Shown here: piece after piece, positions 1 to 64,000 of the stretch | Layout: each line of letters starts with the position of its first letter | Numbering within the stretch: the stretch's first letter is position 1 | Source: Lishizhenia tianjinensis | GTDB lineage: Bacteria; Bacteroidota; Bacteroidia; Flavobacteriales_D; Crocinitomicaceae | Reading direction: 5' to 3' | Assembly (NCBI RefSeq): GCF_900116425.1 | Contig: NZ_FPAS01000003.1 | Location: forward strand, 186,001-250,000 | Length of the DNA stretch: 64,000 nt | The notes under the pieces: generated by a model | What the model saw: the letters and a program-made list of their open reading frames with translations, nothing else | Told to the model about the DNA's origin: nothing | Databases searched by the model: none | Translations under genes and position numbers: made by a program

Positions 1-93
1 AAAGAATTTGAAGAGTTAATTTCAAGCTCCCATGTAATGCAGGATTACGAACATATTTTGAGATTGATTAAGGGAGGAAATATTAGTATATAG
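1..93 (+). CDS. 3' end of a gene cut by the window edge
   Basis: The first 31 codons are open from base 1 and end at a TAG. The tail is charged and helical in character (it ends HILRLIKGGNISI). Too little is present to identify the product. It is on the opposite strand to the defense island that follows. Confidence 0.55.
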   Translation, partial: KEFEELISSSHVMQDYEHILRLIKGGNISI

Positions 94-112
94 GGATTTT
101 AGATTTATAATT

Positions 113-120
113 TATTTTTG
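113..120 (+). promoter_or_regulatory. Bacteroidetes -7 element TATTTTTG
   Basis: TATTTTTG fits the Bacteroidetes -7 consensus TAnnTTTG. It lies 11 bp before the TTG start of the small plus-strand gene, so the mRNA would have a very short leader. No clear -33 TTG was checked at the right spacing. Confidence 0.4.
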
Positions 121-130
121 TAGAACAAAA

Positions 131-403
131 TTGAATATCAATACTTTGAGACCTAACCCGAAACAAGATATTAGACTGATTAATTTCGTTTCAGATTTTT
201 CCAATTCTGGAAAATCAATAATTCATTTCGCAGCAAAGTATAGCTTAATGATCAATGATTGTGAAATGTTTCTTCAACAAACCTATGATCAGTACCTACA
301 TAAATCCATGTATAATTCGTTTACAGAGAGTCAGAGGAAGGAATTTGAATTCTTGGTGAAGAAATATAATATACGGAGGTCAGAGCTATACGCTCAAATG
401 TAA
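131..403 (+). CDS. Small hypothetical protein
   Basis: A 90-residue protein with a TTG start at 131; the only in-frame ATGs are well inside. It is soluble and charged, with no signal peptide or membrane segment, and no family is recognised. A consensus -7 promoter element directly upstream supports it being a gene. It converges on the CBASS operon and ends 20 bp before that operon's last stop codon. It may be an accessory gene of the island or the remnant of a longer one. Confidence 0.45.
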   Translation: MNINTLRPNPKQDIRLINFVSDFSNSGKSIIHFAAKYSLMINDCEMFLQQTYDQYLHKSMYNSFTESQRKEFEFLVKKYNIRRSELYAQM

Positions 404-423
404 ACCTCCTTCAGTCATAAAAT

Positions 424-1080
424 CTATTCTGGTGTGCTGATTAATAATTTTTTTCCTGCAATTTCCTTTCTTGCTTTTTCGATCAACGAGATATTACCAA
501 ACAGGAACGTCACGCCATACCAATAAACGATTGTAATAGCAAAAATCACTAGTAACAGTGGAATAATATAAAAAGCACTCAAATTATAGACTAAAATTAA
601 GGTAAATGAAGCGTGGGTAAAAACACACAACCACTTCACAATCCCTTTCATCATGACTTCAAGTTCATCTTCATCCATTTCTATTCTGTCATCAAAATCC
701 GAATGTTCCAACAGTCCAAGCTCAATCGGTAAACCAAAAATTAGAACAAATAATTTTTTTATCTCACTGATATCTTTTAAATCTTCTCTAGTCTTAGGTT
801 CGTTTATGGCGGTCAAAACCTTTCGCTTAATTCTACTAAATAACAGCTTCTTAAATAGTAAAAAGACAGCCCAATAGAAGAAAATCTTTACAACGAATTG
901 AAAACCTAGGAATGTATATATGTATAGCTTCTCATTGAGTTCCCAAAATTCCTTGAAAAATTGAAATTGATTTGTGAACTCAAACAGATAAAATGTCATT
1001 GAAGTTATCAAAGACAATGAAATCAACTGATACAACCAATCAGTTGGTAAAGTATTGAATAGTTTTCTTATTGCTGTCAT
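424..1080 (-). CDS. Multi-pass membrane protein at the end of the CBASS operon
   Basis: A 218-residue protein with about four predicted membrane segments (near residues 17-34, 55-78, 147-167 and 169-190). A charged, acidic cytoplasmic loop of about 65 residues lies between segments 2 and 3. Its ATG overlaps the stop of the E2-like gene (ATGA), so translation is coupled and it belongs to the CBASS operon. No known effector family is recognised. It could be a second membrane-disrupting effector, a partner of the TM-NUDIX effector, or an immunity-like accessory protein. The assignment to CBASS is from position only. Confidence 0.7.
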   Translation of the reverse strand: MTAIRKLFNTLPTDWLYQLISLSLITSMTFYLFEFTNQFQFFKEFWELNEKLYIYTFLGFQFVVKIFFYWAVFLLFKKLLFSRIKRKVLTAINEPKTREDLKDISEIKKLFVLIFGLPIELGLLEHSDFDDRIEMDEDELEVMMKGIVKWLCVFTHASFTLILVYNLSAFYIIPLLLVIFAITIVYWYGVTFLFGNISLIEKARKEIAGKKLLISTPE

Positions 1081-1478
1081 ATATTAGTGTGTTTTATTTC
1101 AGGAGCTAACCAGATTCCGTATTTTTTCCATTCTCCATAAAAATGACACCATTCTGTTATCCAAGGTATCATCCTATGCAAGGGTACTATTCCCAAAAAA
1201 GGTTTGTCAATTTTTGGGTGATACAAACAAAGAGTAGAATCACCATATACATGGATGTCATCATGATACTTTATTTGATGATTAGTAATTTCAATTCTAT
1301 CCATTCTGTTTGGGAAGAAAGGTGAATATAACAGCTTGATACAATACTTTATCCCATTGACAACAATGCTACCAGAACCTTTCAAAAGTTTACCTTTGAT
1401 TTCTACATTTAGCCAATCATAATTTTTTCTAATGATTGATGCTTCTACCTCTAAATGGATAAAATAGAACTTTTTCAT
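1077..1478 (-). CDS. CBASS E2-like conjugating protein (short type II CBASS)
   Basis: A 133-residue protein starting at the ATG at 1478, one base past the CD-NTase stop; an in-frame ATG at 1532 would overlap the CD-NTase. The C-terminal half has the bacterial E2 signature: HVYGDSTLCLYHP with candidate catalytic Cys84 and nearby His76, then a MIPWITEW...W..YG.W segment. In CBASS families, E2-only ('short' type II) operons use this protein to act on the CD-NTase C terminus and prime it. No E1 or JAB gene is present, as expected for the short form. The CD-NTase ending directly upstream fits its being the substrate. Confidence 0.85.
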   Translation of the reverse strand: MKKFYFIHLEVEASIIRKNYDWLNVEIKGKLLKGSGSIVVNGIKYCIKLLYSPFFPNRMDRIEITNHQIKYHDDIHVYGDSTLCLYHPKIDKPFLGIVPLHRMIPWITEWCHFYGEWKKYGIWLAPEIKHTNI

Positions 1479-1479
1479 A

Positions 1480-2676
1480 TCAGTTAAAGTACGCTCCTCC
1501 ATAATTGTGATGAGCTGTGTTTTTGACTCCATAATCTTTATTTACATTACCAACTCTATCAGTTTTTGCTTCATTATTTAAAATTAAACCTGAAGCCAAA
1601 GCAGCCTTGTTTTTGGAAAACTTACTCAACTCCTTTAATTGTGCCTGAATAGAACTCTTGTATAGCTTTTCTCCAAAAAGACTTACATACTTTTCTCCGC
1701 TCTTTTCAAAATTTTTCTTGAGATATTCCCATTTAGCATAGAGGTCTTCAATAAATGAGTAAAAGCTTCTATAATTATCATCAGTCCATGAATCAGTGAA
1801 ATCCTCTTTATCGTCCACAGGATTGTAAATTTTAAATCTCTTGCCATCTTCTAAGGCTTTGTTGTAGCTGGATTTAATTTTGGCTAAGCAACTATCAATT
1901 GTTTCATATATTGTTTCTTCTTTACCATAAAATCTGCCCATCAAAGTAGTGATCACAATACTTGAAACTCGATTTTCTCTATCTTGAAAATAAATATCCC
2001 TGTATCTTTTAACCAATTGCACAGATCTTTGAAGTGGTGTCTTCTCATAGAACTGGGTGTCAGGAAGTGGTTCAGCATCAACGTCAGCCTTTATAAAGGA
2101 ATTGGAAAATGATTTTGAAAAAGATTCAAGTAAAAATCCATTTTCCAATTTTGATTTATCTAAAAACCAATTTCCATATCCTTTAGGATTACCTGATGAC
2201 CAGTCTTTTAGTTTTTTTTCAGGAATAGCAATTCGTTCTCTATTATCAACTTCAGCCATACATCCTGGTAAAATATCGATATGAAAATCATTCTTAAAAT
2301 CAAGTCTTACGCATCTGTCTTTTTTCTTTAAAATAGTTTTGTAATATGGATCTTGCTCAAGTACTCTGACTAGCGCATTATAGATTTTAACGGGATCATA
2401 CTTGTTATACAAATCGTAGATATGAAGAACAGCGTCTAAATCAAAGTCTTCACGATTAATTGGTTTAACAGTAGTATGAATTCTTATTGATCCTTGAGCG
2501 TATAATTCCAGTTCAAGGTCTTTAAAAAAGATTTCATCTTTCTTCAATACTTCAAGAACTTTACCATAGGCTTGCTCCATCCTTTCTTTTCTTGACTGAT
2601 CCAACTCAAGTTCATGGGCTATTCTAGCTAGGAGCTCTTCTCTTTGTAATTCGTAATTATCAAATATATCTAACAT
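1480..2676 (-). CDS. CD-NTase (cGAS/DncV-like nucleotidyltransferase)
   Basis: A 398-residue SMODS-type nucleotidyltransferase that should make a cyclic oligonucleotide alarm signal on phage infection. The active site is visible: Gly62-Ser63 (QGSIRIHTTVKP), then the metal-binding DLD at Asp79/Asp81 and a third carboxylate, Asp134, in FHIDILPG. The C-terminal half is the usual helical domain. The tail ends HHNYGGAYFN, a flexible Gly-rich end of the kind that E2-type CBASS proteins modify. It starts 2 bp after the TM-NUDIX stop and is followed by the E2-like gene. The nucleotide product cannot be read from the sequence. Confidence 0.92.
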   Translation of the reverse strand: MLDIFDNYELQREELLARIAHELELDQSRKERMEQAYGKVLEVLKKDEIFFKDLELELYAQGSIRIHTTVKPINREDFDLDAVLHIYDLYNKYDPVKIYNALVRVLEQDPYYKTILKKKDRCVRLDFKNDFHIDILPGCMAEVDNRERIAIPEKKLKDWSSGNPKGYGNWFLDKSKLENGFLLESFSKSFSNSFIKADVDAEPLPDTQFYEKTPLQRSVQLVKRYRDIYFQDRENRVSSIVITTLMGRFYGKEETIYETIDSCLAKIKSSYNKALEDGKRFKIYNPVDDKEDFTDSWTDDNYRSFYSFIEDLYAKWEYLKKNFEKSGEKYVSLFGEKLYKSSIQAQLKELSKFSKNKAALASGLILNNEAKTDRVGNVNKDYGVKNTAHHNYGGAYFN

Positions 2677-2678
2677 GA

Positions 2679-3500
2679 TTAATGGGGTTTTAAATAACGA
2701 GCATGGTAGCCCAATTGATATTCTATTTTATTGATATTGAACAGTTCTTTGTCCAAGTCACTTTCTTCTACAAAAGCATATTTATCTGTGATTTCCGCTT
2801 GTTCTAACAAGTCGATAACAGCTTGTTCTTGCTCTGAAGAGAAGTTTATCGTGAACACATCATAAATCAGAAATTGTTTGATTTCTTGCCCTTTTCTAAA
2901 TATCAAAGATTCCTCTATGCTGTAGAGGAACTCAGGTTTTATATGTTCAAAAATATTTTTGGGTAAAATTCCAGTTGAAAGCAATTCTTCACAGAACTCC
3001 CTCCATACATCAACCTCACGATTTTCCTTTTTATAGAACCATTTTCTAATTTCAGGTATGAATTTTCTCTTGACTTTAAATCTTAAATCATCAGAATTAC
3101 ATCTATCATTCGAAGTTTCTTTTGCTCCCCATTTCCTCCATTTGTCTGTAATTGATGGAAATCTTTTATAAACACCCCCTACAGGTTGATACTGGTTAGT
3201 AATCTTATTACTTTTTACCATCAAATACTTATTGTCCCCTTTAATCTTAATCTTGAACAGGTAACTAAGTGAAACATATATCTCATCATTCTTTTTAAAA
3301 TGACACTTCAGAGCTAATAATAAAGCCCCTCTATTTTCACTAATAAAGTTCAGAATAAAGCCGCCCGTAGCAAACGGGAACCCAATCAAAAGATCATGAA
3401 TTATTTCATGGTGCTCAGTAGTTCGCCAATTGGTTTCATAAAAATATAACCCAATTATGGAGAGAATAAAAGCTATTAAAGAGAAGTAGAGTTTTATCAT
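2679..3500 (-). CDS. CBASS effector: two-TM protein with SMODS-associated NUDIX domain
   Basis: A 273-residue protein with two N-terminal membrane segments (about 4-22 and 38-56). The cytoplasmic domain has the SMODS-associated NUDIX pattern: YQPVGGVYK near residue 105, then WREFCEELLSTGIL near 165-180, corresponding to the REUXEE part of a Nudix box. TM-NUDIX proteins are listed among CBASS effectors; the domain is thought to sense the cyclic nucleotide and the membrane segments to damage the inner membrane. It is first in the operon, upstream of the CD-NTase with a 2-bp gap. An 11-bp inverted repeat sits immediately before its start codon. Confidence 0.85.
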   Translation of the reverse strand: MIKLYFSLIAFILSIIGLYFYETNWRTTEHHEIIHDLLIGFPFATGGFILNFISENRGALLLALKCHFKKNDEIYVSLSYLFKIKIKGDNKYLMVKSNKITNQYQPVGGVYKRFPSITDKWRKWGAKETSNDRCNSDDLRFKVKRKFIPEIRKWFYKKENREVDVWREFCEELLSTGILPKNIFEHIKPEFLYSIEESLIFRKGQEIKQFLIYDVFTINFSSEQEQAVIDLLEQAEITDKYAFVEESDLDKELFNINKIEYQLGYHARYLKPH

Positions 3501-3502
3501 TC

Positions 3503-3544
3503 GTTTATTTGTAGCATTAATATTATTTCATGTTACAAATAAAC
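3503..3544. promoter_or_regulatory. Perfect 11-bp inverted repeat, likely operator of the CBASS operon
   Basis: GTTTATTTGTA (3503-3513) and its exact complement TACAAATAAAC (3534-3544) are separated by 20 bp, so the half-site centres are 31 bp apart, about three helical turns on one DNA face. It ends 2 bp before the CBASS start codon, in the 92-bp gap after the WYL gene. WYL proteins of the CapW type repress CBASS through such palindromes, so this is the natural operator candidate. That link is inferred. Confidence 0.65.
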
Positions 3545-3592
3545 AAGGAGATGACGCCCCCTATGTTCGTGATCAAAAAAAGTTTAAATCAT

Positions 3593-4582
3593 TTAATATT
3601 TCTCTAGTGTGTTTTGTAGTAATTCCTTGATTCTTAAACGAAGAGATTCGGGAGATAAGACACGAACATTGTCTCCGTAGCTCAATATTTTGGAATGAAG
3701 TTCATGAAAAGGAATAACTTTTATTTTTAAAATAATCTTTCCGTCTTTTTCCTCTACAAATTCTTGTGATTTATGAATAGGAGCAGTTAGCAAATATCTA
3801 CCTCTCCAATCAACAAATTCAAGCAGAACGTCTTCAACATCACCTTCAGGAACAGCGATACCAAATGCATGATCATAATATTCATCGGCATTAAAGCTCG
3901 ACACATCTTCACAATTGTTATTAGTCACTTTAAATTCCTTAATTCTATCCAAGGCAAAGGTGGTTACATAGTCTTTACCTTCTCGTTTTGCCAGTAAATA
4001 CCATAGGTGATCATATTCCTTGAGAAGTATTGGTGTTACCGTATGTTTTTTTGAATCTGTTGAATTATGCTTCTGATAAATGAATTCAAATTTTTTATTG
4101 GCATCAAAACCCGAAATTATTTCAGGAATGAGATCACTTCCCTGAAATTTTGGGAAATTCTCGGGTTGTATTTTGATCCTATCTGTAACTTCATTTTGAC
4201 TCGATTTAATCTTTACCGCATCAACTATTTTGTCAATTGCATTCGTAAAGTCTTTAAAGATGTCAAAATCTCTATACTGTTGAAGAGTTTTTGCGTAGAA
4301 TGTTAAAGCATTAATTTCTTCTTCTATTAAATCTAAAGACGGAAAGATTTCTGCCACATTTTCGGGGTAGAAATAGGCTTTTTTTGAATTATCATATTCA
4401 ATGGGAGCAGAAAAATCTGTTTCAAGTACCAGAATATCTTTATTAATAGTTCTAGCACTAACTTCCAAATCATGTTGATCCCATAATTTCTCAACTATAT
4501 CTGCCGTTTTGACAAAATCTTTATTTCTAAGTAAGGTGTCAATTACTCTGTAGCGTATGAAAGCATTCTTATTAATCGGCAT
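3593..4582 (-). CDS. WYL-domain transcriptional regulator (CapW/BrxR-like)
   Basis: A 329-residue protein with an N-terminal winged HTH (about 10-75; IVEKLWDQHDLEVSARTINKD shape) and a central WYL domain (about 155-235, including KEYDHLWYLLAKREG). A C-terminal WCX-like extension follows (SKILSYGDNVRVLSPESL). WYL regulators of this layout control CBASS, BREX and other defense operons, releasing DNA on a nucleic-acid or nucleotide signal. It starts 3 bp after the DUF2779 stop, so it is probably cotranscribed with that gene. It is followed by the CBASS operon with its inverted repeat. Confidence 0.85.
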   Translation of the reverse strand: MPINKNAFIRYRVIDTLLRNKDFVKTADIVEKLWDQHDLEVSARTINKDILVLETDFSAPIEYDNSKKAYFYPENVAEIFPSLDLIEEEINALTFYAKTLQQYRDFDIFKDFTNAIDKIVDAVKIKSSQNEVTDRIKIQPENFPKFQGSDLIPEIISGFDANKKFEFIYQKHNSTDSKKHTVTPILLKEYDHLWYLLAKREGKDYVTTFALDRIKEFKVTNNNCEDVSSFNADEYYDHAFGIAVPEGDVEDVLLEFVDWRGRYLLTAPIHKSQEFVEEKDGKIILKIKVIPFHELHSKILSYGDNVRVLSPESLRLRIKELLQNTLEKY

Positions 4583-4585
4583 AGG

Positions 4586-6550
4586 CTATGATGTTATTTC
4601 TTTAAAATGTTCGTATATCATGACCATTGCTAGAGTGTCCAGCTCACAATACTTTAATAGGGCTTTTTTCAACTCCAAACGTTCTTCATCATTCATATCT
4701 GTATATTGAAGTTTGCCGTAAGCTGTTAGAGCAGCACCTCCATTGTCAACTCCTTCCAGTTCAGATATAGTTGAATCTAATTGATCTTCTGTCCAACCTT
4801 CGTATAGAGATGGTAACTTCTTGTAGGGACTTACTACTTCACCACCTCGGATGTCCAACCAAATATGGTTGCTATCAAAATTCTTGCTGTCTAGGTTAAT
4901 TTGACCGATTGGCTTTGAATATTTTTCTTTTAAAAAGGAGCTTGAGTTAAGGGCAGCGGGCAAAACTTGTTTAATTGAATTCGAACCTTTGGTTAATGGA
5001 TTATAGTAATACTTCTTTACAATATCGCACAGATCAACCATGTCTCTTTCTCCAATCCATTTAATTGTTGAATCGGATTTTGAATGAGAAATCTCCTGAA
5101 TGAATTTTTGTAGTTCTTCTTTATCTGATTCGTTGCTTTCCGATAGTTGCTGATAAATAGCGTTTACAATACTATTTTCGTGTGTGGCAAATTTGAATAT
5201 GGTTCCCTTGTCATTACTTAAATTATCTCGCAAAGCTCGAATGAATTCAAAGTTTGGGAATTTACCTGCTTCAAAACAAATGTATTCGGATGCGTGTCGA
5301 ATTTCCCCGCTTTCATCAATTGTATGGTGTGAAAATTGAAATGCAATTTGTTCATACGGTTTTCTGCCTTTATGGAATGGTAAAGCAACTGTACTTGTTT
5401 CAAAGTCTATAAAATGTAACGGATATTTCCAAGTATCCATTTGTTCTCTAAGCTCTTCTTTCAAAAGATAAATTGAATTATCCTTTTGAACTGCTTTTTC
5501 AATCTGAATCCATTGTCTTTCTGATGATGAAATTTCGCCTGCTTTTGGTTTAATTTCTACATCATCTTCAGATAGATCTTCTAAAAAAATCTTGTCTGAA
5601 TTTTCAAACAATTTCTTTCCCTTTCTGAAGTTCCATACTTCAAAGGTCATAGGCTTACTAAAGTCCTTTTTAGTTAACCCTTTTTGCTCGCTCCAACATT
5701 CTTCAAAGCCAGATTTCAAACCTCTTTCTTTCTCTTCATCTGTACATTGAAACTCACATGATTTACAAGAAAAGCTAACTGGATAGTTTAACTTCTTATC
5801 CTTGGCGTAAAAATCAGCTAGTATTTCAACACTTTCCAAAAAATCCATTTCTGGTAGATACCTGTGCTTTCCATTTTGAATTGCAGAAACTATGTCCGTA
5901 ATATCTTTTCTGCCTAAAACGCTTTCTCCAATCTCTACGATTGAGCTGATTTTCTTAATTATCCCTGTTCTGTTTCCTGAATCTTTGGAAATTCTAAATA
6001 ATTGATTTAACCCATCAATTTTGGCTTCTTTTCTTTTGTTAGCCATCATCAAGTAACTCTTGATAATCCAATCTGGATTCGATTGTTGCATGACATAGTG
6101 CTGAAATGCAACATCAAATAAATATGCTTTCCATGAGCCAACTAACGCACCTCTTTTACCAACAAATAAATGCTCGTCCAAAGGATCGTATGACTTGGCT
6201 TTAACCTCGATTAGTTCTATTTCATTACCCTTTTTAATTAAAATATCAACCCTGATAAATAGGTTGTTGAATTTAAAAGCAGGTTCATATATCACTACAT
6301 TCTCCAGTTTTAGAAGTTCGTTGGTTTGTTCAACTAGTAAGTCATAGTTCCAATCATTTCCTTCTATTAAATGACCATCTGGATATTCCATTCTCGCCAA
6401 TTCCTCAACCTGAAAACCTCCTTGAGCTAATGCTTCTAAGAAAGGATCTTCTAATTTTTGATTAGCATATTCAGGCTTTTTCGTGTAGAAAAGTTTATTT
6501 GGACATTCTAGTCCAAGTTTAAATCGTGATTTGGTTAGTAATCTATACAT
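4586..6550 (-). CDS. DUF2779 protein: Cas4-like PD-(D/E)XK plus DEDD exonuclease-like domain
   Basis: A 654-residue protein. The N-terminal third resembles a Cas4-type PD-(D/E)XK domain (RVDILIKKG...IELIEVKAKS near residues 100-120). It has an early Cys15 and a later Cys cluster (C262-x2-C-x3-C plus Cys283) that could hold an Fe-S centre. The second half has the DUF2779 RNase H-like exonuclease motifs: HFIDFETS near 380, a middle Asp in MVDLCDIV, and a final YCELDTLAM near 640. This family occurs in defense islands; its own activity is poorly known. It is translationally close to the DUF262 gene (5 bp) and the WYL gene (3 bp), so the three may form one system. Confidence 0.8.
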   Translation of the reverse strand: MYRLLTKSRFKLGLECPNKLFYTKKPEYANQKLEDPFLEALAQGGFQVEELARMEYPDGHLIEGNDWNYDLLVEQTNELLKLENVVIYEPAFKFNNLFIRVDILIKKGNEIELIEVKAKSYDPLDEHLFVGKRGALVGSWKAYLFDVAFQHYVMQQSNPDWIIKSYLMMANKRKEAKIDGLNQLFRISKDSGNRTGIIKKISSIVEIGESVLGRKDITDIVSAIQNGKHRYLPEMDFLESVEILADFYAKDKKLNYPVSFSCKSCEFQCTDEEKERGLKSGFEECWSEQKGLTKKDFSKPMTFEVWNFRKGKKLFENSDKIFLEDLSEDDVEIKPKAGEISSSERQWIQIEKAVQKDNSIYLLKEELREQMDTWKYPLHFIDFETSTVALPFHKGRKPYEQIAFQFSHHTIDESGEIRHASEYICFEAGKFPNFEFIRALRDNLSNDKGTIFKFATHENSIVNAIYQQLSESNESDKEELQKFIQEISHSKSDSTIKWIGERDMVDLCDIVKKYYYNPLTKGSNSIKQVLPAALNSSSFLKEKYSKPIGQINLDSKNFDSNHIWLDIRGGEVVSPYKKLPSLYEGWTEDQLDSTISELEGVDNGGAALTAYGKLQYTDMNDEERLELKKALLKYCELDTLAMVMIYEHFKEITS

Positions 6551-6555
6551 GACAC

Positions 6556-9072
6556 CTATAATGTCCCTTTTAAGCGGGGTATTTCAGGTTTGAATGCTTT
6601 TTCAAAATTGGGTAAGTTATCAACGACAAATTGACTCATTACCTTCCAGTCTGATTCTTCATATAAGTTTACATTGTCCAACTCATATTTAATCCTACTC
6701 ATCTTATTTTCTGGTAATTCTTCCCAAACCATTTCATGTCCAAATCGTGATTCAATTTGCTCTTTATTCTGAAATAGCTGTTGGAAATACCGTTTGTTTA
6801 ATTCTTTGCTAGATGCCGAAATTGTAAACTCTAAGCGAACATAAGTCCTTGTAATAACAAGTGTATATGCTATTCCACTTACACCAGCTCCAGTGCTTAA
6901 CCAATGGTCTTTTGTCGGATTTACATTTCTAAATAATTCTGTGTTTTCAATTTTAGGCAATAATTGTTTCCAGAAGTTCCTTCTTATTACAAATCGACTT
7001 GTCTTTTGATCAATTTCAGCTTCTGATGAATATTTAATTATCAATTCATCTTCTAACTCAAATGAAACTAACAGTTTTTTTAAAGTATTAAATTTGGTAT
7101 TGCTATCAATATTAGCTTCAATAAAATAGCCGTTAATTAGAGATTGAGGTGAACGGAAATCATTTTCATTTCTTGTTAATTTAAGCACCTCGTTTTGAGC
7201 TAAAAGTAATTCTGGATTACGTTGATATAGCTTTCTTACGACATAAAAATACATCTGCGCAATAGCGCTTTCCTCTATTTTGGTGTTTTCAAAAATGAAA
7301 TACTCTAACTTTTTATGGGTCGGTTTTTCTGCATCAAAAAAGTTAACTTCAGTACCATTCTCTATAATTGGTAGCTCAATATTAGGGTATTCCCATATTG
7401 ATAAGAAACGTTCAGCAATTATCTTAAAACGCTTTTCATAGTTTTCCACATTCCAGACGCTTATGGTATTCAAATAAGAGTTTAGCCATAATCTACTGAA
7501 TTTATAGCCCTGCTCTCCACCATTTTGGTTCATGGATTGTTTTTCTGAAAAACATTTATTACTTAATGACCCATTATTACCAGACAGAGTTAGATTTGCA
7601 ATAGTGTTTACATATTTTTCTTTAAACACAAAAAACTCGTCTGAACTTAATTCTGTTATCCAATCCTCATTCGGATTTTGTGGGAAAATATGTTCGATAG
7701 TAATGTTCTCGTTAGAAGTATCAACAAATTCTCTATTATTGTGATTCTCCAACATTTCGAACATATAATTTCTATTCTTCGACTTAATGTTGTACAAGTC
7801 TTTATCTTTCAGAGCGGTCAATAATTCTTCGTTTGTAGGGAATTTTGCACTTCCCTTTTTCTTCATCAATGCGATAGCAATTGATTCGTAATACTCTTCG
7901 GTATCAACCTCAGAATATAACGTCATAAATATTTTGTTTAAGGCATTAGTAGGTAATCCTACAACAAATCTACGCCACGCATATGATTGGATTAATTTTA
8001 ATATATTAATAAGAGTATTATTATCAATAATGCCATTATCAGCATCTTCAAAAATTTGCAATAGAAATGGAAAAGCAACATTAATTTCCAAGCGAGTAAT
8101 GTACTCTAGTTGAGATCTTAAATTATGATCTATAACTGTGGTTGGGTTAATGAATTTTCTGTAATGAGCAGAAAGGGATTTTATTTTCTCTAATTCTTGA
8201 TGATATGCTTCATCTTTTTTATTGAAATACAGTTTTTTAAATTCTGTATAAACTTTCCCTTTATTTGGTATTTTCTTATTTCTCAATGTCAGGTAATCTC
8301 TGATGTAATCAGAAACCATAGACTTTTGTTTGTTTAAGTCACGAGCATTGTTTTCTATCGGATTCCATATTTTTTCAAAGATATTATTCTGATCCTTTGG
8401 GTCTAAATCCATTAAAATGAAATTACGAATCAGGTCAGATTGAGAAAGATCTAACCCAGTAGAATTTAAGCTTTCAAAAATTCGTTGAGGATCATCTTTA
8501 CCTCTTTCTAAGGAAATTTCAACAAAAATAAGTCGTTTGATACCGTTTAATATAATTTGGAAGTTTTCTTCGTTTATTCGATCTCTAAAATAATTGTAGT
8601 TCTCTATCACATTAGAATAGCTGCCAAATTCATTTTCTGTTTTATTCATTATGGCACTAAATGCCAATGAATTAGAGTCAGTTTGTTTTAATTTTAATTT
8701 ACTAGATTCTTTCTGTACATATTGATTTGTTAAATACATATTGTAAAGCATATCTACTTCTTGTTGCATACCATAATCTTTGGCAAAACGATACAATGCG
8801 ACATATAGAATATTTATAGTGGTCAAACGCTGCTGTCCATCAATAATCACCAATTCTTTGACTTCACTTGTGCTATAAGCACCTTCATGGATAAACACAA
8901 TACTTCCTATAAAGTGTGTTCCTCTATCATCTTGCTCAACAGATATTATATCATTGATTAGCTCTTTACATTCATTATTTGTCCAATCGTAATTTCGTTG
9001 GTATACAGGTATTACAAATTGTACATTTGGCGCTTGTAAAAAATTATTAATTGGTAATTCGTTTGCTTTCAT
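6556..9072 (-). CDS. DUF262/DUF1524 GmrSD-type protein with C-terminal DUF4268
   Basis: An 838-residue protein. The N terminus carries the DUF262 ParB/sulfiredoxin-like NTPase motifs VYQRNYDW (about 23-30) and IIDGQQRLTT (about 80-90). A DUF1524-type His-Me finger nuclease motif, TIEHIFPQNPNEDW, lies near residue 460, with a later GNNGSLSNK segment. The last 150 residues match DUF4268 in pattern (RRNFWKQLLP, ESRFGHEMVWEELP, SDWKVM). GmrS/GmrD fusions are type IV restriction enzymes against modified (for example glucosylated) phage DNA. It starts 79 bp downstream of the HhH gene, so it may have its own promoter. Confidence 0.88.
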   Translation of the reverse strand: MKANELPINNFLQAPNVQFVIPVYQRNYDWTNNECKELINDIISVEQDDRGTHFIGSIVFIHEGAYSTSEVKELVIIDGQQRLTTINILYVALYRFAKDYGMQQEVDMLYNMYLTNQYVQKESSKLKLKQTDSNSLAFSAIMNKTENEFGSYSNVIENYNYFRDRINEENFQIILNGIKRLIFVEISLERGKDDPQRIFESLNSTGLDLSQSDLIRNFILMDLDPKDQNNIFEKIWNPIENNARDLNKQKSMVSDYIRDYLTLRNKKIPNKGKVYTEFKKLYFNKKDEAYHQELEKIKSLSAHYRKFINPTTVIDHNLRSQLEYITRLEINVAFPFLLQIFEDADNGIIDNNTLINILKLIQSYAWRRFVVGLPTNALNKIFMTLYSEVDTEEYYESIAIALMKKKGSAKFPTNEELLTALKDKDLYNIKSKNRNYMFEMLENHNNREFVDTSNENITIEHIFPQNPNEDWITELSSDEFFVFKEKYVNTIANLTLSGNNGSLSNKCFSEKQSMNQNGGEQGYKFSRLWLNSYLNTISVWNVENYEKRFKIIAERFLSIWEYPNIELPIIENGTEVNFFDAEKPTHKKLEYFIFENTKIEESAIAQMYFYVVRKLYQRNPELLLAQNEVLKLTRNENDFRSPQSLINGYFIEANIDSNTKFNTLKKLLVSFELEDELIIKYSSEAEIDQKTSRFVIRRNFWKQLLPKIENTELFRNVNPTKDHWLSTGAGVSGIAYTLVITRTYVRLEFTISASSKELNKRYFQQLFQNKEQIESRFGHEMVWEELPENKMSRIKYELDNVNLYEESDWKVMSQFVVDNLPNFEKAFKPEIPRLKGTL

Positions 9073-9151
9073 ATTTCTTTATTCTATATCAGACTCTTTT
9101 CCTATTGATTCCATTAATTAGGAAACGTAAGATTAAGAGGAAGACTATCCA

Positions 9152-9514
9152 TTACTTAAGATTATAAAACACTTCAATAGTCTTCGGACCAAAGCCTTTG
9201 AATCCTCTTAAAAACTCTCTAGACTCGTTAGTATCATTTGACAATATTTTCTCACATCTTGTTAAGCCTTCTTGATTTATCTTACTTGATGCTTCTTGAA
9301 GTCGTTCTGCGATCATATATGTAAGTGATCCTCTATCGTATCCACCCCTCTTCAGTTTATTGCCAATTTCGATTACGTCAAGGTTTTCCAATTTTTGAAC
9401 ATCAAATAACTCTTGTGATTTCATTTCATCTAAATTCTTTAGTGTATTTGAAATATCCCATTTATTTACGGAAATAAGTGAGCATACAAATTTTTCCCAT
9501 GTCGTTAGTTTCAT
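9152..9514 (-). CDS. Small helix-hairpin-helix protein
   Basis: A 120-residue protein. The start chosen is the ATG at 9514, which overlaps the RAMA stop (ATGA); a longer in-frame reading to 9592 would run through the RAMA gene. The C terminus has an HhH motif, FLRGFKGFGPKTIEVF. The N-terminal half resembles the helical part of HhH-GPD proteins such as endonuclease III (WEKFVCSLISVNKWD, then GGYDRGSLTYMIAERL). It is far too short to be a full glycosylase and lacks the Fe-S cysteines. It is probably a DNA-binding subunit of the adjacent restriction-type operon. The function is inferred from context. Confidence 0.7.
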   Translation of the reverse strand: MKLTTWEKFVCSLISVNKWDISNTLKNLDEMKSQELFDVQKLENLDVIEIGNKLKRGGYDRGSLTYMIAERLQEASSKINQEGLTRCEKILSNDTNESREFLRGFKGFGPKTIEVFYNLK

Positions 9515-9792
9515 ATAGTTGATTTTAGTTTTTCTCTTAATTCGTTGAGTGATACTATTTCCTGTCCCTTTTTTATACCCCAATATGTCCAACCGTTGAG
9601 ACTTAGTTTCTCAATCCATCTCGCTGCTCCACTTGGATACTCATAAGTTTTTTCAACTCCATCAGACACAACGGTAATTGTTCCATTTTCATTCAGTTTC
9701 CCAAGTTTCTCCCCAGTCTTAACTTTATAGAGATCTGTCGAAGGTTGTAGCAAATCATTTTTGATTAAATCTTCAATTGTAATTTCTGCCAT
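9511..9792 (-). CDS. RAMA-domain protein
   Basis: A 93-residue protein consisting of little more than a RAMA (restriction enzyme adenine methylase associated) domain. It has a two-stranded 'DGVEKTYEYPSGAARWIEKL' stretch, followed by NGWTYWGIKKGQEIVSLNELR, the typical NGW-x-x-W core. RAMA domains are usually fused to methyltransferases or ParB-like proteins and are thought to bind DNA or modified bases. As a free-standing gene between a PD-(D/E)XK protein and an HhH protein, it looks like a separate recognition subunit. It starts 3 bp after the upstream stop. Confidence 0.75.
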   Translation of the reverse strand: MAEITIEDLIKNDLLQPSTDLYKVKTGEKLGKLNENGTITVVSDGVEKTYEYPSGAARWIEKLSLNGWTYWGIKKGQEIVSLNELREKLKSTI

Positions 9793-9795
9793 AAT

Positions 9796-10749
9796 TCAAG
9801 TAATATTTTTTTTGTAATATTCAATTCCTTTGAGCACAACCTCTATAGTTTGTTTAATTTGATTTATACTGTCAATAGAAGGTAAATCAAATTTTCTTGA
9901 TCCCATTTTTTTCAATGCTCCTGTGCAACCATGGATAACTTCAATAACTCCATACTTTTCTTTAGTATTCGTTGGATAGTAAATTATTATCAAAGGAATA
10001 TTTTCTTCTTTCGATAAATAATCTCTTAAAACTTCTAACCGATCATATTTTCTTCCATCTGGTTTTGGGTAATAATTGGAGATTTTTTGATAACTTATGT
10101 CAGAGCTTAAGTTGTGTTTTTTGAATTCAATTATACACTTTGCCCTTCCTTCATCATCAACAAGAAGCAAATCTGCATCTCCAGGATAAAGGCTATTAGA
10201 AGTTGAAAGAAAGCATTCCAACCGTGATGTTCCGTAGTACAAACCTTTTGATCCTATACTAATCGAACCCCCAGAGTTATTTTGTATTTTCTCCTTTAGT
10301 TCATTTATGCTAATAATAGTTGTTTCATATTCAATTTTATTGTTTGAACCAGATGAGAACCTGACAAGTAATAAATTTGATTTTTCATCACTCCAATTAT
10401 TGGAATCATCAAAAATTATTGCGTATGGAATGATAGAATAATTTTCACAAAATTTAGTATATGTTTCTACAAAGCTTTCGCCATAAGCGTTGTTTAATTC
10501 TTGAGGAATGTCTGCTAGGTTGAAATTTGTATTAATTGAACTCTCACTTATTCCCTTTAACCAAAACTCTTTAGTCAAAGTAATAGGAGATTTACTCCAA
10601 TCAACAAAGAAGTCAAAAGTAAGAGCACGAAGATTGAAATGACCAAGAATACTAGTGACGAACCAATCCTCTGGATTGCCACAAAATGAATTTGTGCGCG
10701 GTAATTTCTCGCGGTTTTCACAACTAGCTAATTGTGGTTTTTTAATCAT
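9796..10749 (-). CDS. PD-(D/E)XK nuclease-like protein of the restriction operon
   Basis: A 317-residue soluble protein. The core motif is GDADLLLVDDEGRAK...IIEFKKH near residues 200-222, i.e. an Asp, a beta hairpin and E-x-K, as in restriction-endonuclease folds. The N-terminal region (NPEDWFVTSILGHF, FFVDWSK) is of unknown fold. It starts 1 bp after the stop of the methyltransferase fusion, so the two are surely cotranscribed. It may be the cleaving subunit, with the RAMA and HhH proteins as recognition parts. No named family is recognised. Confidence 0.7.
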   Translation of the reverse strand: MIKKPQLASCENREKLPRTNSFCGNPEDWFVTSILGHFNLRALTFDFFVDWSKSPITLTKEFWLKGISESSINTNFNLADIPQELNNAYGESFVETYTKFCENYSIIPYAIIFDDSNNWSDEKSNLLLVRFSSGSNNKIEYETTIISINELKEKIQNNSGGSISIGSKGLYYGTSRLECFLSTSNSLYPGDADLLLVDDEGRAKCIIEFKKHNLSSDISYQKISNYYPKPDGRKYDRLEVLRDYLSKEENIPLIIIYYPTNTKEKYGVIEVIHGCTGALKKMGSRKFDLPSIDSINQIKQTIEVVLKGIEYYKKNIT

Positions 10750-10750
10750 A

Positions 10751-13513
10751 TTAATCTGTTACTGCTTGCCTAATATTAAAAAGTTGGGTTAAAGATTCAG
10801 TCACTGTCTCCATATACTCCTCAATGTTAAAAGCACTAAACACTGTGCGTTCGAAGTTAACTCGATCTTCTTGTTGCAATTCAATATCAAGGGGAAATCT
10901 TTCTCTGTTAAGTAGAGGTTGGAATGAATCAATGATTGCTTGACTGGACTCTTCATCCAGCAATTCAGGAGAGAGAATCCTAAAGTTTTCTTCAATTTTG
11001 TCTTTGCTTAGGTCTAATGCTCCAAGCCCTCTTCCAAATCCAAGTGACTCAATAAAGAACATACTCATAATACTATTAAGCAATGCATGTATTAGAATCA
11101 TTTCAGCTTCAGATTTATTTTCAAGAAGTGAAAAGCGAATTAACCTTTGGTCAACAAACGCTCTGTTTTCTAGTCTAGATATGAAAAGACTTTTATCGTA
11201 ATTTATATTGGCAACAAAATCTGCCATTGTTTCAGCTCTCATCTCGTACCACCTAGAACCAGTTCTTTGTAACACCTCTGTAAGAGGTCGTCCATTTGTG
11301 TTTGTTAAATTTTCAAAGCTTCTAATCCAATTCAGTGCTCCATTATGATTAAGAGCTTCTAAGGTGCTTATATCTTCGGAACAACAAAAAGCTTCTTTGT
11401 TTGGTCTGCAACTTAATCCTCTAGCTTGAGCCCCTCTTAGATTCTTTAAGACTGGTCTTATATAATCTGGTTCGATTCCATGCCCTGCCGCAGGATAAAA
11501 CATCGGATTCCAACCACGACGCTCTCCTCTTGCTATATCAAATATTTCGTTCACTGGTATAAACCTATCTTGAATATTTAAAATCCAATTCAGGTCGACA
11601 AATAAAGAACTCCATGATAGACCTAGTTCTTTTAGTTGGAGAATACGCTCGTTTGTATAAGAAACTGAAGAAACAATATCACTATTGTTTTTGAGAAGGA
11701 TATCGTCAGCAACAGCACTAACATCATCTATAGAATTTAAAGATTCTTCTAGCCTATGAAAACCAATAGCAGAAGTTGATAAAACAGTACTTGGATGTAC
11801 TCGTTTCTCGGCTATTAATAAGGTTGTAACGACATCAGCATTTTCAAACCATTTTCCATTTGCTGATATTACAATATGTTTTAGTTCATAGAAATATTGA
11901 AGTAATTGAATAAAGTCAGCACCATAATTTGTTCCTAACCACGCATTGGATAGGATCAAACCGATTTGACCTTCATCTTCCAAAATATTATAAAGATAAA
12001 AAGGGATATATGTGTAAATATCGCTTCTACCGGGTAAACTAAGGTCTGTTTCAACTTGATTTGAAATCCAATTATTTATTTGAGCAATATCTGGATTAAG
12101 GTGTCTTATATCCTCTTGCTGAATGAATGGTAAGTTAGATATTACATAACCGACTCGAGTAAATGGAATTGTAACATTTTGACCATTATTCGGATCTTTA
12201 AAGTTAATATTTTCACCAACAGACAGTTCAATTACATCCTTTCTGAATATTTTAAGAATTTTACCAAAATTTTCAGGTTTACTTAAGGACAGAGTCGCCA
12301 ACTGAATTGGAAAGGCATATTTATCAGAAGCCCAAATTGTGTTAATGACCTCATCATCAACGATACCAACTTCTGTTTTTATCTTAGCAGCTGATGCAAT
12401 GATAGTTCCTGTTCCACAACAAGGATCTAAAACTGATTTAGTTTTATCTGTGATTGTTATTCGAGCTAATAACTCTGCAAGCTTAACAGGTGTTGAAAAT
12501 TGACCTGCAATTCTACGTTTTGCATTATTTATAGAAGTCTGAAGTATATCATGCAATATTTTAACATCTATTCCAGCAATGTTAAGTTCTAATAAAAAAG
12601 TATTTAATTGAATGATTTGATTCCAAGCAGTTGTCGAAATATTTTCTTGCCCTATATTGATGCTGAAAATATTCCAGAAATTACAAGAATCTGTAATTTC
12701 TTTTAATAAATCTATTGCCTCGCTGACATCTGTATTGAAATCAATTAAATCAATTCTTTTCGCTTCATCAAAATAGTTTTTGATGATATGACCAAATACT
12801 ATTTTAATCACCCAATCGGTTAAAACCACTTTTGCAAGTACCTTATATTTATCTTCTGAAGTATATGCAGGATATTCATTGGATGAAGACCTCCACCAAG
12901 TATTGATCTGAGCGTTAAGAATGTTATTAGATCTTGATCCGTTGATTAATTCTTGGGCTGTTGCATCAGTGTTTTCTAGTATAATGTCAATAACTGAAGT
13001 TAAGGAAAGAACTTCTGCTGCAATTCTCCCCATTATACGTCCTGACTCAAAATAACTAAATAGAGTTTCTAAAATATTATCAAGAAGTTCCTTCCAAATT
13101 TGTTCATTATCCTTTACTTCAGAACGATTGTTGATTCTTATGTCATCCCAACTATATAAAATTTCAAAGTCATCCGAATCGACTTCAGATCTTACATATA
13201 GAACAGCGGATTTAACATTCCAGAGTACAAAACTATCCAGTTTAAGGATATTAGCTTTAAGTATGGCATTTGATATTAATTCACTGTCATTTATTGCCGT
13301 ATCAGGCATTTTTAATTCCCACCCCTGTATTATCTCCCCTTGATTTTTATCTCCAAACAATAAAACATCTGGGAATAAGCTTGATCTATTATTCTTTATT
13401 GTATTTTCTCCTCCTGCCCCTTTTATCCTTTTATCTCTATTGGATAAATAAACATTAATATGGGAGATAACGTCAATCGCCCAGCTTCGTTCATTATAAT
13501 TTACAACTGGCAT
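10751..13513 (-). CDS. PD-(D/E)XK nuclease / N6-adenine methyltransferase fusion (type IIG-like)
   Basis: A 920-residue protein. The N terminus has a nuclease-type motif, FPDVLLFGDKNQG...GWELKMPD (about 47-70), in a context like HsdR N-terminal domains. The middle has the gamma-class methyltransferase motifs: QFSTPVKLAELL near 340, SVLDPCCGTGTIIASA near 360 (motif I) and YVISNLPF near 462 (motif IV with Leu in place of the usual Pro, NLPF). The C-terminal 300 residues look like a target-recognition region (FDIARGERRGWNP). The start overlaps the end of the upstream methyltransferase by 13 bp. It probably modifies and cuts DNA in one chain. NLPF is unusual and might reduce methylation. Confidence 0.82.
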   Translation of the reverse strand: MPVVNYNERSWAIDVISHINVYLSNRDKRIKGAGGENTIKNNRSSLFPDVLLFGDKNQGEIIQGWELKMPDTAINDSELISNAILKANILKLDSFVLWNVKSAVLYVRSEVDSDDFEILYSWDDIRINNRSEVKDNEQIWKELLDNILETLFSYFESGRIMGRIAAEVLSLTSVIDIILENTDATAQELINGSRSNNILNAQINTWWRSSSNEYPAYTSEDKYKVLAKVVLTDWVIKIVFGHIIKNYFDEAKRIDLIDFNTDVSEAIDLLKEITDSCNFWNIFSINIGQENISTTAWNQIIQLNTFLLELNIAGIDVKILHDILQTSINNAKRRIAGQFSTPVKLAELLARITITDKTKSVLDPCCGTGTIIASAAKIKTEVGIVDDEVINTIWASDKYAFPIQLATLSLSKPENFGKILKIFRKDVIELSVGENINFKDPNNGQNVTIPFTRVGYVISNLPFIQQEDIRHLNPDIAQINNWISNQVETDLSLPGRSDIYTYIPFYLYNILEDEGQIGLILSNAWLGTNYGADFIQLLQYFYELKHIVISANGKWFENADVVTTLLIAEKRVHPSTVLSTSAIGFHRLEESLNSIDDVSAVADDILLKNNSDIVSSVSYTNERILQLKELGLSWSSLFVDLNWILNIQDRFIPVNEIFDIARGERRGWNPMFYPAAGHGIEPDYIRPVLKNLRGAQARGLSCRPNKEAFCCSEDISTLEALNHNGALNWIRSFENLTNTNGRPLTEVLQRTGSRWYEMRAETMADFVANINYDKSLFISRLENRAFVDQRLIRFSLLENKSEAEMILIHALLNSIMSMFFIESLGFGRGLGALDLSKDKIEENFRILSPELLDEESSQAIIDSFQPLLNRERFPLDIELQQEDRVNFERTVFSAFNIEEYMETVTESLTQLFNIRQAVTD

Positions 13514-14439
13514 TCTAATTCTTGGATTAAATAATTATCTACTTCAATTTGATTTAACTTAGAAACTGATAGTTCATCAATGTTATCATTAATTTCTTTG
13601 AGTCTTTTTTTGCTCGGTTTCTTATTTGATTCGAGTAAAACCTCCTCCAAACGCATTCTGATTCTTTCTTTCTTCGCCCAGTCAATTCTTTGATTGCATA
13701 CTTTTATGAAATCTGTTTCCTTATTTTTGAACTGAACCGAACCCTCATTCAATTCTATACCGATAAAATTCCTATCCTCTAAAACTGCTGCTACCATAAA
13801 ACTCCCACTTCCACAGGTATTGTCAAGCACAATATCATTTTTCTTTGTAAACGTTCGTATAAAATATCTTCCCAGCTCTACAGGTTTTTGAGTTGGATGA
13901 TACACTTCTCCTTCCGATTCAGCTGTTTTGAAATAAATAATATCGGTAGGATATCTTTTACCTTCACTTTTAACTTCAACAGGTTTAAAATCACCATAAC
14001 TTCCTGATAATTGATTCTTACGAACTCCTTTGTTGTATGGTGTTCCATCTTTCATTTGAGGTACATATAAAGGTTGCTTTTTATAGAATATGCAAACATC
14101 CTCATGTTTACGGAGAGGTTGTTTTTTGGCATTAAGAAAATTGGTTGGTTTAGATTTTTCCCAAACGATTTTGTATTTGAACATTTTCTCGTTGCTCAAA
14201 ATTAGTTTTGCGGTGAATATTCCTTGAGAAGTCAAAACAATTGCTCCATTAGGTTTAACAATTCTGTTATAATCTTTCCAAAGTTTATTAAGAGGGATAA
14301 CACTGTCCCATTTATTCTGAGTAGTACCATAAGGAAGATCACATAAAACCATGTCAATACTATTGTCAGGTATTGATTTCATAACTTTCAAGCAATCTCC
14401 TTGATGTATCTTGTTCAATAATTCTTCAATTTTTTTCAT
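13501..14439 (-). CDS. DNA (N4/N6-amino) methyltransferase, beta class
   Basis: About 312 residues from the ATG at 14439 (an ATG at 14445 is also possible; longer readings run far into the regulator gene). Motif IV comes first (DMVLCDLPYGTTQNKWD, about 29-45; DLPY in place of DPPY). The SAM-binding motif follows late (HPTQKPVELGRYFIRTF and DNTCGSGSFMVAAV near 205-235), the order of beta-class enzymes in Pfam N6_N4_Mtase. It overlaps the XRE regulator by about 14 bp and the next gene by 13 bp. It is likely the protective methylase of the operon. A Lys/Glu-rich helical C-terminal tail of about 60 residues follows the core. Confidence 0.9.
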   Translation of the reverse strand: MKKIEELLNKIHQGDCLKVMKSIPDNSIDMVLCDLPYGTTQNKWDSVIPLNKLWKDYNRIVKPNGAIVLTSQGIFTAKLILSNEKMFKYKIVWEKSKPTNFLNAKKQPLRKHEDVCIFYKKQPLYVPQMKDGTPYNKGVRKNQLSGSYGDFKPVEVKSEGKRYPTDIIYFKTAESEGEVYHPTQKPVELGRYFIRTFTKKNDIVLDNTCGSGSFMVAAVLEDRNFIGIELNEGSVQFKNKETDFIKVCNQRIDWAKKERIRMRLEEVLLESNKKPSKKRLKEINDNIDELSVSKLNQIEVDNYLIQELECQL

Positions 14440-14638
14440 TTTCATATTCTTCGGTAGAGATAAGTAATTCATTAACATCAACCTTTAATAACTTAGCTAT
14501 TTCATACAGCAATTCTAAACTTGGTTGTCTGCGATTATTACAGTATTCGTTAACCATGCTGAAACTTTTGTTGAGCTTCTCAGATAGCCAAACCTGTTTA
14601 ATACCTTTTTCTTGCAACACCTCTTTTATTCGGTTCAT
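14426..14638 (-). CDS. XRE-family regulator, controller (C)-protein-like
   Basis: A 70-residue protein that is a single Cro/CI-type HTH (IKQVWLSEKLNKSFSMVNEYCNNRRQPSLELLYEIAKLL). It is the first gene of the restriction-type operon and overlaps the methyltransferase start. A 9-bp inverted repeat covers its own start codon, which is the arrangement of an autoregulator. Controller proteins of restriction-modification systems have this size and delay nuclease expression on entry to a new host. That role is inferred. Confidence 0.85.
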   Translation of the reverse strand: MNRIKEVLQEKGIKQVWLSEKLNKSFSMVNEYCNNRRQPSLELLYEIAKLLKVDVNELLISTEEYENEKN

Positions 14639-14667
14639 ATTGTCATTTTAAGAACGTTTGACAATAT
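14637..14667. promoter_or_regulatory. Inverted repeat over the XRE gene start (C-box-like operator)
   Basis: ATATTGTCA (14637-14645) and TGACAATAT (14659-14667) are perfect complements with a 13-bp spacer, centres 22 bp apart (two helical turns). The left arm overlaps the start codon at 14636-14638, so binding there would block transcription or translation of the regulator-methyltransferase operon. Confidence 0.6.
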
Positions 14668-14830
14668 ACTAATCTGCAAGCAGAAAACAACCGATATTAT
14701 CATATATTTTTATTTAAACTTTTTTAAAATTAAATCAGTACGACGTAATCTTCTTACGTACTATGAAAAAATTAAATTTTAGTTTGAATCATTAGAAAAA
14801 ATTAAACTCAACATCTATTTTTGTCCTTTA

Positions 14831-15034
14831 ATGAAGAAGAATATCGATATAACAAAGTTTCTTGATGGCACAGAGTTCGGGCGTTTAAAGGTGCGTGTGT
14901 TTGTGTAACTGAATGAACGATATTCCGAAAAACCAGAAGATTTGACTGATATTAAAGCCGAGGTTAAAAAGGTTTTTAGCGTACCAGATGTAGAGATGAT
15001 AGCCGAACAATGGTATAATCTTACTTTTGAATAG
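14831..15034 (+). pseudogene. Small gene split by an in-frame TAA
   Basis: From the ATG at 14831 the frame reads 25 codons (MKKNIDITKFLDGTEFGRLK...), meets TAA at 14906-14908, and then continues in the same frame for 41 codons (LNERYSEKPEDLTDIKAEVK...) to TAG at 15032. Both halves read as normal protein with matching composition, so this looks like one 67-residue gene with a nonsense mutation. It lies between the defense island and the integrated element. The product is not recognised. Readthrough or two separate peptides cannot be ruled out. Confidence 0.5.
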
Positions 15035-15044
15035 CTTTTTTATT

Positions 15045-15084
15045 GATGAAGTTTGATAGAGTTTGATGAAGTATGACGGAGTTT
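15045..15084. repeat. Four 10-bp tandem repeats (GATGAAGTTT type)
   Basis: Units GATGAAGTTT, GATAGAGTTT, GATGAAGTAT and GACGGAGTTT follow without gaps. On the minus strand each reads AAAC-TnCnTC or a close variant. The exact 10-bp period suggests a phased protein-binding array rather than slippage. A second array with the same period lies at 16479-16548. Confidence 0.55.
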
Positions 15085-15107
15085 GCTAGGAAAAGTATAG
15101 CAAAAAA

Positions 15108-15130
15108 AAATCCCGCTAAAAGCGAGATTT
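15108..15130 (-). terminator. Intrinsic terminator after the small minus-strand pair
   Basis: AAATCCCGCT (15108-15117) pairs with AGCGAGATTT (15121-15130) with one mismatch. On the minus strand it is followed by a run of T (the A-run at 15102-15110). It closes the two-gene unit that starts at 15689. Confidence 0.7.
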
Positions 15131-15146
15131 CATTATCAACAATATT

Positions 15147-15449
15147 TTAGTTTTCGGCTGAATTTAAACTTCTATGATAGTCTATCAGGTTTTCTAAACT
15201 GACCTTTTCTATCAAAAGAACCTTTGGATCTTCCTCTGTTTTGCAGAACTGACCAATCAAAAGTTTGCTCTCATAAAACACTACGATATCGTCTTCCGTC
15301 CAGTTCATTTCTGACTTTAGGAAAGGATATGTTTCAAATATTTGTTTGACTGTGAGAAACATCCTATCGTTTTGATTGTCATTAGATTCTAAAGGTACGG
15401 ATATTTCATTGCAATTCCTGAAACATCTGAGTAAATTGTTTTTATCCAT
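15147..15449 (-). CDS. Small HTH-like protein, paralogue of its neighbour
   Basis: A 100-residue protein. After a 27-residue leader it shares a pattern with the upstream gene product: TVKQIFETYP, then a W-x-(E/P)-x-x-x-I segment, FY-x-x-LL-G, and a final LIDY. This resembles short winged-helix/excisionase-type domains (HTH_17 or MerR-like) common at the ends of Bacteroidetes mobile elements. It starts 15 bp after its neighbour, so the two form an operon closed by the terminator at 15108-15130. A role as excisionase or repressor is inferred only from size and position. Confidence 0.6.
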   Translation of the reverse strand: MDKNNLLRCFRNCNEISVPLESNDNQNDRMFLTVKQIFETYPFLKSEMNWTEDDIVVFYESKLLIGQFCKTEEDPKVLLIEKVSLENLIDYHRSLNSAEN

Positions 15450-15464
15450 ATATTATTTTTGATT

Positions 15465-15689
15465 CTAAGTGTTGATGTGGCGATCACGGTTTACGTCATT
15501 TACAAAATCTATGAGCTTTAAAAAGCTTTGTTCCGTTATCATTGCTTTGTTTTCCTTTCCTCCCACAAAGCCCACTAACAAGCCTGCCCTAAAGAATATT
15601 CCGATTTTAGTTGGTGTCCATCCAAGCTTTGCAGCTTGTGGGTAAAGCTCCATTAATTCGCTTGGTGAATATAATCGGACAGGACTCAT
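15465..15689 (-). CDS. Small HTH-like protein (excisionase/regulator candidate)
   Basis: A 74-residue protein: YSPSELMELYP, LGWTPTKIGIFFRAGLLVGFVGG, ENKAMITEQSFLKLIDF. This is the layout of a winged-helix DNA-binding domain (helix, turn, recognition helix, G-rich wing, C-terminal helix). It is first in a two-gene minus-strand unit and diverges from the structural genes of the element. Small DNA-binding proteins in this position often act as directionality factors or lysogeny regulators. There is no recognisable named family. Confidence 0.65.
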   Translation of the reverse strand: MSPVRLYSPSELMELYPQAAKLGWTPTKIGIFFRAGLLVGFVGGKENKAMITEQSFLKLIDFVNDVNRDRHINT

Positions 15690-15934
15690 TAATTATTTGA
15701 AGTTTAGCGGTATAACAGATATATAACGCAAAAAATCTCATTTTGACACATACAATTTATTGTTTGGCTTGATTTATAGCGTATTCGGAGTGTTTTTAAC
15801 AATTATTAGTACAGGCAACAAGTCAAAAAGCTCACTTTTTTCAAAAAAAAAGCAGGTACTAGTCCCCCCCACGTACCCCCCTTAGGTTGTCGTCCACCGC
15901 TTATAACCTTCTGAAATTTGTAAAAACGAACGAT

Positions 15935-16141
15935 ATGAATGAGTTAAAAGGAAGCAAGTTAATCTCTACTAAAGACATTCAAATCATCACAGGATACTCA
16001 ATAGAGGTTTGTCGTAGAGATCACAGAACGGTAAGAGATGCTCTTGGAAAAAAGAGCAAAATGCTAACGGTAAAGGAGTATTGCGATTACTACGAACTGG
16101 ATTATTCCGAGATCGTTTCCTACCTCAATCCATATCGCTAA
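15935..16141 (+). CDS. Small DNA-binding-like protein, first gene of the plus-strand cluster
   Basis: 68 residues from the ATG at 15935; the frame is open upstream to a TTG at 15887, but the ATG gives the cleaner start. The sequence LISTKDIQIITGYSIEVCRR, then TVRDALGKKSKMLTVKEYCDYY, reads as a helix-turn-helix followed by a helical tail. No named family is assigned. It is followed after 12 bp by a sigma-region-4-like protein, so the two may form the early control pair of the element. Confidence 0.6.
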   Translation: MNELKGSKLISTKDIQIITGYSIEVCRRDHRTVRDALGKKSKMLTVKEYCDYYELDYSEIVSYLNPYR

Positions 16142-16153
16142 AAATTTATAGCC

Positions 16154-16474
16154 ATGAGAATAGATAAATCAGACATCAATGTATTTCTGGCACTATGGAT
16201 AAAGAGTGATCCAGAATTGTGGGGGGAATTAAGAGACATCCAAATCAAGCTCCTATTGCAGCGAATAGTTAAAGAGAAAACCTTTGCTGAATTGGCTCAA
16301 GAATATCAAGTCTGTGAGACCAAGCTACGACAAATCTTCAATGCTATTCTGAAAAGAATAGAACTATCACTTGGAAGAGATGTAGCCGTTCATCTGGCTA
16401 AGATCAGCCGATTAATTGAGCGCAAAACGGTCATGCGAATTGAGTCTGACTTCAATCAAATTTTCCTGAATTAA
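16154..16474 (+). CDS. Sigma-region-4-like HTH protein
   Basis: A 106-residue soluble protein. The central stretch (ERTF-like: EKTFAELAQEYQVCETKLRQIF, about 40-65) looks like a region-4 or RNA polymerase sigma-like HTH; the rest is helical. It could be a transcription activator for the late genes, which all lie downstream on the same strand. It is followed directly by the 10-bp repeat array, which may be its binding region or an origin. Confidence 0.6.
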   Translation: MRIDKSDINVFLALWIKSDPELWGELRDIQIKLLLQRIVKEKTFAELAQEYQVCETKLRQIFNAILKRIELSLGRDVAVHLAKISRLIERKTVMRIESDFNQIFLN

Positions 16475-16478
16475 ACAA

Positions 16479-16548
16479 GACTAAACACGACCAAACACTA
16501 CTGAATACAACTATTCAGAATAAAGCAGAATAAAGCGTGACTGGATAC
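16479..16548. repeat. Seven 10-bp phased degenerate repeats
   Basis: Units: GACTAAACAC, GACCAAACAC, TACTGAATAC, AACTATTCAG, AATAAAGCAG, AATAAAGCGT, GACTGGATAC. The period is exactly 10 bp, with AAAC/AATAC/ATAAAGC cores. It occupies the 135-bp gap after the sigma-like gene. Possible roles are an iteron-like origin, a late-promoter activator array, or curved DNA. Confidence 0.55.
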
Positions 16549-16609
16549 AACCATTTGAAAATGAAAGCAAATAAACCTGCGGAACTTTGAAGAAACAAAA
16601 GCAAAAGTT

Positions 16610-16801
16610 ATGGAAGCATTACTCATCATAAACTCGATACTGGTAGCGATCTGCCTGTACTTCATAAAAGACTTTCATGGAGATTTTAAGGAGGTAGCAA
16701 AAAAGGTCGAGAAGTTAAACGACAAGGTTCAACGCATTTCAATGAAGCTGAACGATCAAGTAGAATCAATAAAAAAAAAGATCAAGAAGATAAAAGGGTA
16801 G
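16610..16801 (+). CDS. Small single-TM protein with coiled-coil tail
   Basis: A 63-residue protein: one N-terminal membrane helix (about 3-20), then a heptad-like charged tail (VAKKVEKLNDKVQRISMKLN) ending in a Lys-rich patch. It ends 4 bp before the next gene. Its size and form match small virion-membrane or envelope-anchoring proteins, but there is no recognisable family. Confidence 0.6.
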   Translation: MEALLIINSILVAICLYFIKDFHGDFKEVAKKVEKLNDKVQRISMKLNDQVESIKKKIKKIKG

Positions 16802-16805
16802 CCTA

Positions 16806-17312
16806 ATGAAGAATTTGAAATACATAGCAATTGGTTTAGGATCATTCTTAGGTATCCGATACTTACTCTCTTTAAAAAGAGCAGGCGAAAAAGTTGTGAT
16901 TAAAGTATCAGGGCAACGAGATCAAATAACAGCTCAAGGGATCAGCATTAGGATTCATTACAATATTCAGAATCCGACCAGAGCAACGATCAAAATGACC
17001 CCACCATTAATCAAACTTTCATCAGGAGGTCAATTACTAGCAAGTAGCACAATGCAAGAAGTGGAAATTCCTTCTTCGGTCAAGGACGCAAAGGGCAGAA
17101 TCATTATGAACGCTTTCGCAGAGACAGGGAATATCACTACTAAAATTCTAGTGCCATGGTTGAGTGTAGTGGCTATTAGTCCACAACTATTAACCCGTTT
17201 GCAAAGCAATGACCCAGCAGACAAAGTGAAAATCGACATAGAGACTTTCACTCAATTATTCACAATGGCAGGAGATTATCCCTACCAAGAGAAAACAAGT
17301 GTATCACTATGA
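16806..17312 (+). CDS. Membrane-anchored WHy/LEA14-like domain protein
   Basis: A 168-residue protein. An N-terminal hydrophobic helix (about 4-23) is followed by a beta-sandwich of the WHy/LEA14 kind: ISIRIHYNIQNPTRATIKM (about 47-65), where the NPT in a beta strand is the usual signature, then paired strands up to residue 150. WHy domains are Ig-like and occur in stress and virion proteins; the function here is unknown. It overlaps the next gene start by 4 bp (ATGA). Confidence 0.6.
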   Translation: MKNLKYIAIGLGSFLGIRYLLSLKRAGEKVVIKVSGQRDQITAQGISIRIHYNIQNPTRATIKMTPPLIKLSSGGQLLASSTMQEVEIPSSVKDAKGRIIMNAFAETGNITTKILVPWLSVVAISPQLLTRLQSNDPADKVKIDIETFTQLFTMAGDYPYQEKTSVSL

Positions 17313-19081
17313 AAGCAGGAAAGAGACATATCAAAGGCGGAGATCAATTCAACGCAATGTTTCCAATTCCAGAGGGGAAAACGCAGCTCATCAAAAAAGC
17401 TGCAAACCTTGAAGATACACTCAAGTTGATGAAACAGATAACGGCAACAACGCTTGAAGATACAGCGACCATTGCCGAATACCTGAAAGCATCTACTGAA
17501 AAACAGACTTGTTCAAACATCTGGAATTTCTGTTTCAATCATTTGCAATACACAAAGGATGAAATGGGGAAAGAACAAGTTCGCAGACCATCCAGAGTTT
17601 GGCAAGACAGAAAGGAGGGCGTGGATTGCGATTGTATGAGCGTGTTTATTGGCTCAATCTTAACGAATCTGGGAATTCCATTTGCGTTTCGATTAACCAA
17701 GTATCAGTCACCTGAATTTGAACACGTGTACCCAATTGCATACACAAAGAACGGAGTATTAATCTTGGATGCTGTGGTTCACAAGTTCAACCGTGAAGTG
17801 CCGTATTCCGCTAAAAAAGACATCAAAATGGATTTAGAGTATTTAAACGGTTTTGACGAGGATGCCGAATTCGATCAGTTCACAGAAATTGATGAGATCC
17901 TCGAAAATGACTTTCCAATTGATGCTCAAGGAATAGTCGAACTGGAAGGTTTAGAAGGTAGAGCTGAAAGGCAAGCCCGAAAAGCCAAAAGAAAGGCTAA
18001 GAGAGCAGAAAAGAAAGCGAACCGCCCTCCATTAAAAGAGCGATTGAAAAAAGGACTGAATGTGATTAACAAATTCAATCCTGCCACAGCACTTCTTCGT
18101 GCAGGAGTTTTGGCAAGTATGAAATTGAATGTAATGAACGTAGCAAGTAAATTAAGATTTGCTTATTGGTCAGACAGTCAAGCTCGCCAAAACAACATGG
18201 ACTTGAACAAATTCAACCAGTTGAAGCGAATTCGTGAGAAGATGGAAAAGATCTTTTTTGGAGCAGGTGGAAAAACAGAAAACCTGAAAAAAGCCATCCT
18301 ATCAGGTAAAGGAAATAGAGACCGAAGAGTAACCTTAAATGGACTTGGAGAGATCATCTATCCAGTACATGACGATCAGGATTTAAGAACCATTCTTGGA
18401 GACGAACTCTTTGAAGATGAAGTTGGAGAATCTGGAGTAAATGGATTGGGCGCAGTTGCAACGGCTTCAGCCATAGCAGCAGCTTCAGGAGTAATTGGAA
18501 CACTTGCAGCTTTAATTAAAAAGCTAGGAAGCCTATTCAAGTCTGGTTCGCCACAGGCAGACCAAGAAATAGTACAAGACAATACGGCTGCCGAAGAGGA
18601 AAAAACCAGACGTTTCAATTTTAAGAATTTGGTAAACAACTTCAAGAACAGAAACAGCAATGTAACAGATCCGACCACTCAGGCAACAGCACCAATTGTC
18701 GATCCCTCAATTCCAGAAGATCAAACATTCGATCCTGCCATGTATGATGATGAAGCTTCATTCACTAGAAGTGCAGAAGTTACACCAGAAGATAAGCCAG
18801 ATGAAAAGAAAGGTGTTGTTGGATGGATCAAAGAACATCCTTTGCTGACCGCAGGAATTGCAACGGCAGTTGTTGGAGGAACTATTCTAGCAGTAAGAGC
18901 TGCCAAGAAGAAAAAGGGATTAGCAGGAGTTCCAAAAAAGAAGAAGACAAAAAGTAAACCCACAACGGCTAAAAAGCGCAAGACTCCTGCTAGGAAAAAG
19001 CCTGTGCGAAAAAAGCCAACCAGACGCAGAAAAAAACCAGTTAAACGGTCAACCTCTGTAAGAAAGGTGGAGCTGCTTTAA
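17309..19081 (+). CDS. Transglutaminase-like cysteine protein with membrane segments and a basic tail
   Basis: A 590-residue protein. Residues 65-160 show a transglutaminase-like triad: Cys107 in GVDCDCMSVF, His139 in FEHVYPIA, Asp154 in LILDAVV. Such domains in mobile elements are often peptidases or cross-linking enzymes. An Ala/Gly-rich hydrophobic region lies near 374-400 and a clear membrane helix near 515-535 (LLTAGIATAVVGGTILAV). The last 50 residues are an extremely basic Lys/Arg/Pro/Thr tail of histone-H1 character, which could bind DNA. This combination suggests a structural protein linking membrane and nucleic acid. It is coupled to the preceding gene by ATGA. Confidence 0.7.
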   Translation: MKAGKRHIKGGDQFNAMFPIPEGKTQLIKKAANLEDTLKLMKQITATTLEDTATIAEYLKASTEKQTCSNIWNFCFNHLQYTKDEMGKEQVRRPSRVWQDRKEGVDCDCMSVFIGSILTNLGIPFAFRLTKYQSPEFEHVYPIAYTKNGVLILDAVVHKFNREVPYSAKKDIKMDLEYLNGFDEDAEFDQFTEIDEILENDFPIDAQGIVELEGLEGRAERQARKAKRKAKRAEKKANRPPLKERLKKGLNVINKFNPATALLRAGVLASMKLNVMNVASKLRFAYWSDSQARQNNMDLNKFNQLKRIREKMEKIFFGAGGKTENLKKAILSGKGNRDRRVTLNGLGEIIYPVHDDQDLRTILGDELFEDEVGESGVNGLGAVATASAIAAASGVIGTLAALIKKLGSLFKSGSPQADQEIVQDNTAAEEEKTRRFNFKNLVNNFKNRNSNVTDPTTQATAPIVDPSIPEDQTFDPAMYDDEASFTRSAEVTPEDKPDEKKGVVGWIKEHPLLTAGIATAVVGGTILAVRAAKKKKGLAGVPKKKKTKSKPTTAKKRKTPARKKPVRKKPTRRRKKPVKRSTSVRKVELL

Positions 19082-19110
19082 TTAATGTTTAATCGCTAAA
19101 AATAAGTCAA

Positions 19111-19740
19111 ATGAAAAAGAAGAAAAATAGCAATAAATCTGGCTCTATGCTTGAGAAGTATAAAGCCAAGAAAACCAAAGGCAACATTGCCAACACAGGA
19201 TTAAAAACCCTAGTGGACTTGGTTGTCGGAGCTACACTTGGCGCAGGTATTGGCGCAACAACAGGTCGAGCAGCTCTTCCAGTAGGAATCTTACTTATGG
19301 CAGGTAGCCATTACTTTGATGAGGACACAGGAGTTCTCAGAATCGCAGGAGGTGCAACCATTGCCTACGGAATTGGGAAAGCAATCGAACATCAAAATAT
19401 TGCAGCAGCTCAAGCAGTAAATGGATTCACACTTGCAGGAGAGCAAACCAAAGCCAAAACAAGGCTTACGCAATTCAAAGATGAAGTGTTTACTGCCTTT
19501 TACTTGAACAAGATTTTCAAGAAAAAAGAAGATGCACCAATATCGGATGACCAAGCAGTCGGATCAATTGATCTTTCTCCTTTAGAGATCTACGAAACAA
19601 ATAACCGCAGAGAAGCCATTCAATATGAGATGAACCAAGAAGATGACTTTGAAGAGTTATCAGGCGGATATGATTACGAAAATCCAGAAGAGTACTCATT
19701 CGCAATGATTGAGGAAGATCCCGATTTAAGTCACATATAA
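19111..19740 (+). CDS. Gly/Ala-rich membrane protein
   Basis: A 209-residue protein. A Lys-rich N terminus is followed by small-residue hydrophobic segments (about 35-50 and 55-70, and again 80-90) rich in GxxxG (VVGATLGAGIGATTG). A helical, acidic C-terminal half follows, ending PEEYSFAMIEEDPDLSHI. No family is recognised. It precedes the candidate capsid gene and could be an inner-membrane or scaffold protein of a particle. Confidence 0.6.
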   Translation: MKKKKNSNKSGSMLEKYKAKKTKGNIANTGLKTLVDLVVGATLGAGIGATTGRAALPVGILLMAGSHYFDEDTGVLRIAGGATIAYGIGKAIEHQNIAAAQAVNGFTLAGEQTKAKTRLTQFKDEVFTAFYLNKIFKKKEDAPISDDQAVGSIDLSPLEIYETNNRREAIQYEMNQEDDFEELSGGYDYENPEEYSFAMIEEDPDLSHI

Positions 19741-19759
19741 ACAAAACGAGTATTAACCA

Positions 19760-19775
19760 TCCCGATTGTTCGGGA
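19760..19775 (+). promoter_or_regulatory. Stem-loop before the candidate capsid gene
   Basis: TCCCGA (19760-19765), loop TTGT, TCGGGA (19770-19775): a perfect 6-bp hairpin 15 bp upstream of the next start. It is not followed by a T-run, so it is more likely an mRNA stabiliser, processing site or attenuator than a terminator. Confidence 0.4.
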
Positions 19776-19790
19776 ACAAAATCAAATGTT

Positions 19791-20501
19791 ATGACAGATG
19801 ATGTAATGAATAGCGAATACAACAACGTTGGAGAGTTGTTTGGAATTGGCGAACTGGAAAGAGCAACCCAAGGGATGTCTCCAGTAAAAAAAGCAATGTT
19901 TATCAAAAGAATTGCAGGACAAGTCCACAGTTCAAGAAGATCACGTGGCGAAATGGAAAAATTCTTCAAACAGCTTCCAAAGCACGTAAAAGGAGAATTA
20001 CTCAAAGGAGGTGTAAGACTTGCGGATTACACAATTTACTCAACCAAACTGATCACTTCAAAAACGATCAAAATGTTTGAGCCACAAGACGACAAAGAAG
20101 TTGCTGTGAGAAATATCTCCAATGCAAAGTTGCCTAAGAACATGGTTTTCTTAGTGAGTGGAATTATTCTTTTGACAGGGAAAATTCCAGATCCACAGGA
20201 CAAGGAATCAATAAAGGCAATCAATTTTGGAAGTGTTAGTAGAGTGCCTGCAATTGCAAATGGCGAATTCAGCTTGAAAGCAAATAGAAAACAAATTGTA
20301 CCAGAGAACCAATCTATCAGAAGGTTCATCACGGACAATGATACAACAGTGCCTTTAGGCTACTACAAGTTGGACAATCCGAGATTAATCAGAGATGAAG
20401 AGTTGATTGAATTTACAGTTGAATTGGGAACTATGTTCAACATCCCCAACAACGAACAATACCTCTACATTGGATTAGACGGTACTGGAACCACTCCTTG
20501 A
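19791..20501 (+). CDS. Candidate major structural (jelly-roll capsid-like) protein
   Basis: A 236-residue soluble protein. The first 90 residues are helical and basic; from about residue 105 it is predicted to be nearly all beta strand (PKNMVFLVSGIILLTGK, then GEFSLKAN, PLGYYKLDNPRLIRDEE, LIEFTVELGT, YLYIGLDGTG). The pattern 'YYKLDNP..I..ne.IeF.v.L' ending in a short strand before a Gly-rich tail is what one sees in viral jelly-roll proteins. The gene is flanked by two stem-loops and separated from its neighbours, as expected for a highly expressed gene. The capsid role is inferred and needs structure prediction. Confidence 0.5.
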   Translation: MTDDVMNSEYNNVGELFGIGELERATQGMSPVKKAMFIKRIAGQVHSSRRSRGEMEKFFKQLPKHVKGELLKGGVRLADYTIYSTKLITSKTIKMFEPQDDKEVAVRNISNAKLPKNMVFLVSGIILLTGKIPDPQDKESIKAINFGSVSRVPAIANGEFSLKANRKQIVPENQSIRRFITDNDTTVPLGYYKLDNPRLIRDEELIEFTVELGTMFNIPNNEQYLYIGLDGTGTTP

Positions 20502-20525
20502 TTTCTTGCCAAGGTAAGTTTGGTA

Positions 20526-20552
20526 GCTGTGGCATCCCTCTTTAGCCACAGC
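20526..20552 (+). promoter_or_regulatory. Stem-loop after the candidate capsid gene
   Basis: GCTGTGGC (20526-20533), 11-nt loop, GCCACAGC (20545-20552): a perfect 8-bp stem, possibly extended by GGT/GCC with a bulge. No T-run follows (the next bases are CTGCCAGACTAAAAAA), so it may stabilise the 3' end of the upstream message or be a weak terminator. Confidence 0.5.
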
Positions 20553-20600
20553 CTGCCAGACTAAAAAACAAATCATTAAGCACATATAAAATCAATTGAA

Positions 20601-20996
20601 ATGAGTTACAAGCATAACATCATAAAGGAACGTTTTGACCTAAAAATCACCAGTCCGAACCAAGTTTTTAAAGGCGAATTTGAACTGGATAAGAACGCCA
20701 ATTTCCTTATTGGTATTGGGTTAACGTCAGATAGAGATGATCTACTTTTCTATCGTGGAACGCAAAAAATTCAAGTGAATGACCAAGAGTTGTTTCCTGA
20801 AGAATTTGAAAGCCGACTACTCATGTCAGGGGTTAATGTTTCCCCTAATGATCGAATGATCAAGGTTGGGAAAATTGAAACAGGGAATGGACGTGTTGAG
20901 ATCTGGTTTAAAGATCAAGATCACCCTTTAGCCAAGTTCACTCCTTACCGAGTAACCATCTACACCTTTTCAAAAGTTGATTGCAATAATGATTAA
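20601..20996 (+). CDS. Small beta-rich protein, candidate minor capsid protein
   Basis: A 131-residue soluble protein predicted to be mostly beta: FDLKITSPNQVFKGEFELDK, FLIGIGLTSDRDDLLFYRG, KIQVNDQEL, RVEIWFKDQD, YRVTIYTFSKVD. Length and strand pattern fit a single jelly-roll or Ig-like fold. It shares with the next gene product an 'I-N-G/D-x-Q' turn in mid-chain and a final 'Y-x-(V/L)-x-I-Y' strand, so the two may be distant paralogues. The stop overlaps the next start (ATGATTAA). Confidence 0.55.
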   Translation: MSYKHNIIKERFDLKITSPNQVFKGEFELDKNANFLIGIGLTSDRDDLLFYRGTQKIQVNDQELFPEEFESRLLMSGVNVSPNDRMIKVGKIETGNGRVEIWFKDQDHPLAKFTPYRVTIYTFSKVDCNND

Positions 20997-21507
20997 GCGA
21001 ATTGTACATATCGTTCGTGTCAAAAGACAAGGAGAAAAGCTACAATTTCAAGTTAAGCTGCCATCAAATGTCAATCAAATATTGTCGATATGGGCAACTG
21101 CAAATCCTGCCGAGAAAAGACAAGTTGTTGGAGATGTAATTGAAGATTTACAGCCAGTTGAAAAGCTTTTAATTCGTCCAGTTTTTCCAATCAAACCACT
21201 AGCAAGATCAATAGACTACAACAAAGAAATTGGCTGGCTATGGATGAGACTATCAGAGTGCAGAGATGTGTTCTACACCCAGATTATTAGACAAAGTGAT
21301 AAGCTGTTTAATCAGTCCATTCACTTACACAAAAGTCCAGGGGATTTTGGTGGAGGTCTATTCTGGATTAATGGCAAACAACATCAAGAATTTAATCTGA
21401 CGGCAGAGCCAGATACGCAAGTTTTGGAGGGCTATTATGTTGACCGATTTGGGACTGGTTTAGCAGACTTCTACGAATTAAAAATCTACTTAACACTTGA
21501 GGTATGA
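20989..21507 (+). CDS. Beta-rich protein, candidate capsid/spike protein
   Basis: 172 residues from the ATG at 20989, which overlaps the preceding stop; a TTG at 20977 is an unlikely alternative. It is predicted beta-rich: KRIVHIVRVKRQ, LQFQVKLP, LSIWATAN, GGGLFWINGKQHQEFNLTA, VLEGYYVDRFG, FYELKIYLTLEV. It resembles the preceding product in its closing strands. Paired small jelly-roll proteins are known as major capsid proteins in some membrane-containing phages, so the adjacent, overlapping pair is notable. It overlaps the next start by 4 bp. Confidence 0.55.
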   Translation: MIKRIVHIVRVKRQGEKLQFQVKLPSNVNQILSIWATANPAEKRQVVGDVIEDLQPVEKLLIRPVFPIKPLARSIDYNKEIGWLWMRLSECRDVFYTQIIRQSDKLFNQSIHLHKSPGDFGGGLFWINGKQHQEFNLTAEPDTQVLEGYYVDRFGTGLADFYELKIYLTLEV

Positions 21508-21830
21508 CAGAAGGATTAGCCATAGAGATTGCCGAGCGCAAAATGAAAGAGTTGGGAGTTGGAGATAACTACCTCATACGGTTAAGACATTTTCAAATTC
21601 CACCTGCTAGTAAGATTGAATTGGATGCAGAAAACGAACTCTTGATTCTAGTTAAGCCAGATGAATATGTCAAGATGTATTCCAAGGCAGGGATCTTCAA
21701 TTTAAGAGATAACCGCATCAATGAAATGCAATATATCCACCGAGGGAAAACATGGATTATCAACCAAGAAACCAAACGCTACTTGCAGGTCAAAATCATT
21801 CAGGTAATACCGAACATAAAATTGAAATAA
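21504..21830 (+). CDS. Small beta-rich hypothetical protein
   Basis: A 108-residue soluble protein with alternating hydrophobic strands (NYLIRLRHFQIPP, KIELDAENELLILVK, KTWIINQETKRYLQVKIIQVIP). No recognised domain. It is tightly coupled on both sides (4-bp overlap upstream, 1-bp gap downstream), so it probably belongs to the same structural block. Confidence 0.6.
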   Translation: MTEGLAIEIAERKMKELGVGDNYLIRLRHFQIPPASKIELDAENELLILVKPDEYVKMYSKAGIFNLRDNRINEMQYIHRGKTWIINQETKRYLQVKIIQVIPNIKLK

Positions 21831-21831
21831 G

Positions 21832-22590
21832 ATGGAAGAAATATTTGAAAATAAGAACCCCAAAAAGACGGGTAAAGTGTTTAATGAACCATACAACATT
21901 CAGCGTATCAATCGGCTGAAAGGAATTATTAAAGGGATTCATGAACAAGGAGGATGTAAGTTCTACTCAATTTTTGTGGACGGGGAAATGGTAGTAGCGA
22001 AGAACGACAACATTGAGCTTTTTGACAACTACCATCAATACATGGAACCGAATACACAGCAAGTTGAAATTCGATTGCACTTCGGTAGATCCCCAAATTG
22101 CAACAGACATATTTTCCATACCAATCAAACGGCATTAAGTGGTGTACCTGCAAAGGATGTGGAGCAGCGAATCAAAGAAGCTTTGGAAAAGCAAAAAATG
22201 GAAACGGAAATCGACCTTTTGAAAAAAGAGTTGAAACGAAAATCCAAAAAGCTCAAGCAATTCAAAACACTTCAGGCAGAACTGGACGACAAGCAGATCG
22301 ACATCAAGGATCTGATAAAACAAGGAATGGAGATTTACGGTCAGTTCAATGCTAACAAATCAGGAGCAATAAATCCTACTGTTCATGGTGCGCCAGAAGT
22401 TGAAGTGGAGGTTGAATCAGAACCAGAAACAAAAGCGGATAAGCATTATCAGAAAATGAAAAATGAATACTCCGAAAAAGAACTGGAGAAAGCATTAAAG
22501 ACGTGGGAAATATTCACGGCTTACCCAGAACTCAGAAAGGAATTCACAGAATTAGTTAATCATAAAATCAAGCAAAATGGAGAAGCATAA
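21832..22590 (+). CDS. Coiled-coil protein of the structural block
   Basis: A 252-residue protein. The N-terminal 95 residues are compact and mixed (GCKFYSIFVDGEMVVAKND). A long heptad-rich segment follows (about 105-165; IDLLKKELKRKSKKLKQFKT), then an acidic linker (VEVEVESEPETKAD) and a helical C-terminal domain. No family is recognised. A trimeric or dimeric fibre, scaffold or internal protein is possible. The end overlaps the next gene by 14 bp. Confidence 0.6.
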   Translation: MEEIFENKNPKKTGKVFNEPYNIQRINRLKGIIKGIHEQGGCKFYSIFVDGEMVVAKNDNIELFDNYHQYMEPNTQQVEIRLHFGRSPNCNRHIFHTNQTALSGVPAKDVEQRIKEALEKQKMETEIDLLKKELKRKSKKLKQFKTLQAELDDKQIDIKDLIKQGMEIYGQFNANKSGAINPTVHGAPEVEVEVESEPETKADKHYQKMKNEYSEKELEKALKTWEIFTAYPELRKEFTELVNHKIKQNGEA

Positions 22591-22759
22591 GTTCACAATT
22601 AGCATTTCGGGCAGCAAAAAAGAAGCAACCGAAAAAGTAAATGGTTTAGCGGTTTTAGCAGCCTATTTATCAACTGACACAATCAAAGCATTGGCAAAAG
22701 TGGTCAAAGAAGATCCTGCCAAGGTGGAGTTTGCCAAACACTACTTAGGAGTTTCCTAA
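22577..22759 (+). CDS. Very small conserved-looking protein
   Basis: A 60-residue protein: a beta start (HKFTISISGSKKEATEKVNG) followed by two helices (ALAVLAAYLSTDTIKALAKV and DPAKVEFAKHYLG). Overlap with the upstream coding end and good fit to the gene chain support it. Function unknown. Confidence 0.55.
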   Translation: MEKHKFTISISGSKKEATEKVNGLAVLAAYLSTDTIKALAKVVKEDPAKVEFAKHYLGVS

Positions 22760-22777
22760 TCATCAAAATTCAGAGCA

Positions 22778-23530
22778 ATGAAAAATGAAGTAATGATACA
22801 GCCACAACAACAGCAGCCCACCACACAAATTGTGTTGGATCAGGAAAAGCGTTCATGGTGGAACAGCTTGACGGATAAACAACGTCACGCCATTACTTCA
22901 TTGGCAATTGTTCTAGGTATTTCAGTTGTAGCTGTAATTGCAATAAAGTTCGCATCAAATCAAGTACGAGAAGCCATAGCTAACAAAGAGGAGAACAACA
23001 GTTTTGGATCTAAGGATCATGCGACTTGGGCAAAGCAACTTAAAAATGCTTTTGACAATGACGGTTGGTGGGGAACGGATGAGGTCGCAGTTCGACAAGT
23101 GTTGAGAGCAATACCATCACAGGAGGACTTTCAAAAGGTTCAAACATCCTATCGAAAACTGTACAAAGGAGCAAACCTCATTGAAGACATGACCAGCGAG
23201 TTGAAAACAAGTGAATTCAATGAAATGCTTGCCATTGTTCAGGCTAAACCTCAAAAGGCGAAAGATGCTGGATCACCAATTTATGATCCGCATGGTTGGG
23301 CAAAACGATTGTACAGCGCATTAGACTACGCTTGGTTAGGGCTTTTCTGGGGAACAGACGAAGATGCGGTCTTAGCTGTGTTTAGTGAAATCCCAACTCA
23401 AAAAGCTTTCAACGAAACAGCACAGGTTTATGCCAATATGTATGGTACTTCTCTAGCAGATGATTTAGATGGAGACCTTGACTGGACAATGGATTGGCGA
23501 GAAAAAATCAAGAAGAAACCAAAAAGTTAA
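22778..23530 (+). CDS. Membrane-anchored protein with two annexin-like repeats
   Basis: A 250-residue protein. A Gln-rich N terminus is followed by one membrane helix (about 40-60, LAIVLGISVVAVIAIKFA) and two repeats of about 75 residues. Each has W-A-K-x-L, then WGTDE (99-102 and 192-195), A-V-x-x-V-(L/F), I-P-(S/T)-Q, a Tyr-rich helix and a (N/S)L-(I/A)-(E/D)D step. This is the annexin-type helical repeat pattern, in which GT-D/E forms the calcium or membrane-contact loop. Such repeats would let the protein bind lipid or pack as a layer on a membrane. Confidence 0.65.
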   Translation: MKNEVMIQPQQQQPTTQIVLDQEKRSWWNSLTDKQRHAITSLAIVLGISVVAVIAIKFASNQVREAIANKEENNSFGSKDHATWAKQLKNAFDNDGWWGTDEVAVRQVLRAIPSQEDFQKVQTSYRKLYKGANLIEDMTSELKTSEFNEMLAIVQAKPQKAKDAGSPIYDPHGWAKRLYSALDYAWLGLFWGTDEDAVLAVFSEIPTQKAFNETAQVYANMYGTSLADDLDGDLDWTMDWREKIKKKPKS

Positions 23531-23550
23531 ACACTCAAAAAGACAAGATA

Positions 23551-24468
23551 ATGGAAAAGAAAACGAAATATATTTTAATCGGTCTGGGTGTGGTAGCAGT
23601 TGGTACTGGGGCGTATATCTTCTATCAACAAAGAAAGAAAAAGCAAGCCAATACCCAACGTGATTTTGAATCGGCAATCAATAACAACACATTGCCATTG
23701 CCAACAACAACATCATTACCATCAAAACCGAGTAGTTCAGGATCTAGCAGTAGTGGTTTTCCACTCAAAAAAGGTAGTAAAGGAACGCTAGTAACAAGTT
23801 TGCAAAAGGCACTCATCAAAAAGTACGGAGCTTCCATTCTCCCAAAATGGGGCGCAGATGGATTTTTCGGATCAGAAACAGTCAATGCCTTAATCTCAAA
23901 AGGTCTTCCAACATCAGTTGATTCAGACACTTTCACAAGTATTGTACTTAGTTCTGGTTCAAGTTCAGGATCTTCTAGTGTGCCAGATGTATTGGCAGAT
24001 GATACGGCTTCAGCCATCTCAAATAAGTTACACAAAGGAATAGCAGCCAAAGATGGTGGAATTGTTTTACCTGCTTTGCGAAAAATTCGAGATGTAAACC
24101 ACTACAAAGAGGTTAGCACAATCTTCAAGCAAACCAAAATTGGATGGGTAAGCAAAACCATTGTAACAGCACTTCTTGACGCATTTAAACTAGCATCTAA
24201 TAGAAAGAAAATCAACGAACATTTCTATCGAATTGGATTGAAGTATGACGGATCTAAATGGTCATTATCAGGTTTTCTAGGTGTAATAGATCAATTGGTA
24301 ACTATCCAACCAACCTATGTGTGGAATGATGCAGGTCACAAGCTGCAAGTTCCAAAGGACACAATTCTGGGCGAATACTTAGATGCAAACAATGGCGTGA
24401 CTGAATTTGAAACGCTTGACGGCAGAAGATTATTCGTGAATACTAATCAAATAAGATACGCACAATGA
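23551..24468 (+). CDS. Membrane-anchored peptidoglycan-binding protein
   Basis: 305 residues from the ATG at 23551; the frame is open back to a TTG at 23494 inside the preceding gene. It has an N-terminal membrane helix (about 6-24), a Ser/Thr/Pro linker, then a PG_binding_1-type domain (about 70-125: LKKGSKGTLVTSLQKAL, WGADGFFGSETVNAL). After a Ser-rich linker a degenerate annexin-like repeat (about 150-200) and an SH3-like C terminus (LQVPKDTILGEYLD, RRLFVNTNQIRYA) follow. It overlaps the next gene by 4 bp. It could anchor a particle or lysis complex to the cell wall. Confidence 0.75.
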   Translation: MEKKTKYILIGLGVVAVGTGAYIFYQQRKKKQANTQRDFESAINNNTLPLPTTTSLPSKPSSSGSSSSGFPLKKGSKGTLVTSLQKALIKKYGASILPKWGADGFFGSETVNALISKGLPTSVDSDTFTSIVLSSGSSSGSSSVPDVLADDTASAISNKLHKGIAAKDGGIVLPALRKIRDVNHYKEVSTIFKQTKIGWVSKTIVTALLDAFKLASNRKKINEHFYRIGLKYDGSKWSLSGFLGVIDQLVTIQPTYVWNDAGHKLQVPKDTILGEYLDANNGVTEFETLDGRRLFVNTNQIRYAQ

Positions 24469-25148
24469 TAGCACAAGTAAGACAAATTGCAAAAGACAGA
24501 GGTTTTGTTCTATATGAAGAACCTTACCGATTAAATATCTGGGCATTTCGTGCGAACAGCGAAAAGCCAAATTCATTTGATGACGAACTACACGTTTTCA
24601 CAAACATTGCTCAATCAGGAAGACCAAAATGGGCATATCTGGTTTTTAAGATAACTACAGATCCGGGTACTTATTGGTTGAAGAATCCAATGAACCCAAA
24701 AGGAACTGCAATTCTTAAAGCAGGTCAATATGTGGATGTGTATCGAATTGACAAGCATAGAAACAAGTATTACGCACTTTGTCAACGAAACGGAAAAGTC
24801 ACGGTAATTAGAGACTATGACAGAGATTCACTTCTTGATTTTAATAATGGTAAAGAAGAAACTGGAATGTTTGGAATTAACATTCACAGAGCCAGAAAAA
24901 CGGGAGAAACATACACAGTAGATAACCATTCGGCAGGTTGCCAAGTTTTCAAGAATGCCAATGACTTCAACTTCTTTATGAAGCTCTGTGAAGTTCACAG
25001 AAAACTGTACGGTAACAAGTTTACCTACACGCTTATTGATAAGCGCATGGAGTTTAGAAGTAAGCTCAAAAAGATCACAATAGGTTCAGTATTAATCAGC
25101 ATCCTTTTAGGAGGATATTTCCTTGTAACAAATGAAGACAATGAGTAA
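24465..25148 (+). CDS. YkuD-like (L,D-transpeptidase-type) His/Cys protein with C-terminal TM
   Basis: A 227-residue protein. The active-site pattern is INIHRARK...DNHSAGCQVF (about 144-165): a His, then a Ser-x-Gly-Cys about 17 residues later, as in L,D-transpeptidase folds and related phage wall enzymes. The second half ends in a membrane helix (about 203-220, ITIGSVLISILLGGYFLV), an inverted topology for a secreted enzyme, and there is no signal peptide. It follows the peptidoglycan-binding gene with a 4-bp overlap, so both probably act on the cell wall during entry or exit. Confidence 0.65.
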   Translation: MIAQVRQIAKDRGFVLYEEPYRLNIWAFRANSEKPNSFDDELHVFTNIAQSGRPKWAYLVFKITTDPGTYWLKNPMNPKGTAILKAGQYVDVYRIDKHRNKYYALCQRNGKVTVIRDYDRDSLLDFNNGKEETGMFGINIHRARKTGETYTVDNHSAGCQVFKNANDFNFFMKLCEVHRKLYGNKFTYTLIDKRMEFRSKLKKITIGSVLISILLGGYFLVTNEDNE

Positions 25149-25353
25149 GAAAATATCATATAGCAAGTTAACCTTTATCCTTTCAGTTATTGGTTTTCTT
25201 GGTAGTCTGGGATTCTATTTCGGAGTATTGAGAGAGATCTATTCCGAACCAGATTCAAAAGTAGTAATCGAACGATTAGAAAAAGAAAACAAAGAGTTAA
25301 AAACCCAAGTCAAGGTATTGACTGGAATGGTGGACGAATGTAAAGATGAGTAA
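25141..25353 (+). CDS. Small TM plus coiled-coil protein (spanin-like topology)
   Basis: 70 residues from the ATG at 25141 (a second ATG at 25132 is in the same frame; both overlap the preceding gene). One membrane helix (about 10-28) is followed by a heptad segment (VIERLEKENKELKTQVKVL). This is the topology of an inner-membrane spanin-type subunit. No partner lipoprotein is seen, so the resemblance is only in form. It overlaps the next gene by 8 bp. Confidence 0.6.
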   Translation: MSKKISYSKLTFILSVIGFLGSLGFYFGVLREIYSEPDSKVVIERLEKENKELKTQVKVLTGMVDECKDE

Positions 25354-28300
25354 ATCAAGAGAACATATCATTTCAAAAGCGGAGCGAGAATTTGTCAATA
25401 AAATCAAAGAAGCCTTACTGAAAGAACAAAAGCTATCCAGACCAAAAACGGAAAGCATAGCTAAGTCTTTTGGTATTATCGATAAGACAAAAGTGAAAGA
25501 GTTAACTGAACAAGCCATTGTTGAAGTAGCTCGCTCCATCTCCCTTTCAAATGATAGTCCTTTTGATAAATACCAGAACATAGTAGATCTATATTCCATT
25601 CAAACCAATTTATCCTTTAGAACCAGTATGAGTGTGTTATTACAACAATACTCAACGCCTGCGCCAATTGGTTATTTAATGGGACTTTATTGTGGGATAG
25701 ATGATGGAGAAAAGACATTGTTTGAACCATCAGCAGGAAATGGACTACTAACCATTGCTACCAGACCATCCAAAGTAACTGTAAATGAGATTGACCCAAT
25801 TAGAAGAAGAAATCTAAAAAGCCAAGGTTACAATGGTACTTACGCATTAGATGCAAGTCAGGAGTTTCACAGGTTCGCTAGAAAGTTTGATGCCGTAATT
25901 ACCAATCCTCCTTTTGGAAGATTAAGTAAAGCTGCGGATCACAATGGATTTTTAATCCGTGAACTCGATCATCACATGGCAATCCTAGCATTGCAGACTA
26001 TGAAGACTAATGGTAGAGCAGCAATAATTGTTGGTGGTCATACCGTTTGGGATGAAAGAGGTCGAATCCAAAAAGGGAAAAACAGAATCTTCTTCAATTA
26101 TCTCTACAAGCATTACAACATAGATGATGTGATTCTAATTGATGGAAGCAGTTTGTATTCACGTCAAGGTACTTCATTCAACACTCGATTAATCCTAATC
26201 AACGGAGTGAATAAGCAACAAAGCGGAGTTGCTCCTCTCAAAACTACCGATCAAGCCACAGTAGTTAAATCATTTGATGAACTCTATAACAGAATTAGTA
26301 TGCACTTTCCAAATAAAAATAACCAGTTAAGTAAGCTTGAGTTAGAAGCTCTGGAGCTTGAAAGTCAATTGTTAGCACAAGAATTGGGCGCACCGTATGT
26401 TCCTGCATCCGATTCTTGTGTTATTCTAGATACGCAAGTTCCAGATGCTATGGAGTTTGAAATGCACCAAGCCATTTCAAGAATTAAAGAAGATGTTGGA
26501 GGGGACATAGATAATTTCGTTCGTCACCGTCTAGGCTACAATACAAAAGCCGAATTGTGTCGATCACTTTCTGCCGAACAAATTGATGCAGTTGGAATGG
26601 CAGTTTATAATATTGAAGCACTTAACCAAGCAGTAATAATTGGAGATCAAACAGGTATTGGTAAAGGTCGAGTGGCTGCATCTATTATTCGCTATGCGGT
26701 TCATCAGGGCATAATGCCCATTTTTCTTACCGAGAAATCCAATCTGTTTTCGGACATCTACAGAGATCTATCAGCTATTGGTTCAGCTCATTTAAAGCCG
26801 TTTATAGTTAATGCTAGAGCTAGTAAAACTCAAATCAAAGATGAGAATGGAAATGTAGTGTATGAAGCGTTATCAAAACCAGAACAAGATCAAATTTTTG
26901 AAGATCGAAAAATTCCAAGTGAATACGATTTTGTTGTAGCTACTTATTCTCAATTCAACTCACCACAAAAGAAACCTCAAAAACCACAATTCCTATTATC
27001 CATTGCTAAAAACAGCATCATCATAATGGATGAAAGTCATAATTCTAGCGGGTCATCCAATACAGGAATTTTCATGCAAGGTGTATTGGCTAGAACTTCT
27101 GGTGCTGTGTTTTTATCGGCAACATTCGCTAAGCGACCAGACAATATGCCCATCTATGCTATGAAAACGGCTATTTCAGAAGCGAATATGTCAAAAGAAG
27201 ACTTGGTAGATTCGATCAACAAAGGTGGAGTTGCATTGCAGGAAGTGTTAGCCAGTCAATTGGTGGCTGAAGGTCAAATGATAAGAAGAGAAAGAACCTA
27301 TGAGGGAATCGAAGTAAACTACATAACACTTACAGATAAAGCCAATGAGCATAAAGCAATAGCCGACAATATCACAAACATTGTTCGAGATATTATCGCT
27401 TTTCAAACTAATCATATTGACAATCGAGTTGATGAGTTGGATGAAATAGCAGCAGCCGAGGGAAAAGAAGTTGATTTAAGAGAGGGAACAAACCAAGCAG
27501 GAGTTGATAACCAACCATACTTTTCAAAAGTATTCAATGTGATTAATCAAATGCTTTTCTCCATCAAAGCAGAAGCGGTTGCTGAAAAAGCCATTGCACG
27601 ATTAAAAGAGGGCAAAAAGCCAATTATAGCATTCGCTAGTACTATGGGTAGTTTCATTGAGCAAATGGAAGATCAAAACGGAATGCCAGTAAATCATGGA
27701 GATACAGTAAAAGCAGACTTTTCAATCGTTTTGGAAAAAGGACTTGAAGGTGTTATGCGCTATACTGTTACTGAACCTGATGGCTCTAAGTCGTATGCAA
27801 AATTTGATATTGCCGAACTATCAATTGATGCACAAGAGGAATACTTTAGAATTGCAGAAAACATCAAGAAGATAGCAACGGGAATTACAATTTCTCCGAT
27901 TGATGTCATAATCCAGAAAATTCAAAAAGCAGGTTATTCAGTTGCGGAAGTAACAGGAAGAAAACTACAACTTCAGCTCAACTTACAATCAGGTATGGGA
28001 GTGATTGAACCACGAAAGAAAGTCAACACCAATGATGCTTTCAGAGAGTTCAATAACAATGAAGTTGATGTTTTACTCATTAATCAATCTGGTAGTACAG
28101 GAGCTTCAGCCCATGCAATCGTAACAGATAAAGTTTCAGCAGATGAAGTGAGACAACGGGTTATGATTGTTCTGCAACCAGAACTTGACATTAATACAGA
28201 AGTTCAGAAAAGAGGTCGAATTAATCGTACTGGTCAGATTCTTAAACCAATTTATGATTACGTAAATTCTGCCATTCCTGCCGAACAACGTTTAATGATG

Positions 28301-30004
28301 ATGCTTCAAAAGAAGCTTAAAAGTTTGGATGCGAATACTTCATCCAATCAAAAACAGAGCAACAGTATTTTAGATGTTCCAGACTTTTTAAATAAGTACG
28401 GAGACAAAGTAGTTGTTGAATATCTGATGGAAAATCCAGAGGTAAATGAGCTTTTAGGAGATCCTTTAAAGCTTGGAACAGGAAACGAAATCAAAGATGG
28501 AGCTGCACATAAAGTTTCTGGACGTGTAGCTGTGCTTTCAACACAAATGCAAGAGGATTTTTACAAGGACATCAAAGATCGTTACGATACAATGGTTGAG
28601 TACTTGAAGCAATCTGGTGATTATGATTTGGAAGTAGAGCAACTGGATTTACAAGCGGAGCTTATTTCATCTACTATTATTAAAATCGGTAAAGGAGGTA
28701 ATTCAAGCTTTGGAGAGGATAGTATTCTGGAAAAGGTTTACGCCAATGTTTTGAAAAAACCATTCAAGGCAGAGGAAATGAAGAATATGGTTCTACAATC
28801 TTTAGAGGGTAGAACAGCCGAAGATATAATGGATCGAATGATTGATGATTATGAGCGATTCATGGCTGAAAAACTCCAATTAACAATCAATGAAATCTCA
28901 GATAAATATCATTCTCTGATCAACAATGTACCTAGTGAAAAGAAAGTCATAAAGCTACTAGACTCTGATCCACAGGCTGCACAACGATTAATAGAAGAAA
29001 GAACAGCTGAATTACGCCAAGCTCAAGATAAGAGACTACGAGATGAGGAGAAAGTAACAGCCAATAAAAAGCAATATATCCGTGGGCTTTTTAAATACTT
29101 CAAAGTTGGTAAACGATTGCTTTATCCTGTACCTTCATTTGACGGCACAACCCAAAATCAATTGGCTGTATTCGTAGGTTTTCAGATAGATAAGAAGAGA
29201 AACAATCCTTATGCGCCAAGTGCAATCAAATTAAAATTTGCTATTGCTTCCAGTCAAAAATACTTGGCGATACCTGCTAGTTATGGAAAAGACATTAATG
29301 CGATCAAAGGTGCGAGTGTAGGGAATTATGATACCCGATTAGAAGATCTGGCTAAAGAATGGGAAGAAACAATTTTAGAGGATTCAAAAGACCGATCAAT
29401 CCGCTATATCGTCACAGGGAATATTCTTCAGGCGTTTTCAGACTTTAAAGGAAAGTTGGTGAGTTACACAACCAATAAAAATGAGGTCAAGAAAGGAATT
29501 CTAATGCCTGAACATTGGTCGCCAGATACGGAGACTAAAGGACGTGTAATAGTTCCAATAGCCAAAGCTTTTAAGATTATTCGATCAATGACAAATGGTG
29601 CTGCAACATACGGTAGTCACAACTTAGCAATATTCAAAATGTATGATGGATCTTTCAGAGTTAGCGTACCTGCATCCAGAAAGAAAGGAGCGGACATCTA
29701 TTTGAATGAATCCTTATTGAAACTCGTGCGCTCAAACAATTTTGAAAAGGTGGGAGATCAAATGACAAGCTATGTTGAAGAAAATGATCTTGAAGCATTT
29801 TTGAATGTTTTGCAAGAACAGCTTGGAGTTACAACCTCATTAAATCAAAGCCAGATAGATAGTGTTGGATTAACTGTGACAAAAATTAAGCGTAGAGCCA
29901 AAATTACACCTCCGCCACCTGAAAAAGAATTGAAAATTGATGCACGATTGCTTGAGCTTGAAGCAGAAGCCCTTGAACTAGAACTAGAGTTATTATCCTT
30001 TTAA
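25346..30004 (+). CDS. DNA methyltransferase / Strawberry-notch-type SF2 helicase fusion
   Basis: A 1552-residue protein, the largest here. The N-terminal methyltransferase has motif I LFEPSAGNGLLTIA (about 125-138) and motif IV ITNPPFG (185-191). The helicase follows: IIGDQTGIGKGRVAAS (Walker A, about 431-446), IIMDESHN (about 559-566), VFLSATFAKRP, then the C-terminal half with SGSTGASAHA and RGRINRTGQ (arginine finger, about 955). The GDQTGIGKGR loop is typical of Strawberry-notch-like proteins. P1 DarB has a comparable methylase-helicase layout and protects entering DNA; replication or transcription roles are also possible. The C terminus ends in a Leu/Glu repeat (LELEAEALELELELL). Confidence 0.88.
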   Translation: MSKSREHIISKAEREFVNKIKEALLKEQKLSRPKTESIAKSFGIIDKTKVKELTEQAIVEVARSISLSNDSPFDKYQNIVDLYSIQTNLSFRTSMSVLLQQYSTPAPIGYLMGLYCGIDDGEKTLFEPSAGNGLLTIATRPSKVTVNEIDPIRRRNLKSQGYNGTYALDASQEFHRFARKFDAVITNPPFGRLSKAADHNGFLIRELDHHMAILALQTMKTNGRAAIIVGGHTVWDERGRIQKGKNRIFFNYLYKHYNIDDVILIDGSSLYSRQGTSFNTRLILINGVNKQQSGVAPLKTTDQATVVKSFDELYNRISMHFPNKNNQLSKLELEALELESQLLAQELGAPYVPASDSCVILDTQVPDAMEFEMHQAISRIKEDVGGDIDNFVRHRLGYNTKAELCRSLSAEQIDAVGMAVYNIEALNQAVIIGDQTGIGKGRVAASIIRYAVHQGIMPIFLTEKSNLFSDIYRDLSAIGSAHLKPFIVNARASKTQIKDENGNVVYEALSKPEQDQIFEDRKIPSEYDFVVATYSQFNSPQKKPQKPQFLLSIAKNSIIIMDESHNSSGSSNTGIFMQGVLARTSGAVFLSATFAKRPDNMPIYAMKTAISEANMSKEDLVDSINKGGVALQEVLASQLVAEGQMIRRERTYEGIEVNYITLTDKANEHKAIADNITNIVRDIIAFQTNHIDNRVDELDEIAAAEGKEVDLREGTNQAGVDNQPYFSKVFNVINQMLFSIKAEAVAEKAIARLKEGKKPIIAFASTMGSFIEQMEDQNGMPVNHGDTVKADFSIVLEKGLEGVMRYTVTEPDGSKSYAKFDIAELSIDAQEEYFRIAENIKKIATGITISPIDVIIQKIQKAGYSVAEVTGRKLQLQLNLQSGMGVIEPRKKVNTNDAFREFNNNEVDVLLINQSGSTGASAHAIVTDKVSADEVRQRVMIVLQPELDINTEVQKRGRINRTGQILKPIYDYVNSAIPAEQRLMMMLQKKLKSLDANTSSNQKQSNSILDVPDFLNKYGDKVVVEYLMENPEVNELLGDPLKLGTGNEIKDGAAHKVSGRVAVLSTQMQEDFYKDIKDRYDTMVEYLKQSGDYDLEVEQLDLQAELISSTIIKIGKGGNSSFGEDSILEKVYANVLKKPFKAEEMKNMVLQSLEGRTAEDIMDRMIDDYERFMAEKLQLTINEISDKYHSLINNVPSEKKVIKLLDSDPQAAQRLIEERTAELRQAQDKRLRDEEKVTANKKQYIRGLFKYFKVGKRLLYPVPSFDGTTQNQLAVFVGFQIDKKRNNPYAPSAIKLKFAIASSQKYLAIPASYGKDINAIKGASVGNYDTRLEDLAKEWEETILEDSKDRSIRYIVTGNILQAFSDFKGKLVSYTTNKNEVKKGILMPEHWSPDTETKGRVIVPIAKAFKIIRSMTNGAATYGSHNLAIFKMYDGSFRVSVPASRKKGADIYLNESLLKLVRSNNFEKVGDQMTSYVEENDLEAFLNVLQEQLGVTTSLNQSQIDSVGLTVTKIKRRAKITPPPPEKELKIDARLLELEAEALELELELLSF

Positions 30005-30014
30005 AAAGTACGCC

Positions 30015-31505
30015 ATGATTACAATAACAAATTATTATACAGAGAAGAAGTCGTTACAACTTTCATCATTGCCAGAAACTTTGAAAAAGGGATGGTCATT
30101 TGTAGATAAGGTAACACAAGATGGAGCATCATGGGATGCTTATCATTCAAGCGATTCAATTAAAAAGACGGTTGACTTGTATTTATCTAAGTTAAACGAG
30201 TTTGTTAAGTCAAATAAGCCAAAGGAAACGAAAACTAAACTCACCGCTACAAAATCGAAACAGACTACCAGAAAACCAATTACCAGAAGAAAAACAACTA
30301 CTTCAAGTAGTAGAACTTCCAAATTGAGCAAACGAGAAGAAGCCTATCAAAAAGCGGATAAAGTTGAATTGATCAGTCCAGAACTAAAACTGATTAAGCG
30401 ATTTGCATTAATGCACGATAAGGTAAAAACTCAAAATCAAATCAGGCTATTCATTATTGCTTTGCAAAGAGCGATTACCGAAAAACGTATCCGAAAAACA
30501 TCTCCACAAGCGAAAGAGATTATGGAGATACAAGACAGTTTAATTAATCTGATGGGGAAATTCAAGTCTGCAAATGATAGTATTAAAATTGAGTTGTCCG
30601 ATAAGAAAAGGTCTCACTATTTAACCTTAGTGGGAAAACAAGCTGAGTTAAGATCTGTAAAGTTCATTAAGAGCTATATCAATCTTCAAGGAAAGCTTAT
30701 TCCGAATAATAAAGCAAAGAATCTCTACAACCGAATTGCAAGAGCGATTAATACAAACAAGTTGACTAAAAAAGATAAATACTGGTCACAAGTGGATCAG
30801 ATTATGTCAACATTAAAATCGTTTGTAAAAAAGAATCCTGCACAAGGACAGTTGATTGTTTCATCAAAAGAACTCAACGGACTTCAAGGGATTGTTGAGG
30901 GTTGCGAATGTGAAATGCTCAACGGAATAGAAGAAAATAGAGTTCCGAGAAATACAATTATGAGTAGTACGGACATCATAAACCTGGACTTTCACAAATT
31001 AGGGTTCAAAGGCAAGTGGTTAAAGCTTATCGGAGATCCATCAAAAGGATTTAAGGCTATGATATTCGGTAAACCAAAAATGGGAAAATCATATCTGGCT
31101 GTGGACTTTGCAGGGTATTTGGCTCGTAACCATGGTACAGTTCTTTATGTTGCACGTGAGGAGGGAATTGACGACACATTGCAACAAAAACTCAAAGACA
31201 AAAAAGTCGCTCATCCTGATTTATACGTGAGTGATTATTTACCAGAACATTTGAATGATTATGATTTTGTGTTCTTGGATAGCGTAAACAAACTAGGGTT
31301 AGCACCTGAAGATTTAGAAGAACTATCCAGATCATTTCCGAATACTTCATTCATCAACATATTTCAAACCACCAAGCTTGGAAATTTCAGAGGGGGAAAT
31401 GAATTTCAGCATGATGTAGATGTGGTTATTGAAGTACCAGAAAAAGGCAAGGCAGTCCAATTTGGACGATTCAATCAAGGAGGAGAAGTAAACATTTTCG
31501 GCTAG
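30015..31505 (+). CDS. RecA-superfamily (RadA/KaiC-like) ATPase with basic N-terminal region
   Basis: A 496-residue protein. An N-terminal small domain (about 1-75; QDGASWDAYHSSDS) and a Lys/Thr-rich linker are followed by a helical middle. The C-terminal ATPase has Walker A FGKPKMGKSYLA (about 351-362), Walker B DFVFLDSV (about 418-425) and a terminal FRGGNEFQHDVDVVIEV...GRFNQGG hallmark of the RecA/RadA superfamily. It might be a replicative loader, recombinase or packaging motor; no helicase or A32-type packaging signature is obvious. It starts 10 bp after the methylase-helicase stop, so the two are probably cotranscribed. Confidence 0.8.
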   Translation: MITITNYYTEKKSLQLSSLPETLKKGWSFVDKVTQDGASWDAYHSSDSIKKTVDLYLSKLNEFVKSNKPKETKTKLTATKSKQTTRKPITRRKTTTSSSRTSKLSKREEAYQKADKVELISPELKLIKRFALMHDKVKTQNQIRLFIIALQRAITEKRIRKTSPQAKEIMEIQDSLINLMGKFKSANDSIKIELSDKKRSHYLTLVGKQAELRSVKFIKSYINLQGKLIPNNKAKNLYNRIARAINTNKLTKKDKYWSQVDQIMSTLKSFVKKNPAQGQLIVSSKELNGLQGIVEGCECEMLNGIEENRVPRNTIMSSTDIINLDFHKLGFKGKWLKLIGDPSKGFKAMIFGKPKMGKSYLAVDFAGYLARNHGTVLYVAREEGIDDTLQQKLKDKKVAHPDLYVSDYLPEHLNDYDFVFLDSVNKLGLAPEDLEELSRSFPNTSFINIFQTTKLGNFRGGNEFQHDVDVVIEVPEKGKAVQFGRFNQGGEVNIFG

Positions 31506-31541
31506 GCTGAAAGCATTATTAATCCTTTAAAACATTGAAAA

Positions 31542-32720
31542 ATGAAAAAGAAAAAATTTGCATTGGTTTTATCTGGTGGTGGCTTTAATGGAGCTTTCCA
31601 ACTAGGAGCATTAAACTACATTAATGAGAACTGGAAAAGTATATCCGGATTAGATTCTCCCATGAAGTTTGATTTGATTGCAGGTGTAAGTGTGGGTGCA
31701 TTGAATGGTGCATTGTTAGCCATGAATCAACTTGACTTGTTAAATGATCTATGGGTAAATCAGATTGGAAGAAATGGAGTAAGTGAAATCTATACTTCCG
31801 AGTTTATTAATACTTCCAGTAAGTCAGATAAGATTAAATTAAAAGTTGATCTAAAGAAACTGGTTAAGAAGTTACTTCCTGAAGTCAACATTCAATTAAA
31901 CTTCTTCAAGAAGTTAGGATTGGTATTCTCAAAGAAGCAAAGAGCAAAAATCATAGAGAACGCCCTAAAGCAAGTAGAAAAATCTATCCAATTGAATCTA
32001 CCTAAGTTCAGGTCAATTGCGGATAACACGCCATTATCGAAGAAGTTAGATAAATACTTGGATCGCTCAACAATTACGGACACAACCTATATGTGTGGAT
32101 TCGTTTCATTAGATACTGGAGCATATCACTCTGTTAAGCATTCGGAGTTTTATTCAGATAAAGACTTTCATCAAGGAGTACTAGCTTCAACGGCAATTCC
32201 AATGATCTGGAATCCTGTTGAATCGGTATCCTTCTATGGAAAGAATGGAGTGTACACCAGTAAGAACAATGTTGATGGAGGTGTAAGAAATGTATCGCCT
32301 TTAGGAGATGTGATTAAGCTAATCAACCAAGATCCAAACTCTGAATACAAGATTATTGTAATCAATTGCAATAGTGGAACACCCAAAGTGGAGGACTATT
32401 CAGGAAAATCAATCGCAGCCATTGCAGCTCGATCAGTTTATGAGATTGCAATTACAGAAGTGTTCAATAATGATGTAGAGCATTTTACTAAGTTGAATGA
32501 TGTTGTGAAACAAGCGCAAGCTTGGGATAGTGAAATTGTTCTTTTTGGAAGCGACAAACATCAAATTAAGGATTTTGATGCCGTGATTATCAACCCTAGC
32601 AAAGGAATTGATATGGGAAGCTCTTTGGTCGCAAACGAGAAATTAATTGCCAATAGAATGATCCATGGACGTACAATGGCTCAGTTAGCGTTCGATAAAA
32701 AAGATGTTCACAATGCGTAA
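31542..32720 (+). CDS. Patatin-like phospholipase
   Basis: A 392-residue protein. It has the oxyanion loop SGGGFNGAFQLG (about 11-22), nucleophile Ser50 in GVSVG, and the catalytic Asp245 in NNVDGGVRN. Patatins are Ser-Asp lipid acyl hydrolases. There is no signal peptide, so it acts in the cytoplasm or on the inner leaflet. In a virus-like element it could help membrane exit or lysis; in a defense setting it could be an abortive-infection effector. The insertion between the Ser and Asp motifs is helical and Lys-rich (about residues 85-170). Confidence 0.88.
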   Translation: MKKKKFALVLSGGGFNGAFQLGALNYINENWKSISGLDSPMKFDLIAGVSVGALNGALLAMNQLDLLNDLWVNQIGRNGVSEIYTSEFINTSSKSDKIKLKVDLKKLVKKLLPEVNIQLNFFKKLGLVFSKKQRAKIIENALKQVEKSIQLNLPKFRSIADNTPLSKKLDKYLDRSTITDTTYMCGFVSLDTGAYHSVKHSEFYSDKDFHQGVLASTAIPMIWNPVESVSFYGKNGVYTSKNNVDGGVRNVSPLGDVIKLINQDPNSEYKIIVINCNSGTPKVEDYSGKSIAAIAARSVYEIAITEVFNNDVEHFTKLNDVVKQAQAWDSEIVLFGSDKHQIKDFDAVIINPSKGIDMGSSLVANEKLIANRMIHGRTMAQLAFDKKDVHNA

Positions 32721-32910
32721 GCCAAGTGAACATAAGATCAAAAATGCTACTGAAAGGCTTATGAAACGTATGCCTCTGGAAAAAGTACGTCTAATTCCAA
32801 AATACAAGGACATAACTGAGGAACAATATTTTCTGTTGATAAAGAACGTAGAGAAAATTACAATTTTGATCCTAGAATCCTTTATCTCTGCACAAAGCAG
32901 CGATTTTTAA
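32704..32910 (+). CDS. Small helical protein after the patatin
   Basis: A 68-residue protein with several basic helices (KNATERLMKRMPLEKVRLIPKY is its core). It overlaps the end of the patatin gene by 17 bp in another frame, indicating translational coupling. No family is recognised. It could be a regulator or partner of the phospholipase. Confidence 0.5.
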   Translation: MFTMRKPSEHKIKNATERLMKRMPLEKVRLIPKYKDITEEQYFLLIKNVEKITILILESFISAQSSDF

Positions 32911-33024
32911 AACGAAGTTTTAAAGCTCAAAAAATGGAGAAGTCAACAAGACATGATAATAATCTGAAGAAAGTCTGAACGAATATAGCTGCTAGTTCAA
33001 GGCTTTCTTCACAATACTTGAGAT

Positions 33025-34683
33025 ATGAAAGATTTGAATTTATTACAGCAATTCGCACCAAAAAGTGACAAGCCCTTAAATTATGGTAAGAACGCAGTAA
33101 TCTATACACGTGTATCATCAGCCGAGCAAGAGGACAATACCAGTCTTGGTTCACAAAAAAAACATTGTGAAAATTACGCACGAAAAAGAGATCTCAATGT
33201 AGTAGGTTATTTCGGAGGTACTTACGAATCTGCAAAAACAGATGATAGAAAGGAGTTCAATAGAATGTTGAACTTTGTTAAACGCTCTAAGAATATTACG
33301 TATGTAATCGTTTATTCTTACGAGCGTTTTTCTCGTTCTGGAATTAACGGAGCGCAAATTGCAGATGATCTTCTCAAAAAGTATGGGGTAATAACGTTAG
33401 CAGTTACCCAAGAGCTTGATCCAACAACTCCTTCAGGATCGTTCCAACAAAAGATTCTATTCCTTTTCAGTCAAATGGATAACGAAATGAGACGTGAGAA
33501 GTCCATGGCAGGAATGAAAGAAATGCTTTTAGAAGGATATTGGATCTGGGAAGCACCAAGAGGATATATTGATTTGAATAAGGGAGGTAGAGCAAACGAA
33601 AGACAATTGGTTGTTAGTGATGAGGGAAAACTACTCCGAAAGGCGTTTGAATGGAAAGCCTACAAGAAAATGTCTAATGCTGATATAACCAGAAAGCTCA
33701 AAAAGATGGGGATGAAGATTGATGAGCGTAGATTGAACAATCTTTTCTCAAATCCTTTCTATTGTGGAGCTATTACCAGTAAAATGATTCCTGACCAAGT
33801 AATTAAAGGACACCATGAACCAATGGTTCCAGTTGATCTGTTTCTAACTGTAAACGGGATTAGAGAAGAAAACCGTTCTCAGGGCTACACCAAAGATCCT
33901 AATAATGAAAACCTCCCATTAAAGGTATTTACCAAGTGTGACCATTGTCAAGGAACAATCACAGGTTATTTAGCTAAAAGAAAAGGGCTGTACTATTACA
34001 AGTGCCGAACAAGAGGTTGTAAGAATAATAGAAGTGCAAAAGCAATGCACAGTCTTTTTAAAGGGATGCTAGAATCATTTGTTATTGCAAAGGAAGAATT
34101 AGAGATCATCAAAATTTCACTAGAGGAACAATTTGAAAATTTCTTTGAGCAACAACTCAATCAAAAGAAACTTCTAAAAAAGAGTTTGCAGGAAACATTA
34201 TCCAAGATTGAAAAGATCGAAGAAAGATATGTTGTAGGTGAAATTGACAAGGATATGTATGAGAAATTCAAGAAGAAATTCCAGAAAGAGCAGGACGAAA
34301 TTCAAAAAGAACTCAGCAATACTACCCTGAATAGTTCGAACCTCTCAAAAGTGATAGATTTTGCCACAAATATATGCTCAAACCTCCTGAAAATGTGGGA
34401 AAAGGGAGATTTGCATACAAAGCGAGCTTTTCAAGAAATGCTGTTTCCAGAGGGAATTATCTACAATCGGAAGCATGATAGAGTTCGAACTCCTAGAATT
34501 AACACCTTCTTTTCACCAATCCCAGAGTTAGCAAGGCTTTTGAAGGGAAATAAAAAAGGGGATTCCACTTTTTTAAGTGAAATCCCCCATGTAGGGTGGA
34601 AGATGGGATTCGAACCCACGGCCTCCGGAACCACAATCCGGCGCTCTAACCAACTGAGCTACAACCACCATGTAAAGAACTAA
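33025..34683 (+). CDS. Large serine recombinase (integrase) of the element
   Basis: A 552-residue protein. The N-terminal resolvase domain has IYTRVSSAEQ with nucleophile Ser31, and SYERFSRSG. The recombinase domain spans about 170-310. A zinc-ribbon follows (CDHCQGTI...YKCRTRGCKNNRS), then a long coiled-coil region (about 365-445). From about residue 530 the frame reads through the antisense strand of a tRNA-His gene (MGFEPTASGTTIRRSNQLSY), which cannot be native protein. The true end of the gene was probably exchanged on integration, so attR most likely lies between about 34.54 and 34.60 kb. Confidence 0.92.
   Translation: MKDLNLLQQFAPKSDKPLNYGKNAVIYTRVSSAEQEDNTSLGSQKKHCENYARKRDLNVVGYFGGTYESAKTDDRKEFNRMLNFVKRSKNITYVIVYSYERFSRSGINGAQIADDLLKKYGVITLAVTQELDPTTPSGSFQQKILFLFSQMDNEMRREKSMAGMKEMLLEGYWIWEAPRGYIDLNKGGRANERQLVVSDEGKLLRKAFEWKAYKKMSNADITRKLKKMGMKIDERRLNNLFSNPFYCGAITSKMIPDQVIKGHHEPMVPVDLFLTVNGIREENRSQGYTKDPNNENLPLKVFTKCDHCQGTITGYLAKRKGLYYYKCRTRGCKNNRSAKAMHSLFKGMLESFVIAKEELEIIKISLEEQFENFFEQQLNQKKLLKKSLQETLSKIEKIEERYVVGEIDKDMYEKFKKKFQKEQDEIQKELSNTTLNSSNLSKVIDFATNICSNLLKMWEKGDLHTKRAFQEMLFPEGIIYNRKHDRVRTPRINTFFSPIPELARLLKGNKKGDSTFLSEIPHVGWKMGFEPTASGTTIRRSNQLSYNHHVKN
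34552..34587 (-). terminator. Intrinsic terminator of tRNA-His
   Basis: GGGGATTcCACTT (34558-34570), loop TTTT, AAGTGaAATCCCC (34575-34587): a 13-bp stem with one mismatch. On the minus strand a run of six T follows (A-run 34552-34557). It lies just downstream of the tRNA and inside the apparent recombinase frame. Confidence 0.8.
34595..34669 (-). tRNA. tRNA-His (anticodon GTG)
   Basis: The cloverleaf on the minus strand has a G(-1) extra base, D-stem GCTC/GAGC, anticodon stem CCGGA/TCCGG with loop TTGTGGT, and T-arm GTGGG/CCCAT with TTCGAAT. The discriminator is C73 and no CCA is encoded. The acceptor pairs GTGGTTG with CTTCCAC, leaving T5-T68 and T6-T67 unpaired; the exact complement would be CAACCAC. 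The 3' strand may have been altered by integration of the element. A terminator follows and a TAnnTTTG promoter precedes it. Confidence 0.9.
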
Positions 34684-34727
34684 TCTCAAAGCTTTCAAGT
34701 AACCTTTCTTGCTTCCGTTAGCGGGTG

Positions 34728-34735
34728 CAAATATA
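34728..34735 (-). promoter_or_regulatory. -7 promoter element TATATTTG of tRNA-His
   Basis: On the minus strand TATATTTG fits TAnnTTTG about 60 bp upstream of the tRNA 5' end, with a TTG about 21 bp further up as the -33 element. Confidence 0.55.
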
Positions 34736-34811
34736 TTAAATTTAGATTTACATAAACAACATTTTTCAGCTTTTTTTTCATTAAATTAGAGAAAAAGAAA
34801 ATTCAAACTTT

Positions 34812-35303
34812 ATGACTAGCTCAGAACTCATTGTAAATGAATTCAAAAGGCGTGTTTTTGTAGAATCATATTCTCGAATTTTTAAATGCCTTTCTATGAT
34901 ATCGGATGAAGAATTGTGGTTTACCCCCAATAAAAACACACCGAGTATAGGTTCTTTAGTGCTTCATTTATGCGGAAACGGAAAACAATGGATAGTTTGT
35001 GGTATAGGAAGTGCAGCCGATCATAGGGATAGAGACAGAGAATTCGAAAAACATTTAAACATTAAAAAGAGCGAATTGGTCTTTGTGATGGAAAACCTTA
35101 AAGTTCAAATTACAGAGGTACTACACAGTATAAAGGATGAAGATTTACATCAATCCAAACAAATTCAGGGAATGGATGAAAACGTATTTTCAGTTTTGGT
35201 GCATGTACTTGAACACTTTTCTTACCACACCGGTCAAATCACCACCTTAACAAAAATCATCACCAATAAACAAACGGGCTATTATCAAGACATAGGTTTA
35301 TAA
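34812..35303 (+). CDS. DinB/DUF1572-like putative metal-dependent protein
   Basis: A 163-residue four-helix-bundle protein of the DinB-like type (DUF1572). The three metal-ligand histidines are visible in LVLHLCGN (about residue 52) and in HVLEHFSYHTGQI (about 136-146). Members are putative hydrolases or thiol transferases, often stress-induced; the substrate is unknown. It is a single gene on the chromosomal side of the element. Confidence 0.8.
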   Translation: MTSSELIVNEFKRRVFVESYSRIFKCLSMISDEELWFTPNKNTPSIGSLVLHLCGNGKQWIVCGIGSAADHRDRDREFEKHLNIKKSELVFVMENLKVQITEVLHSIKDEDLHQSKQIQGMDENVFSVLVHVLEHFSYHTGQITTLTKIITNKQTGYYQDIGL

Positions 35304-35336
35304 ACAAATCTTGTTAATAACAATCAAAGCAACTTC

Positions 35337-35366
35337 TTGTACTATACTTCTTAAGCGCTAATTTTG
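35337..35366 (+). promoter_or_regulatory. Bacteroidetes promoter of the oxidoreductase gene
   Basis: TTG (35337-35339), 19 bp, then TAATTTTG (35359-35366): the exact -33/-7 spacing of the Bacteroidetes consensus. The start codon follows 18 bp later. Confidence 0.7.
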
Positions 35367-35384
35367 TAGGAAACACAAATAGAT

Positions 35385-36383
35385 ATGCTAAAGATAGGAG
35401 TTTTGGGTGCGGGTCACCTTGGTAAAATTCACATCAAATTAATACTAGAATTGAAGGATGAATACCAATGCGTTGGTTTTTATGATCCCTCAGATGAAAA
35501 TGCTCAAACGGTAATAGACACTTATGGTTTAAAACGCTTTGGAAGTATAGAGGAATTAATTGCCGAAGTGGATTGTGTAGACATCGTTACTCCAACTATC
35601 TCGCATTACGATTGCGCGGCCTATGCATTGCGTAATTCTAAGCATGTCTTTATAGAAAAGCCCATTACAGAAACTGTAGAGGAAGCCAAATCACTGATTG
35701 CTTTAGCCCATGAGGCCGATGTAAAAGTACAAGTTGGTCATGTTGAACGTTTCAACCCAGCTTTTCAAGAAGCCCTACCCCACTTCAATAACCCTATGTT
35801 TATAGAAACGCACCGTTTGGCGCAATTCAACCCAAGGGGTACAGATGTTCCCGTAATTTTGGATTTGATGATACATGATCTAGACATCATACTCAGTGTG
35901 GTCAACTCTCCTGTAAAACGTGTTTCTGCATCTGGTGTAGCTGTTGTGTCAGACACTCCCGACATCGCCAATGCTCGATTAGAATTTGAAAATGGATGTG
36001 TTGCCAACCTTACTTCCTCTCGTATTTCTATGAAGAACATGCGTAAATCTCGTTTCTTCCAAAAAGATGCTTACATCAGCGTTGACTTTTTAGAAAAGGA
36101 ACTTGAAGTTGTTAAGATGGAAAATGTAGAGGGAGAACCAGGACCTTTTGACATGGTGTTGGAATTAGGAAATGGAAAACCTGATAAAAAGATTTTATTC
36201 GACAAACCAGAGGTAGGAGAAATAAATGCCATTAAGGAAGAATTAAGAACCTTCGCTGTGGCCATCAATACAAACACAACTCCGAAAGTGCCTATAGAAG
36301 ATGGATACAATGCCTTAGTAGTTGCCACTGAAATTTTAGAAAAATTAAAAATGACGGGGAACATTGTTAGCAACAATATTTAA
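35385..36383 (+). CDS. Gfo/Idh/MocA-family oxidoreductase
   Basis: A 332-residue protein with an N-terminal Rossmann fold (IGVLGAGHLGKIH, about 3-15), the EKP motif (HVFIEKPITETVEEA, about 89-103), the HVERFNPAF segment, and His in MIHDLDIIL. This family oxidises or reduces sugars and related carbonyls with NAD(P). It lies upstream of a lipoprotein and an exopolysaccharide sugar transferase, which suggests a nucleotide-sugar or lipid A/EPS role; the exact substrate is not readable. Confidence 0.88.
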   Translation: MLKIGVLGAGHLGKIHIKLILELKDEYQCVGFYDPSDENAQTVIDTYGLKRFGSIEELIAEVDCVDIVTPTISHYDCAAYALRNSKHVFIEKPITETVEEAKSLIALAHEADVKVQVGHVERFNPAFQEALPHFNNPMFIETHRLAQFNPRGTDVPVILDLMIHDLDIILSVVNSPVKRVSASGVAVVSDTPDIANARLEFENGCVANLTSSRISMKNMRKSRFFQKDAYISVDFLEKELEVVKMENVEGEPGPFDMVLELGNGKPDKKILFDKPEVGEINAIKEELRTFAVAINTNTTPKVPIEDGYNALVVATEILEKLKMTGNIVSNNI

Positions 36384-36512
36384 GGTTCTATAACGTTCTT
36401 TTTCTAATATTTAACACTTTTGTAGTCTGTTAAAAAAGAATAAATCAATAGTGAATGCTATGGCGTTCTCTTTTCTTTGAGGAAAATTGATTGATTTCTT
36501 AAAAAATACACG

Positions 36513-37367
36513 ATGAAAAACTTATTATTTCTCTGTCTTACAGCCTTTATTATCAATGGTTGCGCTAAAAAAATTGACGATCCACTTTGGTTAAAAGTTG
36601 ATAAGTTTCAGCTCAACGATAATCCCTTTGCTTCCAACCAAGGAGAATTAACCGAAAACATTACGGACGCCTGGGTGAACATGGATGGTAAAATTCTAGG
36701 TGTATTTTCTTTACCGATAAAAATTCCAATTATCGCAGATGAAGGAGAACATAATTTCATCATTATTCCGGGTATTAAGAACAACGGTATTAGTTCTACG
36801 AAATCGAGATTTACATTGGTAGAACCTTATTCTATAGATTTAAATCTTACGAAAGGAGACACTGCTTCTATTTCTCCTGAAACACAGTACTACGAGGACC
36901 TGACTTTTTGGATAGAAGATTTTGAAAACATCAACAATTTAAAATTAGAAGAGTCTACAGCTTCATTGGCCAGTTTAGAAACTACTAACAATCCTAATAT
37001 TGTTGCTTATGGTAACTATTGTGGTCATATCCAATTGACAGATGACGATTCGTTATTCTACGCATATTCTACCACTCCTTTAACTTTGCCAACGAATGGC
37101 CGTGTTGTTTACATGGAGGTTGATTTCAGAACCACGCACGATTTGAGTACTCGTTTCATCCAATCTAAAGATGGAAACACGACTGATGAAGCAATTGCAA
37201 CTATGGCCGCTCAAGATAACCCGAAATGGACAAAGATCTATTTCAATTTAAATGAGTTACTCTCTGTCTACGACAACTCAGATTTTTATGGTGTAGCATT
37301 AAGAGCCATTAAAAATAAGGTGGGGGATCAAGACATTTATATAGATAACATTAAGGTGATATACTAG
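36513..37367 (+). CDS. Hypothetical lipoprotein
   Basis: A 284-residue protein with a lipoprotein signal peptide (MKNLLFLCLTAFIINGC; Cys17 as lipid site). The first half reads as a repeated beta-sandwich, the second half (FWIEDFENINNL..., about 138-284) resembles carbohydrate-binding-like jelly-roll domains. It is likely an outer-membrane or periplasmic lipoprotein. It ends 6 bp before the sugar transferase, so the two are probably cotranscribed. Confidence 0.75.
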   Translation: MKNLLFLCLTAFIINGCAKKIDDPLWLKVDKFQLNDNPFASNQGELTENITDAWVNMDGKILGVFSLPIKIPIIADEGEHNFIIIPGIKNNGISSTKSRFTLVEPYSIDLNLTKGDTASISPETQYYEDLTFWIEDFENINNLKLEESTASLASLETTNNPNIVAYGNYCGHIQLTDDDSLFYAYSTTPLTLPTNGRVVYMEVDFRTTHDLSTRFIQSKDGNTTDEAIATMAAQDNPKWTKIYFNLNELLSVYDNSDFYGVALRAIKNKVGDQDIYIDNIKVIY

Positions 37368-37373
37368 TACTAC

Positions 37374-38765
37374 ATGCAGAAAAAATTTACTTCTATATTA
37401 GTTGCTACCGACTTTCTAATGGCCTCATTGGCTTGGGCTAGTTTCTTTTTCTTTAGAAAAACAGTAATTGAAGATGCACCATTTTCTGTAAATACTGAAT
37501 TTATACTGGGAGTAATTTTAATTCCATCTTTTTGGATTACCCTTCATGCTTTATTAGGTACCTACATCAACCCCTTGCGCTTATATAGAATGAAAATTCT
37601 GAGTCTAACGGCATTAAGCACACTAGTTGGTACGGTAGTTATCTTCTTTGCTTTTCTTTTGGATGATGAGATAGATGGTCATCATCTCTATTATAAATCC
37701 ATAAGCGCTGTATTTCTTTTACAGTTTTTCTACACCTTGGTTCCTCGATTTATTATCGTAAACAACTTGGTTAAAAAAGTACATGCGGGTAAAATAGGAT
37801 TCAACACCTTGTTAATTGGTGGGAGTCAAAAAGCTGTAGACATACATGATGAGATCAAATTCAATCATCAAAACTCTGGAAATAAATTTATAGGCTTTGT
37901 CAACCTCAACGGCATAGATAAAAACTTGGAAGACAGGCTCCCTTATTTAGGGCATTTCAATGATTTCGATAAAATCATTGCCGATTTAGACATAGAAGAA
38001 GTGATCATTGCATTAGATTCTACAGAGCACGAGAAACTTCGAAAAATCATTGCTAAAGTTTCAGGTAGAGATTTAAAAATCAAGGTGATTCCAGATATGT
38101 ACGACATTCTTTCGGGATCGGTAAAAATGAACAATATTTTTGGAGCCCCTTTGATTGAACTCAATTCAGAAATCTTACCTGTTTGGCAGCGCGTTTTGAA
38201 AAGAGGAATAGATGTGATTTGCGCAAGTATCGCTCTCATCCTTCTAACCCCCGTATACATAACGCTAGCCATTCTTGTAAAAACATCTTCAGAGGGTCCT
38301 ATCTTTTTCAAACAAGACAGAATAGGTAAAAATGGCATCCCTTTTAAAATCATTAAGTTTAGAACGATGTACATAGATGCCGAAAAAGCTGGTCCACAAC
38401 TTTCTTCTTCGCATGACCCTCGCATCACTAAAATTGGACGCATTATGCGAAAAATGCGTTTGGATGAATTCCCGCAATTCTGGAACGTTGTAAAGGGAGA
38501 TATGTCTTTGGTTGGACCTAGACCTGAACGTCAATACTTCATTGATAAAATACTCGTTGTAGAGCCTCAATTTACCCAGTTAAACAAAGTTAGACCAGGA
38601 ATTACTTCTTGGGGACAGGTGAAGTACGGTTACGCTGAGAACGTGCATGAAATGATACAGCGTATGAAGTATGACTTGCTTTATTTAAAGAACATGTCAT
38701 TGGCCTTAGACTTTAAAATAATGCTTTACACTATACTTATCGTTTTTAAAGCCAAAGGGAAATAA
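37374..38765 (+). CDS. Polyprenyl-phosphate glycosyl-1-phosphate transferase (WcaJ-like)
   Basis: A 463-residue membrane protein. Five membrane helices (four in the first 130 residues, one near 278-300) and a Rossmann-like middle domain precede the bacterial sugar transferase domain: FKQDRIGKNGIPFKIIKFRT, then LDEFPQFWNVVKGDMSLVGP with the catalytic DE and LVGPRP. It starts polysaccharide repeat units by transferring a sugar phosphate to undecaprenyl phosphate. It probably works with the preceding oxidoreductase and lipoprotein in surface glycan synthesis, though no further glycan genes are in the window. Confidence 0.92.
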   Translation: MQKKFTSILVATDFLMASLAWASFFFFRKTVIEDAPFSVNTEFILGVILIPSFWITLHALLGTYINPLRLYRMKILSLTALSTLVGTVVIFFAFLLDDEIDGHHLYYKSISAVFLLQFFYTLVPRFIIVNNLVKKVHAGKIGFNTLLIGGSQKAVDIHDEIKFNHQNSGNKFIGFVNLNGIDKNLEDRLPYLGHFNDFDKIIADLDIEEVIIALDSTEHEKLRKIIAKVSGRDLKIKVIPDMYDILSGSVKMNNIFGAPLIELNSEILPVWQRVLKRGIDVICASIALILLTPVYITLAILVKTSSEGPIFFKQDRIGKNGIPFKIIKFRTMYIDAEKAGPQLSSSHDPRITKIGRIMRKMRLDEFPQFWNVVKGDMSLVGPRPERQYFIDKILVVEPQFTQLNKVRPGITSWGQVKYGYAENVHEMIQRMKYDLLYLKNMSLALDFKIMLYTILIVFKAKGK

Positions 38766-39527
38766 TTAAATGTACCCTTTTATATCATACACGATGTAAC
38801 CGACCATTTCTTTTATTAAATCCGTCCATCCTGAAAAAGCTTCTCCTGACGGCAGAACATATTCATCCCAATACAGATACAAATCGTTACCTGTGTATTG
38901 ATCTGTAGGGAAAACATCTACGGGTATATTTAGGTTTTCAAAAACCGCTTTGGCTCTTCTCATATGTCGGGCAGAGGTTACCAACAATAAGTTTTCTAAA
39001 CCTAAAGAATCGATTATGTCTTTTGAATACAAAGCGTTTTCATAGGTATTGCGTGATTGGGTTTCAACGAGAATATCCTCGCTTGGAAAGTCAAAGGATA
39101 CAAGCTCATTTTTGAGTCGTTCTGCTTCCCTTAAATCCCTTCCAAAAACATATCCGGAATCACCAGTAATTAATATTTTTTCCACCCTGCCAGTTTTGTA
39201 CAAATGTAGGGTTTGCCAAAGTCTATCTATCCCTCTTCTGCAACTGATCCGACCGGCATCACTATCCCACTCTATCATACCACTTAAAACAATAGCCGTC
39301 TGGTAATCCTTTAATTCTTCTGTTTTTACAGCATGAATTTCCCATCCGTGTAGACATACCTTCAAGAGGGCCGGGTTAGAAAATACGAGCGTGATTACCA
39401 CAGTGGAAATCCCAAGTCGTTTCTTCCATTTCACAGATTTGATCAATATGGTTAACACAAGCAATACAATGACCCAAACCAAAGGTTGGAGGAAGAAATA
39501 AACGATTTTAGAGAGAATGAAAAACAT
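38766..39527 (-). CDS. YdcF/ElyC-like DUF218 membrane protein
   Basis: A 253-residue protein with two N-terminal membrane helices (about 7-26, 33-50). The DUF218 domain follows: TAIVLSGMIEWD (about 77), KILITGDSG (about 117), ETQSRNTYENALYS and LLVTSARHMRRA. Relatives (YdcF, SanA, ElyC) act in envelope or cell-wall homeostasis. It converges on the sugar transferase with no gap. Confidence 0.85.
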   Translation of the reverse strand: MFFILSKIVYFFLQPLVWVIVLLVLTILIKSVKWKKRLGISTVVITLVFSNPALLKVCLHGWEIHAVKTEELKDYQTAIVLSGMIEWDSDAGRISCRRGIDRLWQTLHLYKTGRVEKILITGDSGYVFGRDLREAERLKNELVSFDFPSEDILVETQSRNTYENALYSKDIIDSLGLENLLLVTSARHMRRAKAVFENLNIPVDVFPTDQYTGNDLYLYWDEYVLPSGEAFSGWTDLIKEMVGYIVYDIKGYI

Positions 39528-39669
39528 GTTTGCAAAGTAGTATTATTCTAAGGTTAAATATTAGTCATACATAAAATAAAAAATCACCAACGCTTATCAA
39601 TTATAGGCCTTAAAGATTTTTGGTCCCAAAGATATTTCTTATTATTATACCCAAACAATTAAACATAAT

Positions 39670-40491
39670 ATGTCAGAAATAGGAAATGTATTCGATAAGT
39701 ATTCCCCTTTAATTATCTCTTGGGGTGTTCAAATTATTACTGCAATAATAATTTTAGTGGCCGGTTTATGGTTGACCAAGTTCATCACTAAAAAGTCCAA
39801 TTCCTTAATGGAGAAAAGAAATGTAGATGCAGGTTTAAGAACCTTCTTACGTTCTATGATTAACATCGTATTGAAGCTCTTGGTTTTTATTACAGCCATT
39901 ACACAACTCGGTTTCGAAATGACTTCTTTTGTTGCAATTTTAGGTGCGGCAGGTTTGGCAGTAGGTATGGCTTTCAGCGGAACCCTAAGCAACTTTGCAG
40001 GAGGAGTGATGATTTTGGTATTTAAACCTTACAAGGTTGGTGATTTCATTGAAGCGCAAGGAGTTTCAGGAACAGTTCAGGAGATACAAATTTTCAACAC
40101 TATCCTAACAAAATTAGACAACAGAACAATCTTTTTACCGAATGGTCCAACCGCAAGTGGAACAATTACCAACATTACAAGAAATGAAAACAGAAGAGTT
40201 GACTTTTCTTTCGGTATTGCTTACGGGGAAAGTTATCAACTAGCAGTAGAGACGATAAAAAGTGTTGTAGCTACGTGTGATAAGGTAATAGACGAGCCAG
40301 CTCCTTTCTACGGATTAGGAGAATTGGCTGATTCATCGGTAAACATTACGGTAAGGTTATGGTGTAAAACACCAGATTACTGGGATGTATATTTTTACAT
40401 GAATGAGAAGATATATGAAGCCTTTGAAAAGACAGAAGGATTAAGTATACCTTTCCCACAGATGGATGTTCACGTGGACAAGTTGAATTAA
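39670..40491 (+). CDS. MscS-family mechanosensitive channel
   Basis: A 273-residue protein with three membrane helices (about 14-36, 60-82, 86-112). The pore-helix pattern is AILGAAGLAVGMAFSGTLSNFAGG (cut for length), with FKPYKVGDFIEAQGVSGTVQEI as the beta domain start. It is a small-conductance tension-gated channel releasing solutes on osmotic downshock. Single gene with a terminator. Confidence 0.93.
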   Translation: MSEIGNVFDKYSPLIISWGVQIITAIIILVAGLWLTKFITKKSNSLMEKRNVDAGLRTFLRSMINIVLKLLVFITAITQLGFEMTSFVAILGAAGLAVGMAFSGTLSNFAGGVMILVFKPYKVGDFIEAQGVSGTVQEIQIFNTILTKLDNRTIFLPNGPTASGTITNITRNENRRVDFSFGIAYGESYQLAVETIKSVVATCDKVIDEPAPFYGLGELADSSVNITVRLWCKTPDYWDVYFYMNEKIYEAFEKTEGLSIPFPQMDVHVDKLN

Positions 40492-40521
40492 GACGGGAAG
40501 GTTTTAGAATTAGAGATAAGG

Positions 40522-40550
40522 AGGCGCGGCTTTGGGGTTGCGCCTTTTTT
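40522..40550 (+). terminator. Intrinsic terminator after the MscS gene
   Basis: AGGCGC (40522-40527), 12-nt loop, GCGCCT (40540-40545), then T-run to 40550. Confidence 0.8.
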
Positions 40551-40580
40551 ATGTCTTCATATTTATGGTTGGGCGCAATT

Positions 40581-41399
40581 CTAACTGCTTTCAGAAGCTA
40601 TGCGGATCAGGGTCCTGAATTTATCTTCTTTACCATACCGGAAATTGTACTTAAAACAATATTCATCTAAAACATTTTGCAAATACATAAATGAAACATG
40701 ATGAAAAACACCTTTTAATTCCCTTAAAAAATTAGATAAAATTTTCCTCTCCCAATTCTTATACAAGGTCCTTGACTCTATCGATTTTCTCAAATATTTA
40801 GGATAAATCTCATATACCTTAAACCTGCTAAGTAAGATTTTTTTATTCCGAAAAGATTCCTTTCCCCGAAGTTCAGTACTCATTCTTCTATACCTATTGT
40901 GAAGGTATTGTGGAATTTCTAAACGAATAAAATCCAAACCTCCAGCCACCTGTTTTCCATAAAAAACACTGAAGTAATCACATTCCTTTTCTATACCCAC
41001 TTCAATGGCACTTCTTTTAGAAAAATATGCCTTCAGATTAACTTCTCCCATTACTTTTCTGATTTTCTGCACCATATAAAATACCGTTTTATATCTGTTA
41101 ATCTTGATCAGTCGAGTAATCTCGCAAATTGACAATGTTTTCTTTGTTTCCGTAAGTAAATAAATCACTTCTAACCAGGTAAGTAAAGACAAATTACTGT
41201 CCTTTATAAAAGTAAGTGACTTGAGAGAATGAAATTTACTACAAGATGAGCATTTCCATCCTACTCTTCTATCACTCCAACGCAATTTAGCTTGCTTACA
41301 ATGTTTACAGGATGTGATTTTCTTTTGGTAGGCAGACTTAAAATATTCGATAGCTTTTTCCTCTGAGTTAAACTCAGCATAAAATTTAGATGGTAACAT
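40581..41399 (-). CDS. Degenerate IS1595-type transposase-related protein
   Basis: A 272-residue protein. The N terminus has the IS1595-type zinc ribbon (ITSCKHCKQ, WKCSSCSKFHSLKSLTF) and helical region; the end has the HHVSFMYLQNVLDEYCFKYNFR pattern typical of the C-terminal part of ISXO2-like transposases. The catalytic DDE core is not seen: where VEVDET would be it reads AIEVGIEKEC, and the second Asp region is missing. It is therefore an inactive or domesticated derivative. No inverted repeats were found flanking it. Confidence 0.7.
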   Translation of the reverse strand: MLPSKFYAEFNSEEKAIEYFKSAYQKKITSCKHCKQAKLRWSDRRVGWKCSSCSKFHSLKSLTFIKDSNLSLLTWLEVIYLLTETKKTLSICEITRLIKINRYKTVFYMVQKIRKVMGEVNLKAYFSKRSAIEVGIEKECDYFSVFYGKQVAGGLDFIRLEIPQYLHNRYRRMSTELRGKESFRNKKILLSRFKVYEIYPKYLRKSIESRTLYKNWERKILSNFLRELKGVFHHVSFMYLQNVLDEYCFKYNFRYGKEDKFRTLIRIASESS

Positions 41400-41500
41400 A
41401 TTATTTTAGGTTGATTGAGAATAAGTTACGAAAAACTCAAACCAATTCCAAAAACAGTCACAATTGCGCCCTATCAACTTTTTTCAACTAAATAAGGCAC

Positions 41501-41532
41501 AAAAAAAAGTGCCAACCCTCTGGTCAGCACTT
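41501..41532 (-). terminator. Intrinsic terminator of the ABC-F gene
   Basis: AAGTGC (41507-41512) pairs with GCACTT (41527-41532); the minus-strand message then runs into a T-run (A-run 41501-41508). Confidence 0.8.
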
Positions 41533-41558
41533 TCTTCTTTCTATTTCATTTTACCCCC

Positions 41559-43220
<1,662 letters not shown>

Positions 43221-43291
43221 TCAGAATGAAGCATTAAGAAGTGATAATGTAGGATTTCTATCTTTTCCTTTACAAATACATCTTAGCAATC

Positions 43292-44289
43292 TCAACTCGA
43301 ACAATTTATTCTTTCCAATTTATAGGTATTTCCAACTTTAGAATAATACAACAAATAGGTAAAATGCTCCATATCATTTTTGGAAGTAAAACATAAGGAA
43401 ATCAAAACGTAAGGATTATTTGAGGTAGTTTGCTTACTTAAAAATTCAGAACTAAAAGAATACCTCCCTAACTCATTTTCATAAGGTCCTTTTTGGAGAA
43501 GTTTAAACATGTCCTTTCTTATAATATCCTCAAGGTCAATCGAAGTTCTCCATACAGAATCTATGATTATTTCACCATATTTTTCTGTATACTTTTCACA
43601 CTCTTCTTTCCCTAGAGATGCACAGTAGACATTAAAAACACATGCTCCTTGTAGTGGAAAAAGTAACCTTTTACGAAGTATTTCTAGGCTATCAAACACA
43701 GCTGCATATCGCAATTCATGGAGCAATTTATTTTCTATGTATAAAGAATCTACAGCTACTACGCTCAGCTCTATTCTTCTATTCAGTTGATGCAAACGCT
43801 CAAAGATTTGAGCATCTTTCCTTTTAAATTGATTAATATACAGCTCCGTAGCTCGAGTGAAAGACCCCTCTTCCAAACTATACGGTACATACGGCATAGA
43901 GTCATTTCCCCACTTAAAATAAACGGGCTCATTCTCTCCTTCTCCTTTACAATACACACGAGTACTATCTACCCCATGTTCAATTAGAAAAGAATAAAGA
44001 TTCGTCGCTCTCTTTTCACTCAATCTTAAATTCCCCCCTCACTACCTCTGCTGTCTGTGTGGTAGCTTATCTCAAAGCTGGCATAAGCATGTAAGTCCAT
44101 GAATTGCTTTATTTCATATTCTGTTATAAAACAAGTACTGTCTTTTATTAAGCCATCAAAAACAACTTTATTTTCGAATAAGAAAACATCTCCTTTTTCT
44201 ACAAAGAGTTTTTCTCGAACTTGATATTGCCCCAACAAAAAAGGTCCCACCCCAAGGAGTGAGACCAAAAAAGCAAAGTAGTTTTTCAT
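43292..44289 (-). pseudogene. OmpA-like secreted protein gene split by a frameshift in a G6 tract
   Basis: Two frames together make one OmpA-like protein. The first (44289 to 44026) has a signal peptide (MKNYFAFLVSLLGVGPFLLG) and the start of an OmpA domain, ending HTDSRGSEG. The second (44023 to 43292) continues LRLSEKRATNLYSFLIEHGVD and ...NRRIELS, the rest of the domain and a C-terminal region. The break is at six Cs on the plus strand (44033-44038). Adding one G or removing two restores the frame (E-G-G-N-L-R-L-S-E-K or E-G-N-L-R-L-S-E-K). It could be sequence error, pseudogene or phase variation. Confidence 0.8.
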
Positions 44290-46170
44290 TTATTGAACAA
44301 TTAGTTTTTCTCGATAAAGAGTTCCATCTGTTGTTTGAACTACAAGAACGTATGTACCTGAAGTCAAATTTGGCAATTGAATTTCTTTACTTACAGCTAA
44401 TTCAGTGGAACTTCCTTTCATATCTATAATATGCAAAGAAGAAAGCGTTACAGTTTCTGGTAGCTCAATGTGAATTGTTGAATTTCTTTCAACTGGGTTT
44501 GGATAAATGATTAATTGAAAGTCATCTAATTTATCCACGCTTGCATATGCTTCTTGAACAACTCCAATATTTGGAATATCCTGCGTATGATTACTCGTAT
44601 TACTGAAATTCTGAGTATAATCCCCCGCCAAAATCAGATTACCATTAAATTCTACAAGCTCATTGGCCACTCCATTTATTCTAGTTACGAATTGCATCTG
44701 ACCATTAATTAAATTCAACCGCACAAGTCCTCTACCACTATTTTGTTCCCAGCTTCCATCTAGCTCAACATCTCCTGATGCATATAAATAGTTACCTATG
44801 ATTTTCAAATCCTTGAAAGTGGATTGATAAGGATACAATTGAGTCATAGACATTAGATATGAACCATTTACAATAGGTTGACAACTACCATTCATATACC
44901 TTGTAATAAATACTTCATCATGGTCACCGTTAGGATCTACAATAGTTTTACCACCAATGTAAATTGCATTCAAATCATCTTTGATTACATGCACTTCATC
45001 TATATTTAAATCCATTGGTGACACATAAGACCCCACCCACAATAGAACATTGTTTGCATGATACATTGAATCATGAGCCACTATATAAACAGAATCAAAA
45101 TCACCACCAAAATGAGGGAGAGTTGGAGTGTAAGACTCCCTAATACAATTTAATTCGCCATATATTTTAGCTCTCAAATGGTAACTCTGCGCGTAATACT
45201 GGTATACCTCGTAGTTATGTAACTCATTTTCAACAGCAATTCCTATATACCTAGAATAGTCATCAATTCCAACCTTCGCACCATGATTTGGACGTTGTGA
45301 AATTTCTATATAACTCCATGTTCCATCGTTGAAGGAGGCCATGGGATAATGGATACCATTCTCAACAAAATCTCCGTAAATAAGCAAGTTTACTCCTCCA
45401 TCATATTTACTGTATTTTAATACTCCTTTCACCTCGCCTGAAATACCATTTCCAAAACAAGAAAAATTATCATCAGCGTAAACTCCTATATTTAAACAAG
45501 GTTGATTGTTTAATTCTGTAAAATTACCCGCTATAACCAAATCGTTTGGAGCAAGTTCATCAATATGTAAATCTACGACTTCTCCGTTTGTACCTTCTCC
45601 CAGTTTAGACATCTCTGTCCTTGGCGCATATCCCGGCTGTATCAATGCCAATTCTTGTACACTAAACCCATAGTCCTTGGCCCATTGCAACAAAGCTTCT
45701 GATTGGATTTCTTTTACATAGGCATAATTCTGTGTACGAGCTATTTCCTTAGAAATTTCAGGAAACCCTGTTTCCTTTACCAAATAACCAACTGCACAGT
45801 GTACTTCGTAGTTATCTATAAAATAAGGCTGTCTTTTTGTATGATAAAGATTGGTTGGAAACACCTTGCGTGCTGCATATCCTTCTAATATGGAAATTGT
45901 GTTGTTTCTGTTTTTCAATTGCTCTGCTGACAAATGTTCTGTGTTCTGAACTTTCAAAAGACGGCAAACATTCTCCAAATGATAAGAGATACGATCTGTA
46001 TCATTGGTAAAAGCGACTTCTTCCTTAGGAAGGTAATCGCTAAAATACGTCCATTGGCTATTTACAGTAAGTAAGTGATTTTTCGCAAAACTTGTTACAG
46101 TTGGAGCTAGTTCTTGTGCGCTTACAACACAAGTTATAAGTACAAATAATAGGGTAAACATTCTTTTCAT
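44290..46170 (-). CDS. T9SS-secreted protein with C-terminal sorting domain (copy 2)
   Basis: A 626-residue protein with signal peptide (MKRMFTLLFVLITCVVSAQ) and a type A T9SS sorting domain at the end (IIYPNPVERNSTIHIELPE, ... GTYVLVVQTTDGTLYREKLIVQ). The first 190 residues are nearly the same as in the adjacent gene; the middle part has WD-like or Kelch-like short beta repeats (KVDDQLYFGG-type: NLILAGDYTQNF). The next gene, OmpA-like, starts at the base after the stop. The cargo function is unknown; adhesion or cell-surface binding is likely. Confidence 0.85.
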   Translation of the reverse strand: MKRMFTLLFVLITCVVSAQELAPTVTSFAKNHLLTVNSQWTYFSDYLPKEEVAFTNDTDRISYHLENVCRLLKVQNTEHLSAEQLKNRNNTISILEGYAARKVFPTNLYHTKRQPYFIDNYEVHCAVGYLVKETGFPEISKEIARTQNYAYVKEIQSEALLQWAKDYGFSVQELALIQPGYAPRTEMSKLGEGTNGEVVDLHIDELAPNDLVIAGNFTELNNQPCLNIGVYADDNFSCFGNGISGEVKGVLKYSKYDGGVNLLIYGDFVENGIHYPMASFNDGTWSYIEISQRPNHGAKVGIDDYSRYIGIAVENELHNYEVYQYYAQSYHLRAKIYGELNCIRESYTPTLPHFGGDFDSVYIVAHDSMYHANNVLLWVGSYVSPMDLNIDEVHVIKDDLNAIYIGGKTIVDPNGDHDEVFITRYMNGSCQPIVNGSYLMSMTQLYPYQSTFKDLKIIGNYLYASGDVELDGSWEQNSGRGLVRLNLINGQMQFVTRINGVANELVEFNGNLILAGDYTQNFSNTSNHTQDIPNIGVVQEAYASVDKLDDFQLIIYPNPVERNSTIHIELPETVTLSSLHIIDMKGSSTELAVSKEIQLPNLTSGTYVLVVQTTDGTLYREKLIVQ

Positions 46171-46182
46171 AAGTAGTGGTTT

Positions 46183-48003
46183 TTATTGAATAATTAATTT
46201 TTCTCGAAGTGTGTTTCCTGATTTCAATTTCACTTCTAATAGGTACGTTCCTTCACTTAGAACAGGTAAGGTAAGTTCAAGTGTTGTAGGTAAACTAGTT
46301 CGACTTCCTTTCATATCAACAATTGAAATTCTCTCAATATTTTCTTGTGTTGGAATTTCAAGGGTTAATTTACTACCTTGACTAATTGGATTAGGAAAAG
46401 TAAATAAGTACATATTATCTTCATGCTCTACCCCAACATATTGATAATTATCCCATTTCACTAAATAATGATAAAATTTTCCTCCAATAACCATTTCTCC
46501 ATTGTAAACTTCTATGCAACAGACAAGGTAATTAAACCCATTCTGACATGTAAATTCATTCGTATTAAGGTCATAACTAAAAAAATGCCTTTGATAACCG
46601 ATAAACTCATCTTTTGAATGTAAATATCCTCCAAAATAAAGTTGGTCATCTACAACTTTTATATCGTTAATAAATTCATATGTTATAAGCCCGAAGGTAT
46701 CTGATAACGATGTTAAGTTTATAAGAGTACTTAAGTTCCCATTAGAAAACTTACACAATATTGGATTATTATCTACAGCATTTCTATAATGCATACCACC
46801 TATGTACATTTCCTGATTCACCAATTCAAGACAATGAATTGAACTAGGTAAACCATTTTCAAAGGTATGATAATTAGAGCTCTCTTCATCAGGTATTAAT
46901 AACCCTTTGGAATAAACTGCATGCCCCAATTCATGTACATAAATGAAATCAAAATCTCCACCGAAAGCACCATAATCAAGTGTATTGATTTCTCCAAAAA
47001 CCTTCGCCTCAATCTCCCAACCATCTTCGTGAGAATAAGAATAAACCTCTTGGCTATGTTCCTGCTCCTTTACTTCAATTGAAACTCTAAATCCATCGGC
47101 TCCATCCGTTCTAGAACCTGCCATAGCAATTCGATTAGATCGGTTTGGAATAGCCAAAAAACTCCAGGTATCATTCTCAAATTTTGCCACCGGATAAGTA
47201 ATTCCATTGGAAATAAATTCTCCGTAAACAATCAATAAATCACTATTTCCGTCATAATGAATTATCCCTTTAGCATCTCCTTCAATACCATTTCCAAAAC
47301 ACGTATAAACTCCATTTTCGTAATAGGCAATATTTGCACAAGCTCCATTTTCAACTTCTGAAAAGCTTCCAACTACAGCCATTTTGTTATTAGAAGTTTT
47401 TAAATCTTTCACCTCTCCATTCGGTGCATTCCCTAATCGAGCTGAATAATTCTCACTCGGATATGTAGGCTGTATCAACGCCAATTCTTGTACACTAAAC
47501 CCATAGTCCTTGGCCCATTGTAACAAAGCTTCTGATTGGATTTCTTTTACATAGGCATAATTCTGTGTGCGTGCTATTTCTTTTGAAATTTCAGGAAACC
47601 CTGTTTCCTTTACCAAATAACCAACGGCACAGTGTACTCCATAGTTATCTATAAAATAAGGTTGTCTTTTAGTATGATAATGATTGGTTGGAAAAACTTT
47701 GCGCGCTGCATATCCCTCTAAAATAGAAATCGTGTTGTTTCTGTTTTCCAATTGTGGGGCTGACAAATGTTCTGTGTTCTGAGCATTCAAAAGACGGCAA
47801 ACAGTTTGCAAATGATAAGCGATACGGTCTATGTCATTGTCAAAAACGACTTCTTCTGCAGGTATATCCTTGCTAAAGTAAGTCCATTGACTATTTACTG
47901 TGAGCAAATGATTTTTAGCCAAACTTTTAATGTTTGGTGCTAGTTCTTGCGCACTTGTAACATAGCTTACAAGTAAAAACAAAAGGGTAAAAATTCTTTT
48001 CAT
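46183..48003 (-). CDS. T9SS-secreted protein with C-terminal sorting domain (copy 1)
   Basis: A 606-residue protein, paralogue of the downstream gene, which starts 12 bp after its stop. Signal peptide MKRIFTLLFLLVSYVTSAQ; the conserved N-terminal region (about 20-190) includes HCAVGYLVKETGFPEISKEI; the middle is diverged beta-repeat; the C-terminal sorting domain has FTFPNPISQGSKLTLEIP and GTYLLEVKLKSGNTLREKLI. The two genes probably arose by tandem duplication, with only the N-terminal DNA kept nearly identical. Confidence 0.85.
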   Translation of the reverse strand: MKRIFTLLFLLVSYVTSAQELAPNIKSLAKNHLLTVNSQWTYFSKDIPAEEVVFDNDIDRIAYHLQTVCRLLNAQNTEHLSAPQLENRNNTISILEGYAARKVFPTNHYHTKRQPYFIDNYGVHCAVGYLVKETGFPEISKEIARTQNYAYVKEIQSEALLQWAKDYGFSVQELALIQPTYPSENYSARLGNAPNGEVKDLKTSNNKMAVVGSFSEVENGACANIAYYENGVYTCFGNGIEGDAKGIIHYDGNSDLLIVYGEFISNGITYPVAKFENDTWSFLAIPNRSNRIAMAGSRTDGADGFRVSIEVKEQEHSQEVYSYSHEDGWEIEAKVFGEINTLDYGAFGGDFDFIYVHELGHAVYSKGLLIPDEESSNYHTFENGLPSSIHCLELVNQEMYIGGMHYRNAVDNNPILCKFSNGNLSTLINLTSLSDTFGLITYEFINDIKVVDDQLYFGGYLHSKDEFIGYQRHFFSYDLNTNEFTCQNGFNYLVCCIEVYNGEMVIGGKFYHYLVKWDNYQYVGVEHEDNMYLFTFPNPISQGSKLTLEIPTQENIERISIVDMKGSRTSLPTTLELTLPVLSEGTYLLEVKLKSGNTLREKLIIQ

Positions 48004-48040
48004 AAGGGGTGGTTTTAATTCTTACCAACAAGAACGCATA

Positions 48041-48075
48041 AAAAAAGGGAAGCGTTGACAACACTTCCCTTTTTT
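48041..48075. terminator. Bidirectional intrinsic terminator
   Basis: A-run 48041-48046, GGGAAG (48047-48052), interior GTTG/CAAC pairing, CTTCCC (48064-48069), then T-run. It ends the hisS-hutH-membrane protein operon on the minus strand. Confidence 0.85.
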
Positions 48076-48092
48076 AACATAAAGTTTATTTT

Positions 48093-48611
48093 TTATTTCA
48101 AATGCTTAAAATTAATGGCATAAAGCAAGGCCATGATTCCTCCCATTACTGCAAAGGCAAAAATAATTATCCCCGATACTGCAGCTGCTGGCATGATTAA
48201 ATAAAATCCAAACACACCTAATAAGGTATAGATAAGATAAACGTGGAAACCTAATTTCTTCATTTTAAACAAAAGCACAACAGCCAATACACCAACCAAA
48301 ACGGTTATGATTTGTAATATTAAATTGGCATAATAACCTTCGGTCATCAAGTAAAAGAAATGGTTCAAAACACCATCTAACATTTCCAAGGCTTCTTCTC
48401 CTCCTTCTTGCGTAGCGATTTCATCTCTTGCCTCTTCAAATTCTGGTCCGAGTGTTTGCTCTCTATCCACTACGGGCTTTTCACTCAACAAGCCGGTAAC
48501 AGAATTGTATAAACTCGAAACTAAATTTAAAGCCGTTAATACTAACAATACAATTAAAAAAGGCGGTCTATCCTTTTGTTCTTCGTAATGTTCTATTATT
48601 TCTGGTTCCAT
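48093..48611 (-). CDS. Four-TM membrane protein
   Basis: A 172-residue protein with four hydrophobic helices (about 17-38, 96-116, 122-142 and 146-166) and an acidic loop after the first. It overlaps the end of hutH by 16 bp, so it is the last gene of that operon. No recognised family or function; small Bacteroidetes membrane proteins of this kind are common. Confidence 0.75.
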   Translation of the reverse strand: MEPEIIEHYEEQKDRPPFLIVLLVLTALNLVSSLYNSVTGLLSEKPVVDREQTLGPEFEEARDEIATQEGGEEALEMLDGVLNHFFYLMTEGYYANLILQIITVLVGVLAVVLLFKMKKLGFHVYLIYTLLGVFGFYLIMPAAAVSGIIIFAFAVMGGIMALLYAINFKHLK

Positions 48612-50092
48612 ATTTCAGTAGCTTTTACTAGGTCTTTACTTTTTCTTAATTCCGCACCAAGGTTTCTATCTTCTTCAATAAACGGAATTTCTGCCCTGAA
48701 ATTAGTAATAATATTTTGAAGCACAGAACTCGTTTGTAAAGGCTTTCTAAATTCAATCGCTTGCGTGGCATGTACCATTTCTATTCCTAAAATTTGGTAT
48801 ACATTCTCTACAACACGGTGTAACTTCGTTGCAGCATTGGCCCCCATACTTACGTGGTCTTCTTGTCCGTTAGATGAATCAATTGTATCTACAGATGCTG
48901 GCGTACACAATTGTTTGTTCTGAGAAACAATAGATGCCGCTGTATATTGAGAAATCATTAATCCTGAATTCAACCCTGGGTTAGCTACCAAGAAAGCTGG
49001 TAAGCTACGTGTACCCGAGTTTAATTTGTAAGATCTACGCTCAGAAATACTTCCTATCTCCGCCAAAGCTATTGCTAAGAAATCTAAAATTAATGCCAAA
49101 GGCTGACCGTGGAAATTACCCGCAGAAACCACCTTATCTTCATCAACGAAAATGGTTGGGTTATCCGTTACGGCATTGATTTCTCTTGTCACAACATTTT
49201 TAGCATGCTGAATTGTATCCCAACTTGCTCCTAAAACTTGCGGTGTACATCTAAAACAGTAAGGATCTTGTACGTGTGCCTTTTCTTGCGCTATGATCTC
49301 AGAACCTTGCAACAAATCTGTCATGATTTGCCCCACACGAATTTGACCAATTTGATTTCTGATTTCATTTACCTCAGAACCAAATGGCTCTATACGTCCA
49401 TCATACCCTTCCAAAGAAATAGCAGCAATTTTCAAGGCTTTTTCAAAAATATCTTCGGCCTTGTTTACACAATACGTACCGTAAGCACTCATAAACTGTG
49501 TACCATTCAATAAAGCCAATCCTTCTTTAGATTTCAACTCTATTCCTTCTAAACCGAACGCTTTGTTTACCTCAGCTGTATCTTTCAATTCACCGTTGTG
49601 GTAAACCTTTCCTTCTCCAATAATAGCCAAAGCAATATGTGCCAAAGGTGCCAAATCTCCAGATGCACCTAATGAACCTTGTTGGTAGACTTGGGGAATT
49701 ATATTGTTGTTAAAGAAGAACAACAACCTTTCTATTGTTTCTAATTGCGCTCCAGAATTACCATGAGATAAGCCCATCGCTTTTAAGATCAACATCAATT
49801 TCACGATCTCTTGAGGTACTTCTTCTCCCGTTCCACAAGCGTGAGAACGTACAAGGTTTACCTGTAATTGCTCTAATTTATCCGCAGAAATCACCGTATC
49901 ACACAAAGAACCAAACCCTGTGTTAATACCATAAATAATTTCCTTCCCTTCTGCTACTTTATTGTCTAAGTAGGCTCTACATTTTAAAATAGCAGCCTTT
50001 GCATCTTCACCTAATTCAACCTTAACATTTCCTTCTGCTAAAGCAATTACTTCTTCTATCGTAAGTTCTTGGTTATTTAAAATATGAACCAT
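48596..50092 (-). CDS. hutH: Histidine ammonia-lyase
   Basis: A 498-residue protein with the MIO-forming Ala-Ser-Gly in GSLGASGDLAPLAH (about 142), and SHGNSGAQ, the VQDPYCFRCTPQ segment, and the NPTIFVDEDKVVSAGNFHGQ segment of the family. It removes ammonia from histidine to give urocanate, the first step of histidine breakdown. It begins 1 bp after the hisS stop; other hut genes are not nearby. Phenylalanine/tyrosine lyases are related but the general fit is to HutH. Confidence 0.93.
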   Translation of the reverse strand: MVHILNNQELTIEEVIALAEGNVKVELGEDAKAAILKCRAYLDNKVAEGKEIIYGINTGFGSLCDTVISADKLEQLQVNLVRSHACGTGEEVPQEIVKLMLILKAMGLSHGNSGAQLETIERLLFFFNNNIIPQVYQQGSLGASGDLAPLAHIALAIIGEGKVYHNGELKDTAEVNKAFGLEGIELKSKEGLALLNGTQFMSAYGTYCVNKAEDIFEKALKIAAISLEGYDGRIEPFGSEVNEIRNQIGQIRVGQIMTDLLQGSEIIAQEKAHVQDPYCFRCTPQVLGASWDTIQHAKNVVTREINAVTDNPTIFVDEDKVVSAGNFHGQPLALILDFLAIALAEIGSISERRSYKLNSGTRSLPAFLVANPGLNSGLMISQYTAASIVSQNKQLCTPASVDTIDSSNGQEDHVSMGANAATKLHRVVENVYQILGIEMVHATQAIEFRKPLQTSSVLQNIITNFRAEIPFIEEDRNLGAELRKSKDLVKATEIWNQK

Positions 50093-50093
50093 C

Positions 50094-51506
50094 TTATTTT
50101 AATTTTTCTATCAATTGATTAATGTCTAACTCTTGTTGTTCTCCTGTTTCCATGTTTTTCAGTTGAACAATTCCTTTCTCTATTTCTTGAGACCCTACCA
50201 TGGCAACGTGCTGCACACCTCTGTCGTTGGCGTACTTCATTTGCTTTTTCATTTTAGCTGATGATGGATACAACTCTGCATCTATCCCAGCTTGTCTTAA
50301 TTGTGAAACCAACTTAAAGCAGTGCTTCGCTTCCGCCTCTCCAAAGTTGATGAACAATACAGAAAGTCCTTTGGTTATGCTCGCTGGGAACAATTCCAAG
50401 GTATTCAACACGTCGTAAATTCTATCGGCTCCGAAAGAGATACCCACGCCCGACATGTCCTTCATTCCAAACAAAGCTGTCAAGTCGTCGTAACGACCAC
50501 CTCCACAGATAGATCCCATTTTCACTCCATTGGCTTTCACCTCGAAAATAGCACCTGTGTAGTAGTTCAATCCTCTAGCCAAAGTAACATCGAATTCTAA
50601 TTTAGCACGCTGTAAACCTACGGCATCCACCATATCAAACACGTACTCTAACTCGTCAATTCCTTTTAAACCAACTTCGCTACTTGCCAACATCTCACGC
50701 ATTTCTGCCATGATGCTTGCATTATCACCGTTCATGGCGAACAAAGGTTTGATTTTTTCTATTGCTTCTTCCGGAATCTCCTTCTCACGCAATTCTTTAA
50801 TCACACCTTCTTCACCTACCTTGTCCAATTTATCTATGGCAACGGTGATGTCTATAATTTTATCTTCTTGACCCGTAATCTCAGCAATACCAGAAAGTAT
50901 TTTACGGTTATTGATCTTGATACTGAAATCTGGAATATTCAAATTGGTCAACACCTCATCAAAGATTTGTACCAATTCTACTTCGTACAATAAAGATTCA
51001 GAACCTACCACATCGGCATCACATTGTGTGAATTCTTGGTAACGTCCGTGCTGTGGTCTATCCGCTCTCCAAACCGGTTGAATTTGGTAACGCTTGAACG
51101 GAAATGAAAGGTCGTTTTGATGCTGTACCACGAAACGAGCAAAGGGTACAGTTAAGTCATAACGCAATGCCTTCTCGGCTATCTTTCCTGTTATTTTGTT
51201 CAAATTCACCCTTTCTTCCAAAGGCAATTGATCCAACACATTGTTGGTTAACATTGGTGATACTTCACCTTCGTTTAATTTTGATAAATAGTTCCCCGAC
51301 CTTAAAATCTGGAACATTAATTTATCACCTTCCTCACCGTATTTCCCCATCAAGGTTGATGAATTCTCAAAACTCGGTGTTTCTATAGGTGCAAAACCAA
51401 ACTTTTTAAATACCGTTGAAATGGTGTTAAAAATGTAATTTCTCTTCTCTACCTCTGCGGGTAAAAAGTCTCTTGTCCCTTTTGGAATAGAAGGTTTCTG
51501 TGCCAT
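50094..51506 (-). CDS. hisS: Histidyl-tRNA synthetase
   Basis: A 470-residue class II synthetase. Motif 2 [21 protein letters not shown] and motif 3 [13 protein letters not shown], with the histidine motif [15 protein letters not shown] and [13 protein letters not shown], are seen. The C-terminal anticodon-binding domain starts near residue 370. It charges tRNA-His, whose gene lies in this window at 34.6 kb. It is transcribed from its own promoter with hutH downstream. Confidence 0.97.
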
Positions 51507-51522
51507 GCTCGTTTTTTTGTGG

Positions 51523-51530
51523 CAAAAATA
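51523..51530 (-). promoter_or_regulatory. -7 promoter element TATTTTTG of hisS
   Basis: On the minus strand TATTTTTG fits TAnnTTTG 16 bp before the hisS start codon. Confidence 0.6.
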
Positions 51531-51539
51531 AGAATGTAA

Positions 51540-51890
51540 CGGAGACTTTTAGACACTTAGACACTTAGACTTTTAGAAATTTATAACCATTGGTCAAACT
51601 CAACCTACTTTATTTCTCCTGAACTTTGAATTTTAAATTTTGAATTTTGAATTTTGAATTTTGAATTTATGCCGGCTGTCCGGGCGCGCTATTCGCTTTA
51701 CTGCGTTCTTGGTGACATGGTTTTTCATTCCTTTCTTGCAAAGCTTCACAAGGTCGCTCTCCAACAAAGCATTCAAAAGCCCAGCCCCAATAACAGTATT
51801 GAGTGTGAGTAGGGAGTAGATAGTTCCCCCCTATAAAACCTACTTCTCTTTCTACACCTGCAAATTGAAACCGCATAAGTTTTAGAGATG
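51540..51890. repeat. Gene-free stretch with simple repeats and a GC-richer block
   Basis: From 51541 to 51580 an ACACTTAG/ACTTTTAG motif repeats. From 51620 to 51668 TTTGAATT/TTTGAATTT repeats about five times. From 51669 to about 51780 a GC-richer block (starting GCCGGCTGTCCGGGCGCG) contains TTGCAAAGCTTCACAAGG; such blocks resemble multi-copy intergenic repeats of Flavobacteriia. A 69-codon frame here looks spurious. No gene is supported. Confidence 0.45.
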
Positions 51891-51908
51891 CTTAGAAGTT
51901 AATGGAGT

Positions 51909-52850
51909 TTATTCTAAGAATTGCGGAACTGAATTTTGGAACTCGGAAAAATGCCTAATTTCTTTAAATAGAGATTCATTTCTCTGTCTTAGATTCGGGT
52001 ATATATCTAATAATAGATAGTGATTTATTTTCTTTTTAATTCCTCTGTAGTGAATTATGTTATTATATCTTAAGTAGTCTTCAAATTTTCTTTCGAATGG
52101 CTTGTAATCTAATGTGTTTTCATAGTTTAATTTAGGAAAAACCCTCCTTATTGATAAATCTAAGAATACCTCTCTTTTCTCTGACAATTTCTTTGCACTT
52201 TTCATTAATTCAAAGTATGAATCATGAAGAAGTTTCAAGAATACTCCAGAGGTGGAAATTGTAACTATTTCAACTTCCTTTTTTGCTGCTACCATTGCCA
52301 AATGCATACTTTTTTCCTTGTACAAGGTTTTGTAAAATGATAAGCTAGAGTTATATATTTCCGTAGGAAAAACTTCATCACCTGGACCAACACAAAGTTC
52401 AAAAGGCATCCGCTTGTCACTTTCGTAAAATTGCCACAAAATAGGCGATAAAAAAGCACCGTAGCACGTAGCTAAAGTTACAATTAAATTTCGCTGGGCA
52501 ACCATATTAATCTTTGCAAGTTCCTTACATAGAATTTCCCATTTTATAATTTCCTTTGAAGGATATACCTGTATCCCCTCTTTACACCCATGAAACTCAA
52601 AATGTATGGCAGGAGCATAATTATTTTGAAAGCATTCTACTGCTATGTCATTTAATGTCTTGAGCAATTGTTTTACACTAGTGATTCGATGAAATGTTAT
52701 TTCTTTATAGAATTTATCTTCTTTTTTTAAATTCATTTCAAAATCAAAATATTTCAGCTCATCTTTTAATCGCTCTCCATTTTTTACATCATAAAGATCT
52801 AGAGATTCAAGAATATAAATAGCGTTATTAAACATTTTATAATCTTCCAT
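51909..52850 (-). CDS. Orphan caspase/CHAT-like peptidase candidate
   Basis: A 313-residue soluble protein. A His-Gly (IHFEFHGCKEGIQV, about residue 103) and later a Cys (NLIVTLATCYGAFL, about residue 147) follow hydrophobic strands with the spacing of the caspase/CHAT catalytic dyad. After a loop, a further helical C-terminal half is of unknown fold. CHAT proteases often act in immunity (with sensor or gasdermin genes), but no partner gene is adjacent. Other clan CD peptidase types are possible. Confidence 0.55.
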   Translation of the reverse strand: MEDYKMFNNAIYILESLDLYDVKNGERLKDELKYFDFEMNLKKEDKFYKEITFHRITSVKQLLKTLNDIAVECFQNNYAPAIHFEFHGCKEGIQVYPSKEIIKWEILCKELAKINMVAQRNLIVTLATCYGAFLSPILWQFYESDKRMPFELCVGPGDEVFPTEIYNSSLSFYKTLYKEKSMHLAMVAAKKEVEIVTISTSGVFLKLLHDSYFELMKSAKKLSEKREVFLDLSIRRVFPKLNYENTLDYKPFERKFEDYLRYNNIIHYRGIKKKINHYLLLDIYPNLRQRNESLFKEIRHFSEFQNSVPQFLE

Positions 52851-53056
52851 AGATTAAGTTTCCAACCAAATTACTGCACATTTCTAAACAATCGCAATTC
52901 CGAAGGTTCAAGTTGTGCACAGGAAATCCACAGAAAATATCAAACAATTGAGTTCTGCGGTTTTTACCTAACTTATTTCAGGGGAGTTTCCCCCTTAAAT
53001 CTTTCGTTAATAAGTTTCATTTGAACCGTTTTTGTAGGTTTGGTTCAAAACACGTT

Positions 53057-53362
53057 ATGGGAATATTAGTACTAGCAGGATGGTTTATCCTATGTTTGAT
53101 TGTAGGAGCTATAGGTAAAAGTAGAAGAATTGGATTTTGGGGATCATTTTTACTCTCCCTATTCCTTTCACCTCTCATTGGATTCATTGTGGCATTAGTT
53201 TCTCAAAGAAAAAGTGATAGGGATTTTCAAAAAGCAATTTTAGACAATAACAAAAAAGACTCTATTTCTGATAAACTTGCAGAATTAGAAACCCTTAAAA
53301 AGAAAGGTACTATTTCGGAAGAGGAGTACACTGCAATGAGAAAAAAAGCACTTTCCATATAA
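53057..53362 (+). CDS. Two-TM SHOCT-domain protein
   Basis: 101 residues from the ATG at 53057; the open frame starts earlier at 53021 without support. It has two membrane helices (about 2-20, 24-44) and a C-terminal SHOCT motif (ISDKLAELETLKKKGTISEE, then EYTAMRKKAL). SHOCT is a short helical oligomerisation motif. Function is unknown. A strong terminator follows. Confidence 0.75.
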   Translation: MGILVLAGWFILCLIVGAIGKSRRIGFWGSFLLSLFLSPLIGFIVALVSQRKSDRDFQKAILDNNKKDSISDKLAELETLKKKGTISEEEYTAMRKKALSI

Positions 53363-53398
53363 TCAAAGAAATAGAATACCAAATATTAATAAGTAATT

Positions 53399-53431
53399 GC
53401 CGATATTAAAAAAATATCGGCTTTTGTTTTT
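53399..53431 (+). terminator. Intrinsic terminator after the SHOCT gene
   Basis: GCCGATAT (53399-53406), 7-nt A-rich loop, ATATCGGC (53414-53421), then TTTTGTTTTT: a perfect 8-bp stem with a T-rich tail. Confidence 0.85.
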
Positions 53432-53539
53432 ACTTTTTTCATTAAATCTAAAAACTTAATCTAGTTAAAAAGGCTGTAACAGAAAAAAAAGGCTTCTACC
53501 TATCAGTAATAACCTTTATATACTTTTCTAAACTTCAAG

Positions 53540-53604
53540 AAAATCAATTTCAAATTTCAAATCTCCAATTTCAAATTTCTAATATCTAATATCTAATTTC
53601 AAAT
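53540..53604. repeat. AT-rich simple repeat
   Basis: Repeats of AATTTCAAAT and TAATATCTAA run through this interval, up to the stop codon of the next minus-strand gene. They are similar in kind to the TTTGAATT and GAAATTGG repeats in other spacers nearby. Confidence 0.5.
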
Positions 53605-53931
53605 TTACTCAAACAATCTTCCAAAAGTCTGGTCTATTTTCTTTCCTATATAAGGTACATACTTATACTCCTCATTGGCCGCTCCTACAATTTGTAAAAT
53701 AATTACGATAAAACACAAGAGATTAAAGAGTCCGCTAATGGTGTATAAATGTAAAATTTGTAGTAAGGTACTCACAACAGCCATGATGATAAAAATACCT
53801 AATGACTGGCGCAGGTGAAAAGCATTGAAACGCTTATCATCACCTTGTTTATCATTGTTTAGTACTAAGGCAACTACGAAACCTATGAAGGTTATATAGG
53901 TAATAATGGAGGGCAGTTTATTCTTTTCCAT
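53605..53931 (-). CDS. Small membrane protein (DUF4870-like)
   Basis: 108 residues from the ATG at 53931 (the frame is open further to 53976, where a poorer start lies). It has membrane segments near 7-24, 40-60 and 64-86, with the FNAFHLRQSLGIFI motif typical of small DUF4870/Tic20-like membrane proteins and a final GKKIDQTFGRLFE. Function unknown. Confidence 0.7.
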   Translation of the reverse strand: MEKNKLPSIITYITFIGFVVALVLNNDKQGDDKRFNAFHLRQSLGIFIIMAVVSTLLQILHLYTISGLFNLLCFIVIILQIVGAANEEYKYVPYIGKKIDQTFGRLFE

Positions 53932-54185
53932 GACCTGCAATTTAAAAAAAGAGCCCTCTGCGAAAGAGAGCTCCAATATTAACCTGTAGAAGTTAATAAC
54001 TGATCCGTTAGAATACTTCTACGCAAATCATTTTTTAAAGTTACAGTACTGCAATTTTTTTTAAATGCCATTTTTAACTACCTTTTAAGTAAAATAATTT
54101 TATGTCGCCTGCGAGAAGTTTTTTAGCTAGCATTTATTATGCATGATGAATACTTTTAGGCAACTAAATTAAACAAGCGTTTATT

Positions 54186-54827
54186 ATGAATGTCAAGATT
54201 TTTCCCAACAAAAAATCACCGAGACTCTTCAGTAATAATTTCTTGGAATTACTGACTTGGTCACACCCACTACTCATTTTCAGTATGTACAGCGTTATCG
54301 CTTACTTCTTAATGAATTACTTTATCAACGAACTTCACCACACCCTAGGCAGTGCCGTTGGCTACTTCTTTTTAGGGTTGTTTAGTTGGACGTTGGCAGA
54401 GTATTTCATGCACCGTTTCCTGTACCACAAAATCAAGGATGCCAGTTTTAGCAGTGGTTTCCAGTACATGTTTCACGGTATACACCACGAATACCCCAAT
54501 GATGAAGGAAGAATAGTATTACCTCCTGTTCCTTCTTTGATTATTGCCTCTTTATTTTTCTTGGTGTTTTACCTATTCTTAGGAGAAACTACCTATGCTT
54601 TTGGTCCTGGATTTATGATTGGTTACTCCCTTTACATGAGTATACACAACATGGTACACAAACGTCCCTCTCCTAAAAAGTATAATTTCTGGTGGCGTCA
54701 CCATAACATACACCATTTTCAACAACACGATAAAGCTTTTGGTGTAAGCACCTCACTTTGGGACAGAGTTTTTGGAACCATGCCCGAGAAAAATAGAAGA
54801 ACCGTTTATGCAGAAGACGTGAAGTAG
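54186..54827 (+). CDS. Fatty acid hydroxylase / sterol desaturase family protein
   Basis: A 213-residue membrane protein. Histidine motifs of the di-iron family are HRFLYH (about 77), HGIHHEYP (about 97), HNMVHKR (about 155) and RHHNIHHFQQHD (about 174-186). Hydrophobic helices span about 26-46, 54-72, 115-142. It resembles the fatty acid 2-hydroxylases that act on sphingolipid-type acyl chains, which Bacteroidetes make. A terminator follows. Confidence 0.9.
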   Translation: MNVKIFPNKKSPRLFSNNFLELLTWSHPLLIFSMYSVIAYFLMNYFINELHHTLGSAVGYFFLGLFSWTLAEYFMHRFLYHKIKDASFSSGFQYMFHGIHHEYPNDEGRIVLPPVPSLIIASLFFLVFYLFLGETTYAFGPGFMIGYSLYMSIHNMVHKRPSPKKYNFWWRHHNIHHFQQHDKAFGVSTSLWDRVFGTMPEKNRRTVYAEDVK

Positions 54828-54859
54828 GCTTTTAGACTTTTAGAAAGATAATTTTAATT

Positions 54860-54891
54860 GCTCCGTTTCAGAGATGAGGCGGAGTTTTTTT
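54860..54891 (+). terminator. Intrinsic terminator after the fatty acid hydroxylase gene
   Basis: CTCCG (54861-54865), 14-nt loop, CGGAG (54880-54884), then a T-run. Confidence 0.75.
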
Positions 54892-55160
54892 ATTTAAAGA
54901 TTTAAGGATGGACTTGCGTCCATGATTTAACGATTTAAGGTTTTCCAAACAGGGATAGGATGGAAATTGACTGCGCTGCGGCTGTAGGAATACAGGCTTG
55001 TACAAAGCGACCTAAGAAGCTTTGGGAAAGCTTGTAGTACTTAAGCTGTAGAAGGGAGATTGGAAGGATAGCCTGGGAGTTTGCCAAAAATAAAATTGGA
55101 AATTGGTGATTTGAAATTGGAAATTGATGATTCAAAAAATAAGATCGGAGAAGTTATCTC
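54892..55160. repeat. Gene-free spacer with short repeats
   Basis: No gene is supported. Near 54900-54945 GATTTAAGG-type words recur, and near 55090-55135 AAATTGGTGATTTGAAATTGGAA-like words repeat. The GC-richer middle (GACTGCGCTGCGGCTGTAGG) has no clear coding capacity; a frame of 66 codons here looks spurious. Confidence 0.4.
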
Positions 55161-55186
55161 AAAAAAAAGAGCAACTTTCGCTGCTC
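55161..55186 (-). terminator. Intrinsic terminator of the RNA methyltransferase gene
   Basis: GAGCA (55169-55173) pairs with TGCTC (55182-55186); the minus-strand message then runs into T (A-run 55161-55168). Confidence 0.75.
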
Positions 55187-55193
55187 CTATCTC

Positions 55194-56657
55194 TTAATTT
55201 TCTTCTTCTGTTTTTACCATACTGGCGTCGAATTCGAATTGTGCCACGGCTTCGATGTGACCGGTATGTGGGAATTGATCTACCAAGCTTAACTTGCGCA
55301 TATCGTAACCGGCTTGTCTCAACTGCTCGGCATCTCTGGCTTGCGTTGATGGGTTACACGATATGTACACGATGCGTTGCGCACCCAAAGCAATTACCTT
55401 TTTCAAGGTTTTTGGAGCGATACCCGCACGCGGTGGATCTAAAATGATAGTCCCTATTTTCCCTTGATATTCTGGGTATTCTAACAAGAATTTACCTACG
55501 TCAGCCGCATAGAATTTAACTTTATCTATACCATTACGCTTGGCGTTTCTTTTGGCATCTGTAATAGCTTCTTCTACGATGTCAACACCGATAATTTCAG
55601 CATCCTCTGTACGTGTAGAAAGAATTTGACCTATGGTTCCTGTTCCACAGAAAAGGTCCATTACAACCTCTCCGTTCAAAGTATTGTCTCCTTCGAAAAC
55701 ATAGTCCATAGCCTTGTTATACAAACGCTCTGCAGATTTCGGGTTGGTTTGGAAGAAACTCTCCATAGAAATTTCGAACTCCAAGCCCAATAATTTTTCT
55801 ACAACGATGTTGCTTCCAAATACTAAGCTACAGTTACCGTTTTCAATTTTAGCTCTATCAGCTACGTTATCATTGATGGTATGCTGGAAACCTGCGATTC
55901 TTCCGCCAAAAGTTGTTTTCAAAAACTCACCGAATGCTTCTGCATCGAATTGTTCTTGTCCAACACTAGAAGTCACCAAATTCACCAACAACTGGTCTTG
56001 ATCAAAAGATTTACGCACAACTATATGACGGAAAAAACCTTCTTTGCGCGGTGGGTGCCAAGCTGGTAAACCTGTTGCCTTTAAATACTCACGTACTTCT
56101 TTGAGTTTGTTTTCCCATTCCGCATCGAAAAGTCCAGACTCTTTATTCAACGACTCCACTTTCCACCACGTTCCACGGTGTTTAAAACCGAGGGCGAAAG
56201 CATCATCTATTTCTTCGTCTGTTTCTATATCGTGCTCTATACAAGAGAAACTGTACTCCATTTTATTACGGTAGTTGTAATGATTTGGAGATGAAATGAA
56301 GCTATCAAAACGCTCTTGTATGTCTTGGAAATTTCCTAAACGACGGTAAATATCAAGGGTTGTAGTTTGCTTGTGCTCTTCTTGCAAAGCGGGCGGAACA
56401 TGAATGTAAGGCGCACCACTAATTTCTTGGTAAGGCACTTTTGTTTCTTGGGGAGATCTTTCAATGACCTTCAACAATTTACATTCTGCATAACGCTTTT
56501 TCTTTTTGTTGACTTTCGCCAAAACACGTTGTCCGGGAAAAGTATTTTGTACAAACAAAACGTAATCTCCCTTCTCTGAGCCCAACTTTGCAATTCCGTT
56601 TCCACCGAACGCAAACCCTGTGATCTCTAATTCTATTTCTTGACCTCTATTTACCAA
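55194..56657 (-). CDS. RNA m5U methyltransferase, TrmA/RlmD family
   Basis: About 488 residues. A TTG at 56657 is chosen because a consensus -7 promoter element (56675-56682) lies inside the longer frame that begins at 56702. It has an N-terminal TRAM-like domain (GQEIELEITGFAFGGNGIAK), then the methyltransferase: VMDLFCGTGTIGQIL, LDPPRAGI and the Cys nucleophile in YISCNPST. The family makes 5-methyluridine in 23S rRNA or tRNA. The Cys cluster for [4Fe-4S] in E. coli RlmD is not seen. Confidence 0.88.
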   Translation of the reverse strand: MVNRGQEIELEITGFAFGGNGIAKLGSEKGDYVLFVQNTFPGQRVLAKVNKKKKRYAECKLLKVIERSPQETKVPYQEISGAPYIHVPPALQEEHKQTTTLDIYRRLGNFQDIQERFDSFISSPNHYNYRNKMEYSFSCIEHDIETDEEIDDAFALGFKHRGTWWKVESLNKESGLFDAEWENKLKEVREYLKATGLPAWHPPRKEGFFRHIVVRKSFDQDQLLVNLVTSSVGQEQFDAEAFGEFLKTTFGGRIAGFQHTINDNVADRAKIENGNCSLVFGSNIVVEKLLGLEFEISMESFFQTNPKSAERLYNKAMDYVFEGDNTLNGEVVMDLFCGTGTIGQILSTRTEDAEIIGVDIVEEAITDAKRNAKRNGIDKVKFYAADVGKFLLEYPEYQGKIGTIILDPPRAGIAPKTLKKVIALGAQRIVYISCNPSTQARDAEQLRQAGYDMRKLSLVDQFPHTGHIEAVAQFEFDASMVKTEEEN

Positions 56658-56674
56658 TGTTTCTGAATTTGGTG

Positions 56675-56682
56675 CAAAAATA
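56675..56682 (-). promoter_or_regulatory. -7 promoter element TATTTTTG of the RNA methyltransferase
   Basis: On the minus strand TATTTTTG (56682 to 56675) fits TAnnTTTG. Its position implies that translation starts downstream, near 56657. Confidence 0.55.
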
Positions 56683-56697
56683 CGAATAGTAAAAGGA

Positions 56698-56800
56698 TTC
56701 AAAAATTCAAGGATTCAAAAATTCAAAAATTTGAGGGATTTGAGGGATTTGAGGGATTTGAATAATTTGAAGATTTGAAGATTTGGTTTTGCAATGGACA
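56698..56800. repeat. Short tandem repeats (ATTCAAA and GAGGGATTT)
   Basis: AAAATTCAA words recur near 56698-56731, GAGGGATTT occurs three times near 56732-56760, and GAAGATTTG twice near 56768-56785. It is slippage-prone, low-complexity spacer DNA; 56800-56950 holds no supported gene. Confidence 0.5.
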
Positions 56801-56950
56801 TAGAACAATACTAGATCTCTAGAAATCTAGGACTCTAGCTTCTAAAAGATTTGTCTCTTGACATGGCTCGTGAACCATTGTTTGAGAGTTTGAAGGATTG
56901 GGGTTTTGAGGCTTGGGGTTCGAGGTAGGAGAAGTCTCGAAGGCCGACAT

Positions 56951-57448
56951 TTAATTCTCATCGCACCAAATGGTTTGATCTGTTTCAAGGATTTCTCCTT
57001 TCGAATTCATAAGAAAACTAAAGATTTGAGGAGAGCAGTGCTCATAGTGTTTTAAAGAGAACGAGATAAGTACTTGGTCCTTTAAATACTTTCTATGACC
57101 AAACTTTAGGTAATAGTGCCAACTCCTGTAGTGATTTAATTTATGGGTTAATTTGACGCGTTTGGGGAGATTTTCCAAAACTATCCCTCTTGTTGTATCT
57201 ACGCTAAAATCTTCACTTTTGTAATCTTTAAAAAAGAGCTTCTCCTCTACTTCACTCACTGTAGCGTCATAAACTTTCAAGGTCTTTTTTGTATAGTACT
57301 CCTGCTTGCAATCACAACTGGATAGAAAAACATCTTTGTTTTCTATAGCATCTAAATAATACTGTAACGCAATACTTTCGTATTTGGGCGTTGTATCGCT
57401 TTCATTGAGAATACCCAAGCCGAGAATCAATAGCAGTAAATATTTCAT
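56951..57448 (-). CDS. Hypothetical exported protein
   Basis: A 165-residue protein with a short N-terminal signal-like helix (MKYLLLLILGLGIL). The mature part is mixed with no known domain (CDCKQEYYTKKTLKVY, then LKHYEHCSPQIFSF). It may be a periplasmic or secreted protein. Single gene, function unknown. Confidence 0.65.
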   Translation of the reverse strand: MKYLLLLILGLGILNESDTTPKYESIALQYYLDAIENKDVFLSSCDCKQEYYTKKTLKVYDATVSEVEEKLFFKDYKSEDFSVDTTRGIVLENLPKRVKLTHKLNHYRSWHYYLKFGHRKYLKDQVLISFSLKHYEHCSPQIFSFLMNSKGEILETDQTIWCDEN

Positions 57449-57481
57449 GCTTTAAAGATGAAGAATTCAAGGAGTATCCAT

Positions 57482-57509
57482 AAAAAAATCCTCCCAAAAT
57501 TTGAGAGGA
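57482..57509 (-). terminator. Intrinsic terminator of the lpx operon
   Basis: TCCTCCC (57489-57495) pairs with GAGAGGA (57503-57509), with one G-T type pair; the minus-strand message continues into a T-run (A-run 57482-57488). Confidence 0.75.
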
Positions 57510-57559
57510 CTTTAATATTCTAACTATCTAAATGTCTAAAAATCTAACAGTCTCCAAAC

Positions 57560-58336
57560 CTACAAAGGTCCTCTAATAATCCCCTTATCACTTGCGCGAA
57601 TAAAGTCAATTACCTGCTGTTTAAGTTCTGTACCTTGTAACTCATTTTCAACAGCTTCTAAGCCTTTAGATACGTTGTTGTTCAATACAAACAAGGTTCT
57701 GTATACGTCTTCTACCTCTTTTATTTGGTCGTCTGTAAAACCTCTACGACGCAAACCTATGGCGTTTACACCTGCGAAAGTCAAGGGTTCTCTTGCCGCA
57801 CGAATGAAAGGAGGAATATCCTTACGGATCAAGGACGCACCACCTACAAAGGCATGTTTCCCTATTTTCACGAACTGCTGGGCAGCTGCCTTTCCTTCAA
57901 TAATGGCAAAATCATCTATTTCAACGTGACCTGATAGTCCAACATAATTGGCCAAGATCACATTATTTCCTAAAATACAATCGTGGGCAACGTGTACATA
58001 TCCCATCAATAAGCAATTGTCTCCAACTACTGTTTTGTATTTGTCGGTAGTACCCCTGTGTATAGTTACACATTCTCTGATTTTGGTATTGTTACCAATT
58101 TCAACGGTGGTGTACTCTCCTCCAAATTTTAGATCTTGTGGAATTACACCAATCACAGAACCTGGGTAGATTTCACAATCTTCTCCTATTCTTGTTCCTG
58201 GGTAGATGGTCACGTTCGGTCCTATCACCGTATTGTTTCCAATCACAACATCTTCGTAGATAGTAGTAAAGGGCTCAACTTTAACATTTTGTCCGAGTTG
58301 AGCATCTTTAGAAACTGAAGCTAAATTGCTAATCAT
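57560..58336 (-). CDS. lpxA: UDP-N-acetylglucosamine acyltransferase LpxA
   Basis: A 258-residue left-handed beta-helix protein with hexapeptide repeats (I-x-x-x-(V/T)-x) over about residues 10-185, including GYVHVAHDCILGNN with the catalytic His and ECVTIHRGTT. It adds a 3-hydroxyacyl chain to UDP-GlcNAc, the first step of lipid A synthesis. It starts 1 bp after lpxC/fabZ. Confidence 0.96.
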   Translation of the reverse strand: MISNLASVSKDAQLGQNVKVEPFTTIYEDVVIGNNTVIGPNVTIYPGTRIGEDCEIYPGSVIGVIPQDLKFGGEYTTVEIGNNTKIRECVTIHRGTTDKYKTVVGDNCLLMGYVHVAHDCILGNNVILANYVGLSGHVEIDDFAIIEGKAAAQQFVKIGKHAFVGGASLIRKDIPPFIRAAREPLTFAGVNAIGLRRRGFTDDQIKEVEDVYRTLFVLNNNVSKGLEAVENELQGTELKQQVIDFIRASDKGIIRGPL

Positions 58337-58337
58337 G

Positions 58338-59738
58338 TTATGCTTTATCTTTAATTACCTGTGCAAGCATTTCTGCTTCCATTACAACTTGGCCGTTAAC
58401 ATACGCTTTTCCGCCCATGTTCACTAATCCTCTACGCATAGGTGATAAAAGATTCAATTCAAAAACAACTGTATCTCCTGGAATTACTTTTTGCTTAAAC
58501 TTCACGTTGTCTATCTTCATGAAGTAAGTAGAGTACAATTCTGGCTCGTCTACTTTCGACAAAGCGTAAATTCCACCACATTGTGCCATGGCCTCAATTT
58601 GCAATACTCCTGGGAAAACTGGGTTTCCTGGGAAGTGACCTGTAAATTGTGGTTCGTTCATGGTAATATTTTTCACCCCAACAATACCATCTTCCGTCAT
58701 TTCTATCACCTTATCTACCAATAAGAAAGGGTAACGGTGCGGCAACATTTTTTCAATGTCGTTGATGTTGTATATAGGCTCTTTTTCTAAATCGAATTTC
58801 TTCGGAGCTTTGGCTTGTGCCTTGATTTTATCTTTCAAGATTTTGGCAAACTGAACGTTTCCTGAGTGACCAGGGCGAGCGCCTAAGATGTGTGCTTTAA
58901 TTGGCTTACCTACCAAAGCTAAATCTCCTACGATGTCTAACAATTTATGACGTGCAGGTTCATTTTGGTATTGAAGTTTAATGGTATTTAAAACACCCAT
59001 TCCTTTCACTTCAATTTTCAAGTCTTCTTTCCCTAACAACTTAGCCAGGTTATCCAACTCTTCTTGCGATACTTCCTCGCGCTCAACCAATACGATGGCA
59101 TTGTCTAAATCTCCACCTTTGATCAAGTTATTTTTCGCCAAGAATTCTAGTTCTCTTAAGAAAACGAAAGTTCTACACTTGGCAATTTCTTCTCTAAATT
59201 CACCAATGTTGTACATAGACGCGTGTTGCGTTCCTAACACTGGAGATTTGTAATCTACCATTACTGTTAAACGGTAGTTTTCGTCTGGCACCGCCAAGAT
59301 TTCGTTTCCTTTTTCAGGATCCTCCCAAGGAATAATTTCGTCTAACACGAAGTATTCTCTTTCGGCATCTTGCTCTTCGTAACCTACGCTTTCTATCGCT
59401 TCAACAAAAGGCAATGCACTCCCATCCATAATAGGAATTTCAGGTGCATTTAATTTGATTAATGCGTTATCTACTTGCATTCCGTAAAGGGCTGCCAAAA
59501 CGTGCTCCGTTGTGTAAATACGAATTCCGTTTTTCTCTAAGGTTGTTCCTCTTTCTGTAGAAACCACTAAATCAACGTCTGCATTGATGATAGGCTCTCC
59601 TTCTTGATCAACACGTTGAAATTTATAACCGTGATTTGCTGGGGCTGGACAAATTTCTAGCGTTACAGCTTTTCCAGTATGTAAACCAACACCTTCAAGG
59701 CTTACGCTTTGTTTTATCGTTCTTTGCTTTTCAGACAT
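58338..59738 (-). CDS. lpxC: LpxC-FabZ fusion
   Basis: A 466-residue bifunctional protein typical of Bacteroidetes. Residues about 1-305 are LpxC (deacetylase): TTEHVLAALYGM, PIMDGSALPFVEAI, HKLLDIVGDLAL and HILGARPGHSGN carry the zinc and catalytic His/Asp residues. Residues about 320-466 are FabZ (3-hydroxyacyl-ACP dehydratase): LPHRYPFLLVDKV, and FTGHFPGNPVFPGVLQIEAM. It links the committed step of lipid A to fatty acid synthesis. It lies between lpxD and lpxA. Confidence 0.96.
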   Translation of the reverse strand: MSEKQRTIKQSVSLEGVGLHTGKAVTLEICPAPANHGYKFQRVDQEGEPIINADVDLVVSTERGTTLEKNGIRIYTTEHVLAALYGMQVDNALIKLNAPEIPIMDGSALPFVEAIESVGYEEQDAEREYFVLDEIIPWEDPEKGNEILAVPDENYRLTVMVDYKSPVLGTQHASMYNIGEFREEIAKCRTFVFLRELEFLAKNNLIKGGDLDNAIVLVEREEVSQEELDNLAKLLGKEDLKIEVKGMGVLNTIKLQYQNEPARHKLLDIVGDLALVGKPIKAHILGARPGHSGNVQFAKILKDKIKAQAKAPKKFDLEKEPIYNINDIEKMLPHRYPFLLVDKVIEMTEDGIVGVKNITMNEPQFTGHFPGNPVFPGVLQIEAMAQCGGIYALSKVDEPELYSTYFMKIDNVKFKQKVIPGDTVVFELNLLSPMRRGLVNMGGKAYVNGQVVMEAEMLAQVIKDKA

Positions 59739-59755
59739 AATAGTAACGGATGCAA

Positions 59756-60790
59756 TTATTTATTTGATATTTTATCTTCTAATTCTCTTAATTTCTGAAG
59801 GATGTACGGCAATTTTCTGAAACCGAAGAAAGATTTTTTGAAATCATCGATAGGAATACCTGGCGTTCCCATCAAGGTTTGATCTGGCTTTTTCACGTTC
59901 CCTGGAACACCGGATTGCGCAACAATTTTAGTTCTGTCGGCAATTTTTATATGACCAGAAATACCCGCTTGCCCACCTATCATAACGTTCTCACCAATTT
60001 TAGCAGAACCTGCAACACCAACTTGTGCGGCCATTGCAGAGTTTTTACCTACCTCTACGTTGTGTGCTAAGTGAACCAAATTGTCCAATTTAACTCCTCT
60101 ACGTAAAATCGTAGATCCTAAAGTAGCTCTATCTATGGTTGCGTTAGATCCCACTTCCACGTTGTCTTCTAAAACAACATTTCCAATTTGTGGCACCTTT
60201 TGAAATTCTCCATTCTCATCAGGGGCAAATCCAAATCCGTCAGCACCTATAATAGCACCTCCATGAATTAAACAGTTTTCACCTACTACACAATCCGCGT
60301 AAACGGCTGCACCAGGATTGATAACTGTACCTGCTCCAATTTTCACATTTTCTCCAATGTAAACGTTGGGATAAATTTTCACGTTATCCCCTATCTCTGC
60401 TCCATCAGCGATGTAAGCAAAAGCTCCAACGTAAACATCCTTTCCTATCGTAGCGTTTTCATCTATGAATGAAGGCTGCTCAATTTTAGGCTGCTTCGTA
60501 CGCATCTGGTTGTACACCTCTAATAACTGCGCAAAGCAAGAATATGCGTCATCAACTTTAATTAAAGTTAAGGTTGAAGGGAGTTCCTTCGATGGAGTAA
60601 AAGCTCTATCAACAATAGCTATAGATGCTCCTGTTGTATAAATGTGCTCTTCGTATTTCATGTTCGCCAAGAAAGAAAGTGTTCCTTCCTGACCTTCTTC
60701 TATCTTCGATAAACCACTAACTGTAACATCTTTATTGCCTTCAATGTCACCCTTAATGATACCTGCAATTTGCTCTGCGGTAAACTTCAT
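59756..60790 (-). CDS. lpxD: UDP-3-O-acylglucosamine N-acyltransferase LpxD
   Basis: A 344-residue protein with an N-terminal uridine-binding domain (about 1-100) and a hexapeptide beta-helix (about 105-310), including the active His in [13 protein letters not shown]. It adds the second 3-hydroxyacyl chain in lipid A synthesis. It is first in the operon; lpxC/fabZ follows after 17 bp. Confidence 0.95.
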
Positions 60791-60795
60791 GACGT

Positions 60796-60803
60796 CAAAA
60801 ATA
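60796..60803 (-). promoter_or_regulatory. -7 promoter element TATTTTTG of the lpx operon
   Basis: On the minus strand TATTTTTG fits TAnnTTTG only 5 bp before the lpxD ATG, so the message would be almost leaderless. Confidence 0.55.
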
Positions 60804-60961
60804 AAAAATCCTCAGCTTATATGGATACTCAAGAATTCATTGTTTTAAACATTCTTTAAATAATAGATAAGTATTTCTTTCTGAGTGAAAAGAATGACCG
60901 AAGTCTCTCGGTGATAAAAAAGGACAAAAAGACAAACTTAACACGCGTAAAAAAGGTGCTC

Positions 60962-62212
60962 CTACCTCCTGATTTCCACAGGGTAACACAAGAAATATTT
61001 TTCTACAGGTGCTGTGAGTGCAGAGATATTTAAGTTGTCGGCAGCTTTACTTACATCCACTACTCGACCATCTTTGTACAAGACATTAATATTTTCTTTA
61101 AAAGTATTATATGCATTGTTTACCAATTTATCCGTATACACAAAATAATGGGCGTCCTCTGGAGCAATGTTAAAGGTACTTTGTACCATTTGTCTTTCCC
61201 ATTCTAAACGGTCTGGTCCGAAAGGTTCTGTACTAATTTCAATTTTAAACAAATCTCTATTTACCAACCCTTTAGACAAACGTGCAAGAACGGTATCCTC
61301 ATGGAATTGCCACACTTTGATGGCGCCCATAATGTCAAAATCATCCAATTGTGCAAAGTTGTTGAGTGCTTCCGCATTCTTTTCGAAATCTTCGATTTTA
61401 ATGTCGCGTTCTAAAAAGTATTGCAAAGCAGGACTAGCAAACAAATGATGTCCGTCTCTACTCAATTCTTTGGCTCTTCTCAAAATATACATCAACATCC
61501 ATTCAGCAGCAACTACCGTTTTATGCAGATATACTTGCCAATACATGAGTCGACGTGCCACAATAAACTTTTCAATAGAATAAATCCCCTTCTCCTCCAT
61601 CACCAATTTATCATCCACAACATTCAGCATTTCTATGATGCGATCAGAACCTATCACACCTTCAGAAACTCCTGTGTAAAAAGAATCCCTGTTGAGGTAA
61701 TCCATTCTGTCCATATCCAATTGCGAACTCACCAATTGATGCAAAAAAGGTTTGTGGTATTTATTGTTGAAGATAAGTAGGGCTAAATCCAATTCTCCTT
61801 TGAATTGCTTAGAAATTTCTTTGATAAATAATGCCGATATTTTTTCGTGACTAATGCCTTTAACTATATCGTGCTCAAGGGTGTGAGAATATGGTCCGTG
61901 ACCTATATCATGTAAAAGTATGGCCAACATCACTGCTCTTTCTTCTTGCTCTGAAATAAAGTGCCCCTTTCTACGTATTACTTGTACAGCTTTACTCATC
62001 AAATGCGTAGCACCTATACAGTGGTGAAAACGGGTATGATGAGCACCGGGATAGACCAAGTGGGTGAGTCCCAGCTGAGTGATTCTTCTCAAGCGTTGAA
62101 AATACGGATGTTGAATGATATCAAAAACAATAGAATTGGGAATGGAAACAAATCCATAAACCGGATCATTGATGATTTTCTTTTTGTTATTGGTGCTTGA
62201 GTTTGGATTCAA
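60962..62212 (-). CDS. HD-domain phosphohydrolase (dNTPase-like)
   Basis: A protein of up to 416 residues from a TTG at 62212; the longer open frame (to 62317) runs into the porX region and is not real. The HD motif is TRFHHCIGATHLM (about residue 63) and LLHDIGHGPYSHTLEH (about 99). It resembles dGTPase-like HD proteins. A candidate -7 element TAGTTTTG (plus strand 62210-62217) overlaps the TTG, so the real start may be a non-ATG codon slightly downstream; the start is unresolved. Confidence 0.85.
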   Translation of the reverse strand: MNPNSSTNNKKKIINDPVYGFVSIPNSIVFDIIQHPYFQRLRRITQLGLTHLVYPGAHHTRFHHCIGATHLMSKAVQVIRRKGHFISEQEERAVMLAILLHDIGHGPYSHTLEHDIVKGISHEKISALFIKEISKQFKGELDLALLIFNNKYHKPFLHQLVSSQLDMDRMDYLNRDSFYTGVSEGVIGSDRIIEMLNVVDDKLVMEEKGIYSIEKFIVARRLMYWQVYLHKTVVAAEWMLMYILRRAKELSRDGHHLFASPALQYFLERDIKIEDFEKNAEALNNFAQLDDFDIMGAIKVWQFHEDTVLARLSKGLVNRDLFKIEISTEPFGPDRLEWERQMVQSTFNIAPEDAHYFVYTDKLVNNAYNTFKENINVLYKDGRVVDVSKAADNLNISALTAPVEKYFLCYPVEIRR

Positions 62213-62258
62213 AACTATACTTTTAAATACTGATACTGTAAAGCTAAAAATAAAAACG

Positions 62259-63800
62259 ATGCAGACGAAAATACTTTGGGCAGACGACGAAATTGAATTG
62301 TTAAAGCCACACATCATGTTCTTGGAACAAAAGGGCTATGATGTTCAAACGGTTAACAATGGAGACGACGCCGTAGAACAATGTGAAGAACACAATTTTG
62401 ATATTGTTTTCTTGGACGAGAACATGCCGGGAATCTCTGGATTGGAAGCCTTGACACGCATCAAAGAAAGAAACCCTATGTTGCCTATAGTGATGATCAC
62501 CAAAAGTGAGGAAGAAAGCATCATGGAAGAAGCCATAGGTGGTAAAATAGCTGACTACCTCATCAAACCGGTGAATCCTAATCAAATCTTGTTGAGTTTA
62601 AAAAAGAACTTGAACCAGAGTAAATTGGTTTCGCAAAAAACCAATGCCAATTACCAGCAAGAATTTCGTCAAATCGGTATGGACTTGGGCGATAATTTGG
62701 ACAAGGATGAATGGAAAGACATCTACAAGAAATTGGTATACTGGGAATTGGAATTGGATGAGGCGGAAGACAAAAGCATGGAAGAAATTCTGCGCATGCA
62801 AAAGCAAGAAGCCAATGAACAATTTGTACGCTTTATAGAAGATAATTACTTGGAGTGGTTAAATGGAACAGAAGAAGCGCCTGACATGCTTCCAACTTTG
62901 ATTAAAAATCGAGTAGCTCCGGAAATAAAAGACACCACTTATTTATTGGTCATCGACAATTTGCGTTACGATCAATGGCAAGTATTGAAACCACTCTTTT
63001 CGAAATACTTCAGTATAAAAGAAGATGATTTGGTGTACAGTATTTTACCCACTGCCACCCACTACGCACGTAATGCCTTCTTCGCAGGTTTGCTTCCTTC
63101 TGAAATTGCTAAAAAGCACCCTGATTTATGGAAGAACGAAGAAGATGAAGGTGGAAAAAACATGCACGAGAAAGAATTGTTGGCGGCTAACTTAAAGCGT
63201 TTGGGACAAAACATCAATTTCTCTTACAATAAGATTACCAATTTAGAGGCAGGGAAAAAGTTAAACGACAATTTCCACCAGTTATCTAATAACGACTTGA
63301 ATGTAATTGTCTACAACTTCGTAGATATGCTTTCTCATGCTAGAACAGACATGGAAGTAATTCGCGAATTAGCAGATGATGAAAGTGCTTACCGTTCATT
63401 AACCCTAAGTTGGTTTGAGCATTCCCCTTTGTTTGACATCATTAAAAAGATAGCCCAGAGCAAAGCAAAGATTGTACTTACAACCGATCACGGAACCGTA
63501 AAAGTTCAAAACCCGGTAAAAATTGTTGGTGATAAAAATGTAAACACCAATTTGCGTTACAAAACAGGAAAAAACCTGAGTTACAAGGCCAAGGAGGTAT
63601 TCCAAGTGAAAGATCCACAGGAAGCTTTTTTACCCAAGAGTAATTTAAGTTCTGAATTTGTGTTTGCAAAAGGAGCAGATTTCTTTGTTTACCCCAACAA
63701 CTACAATTACTTTGTAAACTTTTATAAAAACACCTTCCAGCACGGTGGTATTAGTTTAGAAGAAATTCTAATACCCTTTGTGGTGATGGAAGCCAAATAA
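62259..63800 (+). CDS. porX: PorX, T9SS response regulator with PglZ domain
   Basis: 513 residues from the ATG at 62259; upstream codons of the open frame belong to the divergent region. The receiver domain (about 1-120) has Asp-Asp (WADDE), the phosphoacceptor in IVFLDENMPG and the KP in YLIKPVNP. A helical part is followed by a PglZ/alkaline-phosphatase-type domain: LLVIDNLRYDQW (about 228), SMLSHARTDM-like NFVDMLSHAR (about 353) and LTTDHGTVKV (about 408). PorX regulates T9SS genes; the two T9SS proteins in this window are among its possible downstream cargo. Confidence 0.95.
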   Translation: MQTKILWADDEIELLKPHIMFLEQKGYDVQTVNNGDDAVEQCEEHNFDIVFLDENMPGISGLEALTRIKERNPMLPIVMITKSEEESIMEEAIGGKIADYLIKPVNPNQILLSLKKNLNQSKLVSQKTNANYQQEFRQIGMDLGDNLDKDEWKDIYKKLVYWELELDEAEDKSMEEILRMQKQEANEQFVRFIEDNYLEWLNGTEEAPDMLPTLIKNRVAPEIKDTTYLLVIDNLRYDQWQVLKPLFSKYFSIKEDDLVYSILPTATHYARNAFFAGLLPSEIAKKHPDLWKNEEDEGGKNMHEKELLAANLKRLGQNINFSYNKITNLEAGKKLNDNFHQLSNNDLNVIVYNFVDMLSHARTDMEVIRELADDESAYRSLTLSWFEHSPLFDIIKKIAQSKAKIVLTTDHGTVKVQNPVKIVGDKNVNTNLRYKTGKNLSYKAKEVFQVKDPQEAFLPKSNLSSEFVFAKGADFFVYPNNYNYFVNFYKNTFQHGGISLEEILIPFVVMEAK

Positions 63801-63825
63801 ATTTGAAACGTTTATAGATCTCGCA

Positions 63826-64000
63826 ATGCAAATCATTGTACACAACGAAGAAGAATTAGATAAAGTGGTAGATCAGATGCTGCCACTTTTAGAAACGCAT
63901 AGCATTTTCGCCTTTGACGCGAAGATGGGAAGTGGAAAAACCACTTTTATTGCCCGACTCATAGCTGCCATTTCTGATGAGTCAGATGTTTCCTCACCAA
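63826..64000 (+). CDS. tsaE: TsaE-like tRNA t6A synthesis ATPase (5' part)
   Basis: A partial gene: 58 codons to the window edge. MQIIVHNEEELDKVVDQMLP is followed by a P-loop, DAKMGSGKTTFIARLI. TsaE is a small ATPase for the N6-threonylcarbamoyl-A37 modification of tRNAs. It starts 25 bp after porX stop. Confidence 0.85.
   Translation, partial: MQIIVHNEEELDKVVDQMLPLLETHSIFAFDAKMGSGKTTFIARLIAAISDESDVSSP

Follow-up and report, generated by a model that had tools for sequence, protein, structure and literature searches.

Three neighbouring genes for candidate jelly-roll capsid proteins in an integrated element of Lishizhenia tianjinensis

The window analysed here, a 64,000-nucleotide stretch of the Lishizhenia tianjinensis genome, contains three neighbouring genes coding for proteins of 236, 131 and 172 aa (Table 1), all of them originally predicted to be jelly-roll capsid candidates. 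The length of the last one is counted from an ATG codon; it becomes 176 aa if an upstream TTG is used. The 131 and 172 aa genes are adjacent, as noted in the original prediction, and overlap by 8 nt. Most of 90 stretches contain relatives that keep this order (87 for the 236 aa, 87 for the 131 aa and 84 for the 172 aa gene), counts that include fragments and three places each split across two stretches. Measured against G418, a genome from the same order but a different family, whose copy is 96% identical, dN/dS is 0.07, 0.07 and 0.23, respectively, with no stops and no gaps. The preserved order and low dN/dS with intact frames indicate that all three are real genes. Among the eight families of the surrounding gene block, compared at the same 68 loci, the 236 aa family is the most conserved (64% mean pairwise identity) and the 172 aa family the least (27%), its members in the compared set being 104-314 aa long. 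One locus (L072) carries two tandem 236-type genes; as these are just 51% identical and are not grouped by the tree, we do not claim a recent duplication.

None of the three proteins matches Pfam or NCBIfam, and the only PHROGs match, of the 131 aa protein, is at chance level (E 0.22). Profile searches of PDB sequences returned nothing for the 236 aa protein and chance-level matches for the other two. The 131 and 172 aa families are homologous by hhalign (88.8%, E 2.5e-6; 95.6%, E 1.1e-8 in a second comparison), in line with the closing-strand features they had been said to share, and on these profiles the two proteins are paralogues. The 236 aa profile is not significantly similar to either of them (P 0.017 on a short motif; 0.32). 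Searching with the A6 profile added no remote relatives; two short extra matches (E 0.016, 0.037) were set aside.

AlphaFold2 models of the 236 aa (pLDDT 86.5) and 131 aa (pLDDT 91.0) proteins have eight strands each according to DSSP, confirming the strand-rich character proposed for both. In the 236 aa protein the strands span residues 76-87, 92-95, 119-131, 159-164, 167-175, 191-201, 206-211 and 223-235. Eight strands amount to one barrel, so a double jelly-roll was rejected for both models. The capsid protein of Sulfolobus polyhedral virus 1 (SPV1) matches the 236 aa model in Foldseek (probability 1.00, E 6.1e-4) and in VIA (Z 8.3, 3.7 A), the 147 aligned residues being the longest alignment among the VIA rows listed. 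Other capsid matches in VIA are to PBCV-1 (one chain, Z 8.5) and to P23-77, SH1 and HCIV-1 (Z 7.0). Ranked by E-value, Foldseek puts the FLiP penton protein first, but with a low TM-score; matches in BFVD include many unnamed proteins, and the copper enzyme PHM makes up 20 of the 50 VIA rows listed (Z 7.9 at 2.5 A). For the 131 aa model, VIA and Foldseek mix capsid and cement proteins with BcsB, GOLD, CUB, furin and TasA (VIA scores of 7.7 for PHM, 7.6 for TasA and 7.3 for GOLD). Strand pattern and fold matches thus suggest that both proteins are single jelly-rolls, and neither of the outcomes set out beforehand as refuting the jelly-roll prediction (another fold, or one like that of tail or non-structural proteins) was seen. 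Homology to the 131 aa protein suggests a jelly-roll for the 172 aa product too. For neither predicted fold, taken alone, can capsid proteins be separated from cellular jelly-rolls.

Both stem-loops that had been noticed around the 236 aa gene are present: a strong hairpin (-28.1 kcal/mol) in the 99 nt gap after its stop codon and a small one (-9.7 kcal/mol) within the 50 nt gap that precedes the gene. Among 51 representatives with less than 90% capsid identity, z against dinucleotide shuffles falls below -2 in 33 of the 38 testable downstream gaps (25-400 nt), in 14 of 50 upstream gaps, and in 2 of 30 and 0 of 6 for two control gaps. The downstream hairpin is conserved.

The block begins with the gene of a 168 aa protein, possibly an LEA protein. 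Membrane-segment counts were uninformative for its family (47/72 compared with 41/72 in shuffled sequences) and for the 236 aa family (15/82 compared with 16); a membrane segment is found in 55 of 70 members of the 250 aa family. Peptidoglycan-cutting enzymes are encoded both by the element and by its relatives, for which one or two members per cluster were scanned. Eight loci continue for 1 kb or more past the helicase gene, and seven of them, all except L025, have the ATPase family; the weaker matches of the 496 aa ATPase include Sak4-like recombination proteins. This ATPase, of the AAA_24/25 RecA/KaiC type, is the sole packaging-ATPase candidate in the backbone: no FtsK-like one was found there by the Pfam scan, which covered all but five small backbone genes and little of the cargo arm.

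The block belongs to an integrated element of about 34.6 kb, located at the 3' end of a tRNA-His gene and equipped with a serine recombinase. Its left end and that of the G418 copy are 93% identical (97% in the 33 nt preceding the window), and the similarity stops at the motif GGGTCAAACAT. The one 12-base direct repeat found within the window (465 and 34703) lies away from the ends and was ignored; the left and right junctions share no 12-base match, and a single 10-base match does not fit the G418 junctions. The proposed insertion site therefore rests on the comparison of the two copies and on a 4-base core (GGGT), which is weak evidence on its own. The cargo arm of this element also codes for a WYL protein and an Orf5/SspE-like protein. 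The G418 cargo is different and includes a type I methylase and specificity subunit; only 4595-6032 is common to both, at 92% identity. The element moves: its 96% identical copy belongs to another family and has a different set of restriction genes. Because defence genes differ between the copies of the two host families, such elements may also ferry defence systems. Purifying selection is evident in 22 of 22 genes tested against the G418 copy (dN/dS 0-0.25, no stops).

Table 1. Features of the integrated element in window coordinates
Feature	Position	Strand	Evidence or remark
Left end of element	1..372	.	Begins about 32 nt ahead of window base 1 (near G000:C3:185969)
Exchangeable cargo	427..14481	-	PADLOC matches; other genes in G418
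CBASS cyclase	1480-2676	-	PADLOC
CBASS 2TM effector	2682-3500	-	PADLOC
Type IIG restriction enzyme-methyltransferase	10754-13513	-	PADLOC
DNA methylase	13504-14481	-	PADLOC
Conserved backbone	14466..34597	.	96.4% identical in G418
168 aa protein, first gene of block	16806..17312	+	Same place in relatives
590 aa transglutaminase-like protein, C-terminal membrane segment	17309..19081	+	Relative of SSIP-1 gp34
209 aa Gly-rich, possibly membrane protein	19111..19740	+	Possible SSIP-1 gp44 counterpart, weak hhalign
236 aa predicted single jelly-roll, proposed major capsid protein	19791..20501	+	AlphaFold2, Foldseek, VIA, hhalign to gp45/gp46
Gap with conserved hairpin after proposed capsid gene	20502..20600	+	Folding energy, shuffle test
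131 aa predicted single jelly-roll, proposed second capsid or vertex protein	20601..20996	+	AlphaFold2, Foldseek, VIA
172 aa variable paralogue of 131 aa protein, proposed exposed vertex or spike protein	20989..21507	+	hhalign, conservation
108 aa conserved block protein	21504..21830	+	Kept in relatives
252 aa block protein, coiled-coil by eye	21832..22590	+	Kept in relatives
60 aa block protein	22577..22759	+	Kept in relatives
250 aa membrane-anchored protein, annexin-like repeat	22778..23530	+	Pfam Annexin 1.4e-6
305 aa membrane-anchored protein, endolysin-type region	23551..24468	+	PHROG endolysin 1.1e-7
227 aa endolysin-like protein, C-terminal membrane segment	24465..25148	+	phrog_3000 2.8e-31; phrog_33083 endolysin 2.6e-12
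1552 aa methyltransferase + strawberry-notch helicase	25346..30004	+	Pfam
496 aa RecA-like ATPase	30015..31505	+	Pfam AAA_24/25; HMM and hhalign to SSIP-1 gp40
Large serine recombinase	33025..34683	+	Pfam Resolvase/Recombinase; ORF runs into tRNA gene
tRNA-His, 3' end = insertion site	34594..34668	-	ARAGORN; junction comparison with G418

In 50,697 phage records the 236 aa protein has no match, and the sole phage match of the 590 aa transglutaminase-like protein at E up to 10 is SSIP-1 (two entries; tblastn to gp34, E 4e-5). Scanning of the 57 SSIP-1 proteins with family HMMs found gp34 (E 5e-15) and gp40 (E 4e-17), and hhalign gave 97.4% and 99.5%, respectively. By these profile comparisons, the element codes for homologues of both. 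gp34, a Transglut_core protein, and gp40 are annotated as structural in NC_017983, whose record notes are the source of all SSIP-1 gene-to-virion assignments used here; PMC4124505 counts gp40 as a predicted packaging ATPase. The gp41 family was excluded, being contaminated by gp40 through fused genes.

The link of the 236 aa protein to gp45 and gp46 is weak. The latter are probably the two capsid proteins of SSIP-1, judging by the NC_017983 notes, their mutual similarity (E 1e-12) and the accounts of SSIP-1 in two reviews, which mention two MCP types (PMC6356626, PMC4958249). In A1, the strongest of three alignments tried, the hhalign scores are 29.9 for gp45 and 29.1 for gp46 (probabilities 18.0% and 14.8%), the matches are co-linear, and neither score was reached in 200 column shuffles (best 26.0 against 29.9). 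Two larger alignments gave probabilities of 2.6-3.2% and 0.5-0.8%, and in one of them the best of 60 column shuffles came near the real score (23.0 and 23.7). The 236 aa family is the best of 21 against gp46, narrowly (17.9 versus 17.7); HMMER found nothing significant for it in SSIP-1, with gp14 first (E 0.51) and gp45 second (E 0.75). The 209 aa family is the best of 21 against gp44, a weak match (hhalign P 0.0025 over 29 columns) which fits the shared order 209-236 and gp44-gp45/46. Profile comparison revealed no counterpart of the 131, 172 and 108 aa families in gp47 or gp48. These two genes adjoin the capsid gene in 18 of 18 SSIP-1-like proviral loci and have no detectable relative among the element block families compared; therefore, we call the elements relatives of SSIP-1 and not members of its group.

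Overall, the element can with good confidence be considered a provirus of a tailless, probably membrane-containing virus, with the 236 aa protein as the major capsid protein and the 131 and 172 aa proteins as further jelly-roll capsid or vertex proteins. The predicted folds of the first two, the homology of the third and the SSIP-1-type structural neighbours within an integrated element all argue for the capsid assignment. The 236 aa protein is the likely major one because it is the most conserved of the eight, is followed by the conserved hairpin and aligns best with gp45/gp46. It would fold as a single jelly-roll preceded by a helical arm at the N-terminus, and the paralogous pair would complete the shell. 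Most likely, the 131 aa protein forms the base of the vertex (penton) or is a second shell protein, and the 172 aa protein, which evolves fast, is the exposed part of the vertex or the spike. The membrane-anchored transglutaminase-like and endolysin-like neighbours may sit in the virion membrane and aid entry, the gp40-like ATPase would load DNA, and the serine recombinase presumably integrates the genome at tRNA 3' ends.

A tailed-phage (Caudoviricetes) module was rejected, as the PHROGs scan of 20 element proteins (the cargo arm, patatin and recombinase lay outside it) found no terminase or portal. It found no HK97-fold capsid protein either, unless a weak match (E 0.0059) between the 250 aa protein and phrog_12830, named 'major head protein', is counted; because of this match our choice of the capsid gene may be wrong. 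The choice would also be different if the 131 and 172 aa proteins were two major capsid proteins of a P23-77/SH1-like heteromeric lattice, leaving the 236 aa protein a minor or vertex role. Such a pair is what the P23-77 analogy of the original prediction would suggest. The two genes are indeed paralogous, adjacent and overlapping, the 131 aa model matches an HHIV-2 chain (Z 8.0), and the shells of P23-77 and HHIV-2 are each built from two single-barrel proteins, as described in PMC4958249 and PMC5332951. However, the 172 aa family is the most variable of the block and the 236 aa family the most conserved, and only the latter aligns, if weakly, with gp45/gp46, so we find this arrangement unlikely and retain from the prediction the capsid candidacy of the three proteins.

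It is also rather improbable that the element is a satellite or defence island without its own particle, with a capsid module retained for hijacking another virus or interfering with it. The left arm is rich in defence genes (CBASS and type IIG restriction-modification here, type I restriction subunits in G418), but the module is kept as a block, selection acts on every gene tested, and an ATPase and lysis-type functions are present. That the jelly-rolls are carbohydrate-binding or cell-surface proteins of cellular type, and the block a surface apparatus, seems very improbable: although PHM, TasA, BcsB and GOLD/CUB domains rank near capsids in the fold searches, the neighbours are homologous to SSIP-1 proteins annotated as structural, and the serine recombinase, tRNA insertion, endolysin-type genes and near-identical copy in another family do not suit such an apparatus.

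The gene block was found in many Bacteroidota, including the named isolates Ohtaekwangia koreensis, Puia dinghuensis, Flavisolibacter nicotianae, Longitalea luteola and Sediminibacterium magnilacihabitans. Salisaeta, the host of SSIP-1, also belongs in or near Bacteroidota; the habitat context of SSIP-1 is hypersaline. IMG/VR and phage records nearly miss these elements: a pattern scan found 2 relatives in 2.9 million IMG/VR contigs and another viral search none, so viral collections give no independent sign of free particles. Among the titles and abstract openings of the literature matches listed, none describes SSIP-1-like or single-jelly-roll proviruses of Bacteroidota. PMC6356626 presents SSIP-1 as a membrane-containing phage with a genome hardly resembling anything in GenBank. 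If the link to it holds, an orphan virus type gains hosts, numbers and cultivable lysogens, and becomes a large, testable group.

Among known viruses, SPV1 (Portogloboviridae), compared by its capsid protein only, has one single-jelly-roll major capsid gene, as proposed for the element; its VP4-type protein matches the 236 aa protein in fold but not in sequence. Its host is archaeal, whereas the window and the relatives listed (80 of 138) come from bacterial genomes or plasmids, and the account of SPV1 in PMC8812541 reports it to be without a packaging ATPase. Helvetiavirae (P23-77, SH1, HHIV-2, HCIV-1) resemble the element, as read here, in having an ATPase and in encoding more than one jelly-roll protein per genome, with capsid proteins of the single jelly-roll type. 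However, their known members, as described in PMC8812541, have a two-protein shell and an FtsK-like ATPase, and the 236, 131 and 172 aa profiles do not match PDB sequences of Helvetiavirae. The element has three putative jelly-roll genes (two by model, one by homology), of which one or more would build its lattice. Finnlakeviridae (FLiP, PhiCjT23) infect Bacteroidota and are tailless phages with a membrane and jelly-roll capsid proteins, but theirs is a double jelly-roll, the genome is ssDNA of about 6-9 kb and integration occurs at dif sites (PMC9719478, PMC6260650, as far as these describe them).

SSIP-1 is like the elements in its homologous gp34 and gp40, in gp44 and the gp45/gp46 pair downstream of it, which are weakly similar and keep the same order, and in gp54, a virion-type lytic enzyme with a membrane segment. 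It differs in its size (43.8 kb), in the 2319 aa gp43, which only weakly resembles the helicase protein of the element (E 4e-4), in having two gp45/46-type genes and in the lack of detected relatives of the 131, 172 and 108 aa proteins, while a large serine recombinase and defence cargo distinguish the elements. Scans for Persicobacter-like intermediates gave nothing new. The presence of one gp45/46-type gene in 18 of 18 SSIP-1-like proviral loci and of two in SSIP-1 bears on the proposal, put forward in PMC8812541, that duplication in a one-gene ancestor gave rise to the viruses with two capsid genes. We speculate, with more doubt than confidence, that the elements and the SSIP-1-like proviruses form a large dsDNA virus lineage with one single-jelly-roll capsid gene and a gp40-type ATPase. 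The SSIP-1 pair would then be a later duplication, and the lineage, having its own RecA/KaiC-type motor, would therefore be the missing intermediate between the one-gene SPV1-like state and the two-gene Helvetiavirae.

The three genes of the original prediction are present as stated (first table), with an 8 nt overlap between the 131 and 172 genes; proteins and families are named here by their length in residues. Pfam and NCBIfam contain no family for the 236, 131 or 172 protein, and a PHROGs search of the three gave nothing beyond one chance-level match, for 131.

Coordinates of features in the window
Feature	Position	Detail
Left-end DNA shared with G418	1-372	93% identity
Cargo genes of the left arm	1480-3500, 3596-14481	
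Left-arm segment alike in G418	4595-6032	92% identity
DNA carried by G418	14466-34671	96.4% identity
236 gene	19791-20501	236 aa
131 gene	20601-20996	131 aa
172 gene	20989-21507	172 aa
Membrane-anchored protein with annexin-like repeat	22778-23530	Pfam 1.4e-6
Methyltransferase and strawberry-notch helicase fusion	25346-30004	1552 aa
Patatin-like phospholipase, between ATPase and recombinase	31542-32720	Pfam 6.3e-26
GGGT at tRNA-His gene 3' end	34594	

The products had been proposed as jelly-roll capsid candidates. The AlphaFold2 model of 236 (72 sequences; pLDDT 86.5, pTM 0.79) has helices at the N-terminus followed by eight strands within residues 76-235, and that of 131 (69 sequences; pLDDT 91.0, pTM 0.82) has eight strands. 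Both strand patterns fit single jelly-rolls, with the connectivity taken from fold matches. In the PDB, Foldseek found two matches to 236 at E <= 0.001: the FLiP penton protein (5.7e-4, with low TM scores of 0.18/0.27) and the SPV1 capsid protein (6.1e-4, prob 1.00, TM 0.38/0.47). A structure-comparison search (VIA) placed 236 near the capsid proteins of PBCV-1 (Z 8.5, 124 residues, 3.6 A), SPV1 (Z 8.3, 147 residues, 3.7 A) and several large viruses (Z about 8), and near P23-77, SH1 and HCIV-1 chains (Z 7.0). The cellular enzyme PHM fills 20 of the 50 matches listed, reaching Z 7.9 (108 residues, 2.5 A). No Foldseek match of 131 reached E 0.001; the best was the KHP40 cement protein (2.5e-3), with BcsB, GOLD and others coming next. 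Its VIA matches include capsid-side chains (Pam1 capsid unit 8.1, HHIV-2 chain b 8.0, SPV1 7.8) as well as PHM (7.7), TasA (7.6) and a GOLD domain (7.3), and VIA itself cautions that models without clear relatives often have best Z values of 7-8. The jelly-roll part of the proposal is thus borne out by the models of 236 and 131, which are predicted to be jelly-roll-like, but the fold by itself is no proof of a capsid. Profile comparison shows the 131 and 172 families to be homologous.

A link to a known virus comes from Salisaeta icosahedral phage 1 (SSIP-1, NC_017983). Among 50,697 phage records, which hold two entries of this one phage, the transglutaminase-like 590 protein matched only SSIP-1 gp34 (E 4e-5, 26.5% over 125 aa). 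When family HMMs of the element were run against the 57 SSIP-1 proteins, 590 matched gp34 (5e-15), the ATPase gp40 (4e-17), the recombinase gp3 (6e-10), the helicase gp43 (4e-4) and 252 gp29 (9e-4). None of the remaining families fell below 0.004, 236 staying at chance level (gp14 0.51, gp45 0.75). Both gp34 and gp40 carry an annotation as structural proteins, and gp40 appears in a published list of predicted packaging ATPases (PMC4124505).

gp45 and gp46 are mutually paralogous (E 1e-12), and 236 was compared with them by hhalign using three alignments. With a five-sequence alignment, 236 scored 29.9 against gp45 (P 0.0013, probability 18%) and 29.1 against gp46 (P 0.0018); none of 200 column shuffles came as high in either case (best 26.0 and 20.0). 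Two larger, narrower alignments gave 23.0-23.7 for gp45, where the highest of 60 shuffles scored 23.0 vs 23.7 and the reversed profile 13.0, and 17.9-19.1 for gp46. All alignments are co-linear and span 132-155 columns, which covers most of the barrel. Of the 21 block families compared, 236 ranked top against gp45 (23.0, next 18.9) and narrowly top against gp46 (17.9, next 17.7), while 209 ranked top against gp44 (28.3, next 21.4; P 0.0025, 29 columns). The latter agrees with gene order, as 209 precedes 236 and gp44 precedes gp45/46. We regard 236 as a likely homologue of the candidate capsid proteins gp45 and gp46.

Judged by sequence, SSIP-1 is not alone, and proviral loci of its type exist in sampled Bacteroidota: gp46 has relatives in 15 of 395 genomes. 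Fourteen of these 15 hosts belong to one family. All 18 fetched loci have the order gp44, one gp45/46-type gene, gp47, gp48 (HMM threshold 1e-4, at which a very divergent second copy could escape).

Relatives of 236 were found in three of the 395 genomes, one being the window's own, in two IMG/VR loci in one search (none in another) and on two Persicobacter replicons (a further match at E 2 was left out). The 84,980 GTDB species genomes supplied 209 candidate stretches, 138 of which had a match; the collection of 50,697 phage records had none. The best 80 of the 138 were carried forward; by name and genus placement these belong to Bacteroidota or its subgroups, the exceptions being L025 and the Saccharospirillaceae MAG L017. 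Iterated HMM searches of open frames in 90 stretches (three places being split over two stretches) revealed a constant block order, given by the rows of the second table. Distal genes are under-counted because the stretches stop in that region. The 236-type gene is single in 85 of 87 stretches; it is split in L044, and L072 (Longitalea luteola, 9974-11340) alone has a tandem pair of 239 and 207 aa, 51% identical. Divergent versions of the block lie on the Persicobacter psychrovividus plasmid pPP10 (NZ_AP025302.1, 53 kb, with replication and ParA genes) and on the 1.07 Mb replicon pPP1 (NZ_AP025293.1), which suggests a possible phage-plasmid lifestyle for some relatives.

Block families in their constant order (matches include fragments; identities from 68 loci holding all eight families compared, or, where marked s, from other smaller sets; membrane segments called with a simple hydropathy rule)
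Family	Stretches with match, of 90	Mean pairwise identity	Membrane segment, real vs shuffled
168	83 (too high, profile also picks up 590)	36.5%	
590 (transglutaminase-like)	84	44%	69/75 vs 12/75
209	83	37%	30/80 vs 8
236	87	64%	
131	87	52%	
172	84	27%	
108	83	44%	
252	84	30%	
60	76	53% s	
250	75		55/70 vs 6
305	67		44/64 vs 7
227	60	55% s	25/56 vs 3
Helicase	58	64.5% s	
ATPase	21		

The block belongs to an integrated element, a second copy of which is found in G418, a genome of a different family of the same order. Their common left end is 97% identical over the 33 nt preceding the window and starts identically (GGGTCAAACAT); from there to 14466 the two are unlike except for one segment. At the right junction of both, GGGT coincides with the tRNA-His 3' end (tRNA from ARAGORN in the window, by eye in G418). 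These ends delimit an element of about 34.6 kb. A serine recombinase sits at its right end. The integrase survey, which covered this type, found the recombinase frame running into a tRNA gene also in G033 (Arg), L084 (Leu) and L087 (Leu); L095, the fourth relative that carries this recombinase, stops at the contig edge. dN/dS against G418 is 0 to 0.25 for 22 backbone genes (recombinase computed up to 34560; rough for short genes, which have few changes), with zero stops and gaps. The G418 copy and these ratios argue for a mobile element whose genes are maintained in a functional state. Another copy of the left-end sequence, 84% identical to that of G418 over 117 nt, lies on the same contig some 7.1-7.2 kb to the left of the first window base, which suggests a tandem insertion of a further element or remnant at this tRNA.

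The left arm consists of exchangeable cargo, here a CBASS operon (cyclase and 2TM effector), a WYL protein, an Orf5/SspE-like protein and a type IIG restriction enzyme, and at the corresponding position in G418, type I restriction subunits. Phage relatives of the methyltransferase-helicase fusion include DarB-like proteins and one from Bacteroides phage BS-TP4, which would fit a role in anti-restriction. The patatin-like gene recurs in one of the 90 stretches (L028), most of which stop short of that place, and in G418. We would not have expected an annexin-like repeat in a phage-like element.

236 would be the natural major capsid candidate, since it is the most conserved of the eight families and the hairpin 3' of its gene is conserved (z < -2 in 33 of 38 testable gaps vs 2/30 and 0/6 control gaps). 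172 would be the natural exposed part, being the most variable and having the highest dN/dS of the three genes (0.23, vs 0.07 for both 236 and 131). Membrane segments are frequent in 590, 250, 305 and 227, as would be expected of a membrane-containing virion, and less common in 209. Among the BLAST clusters of leftover open frames in relatives are a membrane-anchored lysozyme gene lying between 236 and 131 (14 loci), a glucosaminidase (11), an amidase (44), a membrane-coiled-coil protein (44) and a small protein that has two membrane segments (36). Identities come from one or two members per cluster compared with Pfam and PHROGs; we read the small proteins as putatively holin- and spanin-like.

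Tailless membrane-containing viruses with single jelly-roll capsid proteins are already known, and SSIP-1 has been assigned to them from its two capsid protein types (PMC6356626, PMC4958249). As far as the literature listings surveyed show, the broad set of integrated Bacteroidota relatives with a single 236-type gene appears to be new, as do their separate paralogous jelly-roll pair and the serine-recombinase insertion at tRNA genes with defence cargo. The boldest reading is that these elements may represent a one-capsid-gene lineage intermediate between SPV1-like and two-gene viruses.
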